Positions 1 to 42,241 of a stretch of 42,241 nt of DNA are shown here, piece after piece (the stretch's first letter is position 1; every line of letters begins with the position of its first letter). The stretch lies in assembly GCA_949299165.1 (NCBI GenBank), contig CASFZJ010000012.1, forward strand, positions 1 through 42,241, in the 5' to 3' direction. The stretch is from an uncultured bacterium. Lineage in GTDB: Bacteria; Bacillota_I; Bacilli_A; RFN20; CAG-826. Both the position numbers and the translations under genes were made by a program. Below the pieces are notes generated by a model. The model made no database searches and was not told where the DNA came from. It worked only from the letters and a program-made list of their open reading frames with translations.

Positions 1-38
1 TACGCTTTTTATGATAAAACAAAAGCTTTTCAATTTAG

Positions 39-52
39 TAGGGTCGACCCTA
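39..52. repeat. 14-bp perfect palindrome TAGGGTCGACCCTA
   Basis: The 14 bases are self-complementary and GC-rich for this region. They lie about 85 bases upstream of the 40-bp tandem repeats and could be a protein-binding site or the end of a feature outside the window. No function can be assigned. Confidence 0.4.
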
Positions 53-136
53 AATTTTTGCAAAGATGGTTTTTAACCCTAAAAAAATCAAAAGAGCCGT
101 TAAAGGAAAATCGGTTCATCCATCTAGTTTTGCTAC

Positions 137-252
137 TGAACAATTTTTGGATTTTGGTAAAAGTGTTCAGTATCAGTGAACAATTTTCGGAAATTGGAAA
201 TATTGTTCAGTAATAGTGAACAATTTTCTTGTTTTTGACAAAAGTGTTCAGT
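137..252. repeat. three tandem 40-bp units with TGAACA...TGTTCA ends
   Basis: Units start at 137, 177 and 217, an exact 40-bp period. Each begins TGAACAATTTT and ends (T)GTTCAGT about 30 bases later, so each unit has short inverted termini around a variable AT-rich middle. They lie directly upstream of the ATPase gene at 269, and the third overlaps its predicted promoter. The layout suggests an operator array rather than CRISPR, because inter-unit spacing is only about 5 bases and there are no spacers. Confidence 0.75.
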
Positions 253-262
253 AAAATATAGA
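235..262 (+). promoter_or_regulatory. candidate sigma-A promoter for the ATPase at 269, inside repeat unit 3
   Basis: A consensus TTGACA (235-240) is followed after 16 bases by TATAGA (257-262). Transcription would start at or just before the ATG at 269. No Shine-Dalgarno sequence is visible before that ATG, so the transcript may be leaderless. The -35 lies between the two arms of the third repeat unit, where a bound repressor would block it. Confidence 0.45.
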
Positions 263-268
263 TACATC

Positions 269-1450
269 ATGATTAAAAGAGAAGAATATATTAAAAAAGT
301 AAGACCATTTTATGAAAGTGATTTAGTTAAGGTTCTTGTTGGAATAAGAAGATGTGGCAAATCTGTTATTTTAACTCAAATTAGAGATGAAATTAAAGAA
401 AAAACTGATAACGTCATCTATTTGGACTTTGAAAAAAGTTCTAATTTGGCTAAAACTCCGAATGCTGAAAAATTGCTTTCATATGTTGAAGAACATCGAA
501 AGGAAGGGAAATGTTATATTTTTCTAGATGAAGTTCAAGAAGTGGAGAATTGGTATGTAGCGGTAAAAGACTTGAGATTAGGAAATAATTCTGTTTTTAT
601 AACAGGAAGTAACTCAAGACTTTTATCAAACGAAATTTTAACCTTGCTAAGTGGTAGACACGTAGCAATTAGAATTAGGCCTTTTGTTTATCAAGAAATT
701 GTAGAATATTTTAAAGAAATCGGAACAAAATGTTCGGTAGAAAACTATTTAATATGGGGTGGTTTTCCAGGAAGATTTATTTATGATTCAATGGAGGCAC
801 AAAAATCTTATTTGTCTGATTTAGAGAATACAATTGTATATAAAGATATTATTGTTAGAAAAAAAATTAGAAAAGAAGCGCTTTTTAGAAAAATTGTTAA
901 TTTTATTTTAAGAAGCAACGCTCGTATTATTTCTGCTAGAAGTATATATCGTTACGTTTGCCATGAGCACGAATGCGTTTCTATAAATACGGTTTTAAAG
1001 TATATTGAATATATAAAAGAAGCTTACTTGGTTGATGAGTTAGCTAGATATTCTACAAAAACAAAAGAAGAATTAGCTTATTTACAAAAGATTTATTGCG
1101 GAGATGTTTCTTTTAATTCGCTTTTTGTAGACAATAATCGTTTTGATTTGGATCATAATCTTGAGAACATTGTTTATAACGAACTTTTATATAGAGGTTA
1201 CAAATTAAAGCTTTTTAAAAATGGAGACAAAGAAATAGATTTTTATGCTTCAAAAAATGGCAAAGAATATTATATACAAGTTGCATATAGCGTTGTTGAT
1301 TCTAAAGCATATGAAAGAGAATTTTCGCCTTTCAAAGATATAGATAATTTACATCAAAAAATTATTATTACAACCGATACAATTGATTATTCTACAAGTG
1401 TCGTTAGACATATTAATTTTGAAAAATTTCTCAAATACGGGTTAGAATAA
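269..1450 (+). CDS. AAA family ATPase with C-terminal DUF4143 domain
   Basis: This is a 393-residue ATPase of the AAA_14/DUF4143 family. It has a P-loop VGIRRCGKS near residues 24-32, Walker B LDEVQ near residue 87, and a sensor-like TGSNSRLLS followed by LSGRH. The C-terminal part has an EIDFY...YYIQVAY segment like a PD-(D/E)XK nuclease fold (E/D plus the Q of a degenerate ExK). Family members are common in several copies in gut anaerobes and archaea, and their cellular role is poorly known. A paralogue lies 212 bases downstream. No Shine-Dalgarno precedes the ATG, and the promoter sits in the 40-bp repeats. Family assignment is firm; function is not assigned. Confidence 0.88.
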   Translation: MIKREEYIKKVRPFYESDLVKVLVGIRRCGKSVILTQIRDEIKEKTDNVIYLDFEKSSNLAKTPNAEKLLSYVEEHRKEGKCYIFLDEVQEVENWYVAVKDLRLGNNSVFITGSNSRLLSNEILTLLSGRHVAIRIRPFVYQEIVEYFKEIGTKCSVENYLIWGGFPGRFIYDSMEAQKSYLSDLENTIVYKDIIVRKKIRKEALFRKIVNFILRSNARIISARSIYRYVCHEHECVSINTVLKYIEYIKEAYLVDELARYSTKTKEELAYLQKIYCGDVSFNSLFVDNNRFDLDHNLENIVYNELLYRGYKLKLFKNGDKEIDFYASKNGKEYYIQVAYSVVDSKAYEREFSPFKDIDNLHQKIIITTDTIDYSTSVVRHINFEKFLKYGLE

Positions 1451-1532
1451 TTTTACAATTTAGTTCAATCTAACAATTAAAAATTCTTTATCATTTGTTC
1501 TTTTTGATGAACTTGTGGGTTAATAGATATTT

Positions 1533-1567
1533 AAAATTTTAGTGGATTTCCACCAAAATTCTCAATA
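1533..1567. repeat. 35-bp direct repeat, copy 1, with internal palindrome
   Basis: This copy matches 1618-1652 with one mismatch. It contains GTGGA-TT-TCCAC flanked by TTTT and AAAA, so each copy is a 20-bp imperfect palindrome. It lies between the two ATPase genes and resembles a repressor operator. Confidence 0.75.
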
Positions 1568-1617
1568 CAAAAAATAAAACATTGTGCAAAACTTAAAGAT
1601 ATTTTAAAATGATATTG

Positions 1618-1652
1618 AAAATTTTAATGGATTTCCACCAAAATTCTCAATA
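1618..1652. repeat. 35-bp direct repeat, copy 2, just upstream of the second ATPase
   Basis: Same sequence as 1533-1567 except A for G at one position, which breaks one base pair of the internal palindrome. The start-to-start distance is 85 bp, about eight helical turns. It ends 10 bases before the ATG at 1663, so a bound protein would cover the translation-start region or promoter. Confidence 0.75.
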
Positions 1653-1662
1653 GGTTTATAAA

Positions 1663-2958
1663 ATGGAAATAAAAAGAGATAAATATTTAGAAAGACTAAT
1701 CGTACGCAAACATAACGGTATGACAAAAGTTATTACTGGAATTAGAAGATGTGGCAAATCATATTTGCTCAATAATTTATTTTATTATCATTTAATTGGC
1801 GCAGGAATTTCTTATGATCATATTATTAGATTTGCTTTTGATTCTGCTGAAGATTTAAGTTTAATTGGTGAAGATTTAATAGAGATTCAAAAAACGAATA
1901 GAAAAGTGGATCCAGTTAAATTTATGAAATATATAGCATCTAAAATTATCGACAATAATATGTACTATTTACTTTTAGATGAAGTTCAGCAATTAGGCAA
2001 TTTTGAAGCTGTACTCAACAGCTATGTTAAAAAAGAAAATTTCGATGTTTATGTTACTGGAAGCAATTCTAAATTTTTGTCGAGTGACATTGTAACTGAA
2101 TTTAGGGGGCGCGGCGATATTGTCCATGTAATGCCTCTATCTTTTAGTGAATTTTATAGTGCACGTAACGGAAGTGTAGATAAAGCTTTAGAAGAGTTTT
2201 CGATATATGGTGGTTTACCTCTTGTTTGCTTAATGAAAACTGACGAGGAAAAAATTAATTATCTAAACTTTCAATTATTGAATGTCTATTTAAAAGATGT
2301 TGTCGCTAGAAATAATCTTAAAAATGACGAAAATATAGGCGAACTTTTGAACATTTTAGCTTCCGATATCTCAACATTGGTTAATCCTTTAAAATTGTCT
2401 AACACTTTCAAAAGTGTGAAAAAATCTACTATCTCTTCAAACACAGTTGATTCTTATATTAAATATCTAGAGGAAGCATTTTTAATTAAAAAATCCATAA
2501 GATATGATATAAAAGGTAAAAAATACATAAATACGCCATTTAAAATATATTTTGAAGACATTGGCATAAGAAATGCACGTTTAAATTTTATGCAAATAGA
2601 AACTACTCATATTATGGAAAATATTATTTTTAATGAACTTCGATATCGTGGATTTAATGTTGATGTAGGAGTTGTAGAAGCTGAAGAAAAAAGAGAAGAC
2701 CTGAGCAGAGTTAAACGTCAATATGAGATCGATTTTGTGGCTAATTTAGGCAGCAAAAAATATTATATTCAGTCTGCTTATGAAATTGATAGTGAAGGTA
2801 AAAAAGCACAAGAAACTAAGTCATTTGATAAAACCAACGACTCTTTTAAAAAAATAATTGTTGTTTTTAGAAATGTTATACCTCGTAGAGATGAAAAAGG
2901 TTATCTTATTATAGGGTTAGAGGATTTCTTGTTGAATGAAAATAGTCTTGATCTTTGA
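1663..2958 (+). CDS. AAA family ATPase with C-terminal DUF4143 domain (paralogue)
   Basis: At 431 residues this is a paralogue of the gene at 269. It has a P-loop TGIRRCGKS near residues 25-33, Walker B LLDEVQQ near 105, TGSNSKFLSSD near 133, and a C-terminal EIDFVANLGSKKYYIQ segment that again resembles a restriction-like fold. It is clearly diverged from the first copy, so this is not a recent duplication. The ribosome-binding site is weak. A TATAAA lies only 3 bases before the ATG, too close to be its promoter; the 35-bp repeats are the obvious regulatory candidates. It is convergent with the atp operon. The role is unknown. Confidence 0.87.
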   Translation: MEIKRDKYLERLIVRKHNGMTKVITGIRRCGKSYLLNNLFYYHLIGAGISYDHIIRFAFDSAEDLSLIGEDLIEIQKTNRKVDPVKFMKYIASKIIDNNMYYLLLDEVQQLGNFEAVLNSYVKKENFDVYVTGSNSKFLSSDIVTEFRGRGDIVHVMPLSFSEFYSARNGSVDKALEEFSIYGGLPLVCLMKTDEEKINYLNFQLLNVYLKDVVARNNLKNDENIGELLNILASDISTLVNPLKLSNTFKSVKKSTISSNTVDSYIKYLEEAFLIKKSIRYDIKGKKYINTPFKIYFEDIGIRNARLNFMQIETTHIMENIIFNELRYRGFNVDVGVVEAEEKREDLSRVKRQYEIDFVANLGSKKYYIQSAYEIDSEGKKAQETKSFDKTNDSFKKIIVVFRNVIPRRDEKGYLIIGLEDFLLNENSLDL

Positions 2959-3024
2959 TCTCAATTAATCTAAACCTTTTATCGATTTAAAGTAATTAAG
3001 TAGTAGAATTTTACTAGTTATCAG

Positions 3025-3042
3025 TACTTAATTTTTTAAGTA
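3025..3042. terminator. AT-only hairpin between convergent genes, possible weak terminator
   Basis: TACTTAA and TTAAGTA form a 7-bp stem around four T residues in the 134-bp gap between the DUF4143 gene and atpC. It has no GC pairs beyond one, so termination here is doubtful. No better terminator is visible in the gap. Confidence 0.25.
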
Positions 3043-3092
3043 AATTATGACAATTTTAAAAAAATATTGGGGTTTTGCAGGGTTTTTGAAAA

Positions 3093-3509
3093 TTATTCGC
3101 GATATTTCCCTTTTGCAAATAATTCGTTAAGTGCTTTTCTAAGTTCTCTTTCTTCCTCTTTATGTTCAAGTCTAGAAAGTTCTGTTTTAAGTTTTCTTTC
3201 TGCTTCTTCTTGAAGGTGTCTTGTTTTTGCAACATCAATATCTTCAACAGCGATGATACTATTTAAAGTAAGTGTTGCTAAATTTTTTGTTTCATTAAAA
3301 TGGATGGCGCCTCCACCAACTGCGTAGTGTTTTTCTTTGCCATCTTTCGTTATTGATAAAACAGAAATTTCAATATTAGCTAAATATTCAACGTGATGAG
3401 GCAAAATAACAATTTCACCTTCACTCGACAAAAAAGTTAAGCGATCAATTTCTTGTTCATCAAAAACTTTTTCTGGTGTAACTATTTTAATGAAAAATTT
3501 ATTGGTCAT
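3093..3509 (-). CDS. atpC: F1Fo ATP synthase epsilon subunit
   Basis: The epsilon subunit belongs to the F1 central stalk, couples rotation to catalysis and can inhibit ATP hydrolysis. The 138 residues match the usual length. The N-terminal beta-sandwich contains the typical SSEGEIVILPHHVEYLANI stretch (near 30-47), followed by an alpha-helical, charged C-terminal hairpin. It is the last gene of the atp operon, starting 1 base after the atpD stop. Confidence 0.95.
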   Translation of the reverse strand: MTNKFFIKIVTPEKVFDEQEIDRLTFLSSEGEIVILPHHVEYLANIEISVLSITKDGKEKHYAVGGGAIHFNETKNLATLTLNSIIAVEDIDVAKTRHLQEEAERKLKTELSRLEHKEEERELRKALNELFAKGKYRE

Positions 3510-3510
3510 T

Positions 3511-4971
<1,461 letters not shown>

Positions 4972-4981
4972 CTACCCTCCC

Positions 4982-5851
4982 TTAAATAAAATCTATTGCA
5001 TCATTTGTGCCAGAGACAATTTCATTAATTTCATTTGTGATTTTTTGTTGTCTAGCTTTGTTATATTCAAGTTTTAGTTCATAAAGTAAGTTATCGGCAC
5101 TAGTAGTGGCGTTTTCCATTGAGTTTTTCCTGTTAGTTTGTTCACTAAGTGCACTTTCTAAAAATGTACGATATAGTAAAGCATCAAGATAATGAGGCAC
5201 AATTAAATCGGCTACTTTAGAAGATAATCCTTCAAAAACCGGCTCTAATTTCTCATTTTTAGATTTGGTTAACTTTTCAGTGTTAAGTGGAAGTATTTTT
5301 TTACAAACACATTTTGTGTTCATTGAGTTGATGTATTCAGTGTAAATTAAGTTAATTGAAGCGTAATTTTCTTTACGATATAGTTCATCAATTTGATGGC
5401 GGAAAAGATTAATTTTAGTGTAAGTTAGTTCATCTAAAAGATGTAAAAATCTTTTATAAGGACGGCGAACTTTGTCTTTAAAATTACGATAGCCTTTTTC
5501 GCCAATAAAGATTACATCATCGTTTTTAGTAAGAATTCTACTCGCCATTTTAGCAAGGTTATTATAATAACTTCCACAAAGTCCAAGGGTAGGAGTTACA
5601 AAAATATATAATCTCTTATTTCCTGGATTTTGGGTGAGACAAGTAGGAAGTTTAGCTTTTGAATAATCAACATAAAGTAAACAAAGTTCCATGGCTTCTT
5701 TAATTGACTCCATATATTCTTTATTTCCATCATAAAGAGTTTTGAGTTGATTAAAACGCGAATTGGCAATAAGTTTCATCGCGTTTGTGATTTTTCTAAT
5801 TGATTCGACTGTCTGAATTCTATTTTTAACTTCAAGTAAAGATTCAGCCAT
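4982..5851 (-). CDS. atpG: F1Fo ATP synthase gamma subunit
   Basis: Gamma is the rotor shaft of F1. The 289-residue protein starts with the family motif VKNRIQTVESIRKITNAMK (residues 8-26) and ends with the conserved helix containing NKARQQKITNEINEIVSG. The middle is divergent: the usual GLCGxxN motif reads GLCGSYYNN. The gene begins 2 bases after atpA ends. Confidence 0.95.
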   Translation of the reverse strand: MAESLLEVKNRIQTVESIRKITNAMKLIANSRFNQLKTLYDGNKEYMESIKEAMELCLLYVDYSKAKLPTCLTQNPGNKRLYIFVTPTLGLCGSYYNNLAKMASRILTKNDDVIFIGEKGYRNFKDKVRRPYKRFLHLLDELTYTKINLFRHQIDELYRKENYASINLIYTEYINSMNTKCVCKKILPLNTEKLTKSKNEKLEPVFEGLSSKVADLIVPHYLDALLYRTFLESALSEQTNRKNSMENATTSADNLLYELKLEYNKARQQKITNEINEIVSGTNDAIDFI

Positions 5852-5853
5852 TA

Positions 5854-7392
5854 TTAATAATTGTCCTCTTGAATTAAGTTATCGTTAACTGAAGCAATGA
5901 TGGTATTTAAATGTTCTTTAATCCATTCTTTACTCTCATCTGAGAATTTCTTTTCTTTATTAATTTCTTCATAAATATGTGGGTTTTGCGCGGAAATTGA
6001 GTTAGAAAGGAACTTTAATATGTAGTGAACGTGGCTTGGATCGATGTCATCTAATAGCCCTGATTGCGCAACAAAAATATCAACAATTTCTTTACCTGCA
6101 CTTAAAGGCATATATTGTTTTTGCTTTAAAACTTCAGTAAGGATTGCTCCATGCGACAAAATCTTTTTAGTCGATTTATCAAGATCACTACCAAAACGCG
6201 AAAAATCTAACATTTCGTGGTAATTTGCTAGTGCCATTCTTAAATCTTTAGAAACAGATTTCATAACTTTGGTTTGAGCAGAGCTACCAACACGGCTAAC
6301 TGAAAGTCCTGAATCAATTGCAGGACGTTGGCCAGAATTAAACATATCTGTGTTTAAAAATAATTGTCCATCAGTAATTGAGATAACATTTGTTGGAATA
6401 TAGGCACTAATATCTCCAGCTTGAGTTTCAATAATTGGTAGTGCCGTTAAACTACCTCCTCCAAGTTCATCACTTAATCTGCAACTTCTTTCTAAAAGTC
6501 TTGAGTGAAGATAGAAAATATCACCTGGATAGGCTTCTCTTCCTGGAGATCTTCTTAACAAAAGTAAAAGTGTACGATAAGCAACTGCGTGTTTACTTAA
6601 ATCATCATAAATAATAAGGACATTTTTTCCTTGATGCATCCAGTGTTCAGCGATTGAAGTAGCAGCATAAGGAGCAAGATATTGCATTGGTGCAGGCTCA
6701 GCTGCGCTAGAGCCAACAATAGTAGTATATTTTAAAGCATCATATCTTTTAAGTCGTGCCACGATTTGAGCAAGAGATGAATTTTTTTGTCCAATTGAAC
6801 AATAAACACAATATACATCTTTATCTTTTTGATTGATAATTGTATCGATTGCAATCGCGGTTTTTCCTGTTTGTCGATCACCAATTATAAGTTCTCTTTG
6901 ACCTTTTCCAATTGGAATCATTGAATCAATTGCTTTAATTCCAGTTTCAAGAGGTTCATTAACTGATTGACGGTCCATAATTTCAGGAGCGACCGATTCA
7001 ACAGGGCGATAAGTAGTGGCTTTAATTGGACCAAAGCCATCGATTGGTTCGCCAAGTGAATTTACAACTCTACCTAGCATTCCATCCCCAACTGGCACAG
7101 AAACAAGTTTCCCAGTTCTTGTACAAGTATCGCCTTCTTTAATGGTGACATTTTCACCAAAAAGAGCTACTCCAATGTCATTTTCTTCAATATTCATGAC
7201 CATGCCATAAGCATTATTTGGAAATTCAATAAGTTCGCCATACATAGCATTATCAATACCAAAAATAGTAGCGATACAATCGCCAACTGAAACAACTTGA
7301 CCAACACTAGAAGAATTTACTTTGTGATCATAATGAGAGATTTCTTCTTTAATAATTTGAGAAAGTGAATTTAAATTATCTGTTTTTGGCAT
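5854..7392 (-). CDS. atpA: F1Fo ATP synthase alpha subunit
   Basis: This is the non-catalytic nucleotide-binding subunit of F1. GDRQTGKT (near residue 170) is the P-loop, and PAIDSGLSVSRVGSSAQ is the family signature. The length of 512 residues is standard. It starts 3 bases after atpH stops, with ribosome site GGAGGAA. Confidence 0.97.
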   Translation of the reverse strand: MPKTDNLNSLSQIIKEEISHYDHKVNSSSVGQVVSVGDCIATIFGIDNAMYGELIEFPNNAYGMVMNIEENDIGVALFGENVTIKEGDTCTRTGKLVSVPVGDGMLGRVVNSLGEPIDGFGPIKATTYRPVESVAPEIMDRQSVNEPLETGIKAIDSMIPIGKGQRELIIGDRQTGKTAIAIDTIINQKDKDVYCVYCSIGQKNSSLAQIVARLKRYDALKYTTIVGSSAAEPAPMQYLAPYAATSIAEHWMHQGKNVLIIYDDLSKHAVAYRTLLLLLRRSPGREAYPGDIFYLHSRLLERSCRLSDELGGGSLTALPIIETQAGDISAYIPTNVISITDGQLFLNTDMFNSGQRPAIDSGLSVSRVGSSAQTKVMKSVSKDLRMALANYHEMLDFSRFGSDLDKSTKKILSHGAILTEVLKQKQYMPLSAGKEIVDIFVAQSGLLDDIDPSHVHYILKFLSNSISAQNPHIYEEINKEKKFSDESKEWIKEHLNTIIASVNDNLIQEDNY

Positions 7393-7395
7393 ATT

Positions 7396-7953
7396 TTATT
7401 CCTCCTTCTCATTTAATTTGCTTATCATTGAATCTTTAATATCGTTAAGTTCTGAAGCGATAGAATATTCATAAAGCGTTCCATCAATAATAACTTTTAA
7501 ACCAGCAATTAATGATTCATCAATATAGGTTTTGGCGATGATTTGTTTATTTGTTCTTTTATGAAATACTTCTTTTATAGCAGTGATTTGCTCGTCACTT
7601 AATTTAAAAGGAGAATAGATTTTTGCTTCCAAAACATTCTCATCTCGATTCATTAATTCGTCATAAATTTTTATAATTTCTTCGAGATTTGCGAGCATTT
7701 TGTTCTTAACAAGCATTTCTAAGAACATTTTTGCTTCAGTAACTAAGACTTCGCCAAAGATATCTTCGATACTTTTTTCTTTGTCTTTAAAAGTGTTAAA
7801 AGGAGAGTTTAAGAACATGTATAAATCAGGATTTTTCTTTAAAGCCCAGTTAACAAATTTTAGATTTTCACGATAAAAAGCGACTGATTTTTTCTCAACA
7901 GCACTTGCATAAAATCCTTCAGTAACTTTGGCTAAAAGAGCATCCTTATTCAT
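7396..7953 (-). CDS. atpH: F1Fo ATP synthase delta subunit
   Basis: Delta links F1 to the peripheral stalk. The 185 residues have the family's six-helix N-terminal domain and the C-terminal motif IAGLKVIIDGTLYEYSI (near 149-165), equivalent to the usual GGxxIxxGdxxxDxS. The start overlaps the atpF stop by 8 bases, indicating translational coupling. Confidence 0.92.
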   Translation of the reverse strand: MNKDALLAKVTEGFYASAVEKKSVAFYRENLKFVNWALKKNPDLYMFLNSPFNTFKDKEKSIEDIFGEVLVTEAKMFLEMLVKNKMLANLEEIIKIYDELMNRDENVLEAKIYSPFKLSDEQITAIKEVFHKRTNKQIIAKTYIDESLIAGLKVIIDGTLYEYSIASELNDIKDSMISKLNEKEE

Positions 7954-8554
7954 CTTTTTGAGTATCCTTATTTAATTCTTCGATAAATTTGTTGACATAA
8001 AGAGCATTATCATCAACAGTAACATTTCTTTTTAAGATTTCTTCACTAGTTGAAATAGCACTAGAAATAATTTCAGTTTTTGCTTCTTTAAGCATTCTAT
8101 TTCTTTCGTTTTCGATATCTTTATGAGCAGATTGTTTTTGTTTTTCAATAGTTTCGGCTAAATGTCTTTCGACTTCACTAGCTTTATTTTCAGCGGTGTG
8201 TTGAGCAGCTTGAATAATTTCGCCAGCTTTCTTTTGACCTTCAACAACGAGCTTATTGGCTTCTTTGACTTTTTCATTAGCTTCACTAATTTTGTCTTCG
8301 CTCTCTTTGATGTTCTTTTCAATATAACTTGCTCTTTCATTTAATTTCTTTTTAAGTGGCTTATAAGCAAGGACAATAAAAAGAATAACGACAACAATAA
8401 AAAGACCAAGTTGAAGAAGTGTTAACCAAAGATTTGGTAACATATTGTTAACAACAAGAGAGATTCTATCTTGGATCATTTCTGTATCACAAGAAGTGAG
8501 ACCAAGAAGAGAAAAACACGATAATAAAGCTAATATTTTCTTTTTAGAAAACAT
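7946..8554 (-). CDS. atpF: F1Fo ATP synthase b subunit with lipoprotein signal peptide
   Basis: Subunit b forms the peripheral stalk. The first 22 residues are a lipoprotein signal: a KKK positive end, a hydrophobic core, and lipobox LTSC with Cys22. A transmembrane helix follows near residues 42-65, then a long charged coiled coil. At 202 residues it is longer than the usual 156-170. A lipidated b subunit is known from mycoplasmas and relatives, which helps place the organism. Confidence 0.93.
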   Translation of the reverse strand: MFSKKKILALLSCFSLLGLTSCDTEMIQDRISLVVNNMLPNLWLTLLQLGLFIVVVILFIVLAYKPLKKKLNERASYIEKNIKESEDKISEANEKVKEANKLVVEGQKKAGEIIQAAQHTAENKASEVERHLAETIEKQKQSAHKDIENERNRMLKEAKTEIISSAISTSEEILKRNVTVDDNALYVNKFIEELNKDTQKDE

Positions 8555-8565
8555 ATTCGCTCCTT

Positions 8566-8784
8566 TTAAGCGGCAACAACGAAAGCCATTAAAATTGCAA
8601 CGACAAGAATATAAATAGCAACAGTTTCAATAAGAGCGACACCAACAATCATAGTAGTTCTAATGTCTTGAGCAGCACTAGGATTTCTTCCAATACCTTC
8701 CATTGCTTTTGAGACTGACCAACCTTCAGCAAGAGCAGCAAGCCCCATACCAATACATGCGATTCCTAAACCAATAAAATTCAT
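8566..8784 (-). CDS. atpE: F1Fo ATP synthase c subunit with two-carboxylate ion site
   Basis: The proteolipid makes the membrane rotor ring. Its 72 residues form two helices joined by the polar loop GRNPSA. The ion-binding Glu is E53 in helix 2. Helix 1 also carries a Glu, E20, exactly 33 residues earlier, where Na+-type rings have Gln32 and H+-type rings usually have Gly or Asn. T54 and Y58 match Ser66 and Tyr70 of the Na+ ring of Ilyobacter. The pattern resembles the two-carboxylate Na+ ring described in Fusobacterium. Na+ coupling is an inference. Confidence 0.95.
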   Translation of the reverse strand: MNFIGLGIACIGMGLAALAEGWSVSKAMEGIGRNPSAAQDIRTTMIVGVALIETVAIYILVVAILMAFVVAA

Positions 8785-8796
8785 AAAAAATCTCCT

Positions 8797-9651
8797 TTAT
8801 ATAGCATTTTCTTTAACTTTTTTAGCTCTTTTTAATTCTTTTTTCTCACGTTTTAAGCGTTTTGCTTCAGCTTTTTTAGTTTTAGCTTCAAGAAGCTCTT
8901 GTGGTGAGACATATTCTTGAGCAATGTTAATCATCGTTAACATTGTAAAGACAGCAAGTTGAATAGCTCCATCAAATATATCGAAATAAAAGTGAGCAAG
9001 TGGAGCAATAAGTGGATCGATAAACATTCCCCAATAGCTTCCTTCTGGAGGAATAGCAGTTGATAATCCACAATAAATTAAAGTAATAACACAATATCCA
9101 GCAAGAGCATTACCAAATAAACGAAGTGTAAGTGATAAAACGTTACTCCACATTGTTACTAAGTTAATTGGTAAAAATACTGGAATTGGTTCAATGTATC
9201 TTTTAAAATATGCCCATTTTTTAACTCTAATTGAAGTGTAATGAGTTAAAAAGAATGTAAGTAAAGCAATTGATAGTGGGAAAGCAAGATTTGTAAATGG
9301 ATTAGGTAAAGCTTCAAAAAATGTTGCTCCTTCTGGTTGGAAAACATTAGGAATACCAATCATTCCAATGAAAAATCCAAGGAAAATATAAAGACCAACG
9401 CAGATTATATAACCACCAAATCCTTCAAAAGCAGGCCCCATTAAACTCTTAACTTGTCTATCAGCAAAATTTACAACTGTTTCAACAAGATTTAAAAATC
9501 CACTAGGTTTTTTAAGAGGATCGTAATGTTTAAGTTTGATTCTAATGACAATAGCAATAACGAGCATTATTAAAAGAGCGAGTAAACTTGTTAAGAATTC
9601 AGGTGGTAATGTATTCCAAGATAAAGGTTCAATAATTTTTCCAAAATCCAT
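8797..9651 (-). CDS. atpB: F1Fo ATP synthase a subunit
   Basis: Subunit a forms the stator ion channel against the c ring. The 284-residue membrane protein has five to six hydrophobic helices and the essential Arg in LTLRLFGNALAG (near residue 180). It ends with a Lys/Arg-rich tail of about 30 residues, longer than usual. It is the first gene of the operon; no atpI is visible upstream. Confidence 0.95.
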   Translation of the reverse strand: MDFGKIIEPLSWNTLPPEFLTSLLALLIMLVIAIVIRIKLKHYDPLKKPSGFLNLVETVVNFADRQVKSLMGPAFEGFGGYIICVGLYIFLGFFIGMIGIPNVFQPEGATFFEALPNPFTNLAFPLSIALLTFFLTHYTSIRVKKWAYFKRYIEPIPVFLPINLVTMWSNVLSLTLRLFGNALAGYCVITLIYCGLSTAIPPEGSYWGMFIDPLIAPLAHFYFDIFDGAIQLAVFTMLTMINIAQEYVSPQELLEAKTKKAEAKRLKREKKELKRAKKVKENAI

Positions 9652-9676
9652 AAGTGACGACCTCTTCTAGCACATA

Positions 9677-9705
9677 TTTATACTCCCTTAATTTTTAGTT
9701 GTAAA
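9677..9705 (-). promoter_or_regulatory. sigma-A promoter of the atp operon
   Basis: On the minus strand TTTACA (9705-9700) is followed by exactly 17 bases and TATAAA (9682-9677). This puts the transcription start near 9670, with a short leader and an AGAGG ribosome site before the atpB ATG at 9651. Spacing and hexamers fit the housekeeping sigma factor well. Confidence 0.65.
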
Positions 9706-10010
9706 GTCTTTTAAATAAATAATATATTTATTTAGTAAAAATCCCAGGAATTTTGTAAAAAATACTATATTTTTTGAAAAAACCTTGCAAATTTTATATT
9801 TTTTCTGAGATATTTTAAAAATCTACTAGGAATTTTAAATAAAAAAGTTTCATTTATAAGTTTTAAATTTTCGAATATAAGTGCTTATAAAATTGCTGAC
9901 AACCTTTTATTTTATAAGAAGATAATAAAAAATTAGCGCAAAGCTAAAAGATTTATGACTAGAACTAAGAAAAATGAGTTGTATAATTATTATGAAAGGA
10001 GGGAGATAAG
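9706..10010. promoter_or_regulatory. divergent intergenic region between atpB and the SHOCT gene
   Basis: This strongly AT-rich stretch has no ORF. A near-palindrome of A/T lies at about 9713-9735. A TATAAT at 9982-9987 stands 23 bases before the ATG at 10011 and is the likely -10 of the plus-strand gene; its -35 is not clear. GGAGGGAG at 9999-10006 is a strong ribosome site. Confidence 0.4.
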
Positions 10011-10526
10011 ATGGTCGCTAAAGTATTTAAAGAAATAAAATTTCTCAGCTTATTACTTGCAGCAGTTTTCACAACAATCGGTATTTTTATTGATGAAACA
10101 CTTTTTGTTGCATTAACTTTTGTTGGAGTTATTTTTGGCCTTATCGCTTTATTTGTTGGTTTAGTTTTAACATTTGCTGAATCAAAACAAACAAGAGGAA
10201 TTGGCTATGCATTATTTACAGCTTCTGTCGTTGCTGTTTTTGGTGTTGAACTCTTTAATTTAGTTGAAGGTGGAAAACTTCAAATTGGTGATGTTTTCGC
10301 AATTTTAGGCTTAGTATTTGTTTTAATTGCTTATGTTTGTTTAGGTTTATTAAAGCTTTTTAATGCTGAAGAAAGTGCAGCTGAAAACTTAGATAAACGT
10401 GTTGAAATATTAAAGAGCTATAAAGAAATGGTTGCTGAAGGTTTCTTAACGCAAGAAGAATTCGAAGCAAAACGTGTCGAATTATTAAAAGTTAAACCTG
10501 CAAAAAAAGATAAGCCAACTAAATAA
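10011..10526 (+). CDS. membrane protein with C-terminal SHOCT domain
   Basis: This 171-residue protein has four predicted membrane helices (about residues 12-28, 33-55, 65-82 and 92-115). A cytoplasmic tail follows, in which residues about 131-157 (SYKEMVAEGFLTQEEFEAKR) match the SHOCT domain, a short alpha-hairpin often found at the C-terminus of bacterial membrane or secreted proteins. SHOCT is thought to mediate oligomerisation. The gene is monocistronic, with a strong ribosome site and its own terminator. The specific function is not known. Confidence 0.8.
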   Translation: MVAKVFKEIKFLSLLLAAVFTTIGIFIDETLFVALTFVGVIFGLIALFVGLVLTFAESKQTRGIGYALFTASVVAVFGVELFNLVEGGKLQIGDVFAILGLVFVLIAYVCLGLLKLFNAEESAAENLDKRVEILKSYKEMVAEGFLTQEEFEAKRVELLKVKPAKKDKPTK

Positions 10527-10539
10527 AAATTTTCTTATC

Positions 10540-10577
10540 AAAAACCTAGGAATTTTACTTTTAATCCTAGGTTTTTT
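10540..10577 (+). terminator. rho-independent terminator after the SHOCT gene
   Basis: AAAAACCTAGGA pairs perfectly with TCCTAGGTTTTT around a 13-base loop and runs into six T residues. It starts 13 bases after the stop codon. Confidence 0.9.
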
Positions 10578-10678
10578 ATTGAATTCAATCTGAAATTAAC
10601 AAAAATCTTAATAATTATTCGTTTAAGAAATTCGTGTGGTAAAAATTAATGTGCCAGTAATTAATGACGTTTTCTCAA

Positions 10679-10731
10679 ACCACTAGCAAATAATTTAAAT
10701 AGTGTAATAATTATATTTGCTGGTGGTTTTT
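10679..10731 (+). promoter_or_regulatory. long hairpin over the start region of the M6 peptidase gene, possible attenuator
   Basis: ACCACTAGCAAAT (10679-10691) pairs with ATTTGCTGGTGGT (10715-10727) over 13 positions with one G-U. A run of T follows, only a few bases before the ATG at 10735. The right arm includes the GGTGG that would serve as ribosome site, so the hairpin could end transcription or hide the ribosome site. A simple terminator for an upstream transcript is the alternative, but the SHOCT gene already has one. Confidence 0.5.
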
Positions 10732-10734
10732 ATT

Positions 10735-11352
10735 ATGAAAAAGAAATTTTTACTTTTGTTTAGTTTATCTTTTTTATTATTAGGAGTAGGTGCGTGTGGA
10801 GAAGATAATCCAACACCAGATAATCCTAATGATTCTATTGTTAATGTTGTTTCGATTGAAGTAGAAGAGACCGAGATACATTTAACTGGGTTTAAAGAAC
10901 ATCAAGTTAAATATGAAATTACCCCATCAAATGCAACTAATAAAGATGTTATATTTGAACTTTCTAATGACCGAATTTGTACAGTTGATGAAAATGGAGT
11001 TTTAAAAGGTAAAAATGTTGCTGGAAGCTGTATTCTTACAATTAGACTTAAAGATAACCCAGTTTTATCAACAGCAATTAAAATTGTAACAACTAGTGTT
11101 GTAAGTGTTGAAAATATTACTTGTACTGTTAATAGTTTTAATTTTCTTTACTCTGGTCAAGAAATAAACTTTTCATATTCAGTTTTACCAACAAACGCAG
11201 ATAATAAAGAAGTAGAAATTTCAGTTGAAGACACAAATGTTGCAGAACTTAGTGAAAGAAAAACCGCACTAATTGCAAAAAATCCTGGCAGAACTAACCT
11301 TATTTTAAAAAGTTTAGATGAAAGTGTTGATGTTGAAGTTAAATACCAGTAA
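10735..11352 (+). CDS. N-terminal part of frameshifted M6-type metallopeptidase lipoprotein: signal and Ig-like (Big_2) domains
   Basis: Starting at the ATG at 10735, rather than the upstream in-frame start at 10717, gives a lipoprotein signal (KKK, hydrophobic core, lipobox GVGAC). Two bacterial Ig-like repeats of the Big_2 type follow, the first containing TPSNATNKDV and CTVDENGVLKG. The frame stops at 11350-11352. The -1 frame is open from 11343 and continues as IPVIFDTSN..., running without a break into the peptidase domain at 11538-12824. The two pieces are therefore one gene with a one-base frameshift near 11340, either real or a sequence error. No canonical slippery heptamer is present. 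Confidence 0.8.
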   Translation: MKKKFLLLFSLSFLLLGVGACGEDNPTPDNPNDSIVNVVSIEVEETEIHLTGFKEHQVKYEITPSNATNKDVIFELSNDRICTVDENGVLKGKNVAGSCILTIRLKDNPVLSTAIKIVTTSVVSVENITCTVNSFNFLYSGQEINFSYSVLPTNADNKEVEISVEDTNVAELSERKTALIAKNPGRTNLILKSLDESVDVEVKYQ

Positions 11353-11537
11353 TTTTTGATACTTCTAATATTGAAACTTTAGTTCAAGATGAAGAATTAA
11401 ATCCAACCAAAAATTTCACTTACCAGGATATTGGAAGAACAAATAACGATCATTATTTAGACTCAACCAGTACCGCAGAAGATCCAACTAAAGTATTAGT
11501 TATTCCTGTTGAATTTAGCGACTCTACTTTTGATGAA

Positions 11538-12824
11538 GTGTATGGCGTTGAAACAGGTGAAGAGATAATTAAAAGCGAACTAGATATTGCTTATAATGGT
11601 GACACTGAATCCACAAATTATTGGGAAAGCGTTTCTTCATATTTTGAAAAATCATCATATGGTAATTTACATTTAGATTTTGATATTGCTGATGTTTATA
11701 AGACTGGTTTAAATGCAGGTGACATCTCAAAAGATGAATATCAAAGTTTAGTTGAAATTCTAGAGATTGTTTATAACGCCTATGAAGACACAAAAACCGC
11801 TAATCCTGAAACAGATTACACAATTTATGACCGCGATAAAGATGGCTTTATTGATTCGGTTTGGTTTATTTTTAGTGCTCCTAATTATACTAATGTAAGA
11901 CCATGGGATGATTTATATAACTCTAATTTTTGGGCTTTTGTAACAAATGCTAATTTTGGAGAAGCAAATTTAACTTCACCAACCTTAAATCAATTTGGCT
12001 GGGCAAGTTATGATTTTATGTATGAAAAAGGCGATAATCAAATTGATGCTCATACCTATATTCATGAAACAGGTCACCTTTTTGGCCTAAATGATTATTA
12101 TAATTATACTCAACAAAATTCACCACTTGGCTGTTACGATATGCAAGATATGAATGTTGGTGATCATAATGCATGGACAAAAGCGGCACTAGGTTGGGCA
12201 ACGCCAATAATCTACGACACATCAAAACACGATTATGCAAAAGTTCATTTAGAACCTAATGATTTAAGTGGAAGTTCTTTATTTATTACAAATCATTATG
12301 AAGGAAGTGCTTTTGATGAATATATCGTTTTAGAGCTATATTCACCAAAAAGTTTAAATGAACTTGATTCCACTTATCAATATTCGGCTGGTTTAGGGAG
12401 ATTACCACGTGAATATGGAGTGAAGATGTATCACGTTGATTCTAGACTTATTAAAAATAACGATAAATCGCCACAAACATATATTGATCTAGCTGATACG
12501 CAAGATGGACTTAATGGATTAGGTCCAGTCACAATTGGAGCATCAAACACCAACAATTCGAGTAGAAATTACACCGTTGAACTTTTTGAACAAATCGAAC
12601 TTATTTCATCAAATCCAGATGGTTCAGCTTATAATCGACTTATTACTCCATATACCACAAATGATTTCTTCCAAACAGGAGATACTTTTGATTTAGACAC
12701 TTATTCATATTTCACTTATGAAGAAAGTGGCAAATTAAATAATGGAGAAGAACTAAATATTAGAATTTATTTTGAAAATGTAAGTAGTGAAGGTGCCGAC
12801 CTTATTATTGAGCCTTTAGATTGA
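11538..12824 (+). CDS. C-terminal part of frameshifted M6-type zinc metallopeptidase
   Basis: This part holds the catalytic domain: HETGHLFGLNDYY near 12063-12101 is the zinc motif HExxHxxGxxD of the gluzincin/metzincin-like M6 (immune inhibitor A) peptidases. YDRDKDGFIDSVWF upstream is the calcium-binding segment usual in M6 proteins. The first in-frame GTG, at 11538, has no ribosome site, and the same frame is open back to 11343, where it joins the lipoprotein part in the other frame. As an intact gene the product would be about 690 residues, anchored on the cell surface and degrading extracellular protein. As it stands this half is probably not translated alone. Confidence 0.8.
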   Translation: MYGVETGEEIIKSELDIAYNGDTESTNYWESVSSYFEKSSYGNLHLDFDIADVYKTGLNAGDISKDEYQSLVEILEIVYNAYEDTKTANPETDYTIYDRDKDGFIDSVWFIFSAPNYTNVRPWDDLYNSNFWAFVTNANFGEANLTSPTLNQFGWASYDFMYEKGDNQIDAHTYIHETGHLFGLNDYYNYTQQNSPLGCYDMQDMNVGDHNAWTKAALGWATPIIYDTSKHDYAKVHLEPNDLSGSSLFITNHYEGSAFDEYIVLELYSPKSLNELDSTYQYSAGLGRLPREYGVKMYHVDSRLIKNNDKSPQTYIDLADTQDGLNGLGPVTIGASNTNNSSRNYTVELFEQIELISSNPDGSAYNRLITPYTTNDFFQTGDTFDLDTYSYFTYEESGKLNNGEELNIRIYFENVSSEGADLIIEPLD

Positions 12825-12905
12825 GATTTATTTATGTTTATTTAGTCAATATAAGTAGGCACTTTTACATGCGAAAAAACTAGCGAAAAATTTTTAAAAT
12901 AGATA

Positions 12906-12933
12906 TTGATTTTACTTTTTTATATGGTATACT
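12906..12933 (+). promoter_or_regulatory. promoter of the tRNA array
   Basis: TTGATT (12906-12911), a 16-base spacer and TATACT (12928-12933) place the start near 12940, at a GC-rich GCGCG. This lies about 25 bases before the first tRNA. Stable-RNA promoters often have such strong elements. Confidence 0.6.
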
Positions 12934-12964
12934 TTTAAAGCGCGTTAAAAAACCGCATAAAACT

Positions 12965-13038
12965 GGGCCCTTAGTTAAATGGGATAACGTTAGCTTTGCA
13001 AGCTTAAGTTAGGAGTTCGATTCTCCTAGGGTCCACCA
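12965..13038 (+). tRNA. tRNA-Ala(TGC)
   Basis: The cloverleaf is complete. The acceptor GGGCCCT/AGGGTCC has the G3-U70 pair that identifies alanine tRNA; the anticodon loop TTTGCAA gives TGC, and CCA is encoded. One T-T mismatch occurs in the anticodon stem. Confidence 0.93.
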
Positions 13039-13052
13039 AATTTGAAAAGAAT

Positions 13053-13129
13053 GGCAGCGTAGCTCAGTTGGTTAGAGCAGTCGGCTCATACCCGGCGCGT
13101 CGGTGGTTCGAGTCCACTCGCTGCTACCA
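13053..13129 (+). tRNA. tRNA-Met(CAT), elongator
   Basis: GGCAGCG/CGCTGCT acceptor with G1-U72, anticodon loop CTCATAC, and close overall similarity to Bacillus elongator tRNA-Met. CCA is encoded. Confidence 0.9.
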
Positions 13130-13148
13130 GAACTTGATTTAACCGGAT

Positions 13149-13224
13149 GGACTCTTAGCGCAATGGTTAGAGCTATCGGCCCATAACCGATCGGTTACAG
13201 GTTCGAGTCCTGTAGAGTCCACCA
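13149..13224 (+). tRNA. tRNA-Ile2(CAT), lysidine type, with C33
   Basis: Acceptor GGACTCT/AGAGTCC and the body match the Bacillus tRNA-Ile2 that reads AUA after TilS converts C34 to lysidine. The anticodon loop is CCCATAA, so position 33, almost universally U, is C. The D stem has a G12-A23 mismatch where GCTC/GAGC is usual. CCA is encoded. The loop position is fixed by the perfect 5-bp stem ATCGG/CCGAT. Confidence 0.85.
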
Positions 13225-13229
13225 CAAAC

Positions 13230-13320
13230 GGAGAAATACTCAAGTGGTTGAAGAGGATGGTCTTGAAAACCATTAGTAGGTGCAAGCCTAGCGTGAGTTC
13301 GAATCTCACTTTCTCCGCCA
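13230..13320 (+). tRNA. tRNA-Ser(TGA)
   Basis: This 91-base class II tRNA has a long variable arm (AGTAGGTGCAAGCCTAGC), acceptor GGAGAAA/TTTCTCC, discriminator G and anticodon loop TTGAAAA, giving TGA. CCA is encoded. Confidence 0.93.
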
Positions 13321-13348
13321 TCTTACTTTCAAATCTATATAAATATAT

Positions 13349-13425
<77 letters not shown>

Positions 13426-13474
13426 TCTAATAACTAACGTTTTGATACAAAAAAAGGTGTCGAAATGTCGCGAT

Positions 13475-13500
13475 AAAGTCCTTGAAATAAGGGCTTTTTT
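13475..13500 (+). terminator. terminator of the tRNA array
   Basis: AAAGTCCTT and AAGGGCTTT pair with one G-U around GAAAT and are followed by a T run. It starts 50 bases after the last tRNA. Confidence 0.75.
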
Positions 13501-13510
13501 ATTTTTAGGA

Positions 13511-13596
13511 GTTTCTCTAATAAGCAAATTTAGGCTCGAACTAACGATTTTCTGAAAAACAGGGCTACTAGCGAAACTGAAGCCTATTAGAGAAAC
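13511..13596. repeat. 12-bp inverted repeat GTTTCTCTAATA in the tRNA/defence-island junction
   Basis: GTTTCTCTAATA (13511-13522) is exactly complementary to 13585-13596, with a second inner pair GGCT/AGCC. CGACACCC occurs twice just downstream (about 13603-13623), and its complement GGTGTCG lies just upstream of the tRNA terminator. The 295-base gap from the last tRNA to the XRE gene holds no ORF. The cluster of symmetric motifs at a tRNA end could mark a recombination site of the neighbouring island. Confidence 0.5.
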
Positions 13597-13719
13597 GACA
13601 AAACGACACCCCTAGCGACACCCTATTTGTTTGAAAAAAATCTCACTAAAATTCCTCATAAATATCGAAATTAGACCTGTTTTGTGTTAAAATACTGATA
13701 ACGATTTTGAGGTACAACT

Positions 13720-13914
13720 ATGTTTGATTACGCAAAAAAGATTAGAGAATATCGAGAAAGAAAATTCATATCACAAGGTGAATTAGCTAAAATATTAAAT
13801 GTTAGTAATGTTTCCGTATGCCGTTGGGAAACAGGAAAGTTTGAACCAAACATGGAAACCAAAAAGAAATTAGTCGCTCTCTTCAACGAGATCGGCATGA
13901 AATTAGAAGATTAA
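13720..13914 (+). CDS. XRE-family helix-turn-helix regulator
   Basis: This 64-residue single-domain protein carries ISQGELAKILNVSNVSVCRWE (residues about 18-38), a Cro/CI helix-turn-helix. It starts 18 bases upstream of the mod gene on the same strand and so probably controls the restriction operon, as C proteins do in some restriction-modification systems. A TAAAAT lies about 30 bases before the start. Confidence 0.85.
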   Translation: MFDYAKKIREYRERKFISQGELAKILNVSNVSVCRWETGKFEPNMETKKKLVALFNEIGMKLED

Positions 13915-13931
13915 TAATGAGGTGAGAAGAA

Positions 13932-15668
13932 ATGGCAAATATATCTAAATACAAAAGAGAAAGGTTGCTAAATTTTTTAGAAACTTTAAAAAAAGAGCAT
14001 TTAGATAATGATGAAGTTTTAGTATCCATTGGAGAAATAGAAAGTGAATTGAATAGTAAAAAATATGGGCTTGTTTGGGAAGAACATGATGAAGAAGTTG
14101 ATAAATTGTTAGAAACAATGGTTCCCGTTTTTAGTGAACAAAGTAATAAAGAGATAGTTTGTTCAGATAGCGAAAATTTTAATTTCTTATTAGAGGGGGA
14201 TAATTTACATTCTCTTTACCTCTTAGAAAAAACTCACAGAGGCAAAATAGACTTAATATATATTGATCCTCCTTATAATACTGGTAAGGAAGACTTTAAA
14301 TATAATGATAAATATGTTGATGTTAATGATGGCTATAAAAATAGCAAATGGCTTTCTTTCATGGAACATAGATTGGTAATTGCAAAAGAGTTACTATCGG
14401 AAAGTGGAATAATATTTATCTCTATAGATGATAATGAATATGCCCCTTTAAAATTATTATGTGATGAAATTTTTGGAATTGAAAATTGTTTGTCGGTTCA
14501 TCATATCCAAGTTAGATATGCAAACAAAAGTCTAAACGAAAGAAAAGCCTTTCAGGAATGCTTAGAATATGTTCTGATTTATGCTAAAGATTTTAATAAA
14601 TTTGATGCAAATAGGCCCTCTACAGATTATTCTCTAGATAAGTTTTGTTTTGAAATAAAAGAAAAAGTTAAGACTACCAAACAGGTTATTAATGGTAAAG
14701 AAGTGGAAATTTTTAGGAAGGGCGATTGGGAGATTAAAAAAGTTGAACCAAGTATTGATAAATTAAAAGAAACTTGGGTAACTGGAAGTATATATTCAGG
14801 AACAGGCCATGGTCTAACTTATCAAAAAATTGTAGAACCAAGGTTAAATGAGGACGGTTATGGATGTTTATATAAAGTATATGGATTGGGGGAAGATGGA
14901 CTAGGGTACAGATATTTTACGGGACCACAGAAAAAGGGTGCTACTAAGGGTAAGATGTTTACTGGTGTGCCCTTGGAAGTGAAAACTGAAATATTGAACG
15001 GAGGAGCTAAAAAATTAGGAACAATCACAAACTTCTATGATTTTAGTCCTGATTTCGGAAATATTAGGCAAGAAGGCGGAGTCCCTTTTAATAGTGGAAA
15101 AAAACCTATTAAAATGATTAAACAATTTATTAATTATCATAAGAAGAAAGATATTACAGTTTTAGATTTTTTTGCGGGCTCAGGATCAACTGGACATGCA
15201 GTTTTATCCTTGAATGAAGAAGATGGTGGTACAAGAAAATTTATTCTTTGTACAAATAATGAAAATAATATTTGTGAAGATATTACTTATAAAAGATTAT
15301 CTAATGTTATAAATGGTTATTCTGGTCATAAAGGAATTAGTGCAAATTTAAAATACTATAAAACAGATTTTGTATCTAAAAATGAAGAATTTTTATCAGA
15401 CGTATTACTGGACCATGTTGTTGAAATGATTCAATTAGAAAATGGAATTAAAATTGATAATGATAAGTATCTTGTTGTTTTAGATGAAGAAAAAGCAGAC
15501 GAAATAGAACTAAATTGGGAATCTTATACACATCTTAAAAAAATTTATATTTCAAGAAATGTTTTGTTAACCACTTCACAAACTGAAAAATTTTCAAAAG
15601 TTGAACTAAAAATTATTCCTGATTACTATTTTGATTTTGAATTAAAGGAGGCAGGCGAAACATGGTAA
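13932..15668 (+). CDS. mod: type III restriction-modification methyltransferase subunit (Mod)
   Basis: This is an adenine-N6 DNA methyltransferase that also gives sequence recognition to the Res partner. Motif IV is DPPY at residues 112-115 (YIDPPYNTG), and motif I is [11 protein letters not shown] near 412. DPPY before FxGxG is the beta-class order, with the target-recognition region between the motifs. The 578-residue length is normal. It overlaps res by 7 bases and is preceded by a GAGGTGAG ribosome site. The specificity cannot be read from the sequence. Confidence 0.93.
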
Positions 15669-17881
15669 CTTCTACAATGAATATAAAGTTATTCGATTTT
15701 CAAGAAAAAGCAGTAATTAATTTAATTGATTTAACAAGCGGAGAAAATAGCAAACAAACGATTTTGGTTAAATCACCTACTGGTTCAGGAAAAACAATCA
15801 TTTTAATAAATTATATAGTCGAGTATTTAGATAAAATAAATAAAAATACAGCTTTTGTTTGGCTCTGTCCTGGTAAAGGAAATCTTGAGGAACAAAGCAT
15901 GAATAAGATGTTAAAAATTGCACCAACAAAATATGTACAAAATTTACAAGGTGCATTATCTCAAGGATTTTCAAAAGAAAGTACTACATTTATAAACTGG
16001 GAAATGGTCACTAAATCAGGAAATAAATCGATTTCAGAAGGTGAACAAAAAAATCTCTACGACAGAATTGCTGAAGCTCATGCCAATCATATTAATTTTA
16101 TTATTGTAATAGATGAGGAACATTCAAATAATACTGCTAAGGCTAATAACATAATTGAAGCTTTTAGTGCTTCACATATTATTAGAATGAGTGCTACTGC
16201 TATAAAGAATAATCGATTTGAATACTATGAAATAGATGAAACAGATGTTATAGAATCTGGCTTAATAACAAAAGCAATATATGTAAACGAAGGAATGAAT
16301 GATAATGAAACAATCGACGATGAATATAACAGGTTACTCTTATTAGCCGATAAAAAACGTAAAGAGATTGCTGATAGATATACCAGCATCGGCAAGAAAA
16401 TTAGACCTCTAGTTTTAATACAGTTTCCAAATGGTAATCAACAGTCAATTTTAGATGTAGAAAATCAACTAAAAAAAATGGGTTATTCCTATGAAAATGG
16501 CTTAGTAAGTAAATGGATGAGTGAGGATAAAAGAGACTTACCTAATAATTTAACGGAAAATGACGGCTTACCAATTTTTTTACTTATGAAACAAGCTATT
16601 AGTACTGGATGGGACTGCCCTAGAGCTAAAATTTTAGTTAAATTGCGCGAAGGAATGAATGAACAATTTGAAATTCAAACTATAGGAAGAATAAGACGAA
16701 TGCCTGAGGCATGTCATTATGAAGATGATTTATTAGACTTTTGTTATGTTTATACATATGACGAAGAGTGGAAAAATGGTCTTTTTCAACAAGTTGACAA
16801 GGCTTATGAAACACGCAGATTATTTTTAAAAAGCAAATGCAAGACATTTACTCTAGAGAAAGAACTGCGTGATCGTGATTTTAGTATGCTTGGTTCTAAA
16901 GACATTATGAAAAAAACATATGAACATTTTGTAAAAAAGTATAATTTAGGAAAAGATAAAAAAAGCAACCAAAATTATTTACAAGATGCTGGCTATGTCT
17001 TTGAAAATTATTTAATAGGAAAAACAATTCAAGGGCAATTTGCTAAAACTTCTGCCGTAGAAAATGAAGATGCTAAAACTATAGTTGTTAAAGATGTTGT
17101 TAACACGCATAAACACGGTATTTATTTACTGCATAGCACTGACCAAATTAAGAAGGTCATTGGATTAACAACCGCAGAAACGAAAGTTATCTTAGAGAGA
17201 TTATTTAGAAAGCAGTTAAATCCTAAAAATAAGCTTGTTAGTTTAAATACAAGTGAATTTTATGCTTTTATCATTAATAATGAAAAGAAATTAGTAGATG
17301 AATTTCGTGAAATCGGTGCTGGTTTATCTCGACAACTTCAACTTAAAATGAAAAAAACTTCAGTCTTTCATATTCCAGAACAAGATTTATTCAAATATGA
17401 CCCTTCTACTAAAAAGGTGATAGATTTCTTAACAAATGCATATGAAGGTTATACCTCTGAATTTAATACTAGATTAATTAGAAGTACATCTGAACAATTA
17501 TTTGAACAATATTGTGAAAAAAATAGAAATGTTGATTGGGTTTATAAAAACGGCGATACTGGTCAACAATATTTTTCAATTGTATATATTGATGGTTTTA
17601 ATAAGCAGTGGCTATTTTATCCCGATTATATTTTAAAAATGAAAAATGGCGATGTATGGATAATTGAAACCAAGGGTGGCGAAACTGCGGGCAAAAACAA
17701 AAATATTGATATTCAAATAGAAAATAAATTTAATTCGTTTAAAGAATATGCTAAATCAAAAGAATTAAAATGGGGTTTCGTTAGAGATATTGACAATTCA
17801 CTTTATATCAATAATACAGAATTTGCTATGGACATGAGTGATGATAGCTGGGTTCCTCTAGAGGATTTATTTAATAAATAG
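15662..17881 (+). CDS. res: type III restriction endonuclease subunit (Res)
   Basis: Res is an SF2 helicase/nuclease that acts with Mod to cut unmodified DNA. Walker A is SPTGSGKT (residues 38-45), motif II DEEH near 150, and motif [13 protein letters not shown] near 340. The C-terminal nuclease has PDY near 655 followed by IIETKGG near 670, the PD-(D/E)XK pattern of type III enzymes. At 739 residues it is shorter than EcoP1 Res (about 970) but has all parts. An alternative ATG lies at 15677. Confidence 0.93.
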
Positions 17882-17893
17882 AGGCACCAAATT

Positions 17894-18011
17894 TAAGCCA
17901 TCAAAGAAAGAAATAGTTAAAGTGGCTTTAAGTGATATAACTAAAAAAGAAGAGAAAGGAACTCTTTATCAATTAATACATCGTTTAGAAAAAATATTGT
18001 TGAGAAAATAA
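17894..18011 (+). other. open frame without a clear start between res and the DUF4177 gene
   Basis: One frame reads GTKFKPSKKEIVKVALSDI and ends with LIHRLEKILLRK, about 40 codons. It has no ATG and no ribosome site; a GTG at about 17930 is the only plausible start. It may be a remnant of a displaced gene or a small alpha-helical protein. I cannot choose. Confidence 0.25.
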
Positions 18012-18023
18012 GGATAGAAAAAT

Positions 18024-18200
18024 ATGAAATGGGAATATAAGTACACATTTGTGGATGCCAAGATATCTGACAAGAAAACAAGTATAATATTAAATGAAGA
18101 GCTCAATAAGCTTGGCGAAGAAGGATGGGAGCTTGTTAATTTTGCTCCTGTTCTTATCGATGCTAGGTACGCATTAATTTTTAAGAGACCTAAAGAATAA
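18024..18200 (+). CDS. DUF4177 small protein
   Basis: The 58-residue ORF starts at ATG 18024 behind AGGATAG. It begins MKWEYKYTFV and contains LNKLGEEGWELVNFAP and ALIFKRP, which match the DUF4177 family (a beta-rich domain with the signature L..lG.eGWELv). Its function is unknown. It lies between the restriction operon and the ABC-3C operon, on the same strand. Confidence 0.8.
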   Translation: MKWEYKYTFVDAKISDKKTSIILNEELNKLGEEGWELVNFAPVLIDARYALIFKRPKE

Positions 18201-18223
18201 AATAATGTAGGGGGGTGGTTGTA

Positions 18224-19204
18224 TTGGGCAAAGTTACATTTTCAACTTTTGGTAAAGCTTTTACAGCTCATAGTGCTAGAACACCGAGCCATATTTCACG
18301 CCGCCTTCTTAGACTTATTGCTGATTGTGATTGTGTTAAAAATAAAAAAGGTAATCGATATTCTTTTAAGTCGAAAGAGCTTCTTGAGTTTTTAAATGGT
18401 GAAGAGAGAATCTATGAAAATATTACTAAGGCTATAAAGAAAGATGAAGTCATTAAACATATAGAATTTGACTTTGAAGATATGTGTTATGAATTGCTTG
18501 ATGATGACGCTTTTGATTTAGTCTATGACGATTTAAAAGAACTGGTAAAGAACGATGATGCCTTGCCACCAGAGACCAAAAAAAGCCTTTTAAGCGGTCG
18601 TGATGATCTTATTTCTAATGGTCCAGATATTTTTATATATGCAATGGGTAACGACAATTTAACTAATCCTAAAAAAGAAAAAACAAAAAAGCCATTAACT
18701 CCTTTAGAAATTCAAAAACGAATAATAGAGTTAATAAATAAGTATCCAAAGCCTCTACAAATAGAAGTTCCAAAAGAAATTACAACTAAAGAAATGACAT
18801 ATGTATCTGCTATTTTAGAGGCATTCGCAGAAGATGCAGGAGTGGAGATAATTTTAGAAAATGAACTTGTTTCAAAAAAGGATTACCAAAAATATAAGAA
18901 GAAACTTGATAGATATCGTACAGACTTTTACAAAGCCGAAAGTATTAGAGAATCTCTAAAAGATACAAAATTAGAAAAAGAAGTAGGCGTTTTTAAACAA
19001 CTTGAGGATGAAACATACGACAGCATCATAGATAAAGTTGAAGAAGATTATCCAACAAGTTACTCTCGAATGACATCTGTTCTTAATCATGTAACGACAA
19101 TTTCTTTACGTTCATTAATTGCACCTAGTTGGGTAGGAAGTGCTGAAAAGAAAGGTGTTTGCCATATCTTGGTAAATGAAGGAAGGATAAGGTGGAAAGA
19201 ATGA
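18224..19204 (+). CDS. ABC-3C system protein with wHTH-like N-terminus and C-terminal domain
   Basis: This is the first gene of a three-gene set that fits the ABC-three-component (ABC-3C) conflict systems. An upstream GTG at 18215 lies inside the AGGGGGGTGG ribosome site, so TTG 18224 is the better start (326 residues). Residues about 20-65 (SHISRRLLRLIADC...) look like a winged helix. The C-terminal region (YSRMTSVLNHVTTISLRSL, then WVGSAEKKGVCHI) fits the ABC-3C CTD that couples the sensor/effector protein to the ATPase. It overlaps the next gene by 4 bases (ATGA). The assignment rests on gene context as much as on the sequence. Confidence 0.6.
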   Translation: MGKVTFSTFGKAFTAHSARTPSHISRRLLRLIADCDCVKNKKGNRYSFKSKELLEFLNGEERIYENITKAIKKDEVIKHIEFDFEDMCYELLDDDAFDLVYDDLKELVKNDDALPPETKKSLLSGRDDLISNGPDIFIYAMGNDNLTNPKKEKTKKPLTPLEIQKRIIELINKYPKPLQIEVPKEITTKEMTYVSAILEAFAEDAGVEIILENELVSKKDYQKYKKKLDRYRTDFYKAESIRESLKDTKLEKEVGVFKQLEDETYDSIIDKVEEDYPTSYSRMTSVLNHVTTISLRSLIAPSWVGSAEKKGVCHILVNEGRIRWKE

Positions 19205-19644
19205 TAGATTCTACTTATAACTCTATCTTTGAAATAAAACTCAGGATCCTTTTGCTTCTAGAACACAGCAGACAGGAATTTTTATCTTCAGACATGATTG
19301 CTGCATTAGATTTTATTACAGTTTATGGTAAAGAATTTAATGTTTCTGATATTAATCTTCATGGCGATAATAGATTTAAATTTAGTGAGCTGCCTAGTAG
19401 AAGGGAAAAGGTCTTTTCTGCTTTAAAAGAACTTGTTAAAGATAATATGGTTGATATAGATCTTTCTAAGGGATTTCAATTTCAAATTAATAATAGAGGC
19501 TATCAATTTATTGAAGCTTTGGAAAGCAATTATGCTATTGAATACAGCCAGATAGCGGATGTTGTTTGTGAGAATTATGATGCTATGGATGAAGCCGAAT
19601 TATATAAACTTATACAATCGAAATCCGTTGTTCCTATGAAGTAA
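19201..19644 (+). CDS. ABC-3C middle component
   Basis: The best start is ATG 19201, within ATGA of the previous stop and 5 bases after AAGGTGG; an in-frame GTG lies at 19192. The 147-residue all-alpha protein starts IDSTYNSIFEIKLRILLLLE, like the ABC-3C middle components, which begin with a YNs..E...R.L.LL helix. It has a wHTH-like middle. In these systems it bridges the ATPase and the CTD protein. Confidence 0.65.
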   Translation: MIDSTYNSIFEIKLRILLLLEHSRQEFLSSDMIAALDFITVYGKEFNVSDINLHGDNRFKFSELPSRREKVFSALKELVKDNMVDIDLSKGFQFQINNRGYQFIEALESNYAIEYSQIADVVCENYDAMDEAELYKLIQSKSVVPMK

Positions 19645-19663
19645 AAGAGAGGAGGAAATTTCT

Positions 19664-21442
19664 ATGCTTTATTTAAAGAAAGTTGGTTTAAAAGGAAAAC
19701 TTGGAGATTCTAATCTTGAACTTCATTATGGTTTAAATGTTGTATATGGTTCCTCTAATACTGGGAAAAGCATTATTGTTGAGTGTATTGATTATGCTTT
19801 GGGAGCTAAAGACTGCAACATAGAGCTTGATGGTTACGACACTATTTATCTTACTATAGGGCATAAGGATGGAGACGTTACCATCTTAAGAGAATTAGGT
19901 GAAAATAGGGTAACTATTCAAAGTGAAAATCATCTTATCCAATCAGGAATTTATCCAGTTAAAAGAAAATCTAAAAGTCATGAAAATGATTGGTGTTTAG
20001 ATGATTTTCTTTTGATGCTCTGTGAAATACCATCAAGAACAAAAATTGTTGTTAGTGCAGAATGGAAAAAGCAAAATTTTACTTTTAGAACTTGCTTAAA
20101 TTCATTTTTAATTAAACAAGAAAACATCATTAGAAAAGAAAGCCCATATCTTCCATTTGAAAGAATGGCTCATGGCGCTTATAAATCAGGACTATTATTT
20201 TTATGGACTGGGAATACATATGATAGAGATACTGATTCTGACGATAAAAATTGGCGAATTCGCAAAAGCGCTATAGAAGGATATACAGAAGAACTTTTAA
20301 AAAAAGTCGACCAAGACTATCCTGACTTAGAAGCGAAAGCGAAAGTTGATCCAAAGGAGATGGAAAACAATATTAACACAACTTTGGAACAAATTAACGC
20401 GAATGAGGAGTTGCTACATAAACTTTTTGATGAGAACAAAAATCTTGGTTCTGAGATGTATCAAATCGATGATGAATTAAATGAACTAAACAATCTCCTA
20501 ACAAAATACAAGGCTCTTAATACACAATATTTGGCAGATGAAAAAAGACTCGAGCTTGTTATTGAGGGTGAAAAACATGCTCTTGATTTAGAGGAAAATT
20601 TAACTTGTCCTTTTTGTAATGGAACAATGGATAAAGGTATTAAAGAATCATGTGCCGAAGCTGCAGAAAAAGAGCTTGAACGATTAGCTCCTAAAATAAA
20701 AGATCTAGAAAAAACTTCAATTAACATTAATTTACAAATAGATGATTTAAAAGCCAAAAGAACTGAAATAGTTAATAAGAAGAGAAAAGTTTTAGATAAG
20801 ATTAATCAAGAAATAAAGCCTCTAATTTCAAAGCTTCAAAGTGATATAGAAGTCTATAAAAAAGCGATAGAAGATGCTAAAGAAGCAAAGATTATTATGG
20901 GATTGAAAAAACAATATGAGGATAAAATTGTTGAACTTGACTCACAAATAAAGCCAAAAAAAGATAGCAAGTTTGATGTAATGAATTATTACTCACCTAT
21001 TTTCAATAAGCTTGAGGATGAATATTACCGATTACTAGTTTCTGGAAATTATCATTTTCAAGAAAAACCAATTATTGAAAAGTTTGACTTTGTTATTGAC
21101 GGAAGACATAAATATTCCCAAGGACAGGGATATAGGGCTTATTTGAATGGCTTAGCATGTTTAGCTTTATATAACTCTCTTTGGCAAAATGGCGTTTATC
21201 AGATGCCTTTCTTAATTATGGATTCACCAATTCAGTCACTAGTTGAAAACGACGAAATAACAGTAGAAGAATCTATGCGAACTGGTCTATTTAGATGTTT
21301 AAAAGAAGTTGATGTTTCTAAGCAAGTAATTGTCATTGAAAATAAACTACCTGAAGGACTTGATTATTCTAATGTAAATTTAGTTAGATTTACAAAAGAT
21401 GAAAAAACAGGTCGATATGGATTTGCCAAAGATATTAGATAA
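19664..21442 (+). CDS. ABC-3C / DUF3732-like ATPase with zinc hook
   Basis: This 592-residue SMC/Rad50-type ABC ATPase has Walker A YGSSNTGKS (residues 28-36) and a coiled coil interrupted by a CPFC zinc hook (Cys315, Cys318). The second coil is followed by a signature-like YSQGQGYRAYLNGLA near 485 and Walker B LIMDSP near 518. Such ATPases power ABC-3C systems, proposed to sense invading nucleic acid or replication and trigger an effector. It has ribosome site GAGGAGG and ends at a terminator. It is the third gene of the operon. Confidence 0.8.
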   Translation: MLYLKKVGLKGKLGDSNLELHYGLNVVYGSSNTGKSIIVECIDYALGAKDCNIELDGYDTIYLTIGHKDGDVTILRELGENRVTIQSENHLIQSGIYPVKRKSKSHENDWCLDDFLLMLCEIPSRTKIVVSAEWKKQNFTFRTCLNSFLIKQENIIRKESPYLPFERMAHGAYKSGLLFLWTGNTYDRDTDSDDKNWRIRKSAIEGYTEELLKKVDQDYPDLEAKAKVDPKEMENNINTTLEQINANEELLHKLFDENKNLGSEMYQIDDELNELNNLLTKYKALNTQYLADEKRLELVIEGEKHALDLEENLTCPFCNGTMDKGIKESCAEAAEKELERLAPKIKDLEKTSININLQIDDLKAKRTEIVNKKRKVLDKINQEIKPLISKLQSDIEVYKKAIEDAKEAKIIMGLKKQYEDKIVELDSQIKPKKDSKFDVMNYYSPIFNKLEDEYYRLLVSGNYHFQEKPIIEKFDFVIDGRHKYSQGQGYRAYLNGLACLALYNSLWQNGVYQMPFLIMDSPIQSLVENDEITVEESMRTGLFRCLKEVDVSKQVIVIENKLPEGLDYSNVNLVRFTKDEKTGRYGFAKDIR

Positions 21443-21467
21443 TTTATAAATATTTTTTACAAGTAAT

Positions 21468-21497
21468 GACCTCGAAATAATAATCGGGGTCTTTTTT
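21468..21497 (+). terminator. rho-independent terminator after the ABC-3C operon
   Basis: GACCTCG and CGGGGTC form a 7-bp stem with one G-U around a 10-base loop, followed by six T residues. It marks the end of the defence island. The next 200 bases (21498-21696) hold no convincing gene, only GGGTACCC and a repeated TACCCAA near 21520-21536. Confidence 0.85.
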
Positions 21498-21696
21498 ATG
21501 CTTATTTTTGATGGGTACCCAACGTTTACCCAATGGGATAATCATTATGCTTTTTTAATTTATTGGAAAATATAGGCACAGCAAAGAGCTCTGCTGAAAA
21601 TATATCCGCCTTGATTCTAGATAACCGTTCGGGTGGAGAAGGAATGTAGACGAGAAAACTTAACGGTGATGTTGCTCCGATACTTGGATCAACAAA

Positions 21697-22272
21697 TTGT
21701 CTACAAAATTTAACAAAGATGGTATCAGCCATCCAAAACAAATTATTGAAAATGGTGAAGATTTATTATCACCTAATCCTGCTACAGGAAGAACGAAGTG
21801 CATCAAAGGGTATAAGCATTATCTCTATGGAAAAATCGATATCTGGGTTACTCCAATAGTCTACAAGATTTACTGGTCTTCTAGAAACAAGGAGATCAGA
21901 ACCAGAAACGAAGAAGCTAGATGTACTTATATCTCTACACGTAAGACAGTCAGCATATGCCGTAAGAACTGCAGTGAGTGCAAGTTTTATATGAATAGGA
22001 AATCTCGAGTAACACGCATTGGCGATGATTTTGAGATACCTGATGATTCTTATAATCCTGAACAACTCGCTGAACATAATGACCGCATGAGAAGACTTAG
22101 ACAAGCTATCAACGAACTTGAAGGTAAAAACGATAAAACGATTATTACTCTAGCTCTTGATGATAAATCTAATCGAGAAATTGCATCAGTTCTAAATGTA
22201 TCAGAAGCCTATGTGTCTAAGAGAATGAAACAGATAATTTCTATACTTCGAGAAAAATTAAAAGATTTTTGA
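21697..22272 (+). CDS. sigma-70-like phage regulator (C-terminal region 4 HTH)
   Basis: The ORF has only a TTG start (21697) and no clear ribosome site. The frame is open about nine codons further upstream, so the N-terminus may be truncated or mis-set. A Cys cluster CRKNCSEC lies near residues 88-95. The C-terminal third (NREIASVLNVSEAYVSKRMK near 158-177) is a sigma region 4 helix-turn-helix. Proteins of this kind open the early region of many clostridial prophages and mobile elements, where they probably activate element genes. It is followed by the structured leader at 22312. Confidence 0.65.
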   Translation: MSTKFNKDGISHPKQIIENGEDLLSPNPATGRTKCIKGYKHYLYGKIDIWVTPIVYKIYWSSRNKEIRTRNEEARCTYISTRKTVSICRKNCSECKFYMNRKSRVTRIGDDFEIPDDSYNPEQLAEHNDRMRRLRQAINELEGKNDKTIITLALDDKSNREIASVLNVSEAYVSKRMKQIISILREKLKDF

Positions 22273-22311
22273 AGTTAGAGGTTAAGTATCTTTTCTCAAA
22301 TCGCTCTTTTA

Positions 22312-22371
22312 GGTGAGAACGATAGTGGTCCAGCTATAGCAACACTTAAGGGACTGCTATCAACTCTCGCC
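22312..22371 (+). ncRNA. candidate structured leader RNA
   Basis: GGTGAGA (22312-22318) pairs with TCTCGCC (22365-22371). After a small internal loop, GATAGTGGTCC (22321-22331) pairs with GGACTGCTATC (22351-22361), giving 18 pairs with three G-U. The 19-base apical loop contains the palindrome GCTATAGC, able to form a kissing dimer. No T run follows, so it is not a terminator. It lies between the sigma-like gene and the ribosome site AGGAGG (22380-22385) of the next gene. Confidence 0.6.
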
Positions 22372-22394
22372 ATACCAAGAGGAGGAAAAGATAC

Positions 22395-22577
22395 ATGGCA
22401 AATGAAAAATTACTTAATCAAATCTTTGACGGTAACGATTCAGATGTTCGATCTATCAAATTTTCTCTTAACTTGAGCGATGTCATTGTCGACGTTCGAG
22501 TCAAAAGAAATGAAAGAGAAAACAAGAATCACGAATCTGCTAAAGATTGCAAATGCAGATGTGGAGGTAAACGCTAA
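22395..22577 (+). CDS. small hypothetical protein with Cys-rich tail
   Basis: This is a 60-residue protein of unknown function. It has an acidic/hydrophobic middle and a C-terminal KDCKCRCGGKR, with three Cys that could bind metal. It has an excellent ribosome site and follows the structured leader. Its last base overlaps the start of the DUF2800 gene, so the two are probably co-translated. Confidence 0.65.
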   Translation: MANEKLLNQIFDGNDSDVRSIKFSLNLSDVIVDVRVKRNERENKNHESAKDCKCRCGGKR

Positions 22578-23626
22578 TGACTCCACAAAAACATTCAAAA
22601 TTGTTCAGTCCAAGTAAAAGCTATTATTGGTGCTTAGCTAAATGTTACTTATCTACCGCTTTCAATGATGGCAACAACGAAGAAAATAGTGAAGTTGCTG
22701 AATTTGGAAGTGAATGTCACGAACTTGGATCTATTCAAATTGCTAATGCTTTAGGTATTACTGACTATGAAGGTAATACTAAATCAGTAGAAGAAGCTAT
22801 CAAAGGTTTTAAACATTACGACGAAGCAATGCAAGAAATCGCTAATAGCTATACCAACTTTGTAGTTTCAACTTATGAATATGAAAAAGCAAAAAGCAAA
22901 GAAAAACCACTAGTCTTAATCGAACAACAACTAGATTTAGGATTTGACGAATCATCTGTCGGAACTCTAGATTTAGGAATAATTAGTGATAGGAATGGTG
23001 GAACTCTTACGATAGTGGATCTGAAGACAGGTCACTTGGCTATAAGTAGTTTTGATAAAGAACTAAATCAGCCAAATCCACAATTAGCAATTTATAGCCT
23101 TATGACTTACAAGTGCTTCAAAGATGTTTATCCAATTAAAAACATTAGGTTAGTGATCTATCAACCAGTTATCAATAAAACCAATGAATATGAAATGAGT
23201 GTTGATGAACTTCTAGCCTTTGAAAAAGATGTCCTTGAACCAGCAGTAAAAGCTATTAAAAGTGGTGATAAAACAGCAAGAGAAAACTCTAAATGCAAGT
23301 ATTGTCCTGGTCTTGCTTATTGTAAGAAAAAACTAGATTCTGCAAGGAAATTAGTAGATTTAGATAAAAAAATCGAAACTTTGACTGAAGAAGAAATAAC
23401 TCAAATCTTACCTAAATGCGATGACTATATTGCTTATTTTGAAAAGGTGAAAGAACACTGTTTAAAAAGAGCAATGAATGGTCATAAATATCCTGGCTTT
23501 AAGTTGGTTCATTCAAGAGTTACTAGAAAAATAATTGATGAAAATAAGGTCGCTAAAGCCCTAGAAGAATTAGGCTATTCACCTTATCAAACACCAAAAC
23601 TATTAAGTATCACTGAACTAACTTGA
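22577..23626 (+). CDS. DUF2800 (PD-(D/E)XK nuclease-like) protein, stopped early by TGA
   Basis: DUF2800 proteins occur in phage recombination modules and resemble Cas4/RecB nucleases. Here LFSPSKSYYW and EFGSECHELG open the protein, VDLKTGHLA (near residue 155) holds the D...ExK-like motif, and four Cys (CKYCPGLAYC plus earlier) may bind an iron-sulfur cluster. The frame stops at TGA 23624-23626, but the same frame continues ILGKDKFKEIVSPYV to 23756, which is the normal family C-terminus. About 40 residues are therefore lost by a nonsense change. The catalytic part is upstream and intact. Confidence 0.8.
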   Translation: MTPQKHSKLFSPSKSYYWCLAKCYLSTAFNDGNNEENSEVAEFGSECHELGSIQIANALGITDYEGNTKSVEEAIKGFKHYDEAMQEIANSYTNFVVSTYEYEKAKSKEKPLVLIEQQLDLGFDESSVGTLDLGIISDRNGGTLTIVDLKTGHLAISSFDKELNQPNPQLAIYSLMTYKCFKDVYPIKNIRLVIYQPVINKTNEYEMSVDELLAFEKDVLEPAVKAIKSGDKTARENSKCKYCPGLAYCKKKLDSARKLVDLDKKIETLTEEEITQILPKCDDYIAYFEKVKEHCLKRAMNGHKYPGFKLVHSRVTRKIIDENKVAKALEELGYSPYQTPKLLSITELT

Positions 23627-23750
23627 ATTCTAGGAAAAGATAAATTCAAAGAAATCGTAAGCCCATATGTATCACTTCAAGAAGGCAGTTTGTTGCTCGT
23701 AAAAGATAGTGACACAAGGGAAGAAGTAATAATTACGGAGGATAATAATC

Positions 23751-24728
23751 ATGCTAAAAATTGAAACAGGAATTAAACCGAGAGCTATTAAATCAGTTTT
23801 GTATGGTCCTGAAGGCATCGGTAAATCTACACTTGCTAGTGAATTTCCAAATCCTTTATTTATCGATACGGAAAATGGAACTAGCCAACTTAATATTAGA
23901 AGAATCATTTGTAACAAGAGTTGGGATGAACTTATTTCTATCATTAATGAAGTAAAAAGTGATCCATCTATTTGTAAGACTCTTGTTATTGACTCAGCAG
24001 ATTGGGCAGAAACCTTAGCTGAAGATGATGTATGTCAAAAGAATAGAGTGGCATCAATTGAAGCTATCTCATTTGGTAAAGGTTATACATATGTTGGTGA
24101 TAACTTTTCTAGACTTTTGAAGTCATTAGATGAGCTAATTGAACTAGGAATAAATGTAACTTTTACTGCTCATGCTAAGCCTCGTAAGTTTGAGTTACCT
24201 GAAGAAGCAGGACAATTTGATAGATATGAAATGAAACTATCTAGACAAGTTGCTCCACTAATCAAGGAATGGTGCGATATGCTTCTATTTTGCAACTATA
24301 AGACTTATGTCGTAAGTACTGAAAATAATACGAAAAAGGCACAAGGTGGGAAACGAGTAATGTATACATCTCACCACCCTTGTTGGGATGCAAAGAACCG
24401 CTTTAATTTGCCAGAAGAACTAGATATGGGTTTTAGTTCGATTAAGCATTTGTTTTCAAACGTCGAGCCTAAAAAAGGGCTAAAAACGCAAGAAAACACT
24501 GCAAAAACTGTATCAAATTCAAAAAGTAGACCACTTATAGATAAAGTTAGATCACTTCTTAAAGAAGCAAATATAAGCGAATCTGACTTTAAGAAACTAG
24601 TGGAAGCCAAAGGTCATTATAAAAGTGATGTTGCGCTAGAAGACTACTCAGATGATTTCTTGTCACGCTGGGTATTAACGAATTTCAAAAAGATTACTGA
24701 AACTATTAAAAATGGAGGAAATAAATAA
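23751..24728 (+). CDS. phage AAA_24 nucleotide-binding protein, Sak4-like
   Basis: This 325-residue RecA-fold ATPase has Walker A YGPEGIGKST (residues 19-28), DTEN near 43, and Walker B TLVIDSADW near 80. It matches the AAA_24 phage proteins, some of which (Sak4) are single-strand annealing or RecA-like recombinases. It neighbours DUF669 and DUF2800 genes as in other phages. The ribosome site is GGAGG, and the gene overlaps the end of the DUF2800 read-through frame. Confidence 0.8.
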   Translation: MLKIETGIKPRAIKSVLYGPEGIGKSTLASEFPNPLFIDTENGTSQLNIRRIICNKSWDELISIINEVKSDPSICKTLVIDSADWAETLAEDDVCQKNRVASIEAISFGKGYTYVGDNFSRLLKSLDELIELGINVTFTAHAKPRKFELPEEAGQFDRYEMKLSRQVAPLIKEWCDMLLFCNYKTYVVSTENNTKKAQGGKRVMYTSHHPCWDAKNRFNLPEELDMGFSSIKHLFSNVEPKKGLKTQENTAKTVSNSKSRPLIDKVRSLLKEANISESDFKKLVEAKGHYKSDVALEDYSDDFLSRWVLTNFKKITETIKNGGNK

Positions 24729-25228
24729 TGCTAGAAAATAAAGTATTGTCTTGGGACGATGAGATTGTTGATTTAGATGAGGAATATAGATTATTACCTG
24801 AAGGTGATTATTTCTTTAAGGTTGTTAATTTTGAAAGAGCAATGTATCCAGGAGGCGCTAAACTTCCTGCTTGCCCTAAAGCTATTGTCACATTTGCTAT
24901 TTATGATGAATTTAAAGTAGCCACTAGAATTCGTCAAGATTTCTTACTTTGCCAAGATGTCGCATGGAAAATATCACAATTCTTTAAATCAATTGGCGAA
25001 AAGAAAAATGGTGAAAGAATCCAAATGAAGTGGAACATTGTTAATGGTGCTTTTGGTAAATGTCATATTACAACAAGAAGTTACGTCAATAGATTTAACG
25101 AAAATAAGACCATTAATACCATTGATAGATTCTTGCCTTATGACATTGAAGCCATCAATAAATTTAAAGGCGATATAAACCAAAACGAGATGAAAGATAT
25201 CTTGGGTGACGATGACTTACCATTCTAG
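24728..25228 (+). CDS. DUF669 protein, likely ssDNA-binding
   Basis: This 166-residue protein starts on the last base of the Sak4-like gene. LPEGDYFFKVVNFE and a C-terminal acidic DDDLPF tip are typical of DUF669 and of SSB-type tails. DUF669 proteins accompany Sak4-like recombinases in phages and probably bind single-stranded DNA during recombination or replication. Confidence 0.75.
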   Translation: MLENKVLSWDDEIVDLDEEYRLLPEGDYFFKVVNFERAMYPGGAKLPACPKAIVTFAIYDEFKVATRIRQDFLLCQDVAWKISQFFKSIGEKKNGERIQMKWNIVNGAFGKCHITTRSYVNRFNENKTINTIDRFLPYDIEAINKFKGDINQNEMKDILGDDDLPF

Positions 25229-25238
25229 AGGTTAAATT

Positions 25239-26837
25239 ATGTTTGAACTTAGACCTTATCAACAAGAGGCGGTTCAAGCTATAGAAAATGAATGGTTAAA
25301 CGGTAATAAAAGAACATTACTTGTTTGTCCTACTGGAACAGGTAAAACTCAAATATTCTCTTCTGTAATTAAAGACCAAATAAAAGACGGCTCTAATGCT
25401 TTAATTCTAGCTCATAGAAACGAACTCTTAGATCAAGCTTCAAATAGGTTAAAAAATACTTACGGAATTGAATCAGCACTAGAGAAGGCAGAGTCTACTT
25501 CGGTGGGCTCTCCTCTTAGTGTTACCGTTGCCTCCATTCAATCTTTAGCTAATCCCTCTAGACTTAAAAAATTTGATAAAAGTTACTTTAAAACAATTGT
25601 AGTAGATGAAGCACATCATTGTTTGGCAGATACTTATCAAAGAGTATTGAATCACTTTGAAGAAGCAAATGTTTTAGGTGTTACTGCAACTCCTGATAAA
25701 GCTGACCATAAAAACTTAGGTGAGTATTTTGACTCTAAGGCTTTTGAATATTCAATGCCTCGAGCAATTAGAGAAGGCTATCTATGTCCTATTAAAGCTC
25801 AGATGATTCCTCTTCAACTAGATATCAATAATGTCAGTGTTTCAAATGGTGATTATGCAGTAGGTGAAATAGGAAATGCTCTTGAACCTTACTTAAATCA
25901 AATTGCTTTAGAGATGTGTAACTATTGCAAGAATAGAAAGACTGTAGTGTTCCTTCCTTTAGTAAAAACCTCACAGAAGTTCACTGAATTGTTAAATGTT
26001 CATGGACTAAGAGCAATAGAAGTAAATGGTAATTCTAAAGATAGAGAGCAAAGAATAAAAGCCTTTGAAAATGGTGAATATGATGTTCTTTGTAATTCAA
26101 TGTTACTTACTGAAGGGTGGGACTGTCCGAGCGTAGATTGTATTGTCATATTACGTCCAACCAAAGTTAGAAGCCTTTATCAACAAATGGTAGGTAGAGG
26201 CATGAGACTTGCTCCAAATAAGGAGTATTTATTGCTTTTAGATTTCCTTTGGTTAACTGAAAGACATGACTTATGTAAGCCAAGTGGACTACTTGCTAAA
26301 AACGAAGAAGAAGCTAAAAAGATTGATGAAAAGATAGCTAATTCTGGATATGAAGTTGATTTAGTAGAAGCTGAAGAAGAGGCAAAGCGAGATATTGTTG
26401 CTGAAAGAGAAAATGCTTTGAAACGTGAATTAGAAGAAATGCGCAAAAAGAAAAGACAGCTTGTTGATCCTGTTCAATATGCGTTTTCTATTAACGCTGA
26501 AGATTTAGCTAATTATGAACCTACATTTGCTTGGGAAATGGCTCCTATGTCAGTTAAACAAAAAGAGTATCTAGAAAAACATGGAATCTATACTGAAGAA
26601 ATATCCAATGCTGGTATGGCATCTTTAATAATCGATAAACTTAAAAATAGACAAATTGAAGGCTTAGCTACACCAAAACAAATAAGGCTACTAGAAAGAT
26701 ATGGATTTCTTCATGTTGGCTTATGGACGTTTGATGATGCAAGTTTAATGATTACAAGAATAGCAAATAATAAATGGTTTGTTCCTTTTGAAATCAATCC
26801 AAAGACCTACGAACCAAGAAAGGGGATAAGAGCATGA
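25239..26837 (+). CDS. SF2 DEAD/DEAH-box helicase
   Basis: This 532-residue helicase has LRPYQQEAV at the N-terminus (Q motif), Walker A CPTGTGKT near residues 30-37, DEAH near 124, TATP near 150, and motif VI QMVGRGMRLAP near 312. A charged coiled segment (about 365-400) and a C-terminal helical part follow. It belongs to the phage replication module and probably unwinds DNA at the origin. It overlaps the primase gene by 4 bases. Confidence 0.9.
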   Translation: MFELRPYQQEAVQAIENEWLNGNKRTLLVCPTGTGKTQIFSSVIKDQIKDGSNALILAHRNELLDQASNRLKNTYGIESALEKAESTSVGSPLSVTVASIQSLANPSRLKKFDKSYFKTIVVDEAHHCLADTYQRVLNHFEEANVLGVTATPDKADHKNLGEYFDSKAFEYSMPRAIREGYLCPIKAQMIPLQLDINNVSVSNGDYAVGEIGNALEPYLNQIALEMCNYCKNRKTVVFLPLVKTSQKFTELLNVHGLRAIEVNGNSKDREQRIKAFENGEYDVLCNSMLLTEGWDCPSVDCIVILRPTKVRSLYQQMVGRGMRLAPNKEYLLLLDFLWLTERHDLCKPSGLLAKNEEEAKKIDEKIANSGYEVDLVEAEEEAKRDIVAERENALKRELEEMRKKKRQLVDPVQYAFSINAEDLANYEPTFAWEMAPMSVKQKEYLEKHGIYTEEISNAGMASLIIDKLKNRQIEGLATPKQIRLLERYGFLHVGLWTFDDASLMITRIANNKWFVPFEINPKTYEPRKGIRA

Positions 26838-28837
26838 GTGAAGATATTTTAGAAGCACTTAATTTTATCCCTGTTTTTAGTTGCAATTATACCGAATGGA
26901 TAGAAGTTGGTATGGCTTTAAAACACGAAGGATATGATTGTAGCGTATGGGATAATTGGAGTAAAAATGATGATAGATACCATGATGAATGTTATAGGAA
27001 GTGGGAGTCATTTAATGGTTCTTCTAAACCTATTACTGGGGCATCTATCATTAAAATGGCTAAAGAAAAAGGTGGTTATGTCGGTAAAAAGAAGATTAAT
27101 AACACTCGAGTTTTAGCGTGGGACGATTATGTGGAAGATAGCGAAGATCCTAGCATTGATTATTCTAAGTTTAAACCTACTGAACAACTGAAGATATTTT
27201 TAAAGGCGCTATTTAAAAGTGGTGAATATGTAGGCTATGTCAGCAATGATGTTTATTTCAATAAAGACCACGATAGATATGAACCACTCAAAGGAGTTTA
27301 CTATAGAACGGTCGATGATTTGCTTAAGTCTTTAGATAGGTATCCTGATGATTTAGGCGCAACAATAGGCGATTGGAAAAAAGAAGCAGGTGCTTGGATA
27401 AGAATAAATCCACTTGATGGAAAAGGGGCAAGCAAGAAGAACGTCACTAGATATTCGTATTGTTTGATCGAATCTGATGACCTTCCTATTAAAGAGCAGG
27501 AAGAGACTTTCAGAAGGCTAAATCTTCCTATCGCCACGATGGTCTATAGTGGTGGCAAATCGATACATGCCATAGTCAAAGTTGATGCCACCAATATTCA
27601 AGAATATGAAGAAAGAGTGCAGTTTTGCTACGATTTTCTAAAAAATAATGGAATTTCGATAGATATCCAAAATAAAGATCCTAATAGATTATCTAGAATG
27701 CCAGGAGTTACAAGAAATGGCATAGTGCAGACATTATTAGGTGTAAATATTGGCTATGATTCCTGGAAAGATTGGATGGCTTCATTAGGTAGGAACGATG
27801 ATCTTGTAGTAGAAAACCTAGCCACGCTTTTAAATAATCCTCCGCCATTGGCACCAGAGCTGTTATATGGTTATCTAAGAAAAGGTCATAAGTTTCTATT
27901 AAGTGGTGCTTCAAAGTCAGGAAAGAGCTTCGCACTTATTGAACTTGCTGTTGCCTTATCTCAAGGAACGGAGTGGTTTGGATTTAAATGTGAAAAAGCC
28001 AATGTTTGTTATATCAACTTAGAAATTGATAGGGGCAGTGTTGTTAAGCGTTTTGAAGACGTGTGTAAAGAGCTAAAAATAGATAAAAGCGCTGTTGACA
28101 AAGTTAATGTCATAAATCTTAGAGGCAAAGCAAAGCCATTAGATAAACTTGCTCCAGAACTTATAGAAGACTTAAAGGGCAGTGATACTGATGTCATCAT
28201 TATTGATCCAATTTATAAGGTTATTACTGGCGACGAAAATAATGCTACTGAAATGGCTCAGTTTTGTAATCAGTTTGATGTTCTTTGCGATAAACTTCAT
28301 GCAACAGTCATTTATGCACACCATCATTCTAAAGGAACGCAAGGCGGAAAGAGCGCTCAAGATAGAGCAAGTGGCAGTGGTGTATTTGCTAGAGATCCTG
28401 ATGCACTTATGGATATGGTCGAACTCGAATTAGATGACAACTATAAAAACAATGTTTCTGATTATGGAAATGAAGTCCTAGCTTACCAAGTAGAGTGTGT
28501 GGCTCGTGAATTTCCTAAGCCAAAAAGTAGAAAGGTGTTCTTTAAGTATCCTCTCCATATCGTTGATACTTCGGGGCAATTAGATAAGTTTTATCCAAAA
28601 GGCGACATCCATAACGCTCAAAAGGCATCACCTAATCACTCCACTCCAGATAGTAGAAAAGAAAATTTAGATACAGCTTTTAATGTCTTAAATATGGATG
28701 GTAAAGGCGTTTCAGTAAAAGAACTAGCTGACTATCTAGGAAAGAGTGAACGCACCATCCGTGAATATGTAAAGGAGTTTAAAAACCACTATGAAAACAA
28801 ACAAGGAATTATCACTCTTAAAGCTGATGGAAACTAG
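26834..28837 (+). CDS. phage primase/replicative helicase (PriCT-2 plus RepA-like AAA_25)
   Basis: The 667-residue protein has three parts. Residues 1-80 match PriCT-2 (SCNYTEWIEVGMALKHEG...W). A middle primase-like region contains YSGGKSIHAIVKVD and DPNRLSRMPG near 235-295, typical of archaeo-eukaryotic-type primases. A RepA/AAA_25 ATPase has Walker A GASKSGKS at 358-365, Walker B VIIIDPIY near 456, and HHHSKG near 498. A C-terminal winged helix is suggested by VKELADYLGKSERTIREYV. It primes and unwinds at the element's origin. Confidence 0.85.
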   Translation: MSEDILEALNFIPVFSCNYTEWIEVGMALKHEGYDCSVWDNWSKNDDRYHDECYRKWESFNGSSKPITGASIIKMAKEKGGYVGKKKINNTRVLAWDDYVEDSEDPSIDYSKFKPTEQLKIFLKALFKSGEYVGYVSNDVYFNKDHDRYEPLKGVYYRTVDDLLKSLDRYPDDLGATIGDWKKEAGAWIRINPLDGKGASKKNVTRYSYCLIESDDLPIKEQEETFRRLNLPIATMVYSGGKSIHAIVKVDATNIQEYEERVQFCYDFLKNNGISIDIQNKDPNRLSRMPGVTRNGIVQTLLGVNIGYDSWKDWMASLGRNDDLVVENLATLLNNPPPLAPELLYGYLRKGHKFLLSGASKSGKSFALIELAVALSQGTEWFGFKCEKANVCYINLEIDRGSVVKRFEDVCKELKIDKSAVDKVNVINLRGKAKPLDKLAPELIEDLKGSDTDVIIIDPIYKVITGDENNATEMAQFCNQFDVLCDKLHATVIYAHHHSKGTQGGKSAQDRASGSGVFARDPDALMDMVELELDDNYKNNVSDYGNEVLAYQVECVAREFPKPKSRKVFFKYPLHIVDTSGQLDKFYPKGDIHNAQKASPNHSTPDSRKENLDTAFNVLNMDGKGVSVKELADYLGKSERTIREYVKEFKNHYENKQGIITLKADGN

Positions 28838-28895
28838 GATGGAAATGGAAGACAGCTTATATATAGATATTCCCTTACGGAAATATACGGACATA

Positions 28896-28932
28896 GGAAT
28901 AAATAGGGGTTTAAAGTCACCCCTATTCATCC
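28896..28932. repeat. inverted repeat between primase and rusA genes
   Basis: GGAATAAATAGGGGT and ACCCCTATTCATCC pair around an 8-base loop, with 8 perfect inner pairs (ATAGGGGT/ACCCCTAT). There is no T run, so it is not a standard terminator. It lies in the 180-base gap after the primase gene and could be an origin element, an RNA processing site or a protein-binding site. An overlapping open frame here has no ribosome site and is not called. Confidence 0.5.
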
Positions 28933-29017
28933 CTAGTCCTGTGTCAGTTGCAGTTTGCTTAAAAAACAGAATTCCTTTCTTCCATTTAGAAAAACTCAAA
29001 AATTTAGAGGTGGTTAT

Positions 29018-29446
29018 ATGAAGTTATTTCTCTTGTTAGATCCACCAACAATAACTGCTCAAGAAACTAAGGTGGCGATAGTTAATGGTAAGCCTAGATT
29101 CTACAAACCTGAGAATGTAACAAAGGCAAAAGAAGAACTCAAAAAACATTTAAGACCATTTAAACCAAATGAGCCAATGAGTGGTCCTATCGAGTTAAAG
29201 GTCACATGGCTATTTCCAAAAGGTAAAACACATAAACATCTCGAATGGAGAGTTACTAAACCTGATACCGACAACCTTGAGAAACTTTTAAAAGACTGCA
29301 TGACTGAAGTTGGCTTTTGGAAAGATGACGCTCAGGTTGTTAGAGAAATCGTAGAAAAACTATGGAGCGATGAACCGACAGGAATAGCACTCGAAATAGA
29401 AATATTAGGCAAAAGAAAGGAGGTAAATGCTAATGGGGATAATTAA
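29018..29446 (+). CDS. rusA: RusA-family Holliday junction resolvase
   Basis: RusA dimers cut four-way junctions formed during phage recombination. ATG 29018, 5 bases after GAGGTGG, gives 142 residues, whereas the frame runs further upstream without a ribosome site. The catalytic Asp cluster KPDTDNLEKLLKD (near 79-91) and DDAQVV (near 102) are intact, as is the TWLFPKGK strand. It overlaps the next gene by 14 bases. Confidence 0.9.
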   Translation: MKLFLLLDPPTITAQETKVAIVNGKPRFYKPENVTKAKEELKKHLRPFKPNEPMSGPIELKVTWLFPKGKTHKHLEWRVTKPDTDNLEKLLKDCMTEVGFWKDDAQVVREIVEKLWSDEPTGIALEIEILGKRKEVNANGDN

Positions 29447-29849
29447 CGAACTTAATGAATTAAGCGCCTTACGAGCCAAAATAAAGCAATTAGAAGGTCG
29501 AATTGAGTATTGTAAAGAACAATCGATGATGATTCCTGGTCCTATGTTGGGCGAAGAAAAAATACAAACTCAACCTAGTGGCAAAGCTCCTTTTGAAAAG
29601 TGGGTAATTAAGCAGCTCGATTTAGAGAAAGAAGTAAAGGAACTGCAAGGCGAGTTTGAAGCATTATCAATAAAAATTACTGATGAGATTACTTCACTAA
29701 TTGATGACGAACAAGAAATAAGGGCTGTCTTATATCGAGAAGTTTCCTTTATGAAATACACTGATATAGCAGAAAAGATGAAGATCTCTAAAAGCTATGT
29801 CTATCGACTTCATGATGCGGGAATGGAAAAATTAAAAGAAAAAGTTTAA
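29433..29849 (+). CDS. ArpU/DUF1492-like phage regulator
   Basis: ATG 29433 sits 9 bases after AAGGAGG, while ATG 29427 is only 3 bases away and less likely. The product (138 residues) has a coiled-coil N-terminal half and a C-terminal helix-turn-helix, YTDIAEKMKISKSYVYRLHD (near 108-127), like sigma region 4. ArpU/RinA-type proteins end the early region of Gram-positive phages and switch on late transcription. The repeat-rich region just downstream is a plausible target. Confidence 0.75.
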   Translation: MGIINELNELSALRAKIKQLEGRIEYCKEQSMMIPGPMLGEEKIQTQPSGKAPFEKWVIKQLDLEKEVKELQGEFEALSIKITDEITSLIDDEQEIRAVLYREVSFMKYTDIAEKMKISKSYVYRLHDAGMEKLKEKV

Positions 29850-29855
29850 ATGATT

Positions 29856-29914
29856 AGGCTATGTTAGAGTCGTTAAATCGAATTAAGGTGATTCATCATA
29901 GCCTTTTCTTTTTA
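29856..29914 (+). terminator. long-loop terminator after the early operon
   Basis: AGGCTATG (29856-29863) pairs with CATAGCCT (29897-29904) around a 33-base loop and is followed by TTTCTTTTTAT. It starts 6 bases after the ArpU-like stop. Confidence 0.6.
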
Positions 29915-29936
29915 TAAATTTTAGTATGTTTGACGC

Positions 29937-30030
29937 TACGTTAAATACGTTAGTTTCATTTAAGGTGATTTAAGGTAAAGACTTTTTAAATAGATTTTGT
30001 CTTACGTTAGGGTATACGTTTGATACGTTA
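29937..30030. repeat. iteron-like cluster of TACGTTA
   Basis: TACGTTA occurs at 29937, 29946, 30003 and 30024, and TACGTTT at 30014; spacing within clusters is 9-11 bases, about one helical turn. They lie in a 538-base gap with no gene, followed by an A/T-only run near 30210-30239 built from repeated AATAAG. The arrangement fits an origin or an activator-binding region. Confidence 0.6.
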
Positions 30031-30066
30031 AAAAATTTAAGCAAAAGACACGTAACAGATTTTTTA

Positions 30067-30146
30067 AAAGACATTGTCTTAGATTTGAAATACCTTTAAT
30101 ACCTTGAAAGTCTTTAACGAAATAAGTCAAAGAAGACAATGTCTTT
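30067..30146. repeat. 14-bp inverted repeat AAAGACATTGTCTT
   Basis: AAAGACATTGTCTT (30067-30080) is exactly complementary to 30133-30146, and each arm is itself nearly palindromic. Variants such as GAAGACACAATCTTC (near 30167) lie close by. These look like repeated protein-binding sites in the same gene-free region as the TACGTTA cluster. Confidence 0.6.
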
Positions 30147-30326
30147 CTAGTTGTGTACAAGGGCAAGAAGACACAATCTTCATTAGTGAACGCAAGTAGA
30201 CCTTGAGTAGAAAAAATAAGAATAAATAAGAAAAAATAAGAGCTTCAGTTGACCTAGCATAACCATGTCAAGAGGGTTTATTATTATAATGCGAATTAAT
30301 ATATAAGTTCGTAACAATACCTAAAT

Positions 30327-30356
30327 GCTCACATTTAAATTTGTGAGCTTTTTTTG
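30327..30356 (+). terminator. terminator upstream of cargo module 1
   Basis: GCTCACA and TGTGAGC form a perfect 7-bp stem with loop TTTAAATT and a seven-base T run. It ends about 30 bases before the hydrolase ATG and insulates the module from the early operon. A TATAAT at about 30285 lies upstream of it, so any transcript from there would have to pass the hairpin. Confidence 0.8.
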
Positions 30357-30387
30357 TTTTTGAATAATCATACAGGAGGTAATAAAA

Positions 30388-31623
30388 ATGAGTTCATTAA
30401 CAACAATTGTCAAAAGAAAAAAGATTGCTTTATTTGTAGGAGGTCTAGGTTCAGATGGTAATTTCTTTAACCAAACCATCCAAAAATTAAATAGTAAAGC
30501 TCCAACATTAACAAAAGTTTATAGTGAAATTATTGACATGTCAGATTTCAGTGTAACAAACAAACAGTTTGTAGGAGTTTCAAGCGGCTCCTTATTCCCT
30601 TCTTCTAAAGCATTAGAAGCATTCAATTTAAAAATTGCTGAAGTAGTCAATTTAGCAAACTCAAACACCAATACAACTATTATGGTTAAAACAAAGTTAG
30701 ATTTTAGACCTGATAGTGTAGCTAATGGGAAAATAGTTTATAAAAGCTACGAGTCTATTGATAATCAATCAATTAAATTAATTAAAATTATCGAAAGCAT
30801 TAAGCAATTAGATAATTCAATTGAAATCATTCTTGTAGGACATAGTCAAGGAGGTCTTGTAAATTTAAAGACGGCTACTGAAATCCCTAATAAAATCAAG
30901 AAAGTAGTTTCTATTTCTACACCTTACTCGGCTGTTACTACTGCATATTTATTAAGAGCAGTAGAATTTATAGCTAATATTTTTAAAGAAAGTGTATATC
31001 CTTATTTTTCTGCTGGAGATTATGATGAATACGACAAACGTGTTAAAACTTTATCTGATAGTAAGTATTTAACTGAATTAAAAACAAAATGGAACAAATT
31101 ATCTAAAAGACCTGAATTGACAGTAATTGCTGGTATTTCTGCACATTTAATGACGAGTGAGTATTTCGTTTTCATTTTACCATTTGAAATTAATCATAGA
31201 TATCCATTTGATGGTTTAGTAATGGGAAGAGAACAAGTGGATATTGATCATTGTGATTTACATGTCTTACATAATCCAGGAGTTGAATGTTATGAAAAAA
31301 GTGACGGTTTTACTCATTCTTGCTGTTCACAATTTGGATTAATTAATAATCATAATTGTAATTGTGCTTTACCATGTCTTGATATTTCTTCAGCCCTTAT
31401 AAAATTTAGCCTTTCTGCTTTAGAATCAAAGATAAAACAGGGAAATGTAAATCTTGAAGAGTTACCAGTAATTAAAGCGTTTGTCGAAGGAATCAATGGC
31501 GAAACATGTTCGAATGAAAATTATAGACAATATTATGAAGTAATTGGAGGTAATTATAGTCATAAAAATATTGTTATTCAAAATGATACCATTGGTTTAA
31601 TTCTTGGCGTATTTACTAAATAA
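30388..31623 (+). CDS. alpha/beta hydrolase (lipase/esterase-like), cargo module 1
   Basis: At 411 residues, its core has ALFVGGLG (oxyanion-side strand, 14-21), the nucleophile elbow GHSQGG with Ser153, and SISTPYS (176-181), which corresponds to the GTPH motif of PGAP1-like lipases. PFDGLV (Asp275) and SHKN (His392) are candidate acid and base. A Cys/His-rich insert (289-330: HCDLH, HSCC, NCNCALPC) may bind metal. It shares LK..WN.L...P..T.IAG and a final NDTIG motif with the protein at 36856. There is no signal peptide, so it is probably cytoplasmic. The substrate is unknown; a membrane-lipid or ester target is inference. Confidence 0.7.
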   Translation: MSSLTTIVKRKKIALFVGGLGSDGNFFNQTIQKLNSKAPTLTKVYSEIIDMSDFSVTNKQFVGVSSGSLFPSSKALEAFNLKIAEVVNLANSNTNTTIMVKTKLDFRPDSVANGKIVYKSYESIDNQSIKLIKIIESIKQLDNSIEIILVGHSQGGLVNLKTATEIPNKIKKVVSISTPYSAVTTAYLLRAVEFIANIFKESVYPYFSAGDYDEYDKRVKTLSDSKYLTELKTKWNKLSKRPELTVIAGISAHLMTSEYFVFILPFEINHRYPFDGLVMGREQVDIDHCDLHVLHNPGVECYEKSDGFTHSCCSQFGLINNHNCNCALPCLDISSALIKFSLSALESKIKQGNVNLEELPVIKAFVEGINGETCSNENYRQYYEVIGGNYSHKNIVIQNDTIGLILGVFTK

Positions 31624-31656
31624 AAAATTAATAGGAGGACATAAAATATAGTTTGT

Positions 31657-31666
31657 ATGGTATAAT
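31657..31666 (+). promoter_or_regulatory. extended -10 promoter of the module 1 lipoprotein
   Basis: TATGGTATAAT has the TGn extension and a consensus -10 at 31661-31666. It sits between the hydrolase stop and the lipoprotein ribosome site AAGGAGG, so the lipoprotein can be expressed separately. An unused AGGAGGAC lies just upstream. Confidence 0.6.
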
Positions 31667-31692
31667 TGCGCTGTAAGGAAGGAGGAATGAGA

Positions 31693-32133
31693 ATGAAATT
31701 TAAAGCATTATTTTTGTTTGCCATTTCGTTTTTGCTATCTTCTTGTTCCAATAGTCATAATTATTTGGAGATAGGTCAATCGTATAAAACTAGTTTTTCT
31801 AGTAGTGAGTGCTATTATGATATTGTTTTTAAGGAAAAAGATGATAGTACAGTACTATTAGAAATTAGGCGTTTTGGCGATGAGAATTTAGGTATTGTTT
31901 ACAATAAATCTTTTGAAGCTATAAGAATTAATGGCATTGAAAAAGATTATGTCACAACTCAATCGCCAGTCGGCGCAAAACAAATTTATATTGTTGATTT
32001 TATTGATGAAGTGGCTACTGCTGAATTAGTGTTTAATTCTGATGATTTTGAAAAAATATGTATTGAAACTACTACAGCAGTAAACTGGGCAGAAGAAGGT
32101 TCTTACAACGCAATAATCATACATACTAATTAA
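31693..32133 (+). CDS. small lipoprotein, cargo module 1
   Basis: The ATG at 31693, 7 bases after GGAGG, gives a lipoprotein of 146 residues: MKFK, a hydrophobic core, lipobox LSSC and a mature part of about 127 residues. The mature domain appears beta-rich (VLLEIRRFGDENLGIVYN, then ELVFNSDDFEKICIE) and matches no family I know. It would be anchored outside the membrane. It is not similar by eye to the module 2 lipoprotein. A role as a protective or surface-exclusion partner is inference. ATG 31687 is an alternative start. Confidence 0.75.
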   Translation: MKFKALFLFAISFLLSSCSNSHNYLEIGQSYKTSFSSSECYYDIVFKEKDDSTVLLEIRRFGDENLGIVYNKSFEAIRINGIEKDYVTTQSPVGAKQIYIVDFIDEVATAELVFNSDDFEKICIETTTAVNWAEEGSYNAIIIHTN

Positions 32134-32140
32134 ATTTAGT

Positions 32141-32950
32141 ATGATAAAAACTTACAATATTAATTATCCATGTAAAGTAATATCTTCTTTTTATGATAAC
32201 TATTTTGGTGTTCATAAATACGATTTGATCAAGAAAATAACTTTAAGAATTTCTCTTCCTAAATCAAATGAGGAAGAAGATGTGTTGAAGTTATTTATAT
32301 TTTTTCAATTATTTTTTGCTGTTCATCAAGATGAAATTAAAGAGAAAATATTTACTTTCTTTGACTTTGCATTCAAATCTAAACCAACTAATAAGTTTAT
32401 TGAAAACATTAATACTTTTAAATTAGATAATGATTATTCTTGGTTCAATGAAAATATAAACAACTTAAAAAGATTCAATCAATATGAAGCATTTGCTTTA
32501 TTTCTTTTATGTACGTTATTTTTAAATAATTTATTTGGATATTCATGTGTTATTCCAACTAATATAATTGAAATCAATTCACAAATTGAGGGTTATAAAA
32601 TAAAGGAATATTTTAATATAGGATTCGTTACATCACTATTAAAAAAAGACAAGATTGATTTAAAGAAAAGTTTTATTACTTTTATTCATAAAAATGAGGC
32701 GAAATTTAAAAGTTATGGAATAAGAGAAATATATTTGTTTGGCTCTATTAATTCTGAAGAGTATCATGACTCAAGCGATTTTGATTTGGTTGTCAGATAT
32801 AAAGATGGAATAAATTATTGTGATTTAGAAAATATTGATAACAAAATTAGAAAGAAAATAAGGGATAAATTTAAACGTGATGCGGATATCATTAATTACG
32901 ATGATTATATTTCTATCCGTAGTTTAGAAACGGCAACAAGGATTTTATAA
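32141..32950 (+). CDS. nucleotidyltransferase with C-terminal MNT domain, cargo module 1
   Basis: Residues 198-269 form a minimal Pol-beta-fold nucleotidyltransferase: YLFGS (Gly201, Ser202), then SDFDLVV with Asp213 and Asp215, and a third acidic residue Asp249 in RDADII. The usual Arg of GSxARG is absent (GSINSE). The first 190 residues are alpha-helical and unrecognised. It starts 8 bases after the lipoprotein stop without a ribosome site, so translation is probably coupled. The YLFGS-to-end length (72) equals that of the module 2 protein. It is very AT-rich by eye, suggesting transfer. MNT proteins act as antitoxins or AMP/NMP transferases in known systems. Confidence 0.75.
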   Translation: MIKTYNINYPCKVISSFYDNYFGVHKYDLIKKITLRISLPKSNEEEDVLKLFIFFQLFFAVHQDEIKEKIFTFFDFAFKSKPTNKFIENINTFKLDNDYSWFNENINNLKRFNQYEAFALFLLCTLFLNNLFGYSCVIPTNIIEINSQIEGYKIKEYFNIGFVTSLLKKDKIDLKKSFITFIHKNEAKFKSYGIREIYLFGSINSEEYHDSSDFDLVVRYKDGINYCDLENIDNKIRKKIRDKFKRDADIINYDDYISIRSLETATRIL

Positions 32951-32972
32951 AAAAACATATAATATTCACATT

Positions 32973-33001
32973 AGCCTGTAGAGAAATCTATGGGCTTTTT
33001 T
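32973..33001 (+). terminator. terminator ending cargo module 1
   Basis: AGCCTGTAGA and TCTATGGGCT pair over 10 positions (two G-U) around GAAA, followed by TTTTTT. It sits 23 bases after the nucleotidyltransferase stop and separates the module from the packaging genes. Confidence 0.85.
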
Positions 33002-33026
33002 CATGCAAAGAAAGGAGGAATCATGA

Positions 33027-33563
33027 GTGGCTAATAGAAAAAATAAAAGAATTTACACAACTGATATCTGGGAACAATGGAAAAAAGATGGAAAGTTAGA
33101 AGAAGTTTTAGCTTTTATTGCCGATTGCTCTAAAAAGCTCGTCACTCAAAGGGAGATGTGCAAATACCTCAAGATTGAAGAACATACTTTTACTAATTTG
33201 AAACACAAATATCCTCAAATCCAAGAGGCAATGGACAAATCCAGATACGAGTTAAAAAAGGACTTAGCAAATGCGATGTATAAAAAGGCAATAGGCTATG
33301 AAACTATCGATGAAGATCAATTAATCGAAGAAAAAGATGGCAAGCAAAAGAAGAAAGTTCATCGAATTAAAAAGCAAGTCGGACCTGACTTTAAGGCTAT
33401 AGTTTATCTATTAACTAAGAAGTTTGGTAAAGAATATAGCGAAAGATATGAAGACTTAAGACTTGCTGAAAAGAAACTAGAAGCACAAAAGGAGGAATGG
33501 AACAGTGTCGAATCAATCACAGAAGAATATGACGATAGTGATGAAGAACATAGCGGAGATTAA
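33027..33563 (+). CDS. terminase small subunit-like HTH protein
   Basis: GTG 33027 lies 9 bases after AAAGGAGG; the nearer ATG 33023 stops after three codons. The 178-residue protein has an N-terminal helix-turn-helix (LVTQREMCKYLKIEEHTFTN near 38-57) and a charged helical C-terminal half with DFKAIVYLLTKKFG, the pattern of many phage small terminases that bind the packaging site. No large terminase follows in the window, so the identity is only likely. It overlaps the methyltransferase gene by 59 bases. Confidence 0.55.
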   Translation: MANRKNKRIYTTDIWEQWKKDGKLEEVLAFIADCSKKLVTQREMCKYLKIEEHTFTNLKHKYPQIQEAMDKSRYELKKDLANAMYKKAIGYETIDEDQLIEEKDGKQKKKVHRIKKQVGPDFKAIVYLLTKKFGKEYSERYEDLRLAEKKLEAQKEEWNSVESITEEYDDSDEEHSGD

Positions 33564-34761
33564 GCCTTATGACAACAATCCTAGACATAATGAAGCGGCG
33601 GTTGATGCAGTCGCCAGTTCCATCAAGGAGTTTGGTTGGAAGCAGCCTCTAGTCATCGATAAGGACAACGTGATAGTGGTTGGGCATACGCGTTACTTGA
33701 GCGCCAAAAAGCTAGGACTTGATGAAGTTCCATGTCTTATAGCTGATGACCTTACTGAAGAACAAATTTCGGCTTATAGACTTGCAGATAACAAGACTAA
33801 TGAACTAGCAACTTGGGATTTTGAAAAGTTAAAAGCTGAACTCGAAGGAATCTCTGATATTGATATGTCCCAATTTGGCTTTGAAGAATTAGAAGCGAGT
33901 CTTGATGACGTCAAAGACGATAACTTTGATGAAGAAGGAGCGCTTAGTGAAACGCCTTATTCGAAAAGAGGAGATATCTTTGTTCTTGGAAGTCATCGCC
34001 TTATGATTGGTGATTCCACCCTAAAGGAAGATGTCGATAGACTTTGTGACGGTAAGCAGGCTGATATGATTTTTACGGACTTGCCTTATAACGTGAACTA
34101 TGAAGGGCAAGATGGAATGACCATCCAAAACGATAACATGAGCGATGAGGATTTTAAGAAGTTTCTTGATGCTTCATTTGCTAATCTATATGAGCATGTA
34201 AAAGTAGGCGGCTCTATTTATTGTTGCCATGCAGATAGTGAAGGCTTGAATTTTAGAAGCGCAATGAAAAATGCAGGTTTTAAAATTGCCGAATGTTTGA
34301 TTTGGGTAAAAAACTCTCTAGTACTTGGGAGACAAGATTATCATTGGCGTCACGAACCTATCCTTTACGGATGGAAAGAAGGTGCGGCTCATTACTTTGT
34401 TGATGATAGAACCCAAGATACAGTTTGGGAGTACGATAAACCAAGAAGCAATGATCTACATCCAACAATGAAGCCTATCGAATTGGTAGCTAGGGCAATT
34501 AAAAACTCATCAAAACCAAAAGAACTGGTACTTGATCTGTTCGGCGGTTCAGGAACGACGCTGATAGCAAGCGAGCAACTTGGAAGAAAAGCTCTCATGA
34601 TGGAGTTAGATGAAAAATATGCGGATGTAATAGTCAAACGATTTATCACTCTTAAGCACTCGACGAATGGGTGCTTTTTAATTAGGGATGGAATTAAAAC
34701 CCCATTAAGTGAAATCGTCGACTATAAGAGGGTTTTAGAGAGTGATGAGCTCTTATCTTAA
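33505..34761 (+). CDS. ParB-like nuclease domain fused to DNA methyltransferase
   Basis: GTG 33505 has a GGAGG 9 bases upstream and gives 418 residues. The N-terminal ParB/sulfiredoxin-like domain shows NPRHN near 23-27 and VVGHTRYLSAKKLG near 60-73. The methyltransferase has motif IV DLPY (192-195; usually DPPY) and motif I DLFGGSGTT near 345, in beta-class order. Such fusions are common in phages, probably methylating phage DNA to escape host restriction, which is relevant beside a type III system. The next gene makes its cofactor, SAM. Confidence 0.9.
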   Translation: MSNQSQKNMTIVMKNIAEIKPYDNNPRHNEAAVDAVASSIKEFGWKQPLVIDKDNVIVVGHTRYLSAKKLGLDEVPCLIADDLTEEQISAYRLADNKTNELATWDFEKLKAELEGISDIDMSQFGFEELEASLDDVKDDNFDEEGALSETPYSKRGDIFVLGSHRLMIGDSTLKEDVDRLCDGKQADMIFTDLPYNVNYEGQDGMTIQNDNMSDEDFKKFLDASFANLYEHVKVGGSIYCCHADSEGLNFRSAMKNAGFKIAECLIWVKNSLVLGRQDYHWRHEPILYGWKEGAAHYFVDDRTQDTVWEYDKPRSNDLHPTMKPIELVARAIKNSSKPKELVLDLFGGSGTTLIASEQLGRKALMMELDEKYADVIVKRFITLKHSTNGCFLIRDGIKTPLSEIVDYKRVLESDELLS

Positions 34762-34824
34762 AGTTACTCCAATTGAGCGACTTAAGAAAAATAATAATAA
34801 ATTTTGAAAGGAAAAATAATAATT

Positions 34825-35940
34825 ATGGAAAAATATGTAACTTGTGAATCAGTTTTTAGAGGACATCCGGATAAGCTCTGCGATCAGATTAGCGATGCCA
34901 TTTTGGATGAATATTTACTAAAAGATAAAGACTCAAGGGTGGCGATTGAATGTTCTATCAAGGATAACCTAGTCATTATTTTTGGTGAGGTTACCTCTGA
35001 AGGTAATGTGAATTTAGAAAAGGTAGCTAAAAGAGTTTTAAGAGATGTTGGCTACTTTGATAACTTTGTCGTCATTACTAAGGTTTCTACTCAGTCTTGG
35101 GATATAGCAAAAGGAGTAGATAAACTTGGGGCAGGTGACCAAGGAATCATGTATGGTTATGCTACTAATGAAACAAAAGAGTGCCTACCTCTTCCTTATG
35201 TGATTGCTAGAGATATTTCAAAAGCAATAGAAAACATCAGAAAAGAAAAATACATGGATGTTCTTATGCCTGATGGTAAGTGCCAAGTGACTGTTAGATA
35301 TGAAGATGATAAGCCAAAAGAAATCAAAACAATTGTTGTAAGTGCTCAAACTAAAAAAGGAGTTAAACTTGAAGAAGTAAAAAGAATCATTAAAGAAGAA
35401 GTTTTAATTCCATTACTTGGTTCTACTCTTGATGGCATTGAGATTTTAGTTAATCCAACTGGAGCGTTCTTTAGAGGTGGTCCTTATGCCGATAGTGGAC
35501 TTACAGGAAGAAAACTTATGGTCGATACTTATGGTGGAGTAGCGCATCATGGCGGAGGAGCCTTCAGTGGCAAGGACTATACCAAAGTTGATAGAAGCGG
35601 CGCTTATTATGCAAGATTTGTTGCTAAGTCTATTGTAGATGCAGGACTAGCTGATAAATGTGAAGTAGCTGTTTCTTATTCGATTGGTGTAGCAAGTCCA
35701 GTAGGTGTAAGCATAGATACTTTTGGCACAGGAAAACTTAGTGATGACGAGCTTTTAAAACTCATTAATGATTACTTTGATTTCTCAGTAGGCAACATCA
35801 TAAAAGAACTTAAATTAAAGGATATCTCTTATCAAAGATTAGCGGAATATGGTCACTTTGGTAATGATATTTATCCTTGGGAGAATGTAGATGGAAAAGT
35901 CAGTGAGCTCAAGAAGGCTACAGCCAAAGCGTCTACATAA
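34825..35940 (+). CDS. metK: S-adenosylmethionine synthetase, element-encoded
   Basis: The enzyme makes SAM from methionine and ATP. The 371-residue protein (ATG 34825; the in-frame TTG 34804 is less likely) has ESVFRGHPDKLCDQISDA near the N-terminus, GAGDQGIMYGYA near 112-123, and GGGAFSGKDYTKVDRSGAY near 245-263, all catalytic signatures. It lies 63 bases after the ParB-methyltransferase gene and overlaps HNH by 50 bases. A dedicated SAM source beside a phage methylase suggests high methylation demand. Confidence 0.94.
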   Translation: MEKYVTCESVFRGHPDKLCDQISDAILDEYLLKDKDSRVAIECSIKDNLVIIFGEVTSEGNVNLEKVAKRVLRDVGYFDNFVVITKVSTQSWDIAKGVDKLGAGDQGIMYGYATNETKECLPLPYVIARDISKAIENIRKEKYMDVLMPDGKCQVTVRYEDDKPKEIKTIVVSAQTKKGVKLEEVKRIIKEEVLIPLLGSTLDGIEILVNPTGAFFRGGPYADSGLTGRKLMVDTYGGVAHHGGGAFSGKDYTKVDRSGAYYARFVAKSIVDAGLADKCEVAVSYSIGVASPVGVSIDTFGTGKLSDDELLKLINDYFDFSVGNIIKELKLKDISYQRLAEYGHFGNDIYPWENVDGKVSELKKATAKAST

Positions 35941-36226
35941 CTTCTATAAGAGTGATGTTTGGCACAAGGTGAGGGAAGAGGTTATCTTAAGAGCAAAAGG
36001 AAGATGTGAAGTCTGTGGAAAGCCTGGGACGGAGGTCCATCATAAAATACACTTAACGCTTGATAACGTAGATGATCCATCAATAGCTTTAAACTTAGAT
36101 AACCTTCTCTTACTTTGTAAAGAATGCCATAACAAAATGCATGGTCGTTTTAATGGAAAGTTACCTAAATACAAATGGAATGAAGAGGGTGACTTAGTCG
36201 AAGTCAGGGAGGAAGAAAATAGATGA
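35891..36226 (+). CDS. HNH endonuclease
   Basis: This is a 111-residue HNH protein: CEVCG (near 39-43), HHK (near 50), NLDNLLLLCKECHNKMHG (near 68-85). The Cys pairs bind structural zinc, and the HH...N...H residues form the beta-beta-alpha metal site. Phage HNH proteins of this size usually lie next to the terminase and help cut cos ends. Its start lies within the metK end, and it overlaps the next gene in ATGA. Confidence 0.9.
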   Translation: MEKSVSSRRLQPKRLHNFYKSDVWHKVREEVILRAKGRCEVCGKPGTEVHHKIHLTLDNVDDPSIALNLDNLLLLCKECHNKMHGRFNGKLPKYKWNEEGDLVEVREEENR

Positions 36227-36606
36227 ATAAGTTTTTATTTTATTTAGTCCAGTGGACTTGGGGAATCATCCAAAACTTACTAGGATTGATTCTCTTTTTA
36301 TTTTTAGCTGGAAGAAATCATAGAGTCTTTCATGGAGCAGTGATTACTACATGGAAGCTAGGCAGTTCGCTTAGTTTAGGGATGTTTATCTTTACTGCTA
36401 GACCATATGACTTAAAGTTAGTACAACATGAATATGGACACACAGCTCAGTCATTAATTTTAGGACCTATTTGGTCATTTGTGATTGGCTTACCAAGTCT
36501 TATCTGGTGTGGATGTTTTAGTAAGTATCGAGAGAAGCATAACATCAGTTACTATTCCTTTTATACTGAAAGTTGGGCTAATAAACTTGGTGAAAAATAT
36601 AAATAA
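36223..36606 (+). CDS. small membrane protein with HExxH motif
   Basis: This 127-residue protein has three to four hydrophobic segments (about 4-30, 42-60, 77-98). HEYGHTAQ, near residues 69-76, is an HExxH zinc motif at the start of a membrane segment; TESWANKLG near the end is a possible third-ligand region. It may be a small site-2-like membrane peptidase, but proteins like this are annotated only as hypothetical. It is translationally coupled to the HNH gene. Confidence 0.65.
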   Translation: MNKFLFYLVQWTWGIIQNLLGLILFLFLAGRNHRVFHGAVITTWKLGSSLSLGMFIFTARPYDLKLVQHEYGHTAQSLILGPIWSFVIGLPSLIWCGCFSKYREKHNISYYSFYTESWANKLGEKYK

Positions 36607-36620
36607 TGCTGCCTTAACCC

Positions 36621-36668
36621 TCCCCCAGGTAGCCTTTAAATTATCCTTGGGGTACCGAGCAAGGGGGA
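36621..36668. other. GC-rich symmetric element, possible cos or structured site
   Basis: In very AT-rich surroundings, CCCCAGG (36623-36629) can pair with CTTGGGG (36646-36652). Alternatively TCCCCC and GGTA pair with TACC and GGGGGA (36653-36668). It lies about 400 bases after the HNH gene. No coding frame is convincing in 36607-36855. Cos sites of HNH-type phages are GC-rich and sit near the HNH/terminase genes. Confidence 0.35.
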
Positions 36669-36748
36669 CTCACGAAAAATACGAGCCGCATATTTTGAAA
36701 ATCTGAAAATCTCAAAAACTGAATTAAATCGTTTCTTTGTAAAAAGCT

Positions 36749-36777
36749 TTAGTTTTGCAGTGTTTTTTGCAAGTTTA
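36749..36777 (+). repeat. 29-bp direct repeat, left copy, flanking cargo module 2
   Basis: TTAGTTTTGCAGTGTTTTTT followed by GCAAGTTTA is identical to 39906-39934 except for one base. The two copies enclose the hydrolase, nucleotidyltransferase, lipoprotein and two small genes. Confidence 0.8.
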
Positions 36778-36791
36778 GGAGGTGATGCAAA

Positions 36792-36803
36792 ATGGTTTTA
36801 TAG
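36792..36803 (+). other. three-codon ORF (MVL stop) behind a perfect ribosome site
   Basis: AGGAGGTGATG (36777-36787), a near-perfect anti-16S match, is followed by ATG GTT TTA TAG. Either this is a leader peptide upstream of the hydrolase or the stranded start of a gene interrupted when cargo module 2 arrived. Confidence 0.35.
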
Positions 36804-36855
36804 TTTAAAAAAGAAAAATTGATTTATAAATGCTTAAAAATAGGAGGTAATTAAA

Positions 36856-37992
36856 ATGTCAAGCAAAAATAATCAAACAAGTGTTGTTAAGCCAAATACT
36901 AGTAACAACAAAAAGTATTATGAAGATAACGAAATAATGTTAAAAGGTGCTGTTGTTTTGTGCCAGCATGGTTTTTTAGGTAACGAAACAACAATAAATC
37001 CTTTATTTGATAACTTAAAAAGTAATGTACTTAAAAGTTATTTTAGTTGTGAATTTTGTGATGGTGTAATTAAAGCAACTGATTTAAATAGTTCAAATTC
37101 AGCTATTCAAGAAGTAGTTAATAAGCACAACGCTAATCCAGAACACAATTTATTTATTAGGACACTTTTTTCAAATCCAACTTATGGTGCAGTAAGTACA
37201 CAAGCATCCGAACTTAGAGATATGATAAAACTAATTAGAAATAAAATTAAAAACGTTCCAATTGTAGTACTTGGATACAGTAAGGGCGGGGTTGTAAATT
37301 GCAAATGTGCTATTGATAATCCTGGTTTGATTGACAAGATTATTAATGTAGGAACACCACACGATGATACCCTTGTTCAAGATATTATTCAGATAATTGG
37401 AAATGGTTTAAAAGATATTTTTGGTAGTTTCTTTGGTATTCCAATTAAGCCAGCAAGAGATGCCATTCAAGCATTAGTCGATTGGGTCAACGATGGTGTT
37501 GATAATTTACTGAACGAAACTGTCACATATAAGAATTTGAAAGATGAGTGGAATAGATTAATGATTAAGCCAAAGTTTACTCCTATTGCTGGGGAGGCTA
37601 TTGTAATTAATGGAGAATTTAATGGCGATTTTGTTGTTCCTACTGAATCTGCAATTGCTAATGGTTTTAGAGGTAGATCATATTTAAGTATCATTGACAA
37701 TTTTATTGTTAGAGATGATAGAGTGGAAATTACTACTTCTCAATTAAGAAATGCTATGGGAGATGGTGCTGCTATATTAGATATATTGTCAAAATTTTCA
37801 GAGAGTATTTTAAATTTTGATGCTGCAAAAATTATTGAGTGTTTATTCGATATAGTTGCAAATCTTGTTAGTAATGATGGTGATATGTTTAAATGTTTAA
37901 AATTAGCTCATACTAGTTTTTTTGGTAGAGATGAATTTTTACTAACTCATAACACTATTGGAATGCGTGTGCTTGCAGGTTTGAACGCTTAA
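36856..37992 (+). CDS. alpha/beta hydrolase (lipase/esterase-like), cargo module 2
   Basis: This 378-residue homologue of the gene at 30388 has VVLCQHGFLGN (33-43, HG oxyanion motif), nucleophile elbow GYSKGG with Ser142, NVGTPHDD (164-171), GDFVVPTESA with candidate acid Asp258, and AHTS with candidate base His352. It shares LK..WN.L...P..T.IAG (228-246) and a final HNTIG with module 1, but lacks its Cys-rich insert. The leader AGGAGGTAATTAAAATG almost matches that of module 1. There is no signal peptide. It is followed by its own terminator. Confidence 0.72.
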   Translation: MSSKNNQTSVVKPNTSNNKKYYEDNEIMLKGAVVLCQHGFLGNETTINPLFDNLKSNVLKSYFSCEFCDGVIKATDLNSSNSAIQEVVNKHNANPEHNLFIRTLFSNPTYGAVSTQASELRDMIKLIRNKIKNVPIVVLGYSKGGVVNCKCAIDNPGLIDKIINVGTPHDDTLVQDIIQIIGNGLKDIFGSFFGIPIKPARDAIQALVDWVNDGVDNLLNETVTYKNLKDEWNRLMIKPKFTPIAGEAIVINGEFNGDFVVPTESAIANGFRGRSYLSIIDNFIVRDDRVEITTSQLRNAMGDGAAILDILSKFSESILNFDAAKIIECLFDIVANLVSNDGDMFKCLKLAHTSFFGRDEFLLTHNTIGMRVLAGLNA

Positions 37993-38000
37993 TTATTAAA

Positions 38001-38038
38001 AGGCGAGTAGCATCAATGAAGTTGCTCGCCTTATTTTT
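38001..38038 (+). terminator. terminator between the hydrolase and nucleotidyltransferase genes of module 2
   Basis: AGGCGAGTAGC (38001-38011) and GTTGCTCGCCT (38021-38031) form an 11-bp stem with two G-U, then TTATTTTTA. It stands 8 bases after the hydrolase stop and ends about 16 bases before the next ATG, so expression of the nucleotidyltransferase would depend on read-through. Confidence 0.8.
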
Positions 38039-38054
38039 ATGAAAGGTAATTACT

Positions 38055-38849
38055 ATGTTAAAAAAATATTTTTGTCGTGTTGTTTCAAATTCATATCAAA
38101 TTATAAGTAATGTAATGGTATTAGGAGATGAAATTGAAAAATTAAAATCTAGCAAAGAATCAGGTTTAGTGCTTTTGGATGCTATATATAAATTCCATAA
38201 TATGATTCTTTTAAAAAAAGGACGTCTTGATGTTGTTCAAATATTAAATAATTTCTATTCGTTTACTGGTCTAAAAGTTAATAGTACTAGTAGGGATGAA
38301 ATAATAAAAAGTTATGGTAGAGAAAAAGTCGTTGATTTGATGCTATTGTTAGCAAATTTATCAACGGAGGATTCAAGGTATATATTGTTAATGGAAATGC
38401 TAGTTAATACATTGGTTTATAAAAATGATGGATTTCTCTATATATTTAGAGTTTCTTTTTTTGATTATGAGTATTATGATAGAACAATTATTGAGAAAAT
38501 TTATTCCAAGATTAAAGAAATTTCTTTCAATTATTTGAGAGAAAAAAAGATTTTCACTTTGAATGAAATAAAAAGAAATGTGCTTAGTCTTAAGGACAGA
38601 ATAGAAAGTAAAATTAAAGTTAATGAAATATATTTATTTGGTTCTTATGCTAGAGGTACAAATGATAAATATAGCGATGTTGACTTGCTATTTAAACTTG
38701 AAAGTAATAACAATTCAAAATTAATTCAAAAATTATTAAGAAACGAATTTAAGGAAAAATATGATATGGAAACAGATATAGTAATAATGAGCCTGCCTCC
38801 TGATGAATTTGACGAAAGAATGATAAGTTCAGGTATTCGCATCTTTTAA
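38055..38849 (+). CDS. nucleotidyltransferase with C-terminal MNT domain, cargo module 2
   Basis: This is a 264-residue protein whose last 72 residues are a canonical MNT domain: YLFGSYARGT (193-202), SDVDLL with Asp208 and Asp210, and METDIVI with Asp241. Residues 1-190 are helical and of unknown type. The domain starts exactly 72 residues from the C-terminus, as in the module 1 protein, and both proteins end with R-I-L/F. The N-terminal halves are at best weakly alike. It has ribosome site GAAAGG. The product could modify a protein or a nucleotide, or act as a regulator of the hydrolase. Confidence 0.78.
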   Translation: MLKKYFCRVVSNSYQIISNVMVLGDEIEKLKSSKESGLVLLDAIYKFHNMILLKKGRLDVVQILNNFYSFTGLKVNSTSRDEIIKSYGREKVVDLMLLLANLSTEDSRYILLMEMLVNTLVYKNDGFLYIFRVSFFDYEYYDRTIIEKIYSKIKEISFNYLREKKIFTLNEIKRNVLSLKDRIESKIKVNEIYLFGSYARGTNDKYSDVDLLFKLESNNNSKLIQKLLRNEFKEKYDMETDIVIMSLPPDEFDERMISSGIRIF

Positions 38850-38863
38850 ATCTTTGATTATTG

Positions 38864-38872
38864 TGGTAAAAT
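38864..38872 (+). promoter_or_regulatory. extended -10 promoter of the module 2 lipoprotein
   Basis: TGGTAAAAT (TGn plus -10) lies between the nucleotidyltransferase stop and the GAGGTGAG ribosome site, mirroring the TGGTATAAT before the module 1 lipoprotein. Confidence 0.5.
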
Positions 38873-38888
38873 AAAAGAGGTGAGAAAG

Positions 38889-39305
38889 ATGAAAAATAAA
38901 ATTATTATAAGTTGTCTATGCGCAATGTCTTTTTTGACTAGTTGCAGTTCTAGCATAACATGGAATAGTATAAAAGAAGATGTCACTTTATTACAGAAAA
39001 ACGGGTTTGTTCTTTATTTTGATGATACAGAAGCATCAGTTAAAGAAGCGAATGATTTGTTTCAAACCGATTTAATTGATTCTGGATTAGATTTTTTAAT
39101 TACAAATATTTATGGATTGTATGAGGAAGATAACGAATTAAATACAATTACATTTGTAAAATTTGATGACAAGAATGATGCAAATTATGTTTACGATCTT
39201 TTTACTAATCGCCTTTCGAGCACAAGCGGAGTAAAGCATTATATATTTAATGACATTTTGGTAACTTCTAATTCTAATGATGCTATTGATATATTAGGGT
39301 ATTAA
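38889..39305 (+). CDS. small lipoprotein, cargo module 2
   Basis: ATG 38889 lies 5 bases after GAGGTGA; the in-frame GTG 38880 is inside that ribosome site. The 138-residue protein has a lipoprotein signal ending LTSC and a mature domain of about 120 residues with LLQKNGFVLYFDDTEASV and ITFVKFDDKNDANYVYDLF. This looks like an alpha/beta fold resembling other Firmicute lipoproteins of unknown function. It is not similar to the module 1 lipoprotein. Confidence 0.75.
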   Translation: MKNKIIISCLCAMSFLTSCSSSITWNSIKEDVTLLQKNGFVLYFDDTEASVKEANDLFQTDLIDSGLDFLITNIYGLYEEDNELNTITFVKFDDKNDANYVYDLFTNRLSSTSGVKHYIFNDILVTSNSNDAIDILGY

Positions 39306-39314
39306 AAAATATTT

Positions 39315-39340
39315 GAGCTCTGAAATATGAGCTCTTTTTT
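39315..39340 (+). terminator. terminator after the module 2 lipoprotein
   Basis: GAGCTC, loop TGAAATAT, GAGCTC and six T. A near copy, with the same loop, follows the small membrane gene at 39867-39892. Confidence 0.75.
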
Positions 39341-39412
39341 AACGGATTTTAACCTTAGTTGTGTGGTGATTTTAAATTATTTATAACGTAAAAAGTTGAA
39401 GAGTGAAATATC

Positions 39413-39580
39413 TTGAGCATTGGTTTAAAACACAGAGAAGCCTTTTCAGAAAATCATCAAGTTGAATGGGAAGAATATGCGAGAAACCCCATTTCTAGGC
39501 TTAAGGAAATTTTAGGTGATGATGCATTAGGAATTGAACACGAATGGATAGCTGATTTTAAAGGATATGAATTATATTAG
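39413..39580 (+). CDS. hypothetical 55-residue protein, TTG start
   Basis: The frame from TTG 39413 reads SIGLKHREAF, then HQVEWEEYARNPISRL and ends YELY. It is hydrophilic, with coding-like composition and a weak GAAGAG ribosome site. I recognise no family; it could also be the C-terminal remnant of a longer gene. Confidence 0.4.
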   Translation: MSIGLKHREAFSENHQVEWEEYARNPISRLKEILGDDALGIEHEWIADFKGYELY

Positions 39581-39596
39581 GAAATCAAGCCTGATG

Positions 39597-39602
39597 TATA
39601 AT
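39597..39602 (+). promoter_or_regulatory. -10 element of the small membrane gene
   Basis: TATAAT at 39597-39602 overlaps TGATTATTGTGG (39602-39613), a 12-base sequence also found at 38855-38866 before the module 2 lipoprotein. Confidence 0.45.
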
Positions 39603-39631
39603 GATTATTGTGGAAAGGTGAGTTAAAAAAT

Positions 39632-39844
39632 ATGAAAAGAATTATGAAAATTATCTTATGCATTTCCTTCATACTTTTTATAATTTCGTTTCTATCAGGT
39701 ATGGTCATGGAAATTTTACGTTATACTCCTTTTCCTAAAAATGATACATTTAATCTATTTTGGAATATTTTCTTTTATTCAACATATGTGTTTGCTATTC
39801 CACTTATAATAGGAATAATTTACATTGTAAAAAAGAAAAAATGA
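39632..39844 (+). CDS. small two-helix membrane protein
   Basis: ATG 39632, 8 bases after AAAGGTGAG, gives 70 residues; the in-frame TTG 39608 precedes the ribosome site and is unlikely. Two membrane helices (about 4-26 and 42-63) are joined by a short polar loop, with a KKKK tail. The size recalls holin-like or toxin-like proteins, but no family is recognised. It has its own promoter and terminator inside the repeat-bounded segment of module 2. Confidence 0.6.
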   Translation: MKRIMKIILCISFILFIISFLSGMVMEILRYTPFPKNDTFNLFWNIFFYSTYVFAIPLIIGIIYIVKKKK

Positions 39845-39866
39845 TTAATAATTAAATTTCGCTAAA

Positions 39867-39892
39867 GAGCTCTGAAATATGGGTTCTTTTTT
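39867..39892 (+). terminator. terminator after the small membrane gene
   Basis: GAGCTC, loop TGAAATAT, GGGTTC (two G-U pairs) and six T. The left arm and loop are identical to those at 39315. Confidence 0.65.
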
Positions 39893-39905
39893 GATGTTTT
39901 TAGTC

Positions 39906-39934
39906 TTAGTTTTGCAGTGTTTTTTGCTAGTTTA
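39906..39934 (+). repeat. 29-bp direct repeat, right copy, flanking cargo module 2
   Basis: This copy matches 36749-36777 with one mismatch. It follows the last terminator of the cargo segment. The rest of the gap to 40062 shows no ORF. Confidence 0.8.
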
Positions 39935-40061
39935 ATGGTAATTTCATAATTCTTTAAATACTTAAAAATATCTCAAAAATGTAGTTGATATCGTGTGTTT
40001 TTAGAGTGATGTATATATGTGCGAAGGGTAAAGAAATACACCTTCAAGGAGGAAAAACACG

Positions 40062-40256
40062 ATGACAAAACAAGTGATTAAAAAGGAAATCTTAAAGGAA
40101 GCTCTTAACTACCTTAAGAACAAAAAAGCCTACGATGAGAACCCTTGTGAAACTAGTGAAGACGATGTCAACCACATGCTTCAAGAGGATGCTTACCTCT
40201 CATCAATGGAAAGAATGGAAGAGTTATATGAAGAACTATTAAAGGAGAGTAAGTAA
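40062..40256 (+). CDS. small hypothetical acidic protein
   Basis: This is a 64-residue, highly charged, helical protein (KEILKEALNYLKNKKAYDEN; MERMEELYEELLKESK) with a strong AAGGAGG ribosome site. It lies 1 base before the amidoligase gene and is probably part of that operon. No family is recognised. Confidence 0.65.
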   Translation: MTKQVIKKEILKEALNYLKNKKAYDENPCETSEDDVNHMLQEDAYLSSMERMEELYEELLKESK

Positions 40257-40257
40257 A

Positions 40258-41181
40258 ATGTTTAAAGAGAAGTTTGGTATTGAAATTGAGTTTATAGGTA
40301 TCACTAGAAATAAAGCTGCAAAACTAGTCGCTGAATACTTAAACGGAACAGTTAGCGATGCTCGTGACTATTACGACACTAAAGTTATAACTGCACCTGA
40401 TGGTAGAAAATGGAAAGTTATGTACGATGGCTCACTTAGATGTCAAACCAAGAGAAATGGTGAAATCATAAGTGCTTCAAGAGATTATTCATGCGAGCTA
40501 GTTAGTCCAATTCTTACTTATGATGAGGATATAAACACACTTCAAGAATTAATAAGAATTTTGAGAAAAGCAGGCGGACTTACAAACTCAAGTTGCGGTA
40601 TTCACGTCCACTTAAATGGTGAAGATCATGATGTAAGAAGTATTAGAAACTTCATAAACATTGTGGCAAGTAAAAATGACCTTCTATATAAAGCCTTAGA
40701 AATCAAACAAGAAAGGATGAGATTTTGTAAGAAGATGGATGAACATTTAGTTAACACAATTAATAAGAAGCATCCTAAAACAATGTCTCAACTTGCTGAT
40801 ATCTGGTATGAAGGCTACTACGGAAGTAGAAACACACACTATCACGATAGTAGATATCACTTCCTTAACCTTCATTCATTCTTTACTGGCAACCATACAG
40901 TTGAACTTAGAGGATTTAACTCCGAGCTTCACGCTGGAAAGGTAAGAAGTTACATCGTTCTTGCCTTAGCACTTAATCACCAAGCCTTAACTCAAAAGTG
41001 TGCTAGTTCAAAAAAACCACAAGTTGAAAATGAGAAGTTTGCGATGAGAACCTACCTTAACAGATTAGGACTTATCGGTGATGAGTTTAAGAATTGTAGA
41101 GAACACTTAATTCACGCTCTTGATGGATGCTCAGCATGGAGATTTGGTTCAAGAGAAGGAGCATTAGGAGGTGCTAGATAA
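40258..41181 (+). CDS. amidoligase-family enzyme
   Basis: This 307-residue enzyme is of the COOH-NH2 ligase fold related to glutamine synthetase. FGIEIEFIG (6-14) carries the metal-binding Glu pair, CGIHVHLNG (near 112-120) the second metal/substrate strand, and HTVELRGFNS (near 213-222) the third. Amidoligases make amide bonds using ATP. In phages and plasmids they are known beside gamma-glutamylcyclotransferase genes, as here, and are proposed to tag proteins or cell-wall peptides. The gene's stop overlaps the next start by 1 base. Confidence 0.85.
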   Translation: MFKEKFGIEIEFIGITRNKAAKLVAEYLNGTVSDARDYYDTKVITAPDGRKWKVMYDGSLRCQTKRNGEIISASRDYSCELVSPILTYDEDINTLQELIRILRKAGGLTNSSCGIHVHLNGEDHDVRSIRNFINIVASKNDLLYKALEIKQERMRFCKKMDEHLVNTINKKHPKTMSQLADIWYEGYYGSRNTHYHDSRYHFLNLHSFFTGNHTVELRGFNSELHAGKVRSYIVLALALNHQALTQKCASSKKPQVENEKFAMRTYLNRLGLIGDEFKNCREHLIHALDGCSAWRFGSREGALGGAR

Positions 41182-41609
41182 TGAAGAAGTATTACTTGGC
41201 TTATGGTTCAAACCTCAATTTAGAGCAGATGAAATATAGGTGTCCTAACGCTAAAAAAGTGGGCGCCTATCTGCTTAAAGATTGGGCTTTAGAATTTAGA
41301 TATTACTTAACTATTCGAAAAGAAAAGGGTTCAGTAGTTCCTTTAGGTATATTTGAAATTGATGGGGTAGATGAAAAGTCCCTTGATAGATATGAAGGCT
41401 ATCCAACTCATTATTTTAAAGAAGAAATAGAAGTTGAATTAAACGGCAAGTCTATCAAAGCGATGGGTTACATTATGAATCCTAAGATTAGAAAAGTTAT
41501 GCCACCTGATATGTTTTATTTAAGAACGTGTCTAGAAGGCTATAAGGACTTTGGCTTTGATACAAACTATTTATTTAAAGCCTATGAGGAGGCAAAAAAT
41601 CATGAATAA
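41181..41609 (+). CDS. gamma-glutamylcyclotransferase-like (AIG2/GGCT) protein
   Basis: The 142-residue protein has the family substrate loop YGSNLN (8-13) and DRYEGYPTHYF near 69-79, which contains the catalytic Glu. Members release gamma-glutamyl groups as 5-oxoproline. Paired with the amidoligase, it may remove or cyclise the amide-linked group that the ligase adds. It is coupled to both neighbours by overlap. Confidence 0.88.
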   Translation: MKKYYLAYGSNLNLEQMKYRCPNAKKVGAYLLKDWALEFRYYLTIRKEKGSVVPLGIFEIDGVDEKSLDRYEGYPTHYFKEEIEVELNGKSIKAMGYIMNPKIRKVMPPDMFYLRTCLEGYKDFGFDTNYLFKAYEEAKNHE

Positions 41610-41826
41610 AACAACTATTGATTTAAGGGTTATTCAACTAAAAGCAATGGATGATTTCATGCACTCAGTTAATAACGAAGAACTTATTGAAGAATGGCTA
41701 ACTTATGGTGTACCTGATGAAGCAAGCAAAGATGATTATTACTCAATTGCTGAAGATGATGAGCTTTATAACGACTGCGTAAAAATATTTATAAGGACGG
41801 TGAAAAATGATGAATGCTACTACTAA
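41602..41826 (+). CDS. small hypothetical protein in the amidoligase operon
   Basis: ATG 41602, 8 bases after GAGGAGG, gives a 74-residue acidic protein (KAMDDFMHSVNNEELIEEWL). The frame is open further upstream but lies within the GGCT gene. It overlaps GGCT by 8 bases and the next gene by 20. The family is unknown. Confidence 0.65.
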   Translation: MNKTTIDLRVIQLKAMDDFMHSVNNEELIEEWLTYGVPDEASKDDYYSIAEDDELYNDCVKIFIRTVKNDECYY

Positions 41827-42241
41827 GAAACGTTGTCCTTTGTGTGGACATTTACTAGAAAGATATCCTAATAACGGCGAGCCTTTAATCCATGGTGAAG
41901 TGTGTCTACAGTGCAATGTAACTACTGTTATTTCTTATCGCTATTTTATAAGTGCTTATGAAAGAAGTCCTATTGCTATGGTAATAAGAAATGGAAAGAT
42001 CCAAGTTCATAAAACAAGTGATGGCTATTGGAAATTAAGTGATATAGAAGTGTTTTTAGGTAAGAACATCGTTTTTAAAACTAACGCAAAATTAGGGCTC
42101 ACATTCGCTTTTATTAAGGGATACGAAGAAGAACCAAATGAACTAAACATAATCGCACAGAAAGCCTTAAAAGCGCCTAATTTTAAAAGTGTGATGGTAA
42201 TTCCTACTAGGCTTTTGAAAGGAGTTAAATTAAATGAATAA
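41807..42241 (+). CDS. zinc-ribbon hypothetical protein
   Basis: This 144-residue protein ends with a TAA at the last base of the window. CPLCGH (10-15) and CLQC (33-36) form a zinc ribbon; the rest is alpha/beta with no recognised domain. It is the fifth gene of the amidoligase operon. ATG 41810 is an equally good start. Confidence 0.65.
   Translation: MMNATTKKRCPLCGHLLERYPNNGEPLIHGEVCLQCNVTTVISYRYFISAYERSPIAMVIRNGKIQVHKTSDGYWKLSDIEVFLGKNIVFKTNAKLGLTFAFIKGYEEEPNELNIIAQKALKAPNFKSVMVIPTRLLKGVKLNE

Follow-up and report, generated by a model that had tools for sequence, protein, structure and literature searches.

A structured leader ahead of a prophage recombination operon: candidate promoter DNA that may double as an RNA lock on the Shine-Dalgarno sequence

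On the long early messages of bacteriophage T4, the Shine-Dalgarno (SD) sequences of the genes e, soc, 49 and I-TevI are held in a helix, and the late promoters are placed such that the late messages lack the 5' strand of this helix; synthesis of lysozyme from the structured e messages is reduced 100-fold (both as described in PMC3014915 and PMC2988022). The DNA analysed here, a window of 42,241 nucleotides from contig C12 of a 1.43-Mb genome, carries a leader that is akin to those of T4 in several respects: an upstream strand is predicted to sequester the SD, a candidate phage promoter overlaps the sequestering strand, and a hairpin fronts a phage gene. With the leader and riboswitch families of Rfam it shares the character of a cis-acting structured leader; no Rfam family (release 15) fits it, however: there was no relevant match at the gathering score, nor any at E ≤ 10 for the leader region, and 18 related loci likewise gave none at E ≤ 5. 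A 'DUF2800' RNA motif that was considered as a possible identity found no support when all Rfam families were scanned with cmscan, and no paper pairing DUF2800 with an RNA motif turned up in the open literature. Within that open literature, which includes PMC8093625, PMC3014915 and PMC2988022, we found no description of this leader.

The element occupies positions 22286-22394 and forms the structured 5' leader of an operon that constitutes a prophage recombination/replication module (Table 1). It is preceded by a gene for a sigma-like protein in which Pfam and the alignment show region 4 only, and the gap between this gene and the start codon of the Cys-rich gene measures 122 nt. The DUF2800 nuclease gene of the operon looks truncated in the window, since it ends at an in-frame TGA (23624-23626) beyond which the frame stays open and past which relatives read on, most of them running about 40-50 residues longer.

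Table 1. Coordinates of the leader, its helices and the neighbouring genes in the window.
Feature	Position	Strand	Basis or remark
Sigma-like regulator gene, TTG start; Cx3Cx2C cluster followed by sigma-70 region 4	21697..22272	+	Pfam Sigma70_r4_2; PHROG 13787, plus two PHROGs annotated 'RNA polymerase sigma factor'
Promoter-like stretch (inferred): GAGGTTAAG, 16 nt, GCTCTTTTAGGTGAG	22278..22317	+	alignable to the bipartite motif found in other leaders, with a weak score
P1 clamp helix, 5' anti-SD strand	22286..22308 (pairing 22286-22296, 22301-22302, 22304-22308)	+	fold and duplex shuffles
P2, 5' strand; partners 22365-22371 and 22373-22374	22310..22318	+	fold; paired columns in A2
P3, 5' strand; partner 22351-22361	22321..22331	+	fold; both-sided changes in A2 pairs
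Apical loop, 19 bases, with GCTATAGC at 22333-22340	22332..22350	+	fold, palindrome test
P3 and P2, 3' strands	22351..22374	+	fold
P1 clamp helix, 3' strand: SD AGGAGG (22380-22385) and spacer	22377..22394	+	fully paired in the long leader
Cys-rich gene (60 aa), which opens the operon	22395..22577	+	no Pfam or PHROG match
DUF2800 / PD-(D/E)XK nuclease gene	22577..23626	+	Pfam; in-frame TGA ahead of the end reached in relatives
Remaining operon: AAA_24, a 166-aa gene that matches no Pfam family, ResIII/DEAD helicase, PriCT_2/AAA_25 primase-helicase, RusA	23751..29446	+	Pfam

Elsewhere in the window, two look-alike cassettes (30388-32950 and 36856-39305) each hold genes for an alpha/beta-hydrolase, a nucleotidyltransferase (Polbeta/NTP_transf_2) and, judged by eye, a short lipoprotein-like protein; the gene order differs between them, and the two nucleotidyltransferases are weakly similar (25% over 79 aa). 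A full S-adenosylmethionine synthetase gene (34804-35940) lies inside the prophage region and is adjoined by a ParB/N6_N4 DNA methylase gene (33505-34761). A cluster of five tRNA genes, three of them with the anticodon CAT, is found at 12965-13425, and an Amidoligase_2 gene followed by a small gene that resembles gamma-glutamylcyclotransferase by eye occupies 40258-41609.

The sequence-only reading had placed an interrupted hairpin of 18 pairs, without a T-tract, at 22312-22371, between the sigma-like gene and a ribosome site. Both statements hold: the hairpin is present (7 outer pairs, 22312-22318 with 22365-22371, and 11 inner pairs, 22321-22331 with 22351-22361), its stability of -24.4 kcal/mol (z -5.0) was equalled by none of 200 shuffles, and no T-tract follows it. 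The boundaries drawn at that time cover P3 and most of P2; they are too narrow in that they miss P1. The hairpin merely tops a larger structure, whose base continues with 22286-22308 paired with 22377-22394. When the entire gap from the stop codon of the sigma-like gene (22272) to the ATG of the Cys-rich gene (22395) is folded, one long rod results, made up of P1, P2, P3 and the loop (-45.9 kcal/mol for 22273-22420, z -5.1; 0 of 200 shuffles). Upstream open reading frames within the leader, such as one opening with the GTG at 22313, were judged by eye and dropped as candidates because they lack a preceding SD in most of the classes of leaders.

A search with the nuclease gave a match in 32 of 293 genomes. 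The alignment of the Cys-rich protein gave a match in 16 of 279 genomes of the order; two of these matches (E 0.0009) are probably unrelated, being part of very long frames, and one further Cys-rich relative came from genome_contigs. Besides the window, leaders directly before the Cys-rich gene fall into class B (L032, L034, L037, L043, L049) and class C (L033, L035, L036), and these eight leaders have the same layout as the window, with a hairpin inside an SD clamp, a sigma-like gene on the upstream side and the same Cys-rich gene downstream. The sigma-like gene lies 107-124 nt ahead of the start codon in all seven class B and C loci examined; no such gene or frame was found within 450 nt upstream in the class D loci L003, L004 and L041. 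While the Cys-rich protein is conserved, arms and loops of the leaders diverge strongly between the classes, and the anti-SD strands of the two classes differ (UUCUAAA and CUCCU) opposite a nearly identical 3' side.

The P1-P2-P3 layout is common to all nine leaders of alignment A2, which, since the members of classes B and C are close relatives, represent about three independent lineages, so that a single-lineage bias remains. In A2, 77.1% of 188 cells pair, a share reached by none of 500 column shuffles; covariation amounts to 0.246 versus 0.169 (0 of 500 shuffles), 6 of 21 pairs have changed on both sides (7 of 500 shuffles), and these counts are lowered by MAFFT, which misaligns class C by one column in P3. 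The true register performed better than every slide of 1-3 columns. G-U pairs are common, and together with the both-sided changes they point to an RNA of the + strand. Among 279 genomes of the order, a covariance model built from these leaders (R1) picked out eight with E ≤ 6e-10, each time at the leader of the Cys-rich gene, and the next match has E 0.023; as these matches are the members from which R1 was built, the result speaks for the specificity of the model and adds no new members. Weak matches (14-21 bits, E 0.04-1.2) fell in the leaders of L004, L005, L041, L044, L045 and L048, and R1 did not reach the leaders of the 49 viral loci of set A5. Collectively, we regard the RNA structure of 22286-22394 as almost certainly real.

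In the long leader of the window, the model assigns the SD a pairing probability of 0.98, a value that is itself equalled by 15% of promoter-segment shuffles. The P1 duplex, which covers the entire SD and 9 spacer bases, is stronger at -18.6 kcal/mol (shuffle mean -10.4) than 99.87% of shuffles, its strength being attained in 13 of 10,000 promoter shuffles. When the modelled message begins at GGTGAGAACG, the pairing of the SD drops from 0.98 to a still appreciable 0.57. Because 22286-22308 pairs with 22377-22394, a message that includes the former stretch should have the SD of the Cys-rich gene shut, and we consider it likely that this is so on long messages in the window.

Alignments of nuclease relatives fetched 49 (A5) and 80 (A6) viral loci. 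Protein scans of viral_contigs with the nuclease of the window itself, the Cys-rich protein or its alignment gave no relative; neither the phages collection nor 95 other genomes contained a DNA match to the leader region, and the exact stem patterns of the leader occurred 0 times in viral_contigs. Wherever visible, the order in A5 is constant, with a regulator gene, a short leader, a small gene and the nuclease, and two regulators checked against PHROGs look sigma-like. The wider leaders stand before small genes other than the Cys-rich one. They often consist of a hairpin and an anti-SD, such as AAACCUC with GAGGUUU in group E, and mostly have short loops without the palindrome of the window. 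Some members of group E (L082 and L090) have lost the clamp, and four leaders offer no space for a hairpin. In three of these four (L084, L085 and L105) the inner hairpin is lost and GTGAAG directly abuts the SD; bases complementary to the SD are still present in these three, though not beyond shuffles (P 0.41-0.44), and L105 and L085 contain different pairs that are each complementary (AAACCUC:GAGGUUU and AUUCUU:AGGAAU, as read from the listing).

A structure-blind Gibbs search of 41 diverse leaders returned the motif gTCCTnnGnnTAGTGAARGG with a score of 351, against a maximum of 302 in 20 shuffled sets; judged by eye from the listings, a spacing of about 15-16 nt separates it from a CGTTCAAAA-like block upstream. 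The promoter-like stretch of the window scores weakly (5.6, among the lowest), its -35-like part GAGGTTAAG differs from the CGTTCAAAA type of the tandem cases, and the window contains no second copy, tandem and distant copies being confined to relatives. Second upstream copies are present in 7 of 28 loci tested (L129, L135, L138, L146, L163, L169, L193); the copies keep both blocks, and the spacer is freer in most of the loci. The repeat of L193 covers almost the entire stretch, and for L138 the search recovered the second block alone. The phage of L193 (G341:C1, 37482-37690) harbours three direct repeats with a period of 87 bp, each with the element, plus one divergent copy, and the record of L135 contains two copies. 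The element occurs four times in the phage of L163 (G343:C1), twice outside the leader (minus strand, 5612 and 37249) and both of these times before genes: one copy has a divergent orientation and a gene 79 nt further along; the other copy, about 32 kb away and ahead of a gene that looks HTH-like by eye, is itself followed by a GAAGG...CCTTC hairpin. Reversed-pattern controls in L193, L135 and L163 yielded 0 each. The copies that lie away from the SD of a leader hint at a role of the motif at the DNA level, and the distribution in the L163 phage looks like a phage regulon. The genome of the window also possesses a second DUF2800 module with a leader of its own (L218; G000:C19:15000-18600), in which TTCCTTTTGAAAGTGTAAGGG lies in the gap behind a 223-aa frame.

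The first gene could be placed for 71 leaders, 22 from genomes, 25 of the 49 A5 loci and 24 of the 80 A6 loci (40 of the 80 were inspected). Among 62 non-redundant leaders, the median probability of a paired SD was 0.72, compared with 0.63 for 268 control starts (P 0.0015). Replacement of the promoter segment by shuffles lowered the mean SD pairing in 53 leaders from 0.70 to 0.65 (P 0.03), a value that stays high because a G-rich SD finds partners easily. With start sites hand-picked by eye, mean SD pairing in these 53 leaders was 0.42 on the short message versus 0.70 on the long one, and the duplex of promoter and SD was significant alone (P ≤ 0.05) in 9 of 53 (KS P 5e-4, Fisher 3e-5); the two top places in this test go to the window and L089, with 0 of 300 shuffles each. 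Given this modest rise in SD pairing and the nine significant duplexes, the lock is a recurring rather than a fixed trait; the clamp is strong in the window and uneven in the wider set. For the hairpin, we rely on a motif-anchored count from which 12 of 41 leaders with a motif match outside -97 to -45 were excluded: for 21 of the 29 that remain, the stretch from the end of the motif to the SD has a better fold than its shuffles (P ≤ 0.05), as opposed to 5 of 29 upstream stretches. A previous count (42 of 49) was set aside because its start sites had been picked by eye with knowledge of the folds. In a fixed segment (-70 to -12), hairpins with z ≤ -2 are mildly enriched (9 of 41 versus 24 of 193, P 0.005), a test in which the leader of the window scores z 0.0 because its hairpin is cut.

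These data lend themselves to a model in which the choice of the start site governs translation. Read-through messages from the sigma-like gene would contain the clamp strand and would hardly be translated from 22395. A promoter within 22278-22317, whose factor would probably be the sigma-like protein encoded directly upstream, would start messages at about 22312-22318; such short messages would lose the clamp strand, would begin with the stable hairpin, which would also protect the new 5' end, and would make the SD easier to reach. One and the same stretch would thereby act as promoter in its DNA form and as lock in its RNA form, so that the operon would be translated well only after its own promoter has been used. 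We assign a probability of roughly one half to this whole reading, in which read-through messages are shut and internally started ones translated; an internal promoter with T4-like timing in the window, taken by itself, has somewhat less than an even chance.

Of the competing explanations, a 5'-end or processing hairpin, which would shield the operon message at its 5' end or provide an RNase III site with the SD pairing as an incidental matter, comes closest, although we think it unlikely. It would account for a hairpin that is more widely kept than the clamp and begins where the promoter-like motif ends, and the long rod of about 38 pairs would fit RNase III; against it, P1 in the window spans the SD and 9 spacer bases with a strength beyond 99.87% of shuffles, and the hairpin-less L084, L085 and L105 retain SD-complementary bases, albeit not beyond shuffles. 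The rod might alternatively be a translational operator, bound by a ligand or by a phage protein such as the Cys-rich first product that holds or opens the SD, as T4 gp43 or gp32 act on their own messages. That the Cys-rich gene directly follows the leader in the window and eight class B/C loci would suit such autoregulation, but arms and loops vary strongly between classes despite the conserved protein, the wider leaders precede other small genes, and no Rfam riboswitch or leader matches, which makes this possibility improbable. Still less credible is an inverted repeat that serves as a protein site on DNA and folds as RNA merely as a by-product: the bipartite DNA motif does overlap with the 5' half, and the genomes of two relatives contain further copies, in tandem and at other places, yet the motif accounts for the 5' half only, changes in the 5' strands are accompanied by changes in the 3' strands, and the many G-U pairs would not be kept by a DNA dyad.

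The sequence-only reading had suggested a structured leader that may regulate the Cys-rich gene and the recombination operon, or else a stand-alone phage RNA, and had pointed to a loop palindrome able to form a kissing dimer. The former is supported by pairing with compensatory changes in homologous leaders, the outcome that the sequence-only reading had named as support. An RNA acting in trans, or loop-loop dimers, are very unlikely, as the fold lies in cis, directly ahead of the start codon, in all leaders examined. The palindrome is there (GCTATAGC in the window), and the loops of class B (AGCTAGCT) and class C (ACCGGT/GAATTC) have palindromes too; an 8-base palindrome nevertheless arises in such a loop in 0.157 of dinucleotide and 0.048 of mononucleotide shuffles, the palindromes as a group do not exceed dinucleotide shuffles (0.12-0.36), and the loops of the wider leaders are mostly short and devoid of it, so that a self-complementary loop beyond chance and kept in homologues was not found. 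Co-folding of two copies of the hairpin gives -59.2 compared with 2 x -24.4 kcal/mol; this is an extended duplex that any long hairpin could form. A terminator or attenuator of the sigma-like gene is the least plausible of all: the fold does sit just behind the stop codon of this gene, but it has no T-tract and runs straight into the SD, and the sole terminator-like site within 21400-22700 lies at 21468-21491.

Extended beyond the window, the start-site model would describe a portable control unit across many prophages of Firmicutes-like hosts. A small sigma-like protein (a Cys cluster and region 4, with no region 2 seen) would recognise a bipartite promoter that also encodes the anti-SD strand and is followed by a 5'-terminal hairpin; the choice of the start site would license translation, the recombination genes remaining silent on read-through and being switched on once the phage factor acts, and the unit would also stand before other genes of the same phages. 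We regard this extension as doubtful. If true, temperate phages of poorly studied bacteria would time their recombination genes by a T4-style combination of promoter DNA and RNA lock, and a large group of unassigned sigma-like genes would gain a candidate promoter and regulon.

Like the autoregulatory operators of T4 gp32 and gp43, the leader is a phage leader structure ahead of the start of a replication gene; unlike these, it has no conserved loop sequence and is not known to bind a protein. It departs from the leaders of T4 e, soc, 49 and I-TevI in that it belongs to a prophage and a recombination operon with inferred start sites, in the long covarying hairpin placed between the clamp strands, and in the sigma-like gene directly upstream. 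The parts are of known kinds; what is new is that they occur together with a sigma-like gene, a covarying hairpin and a recombination operon.
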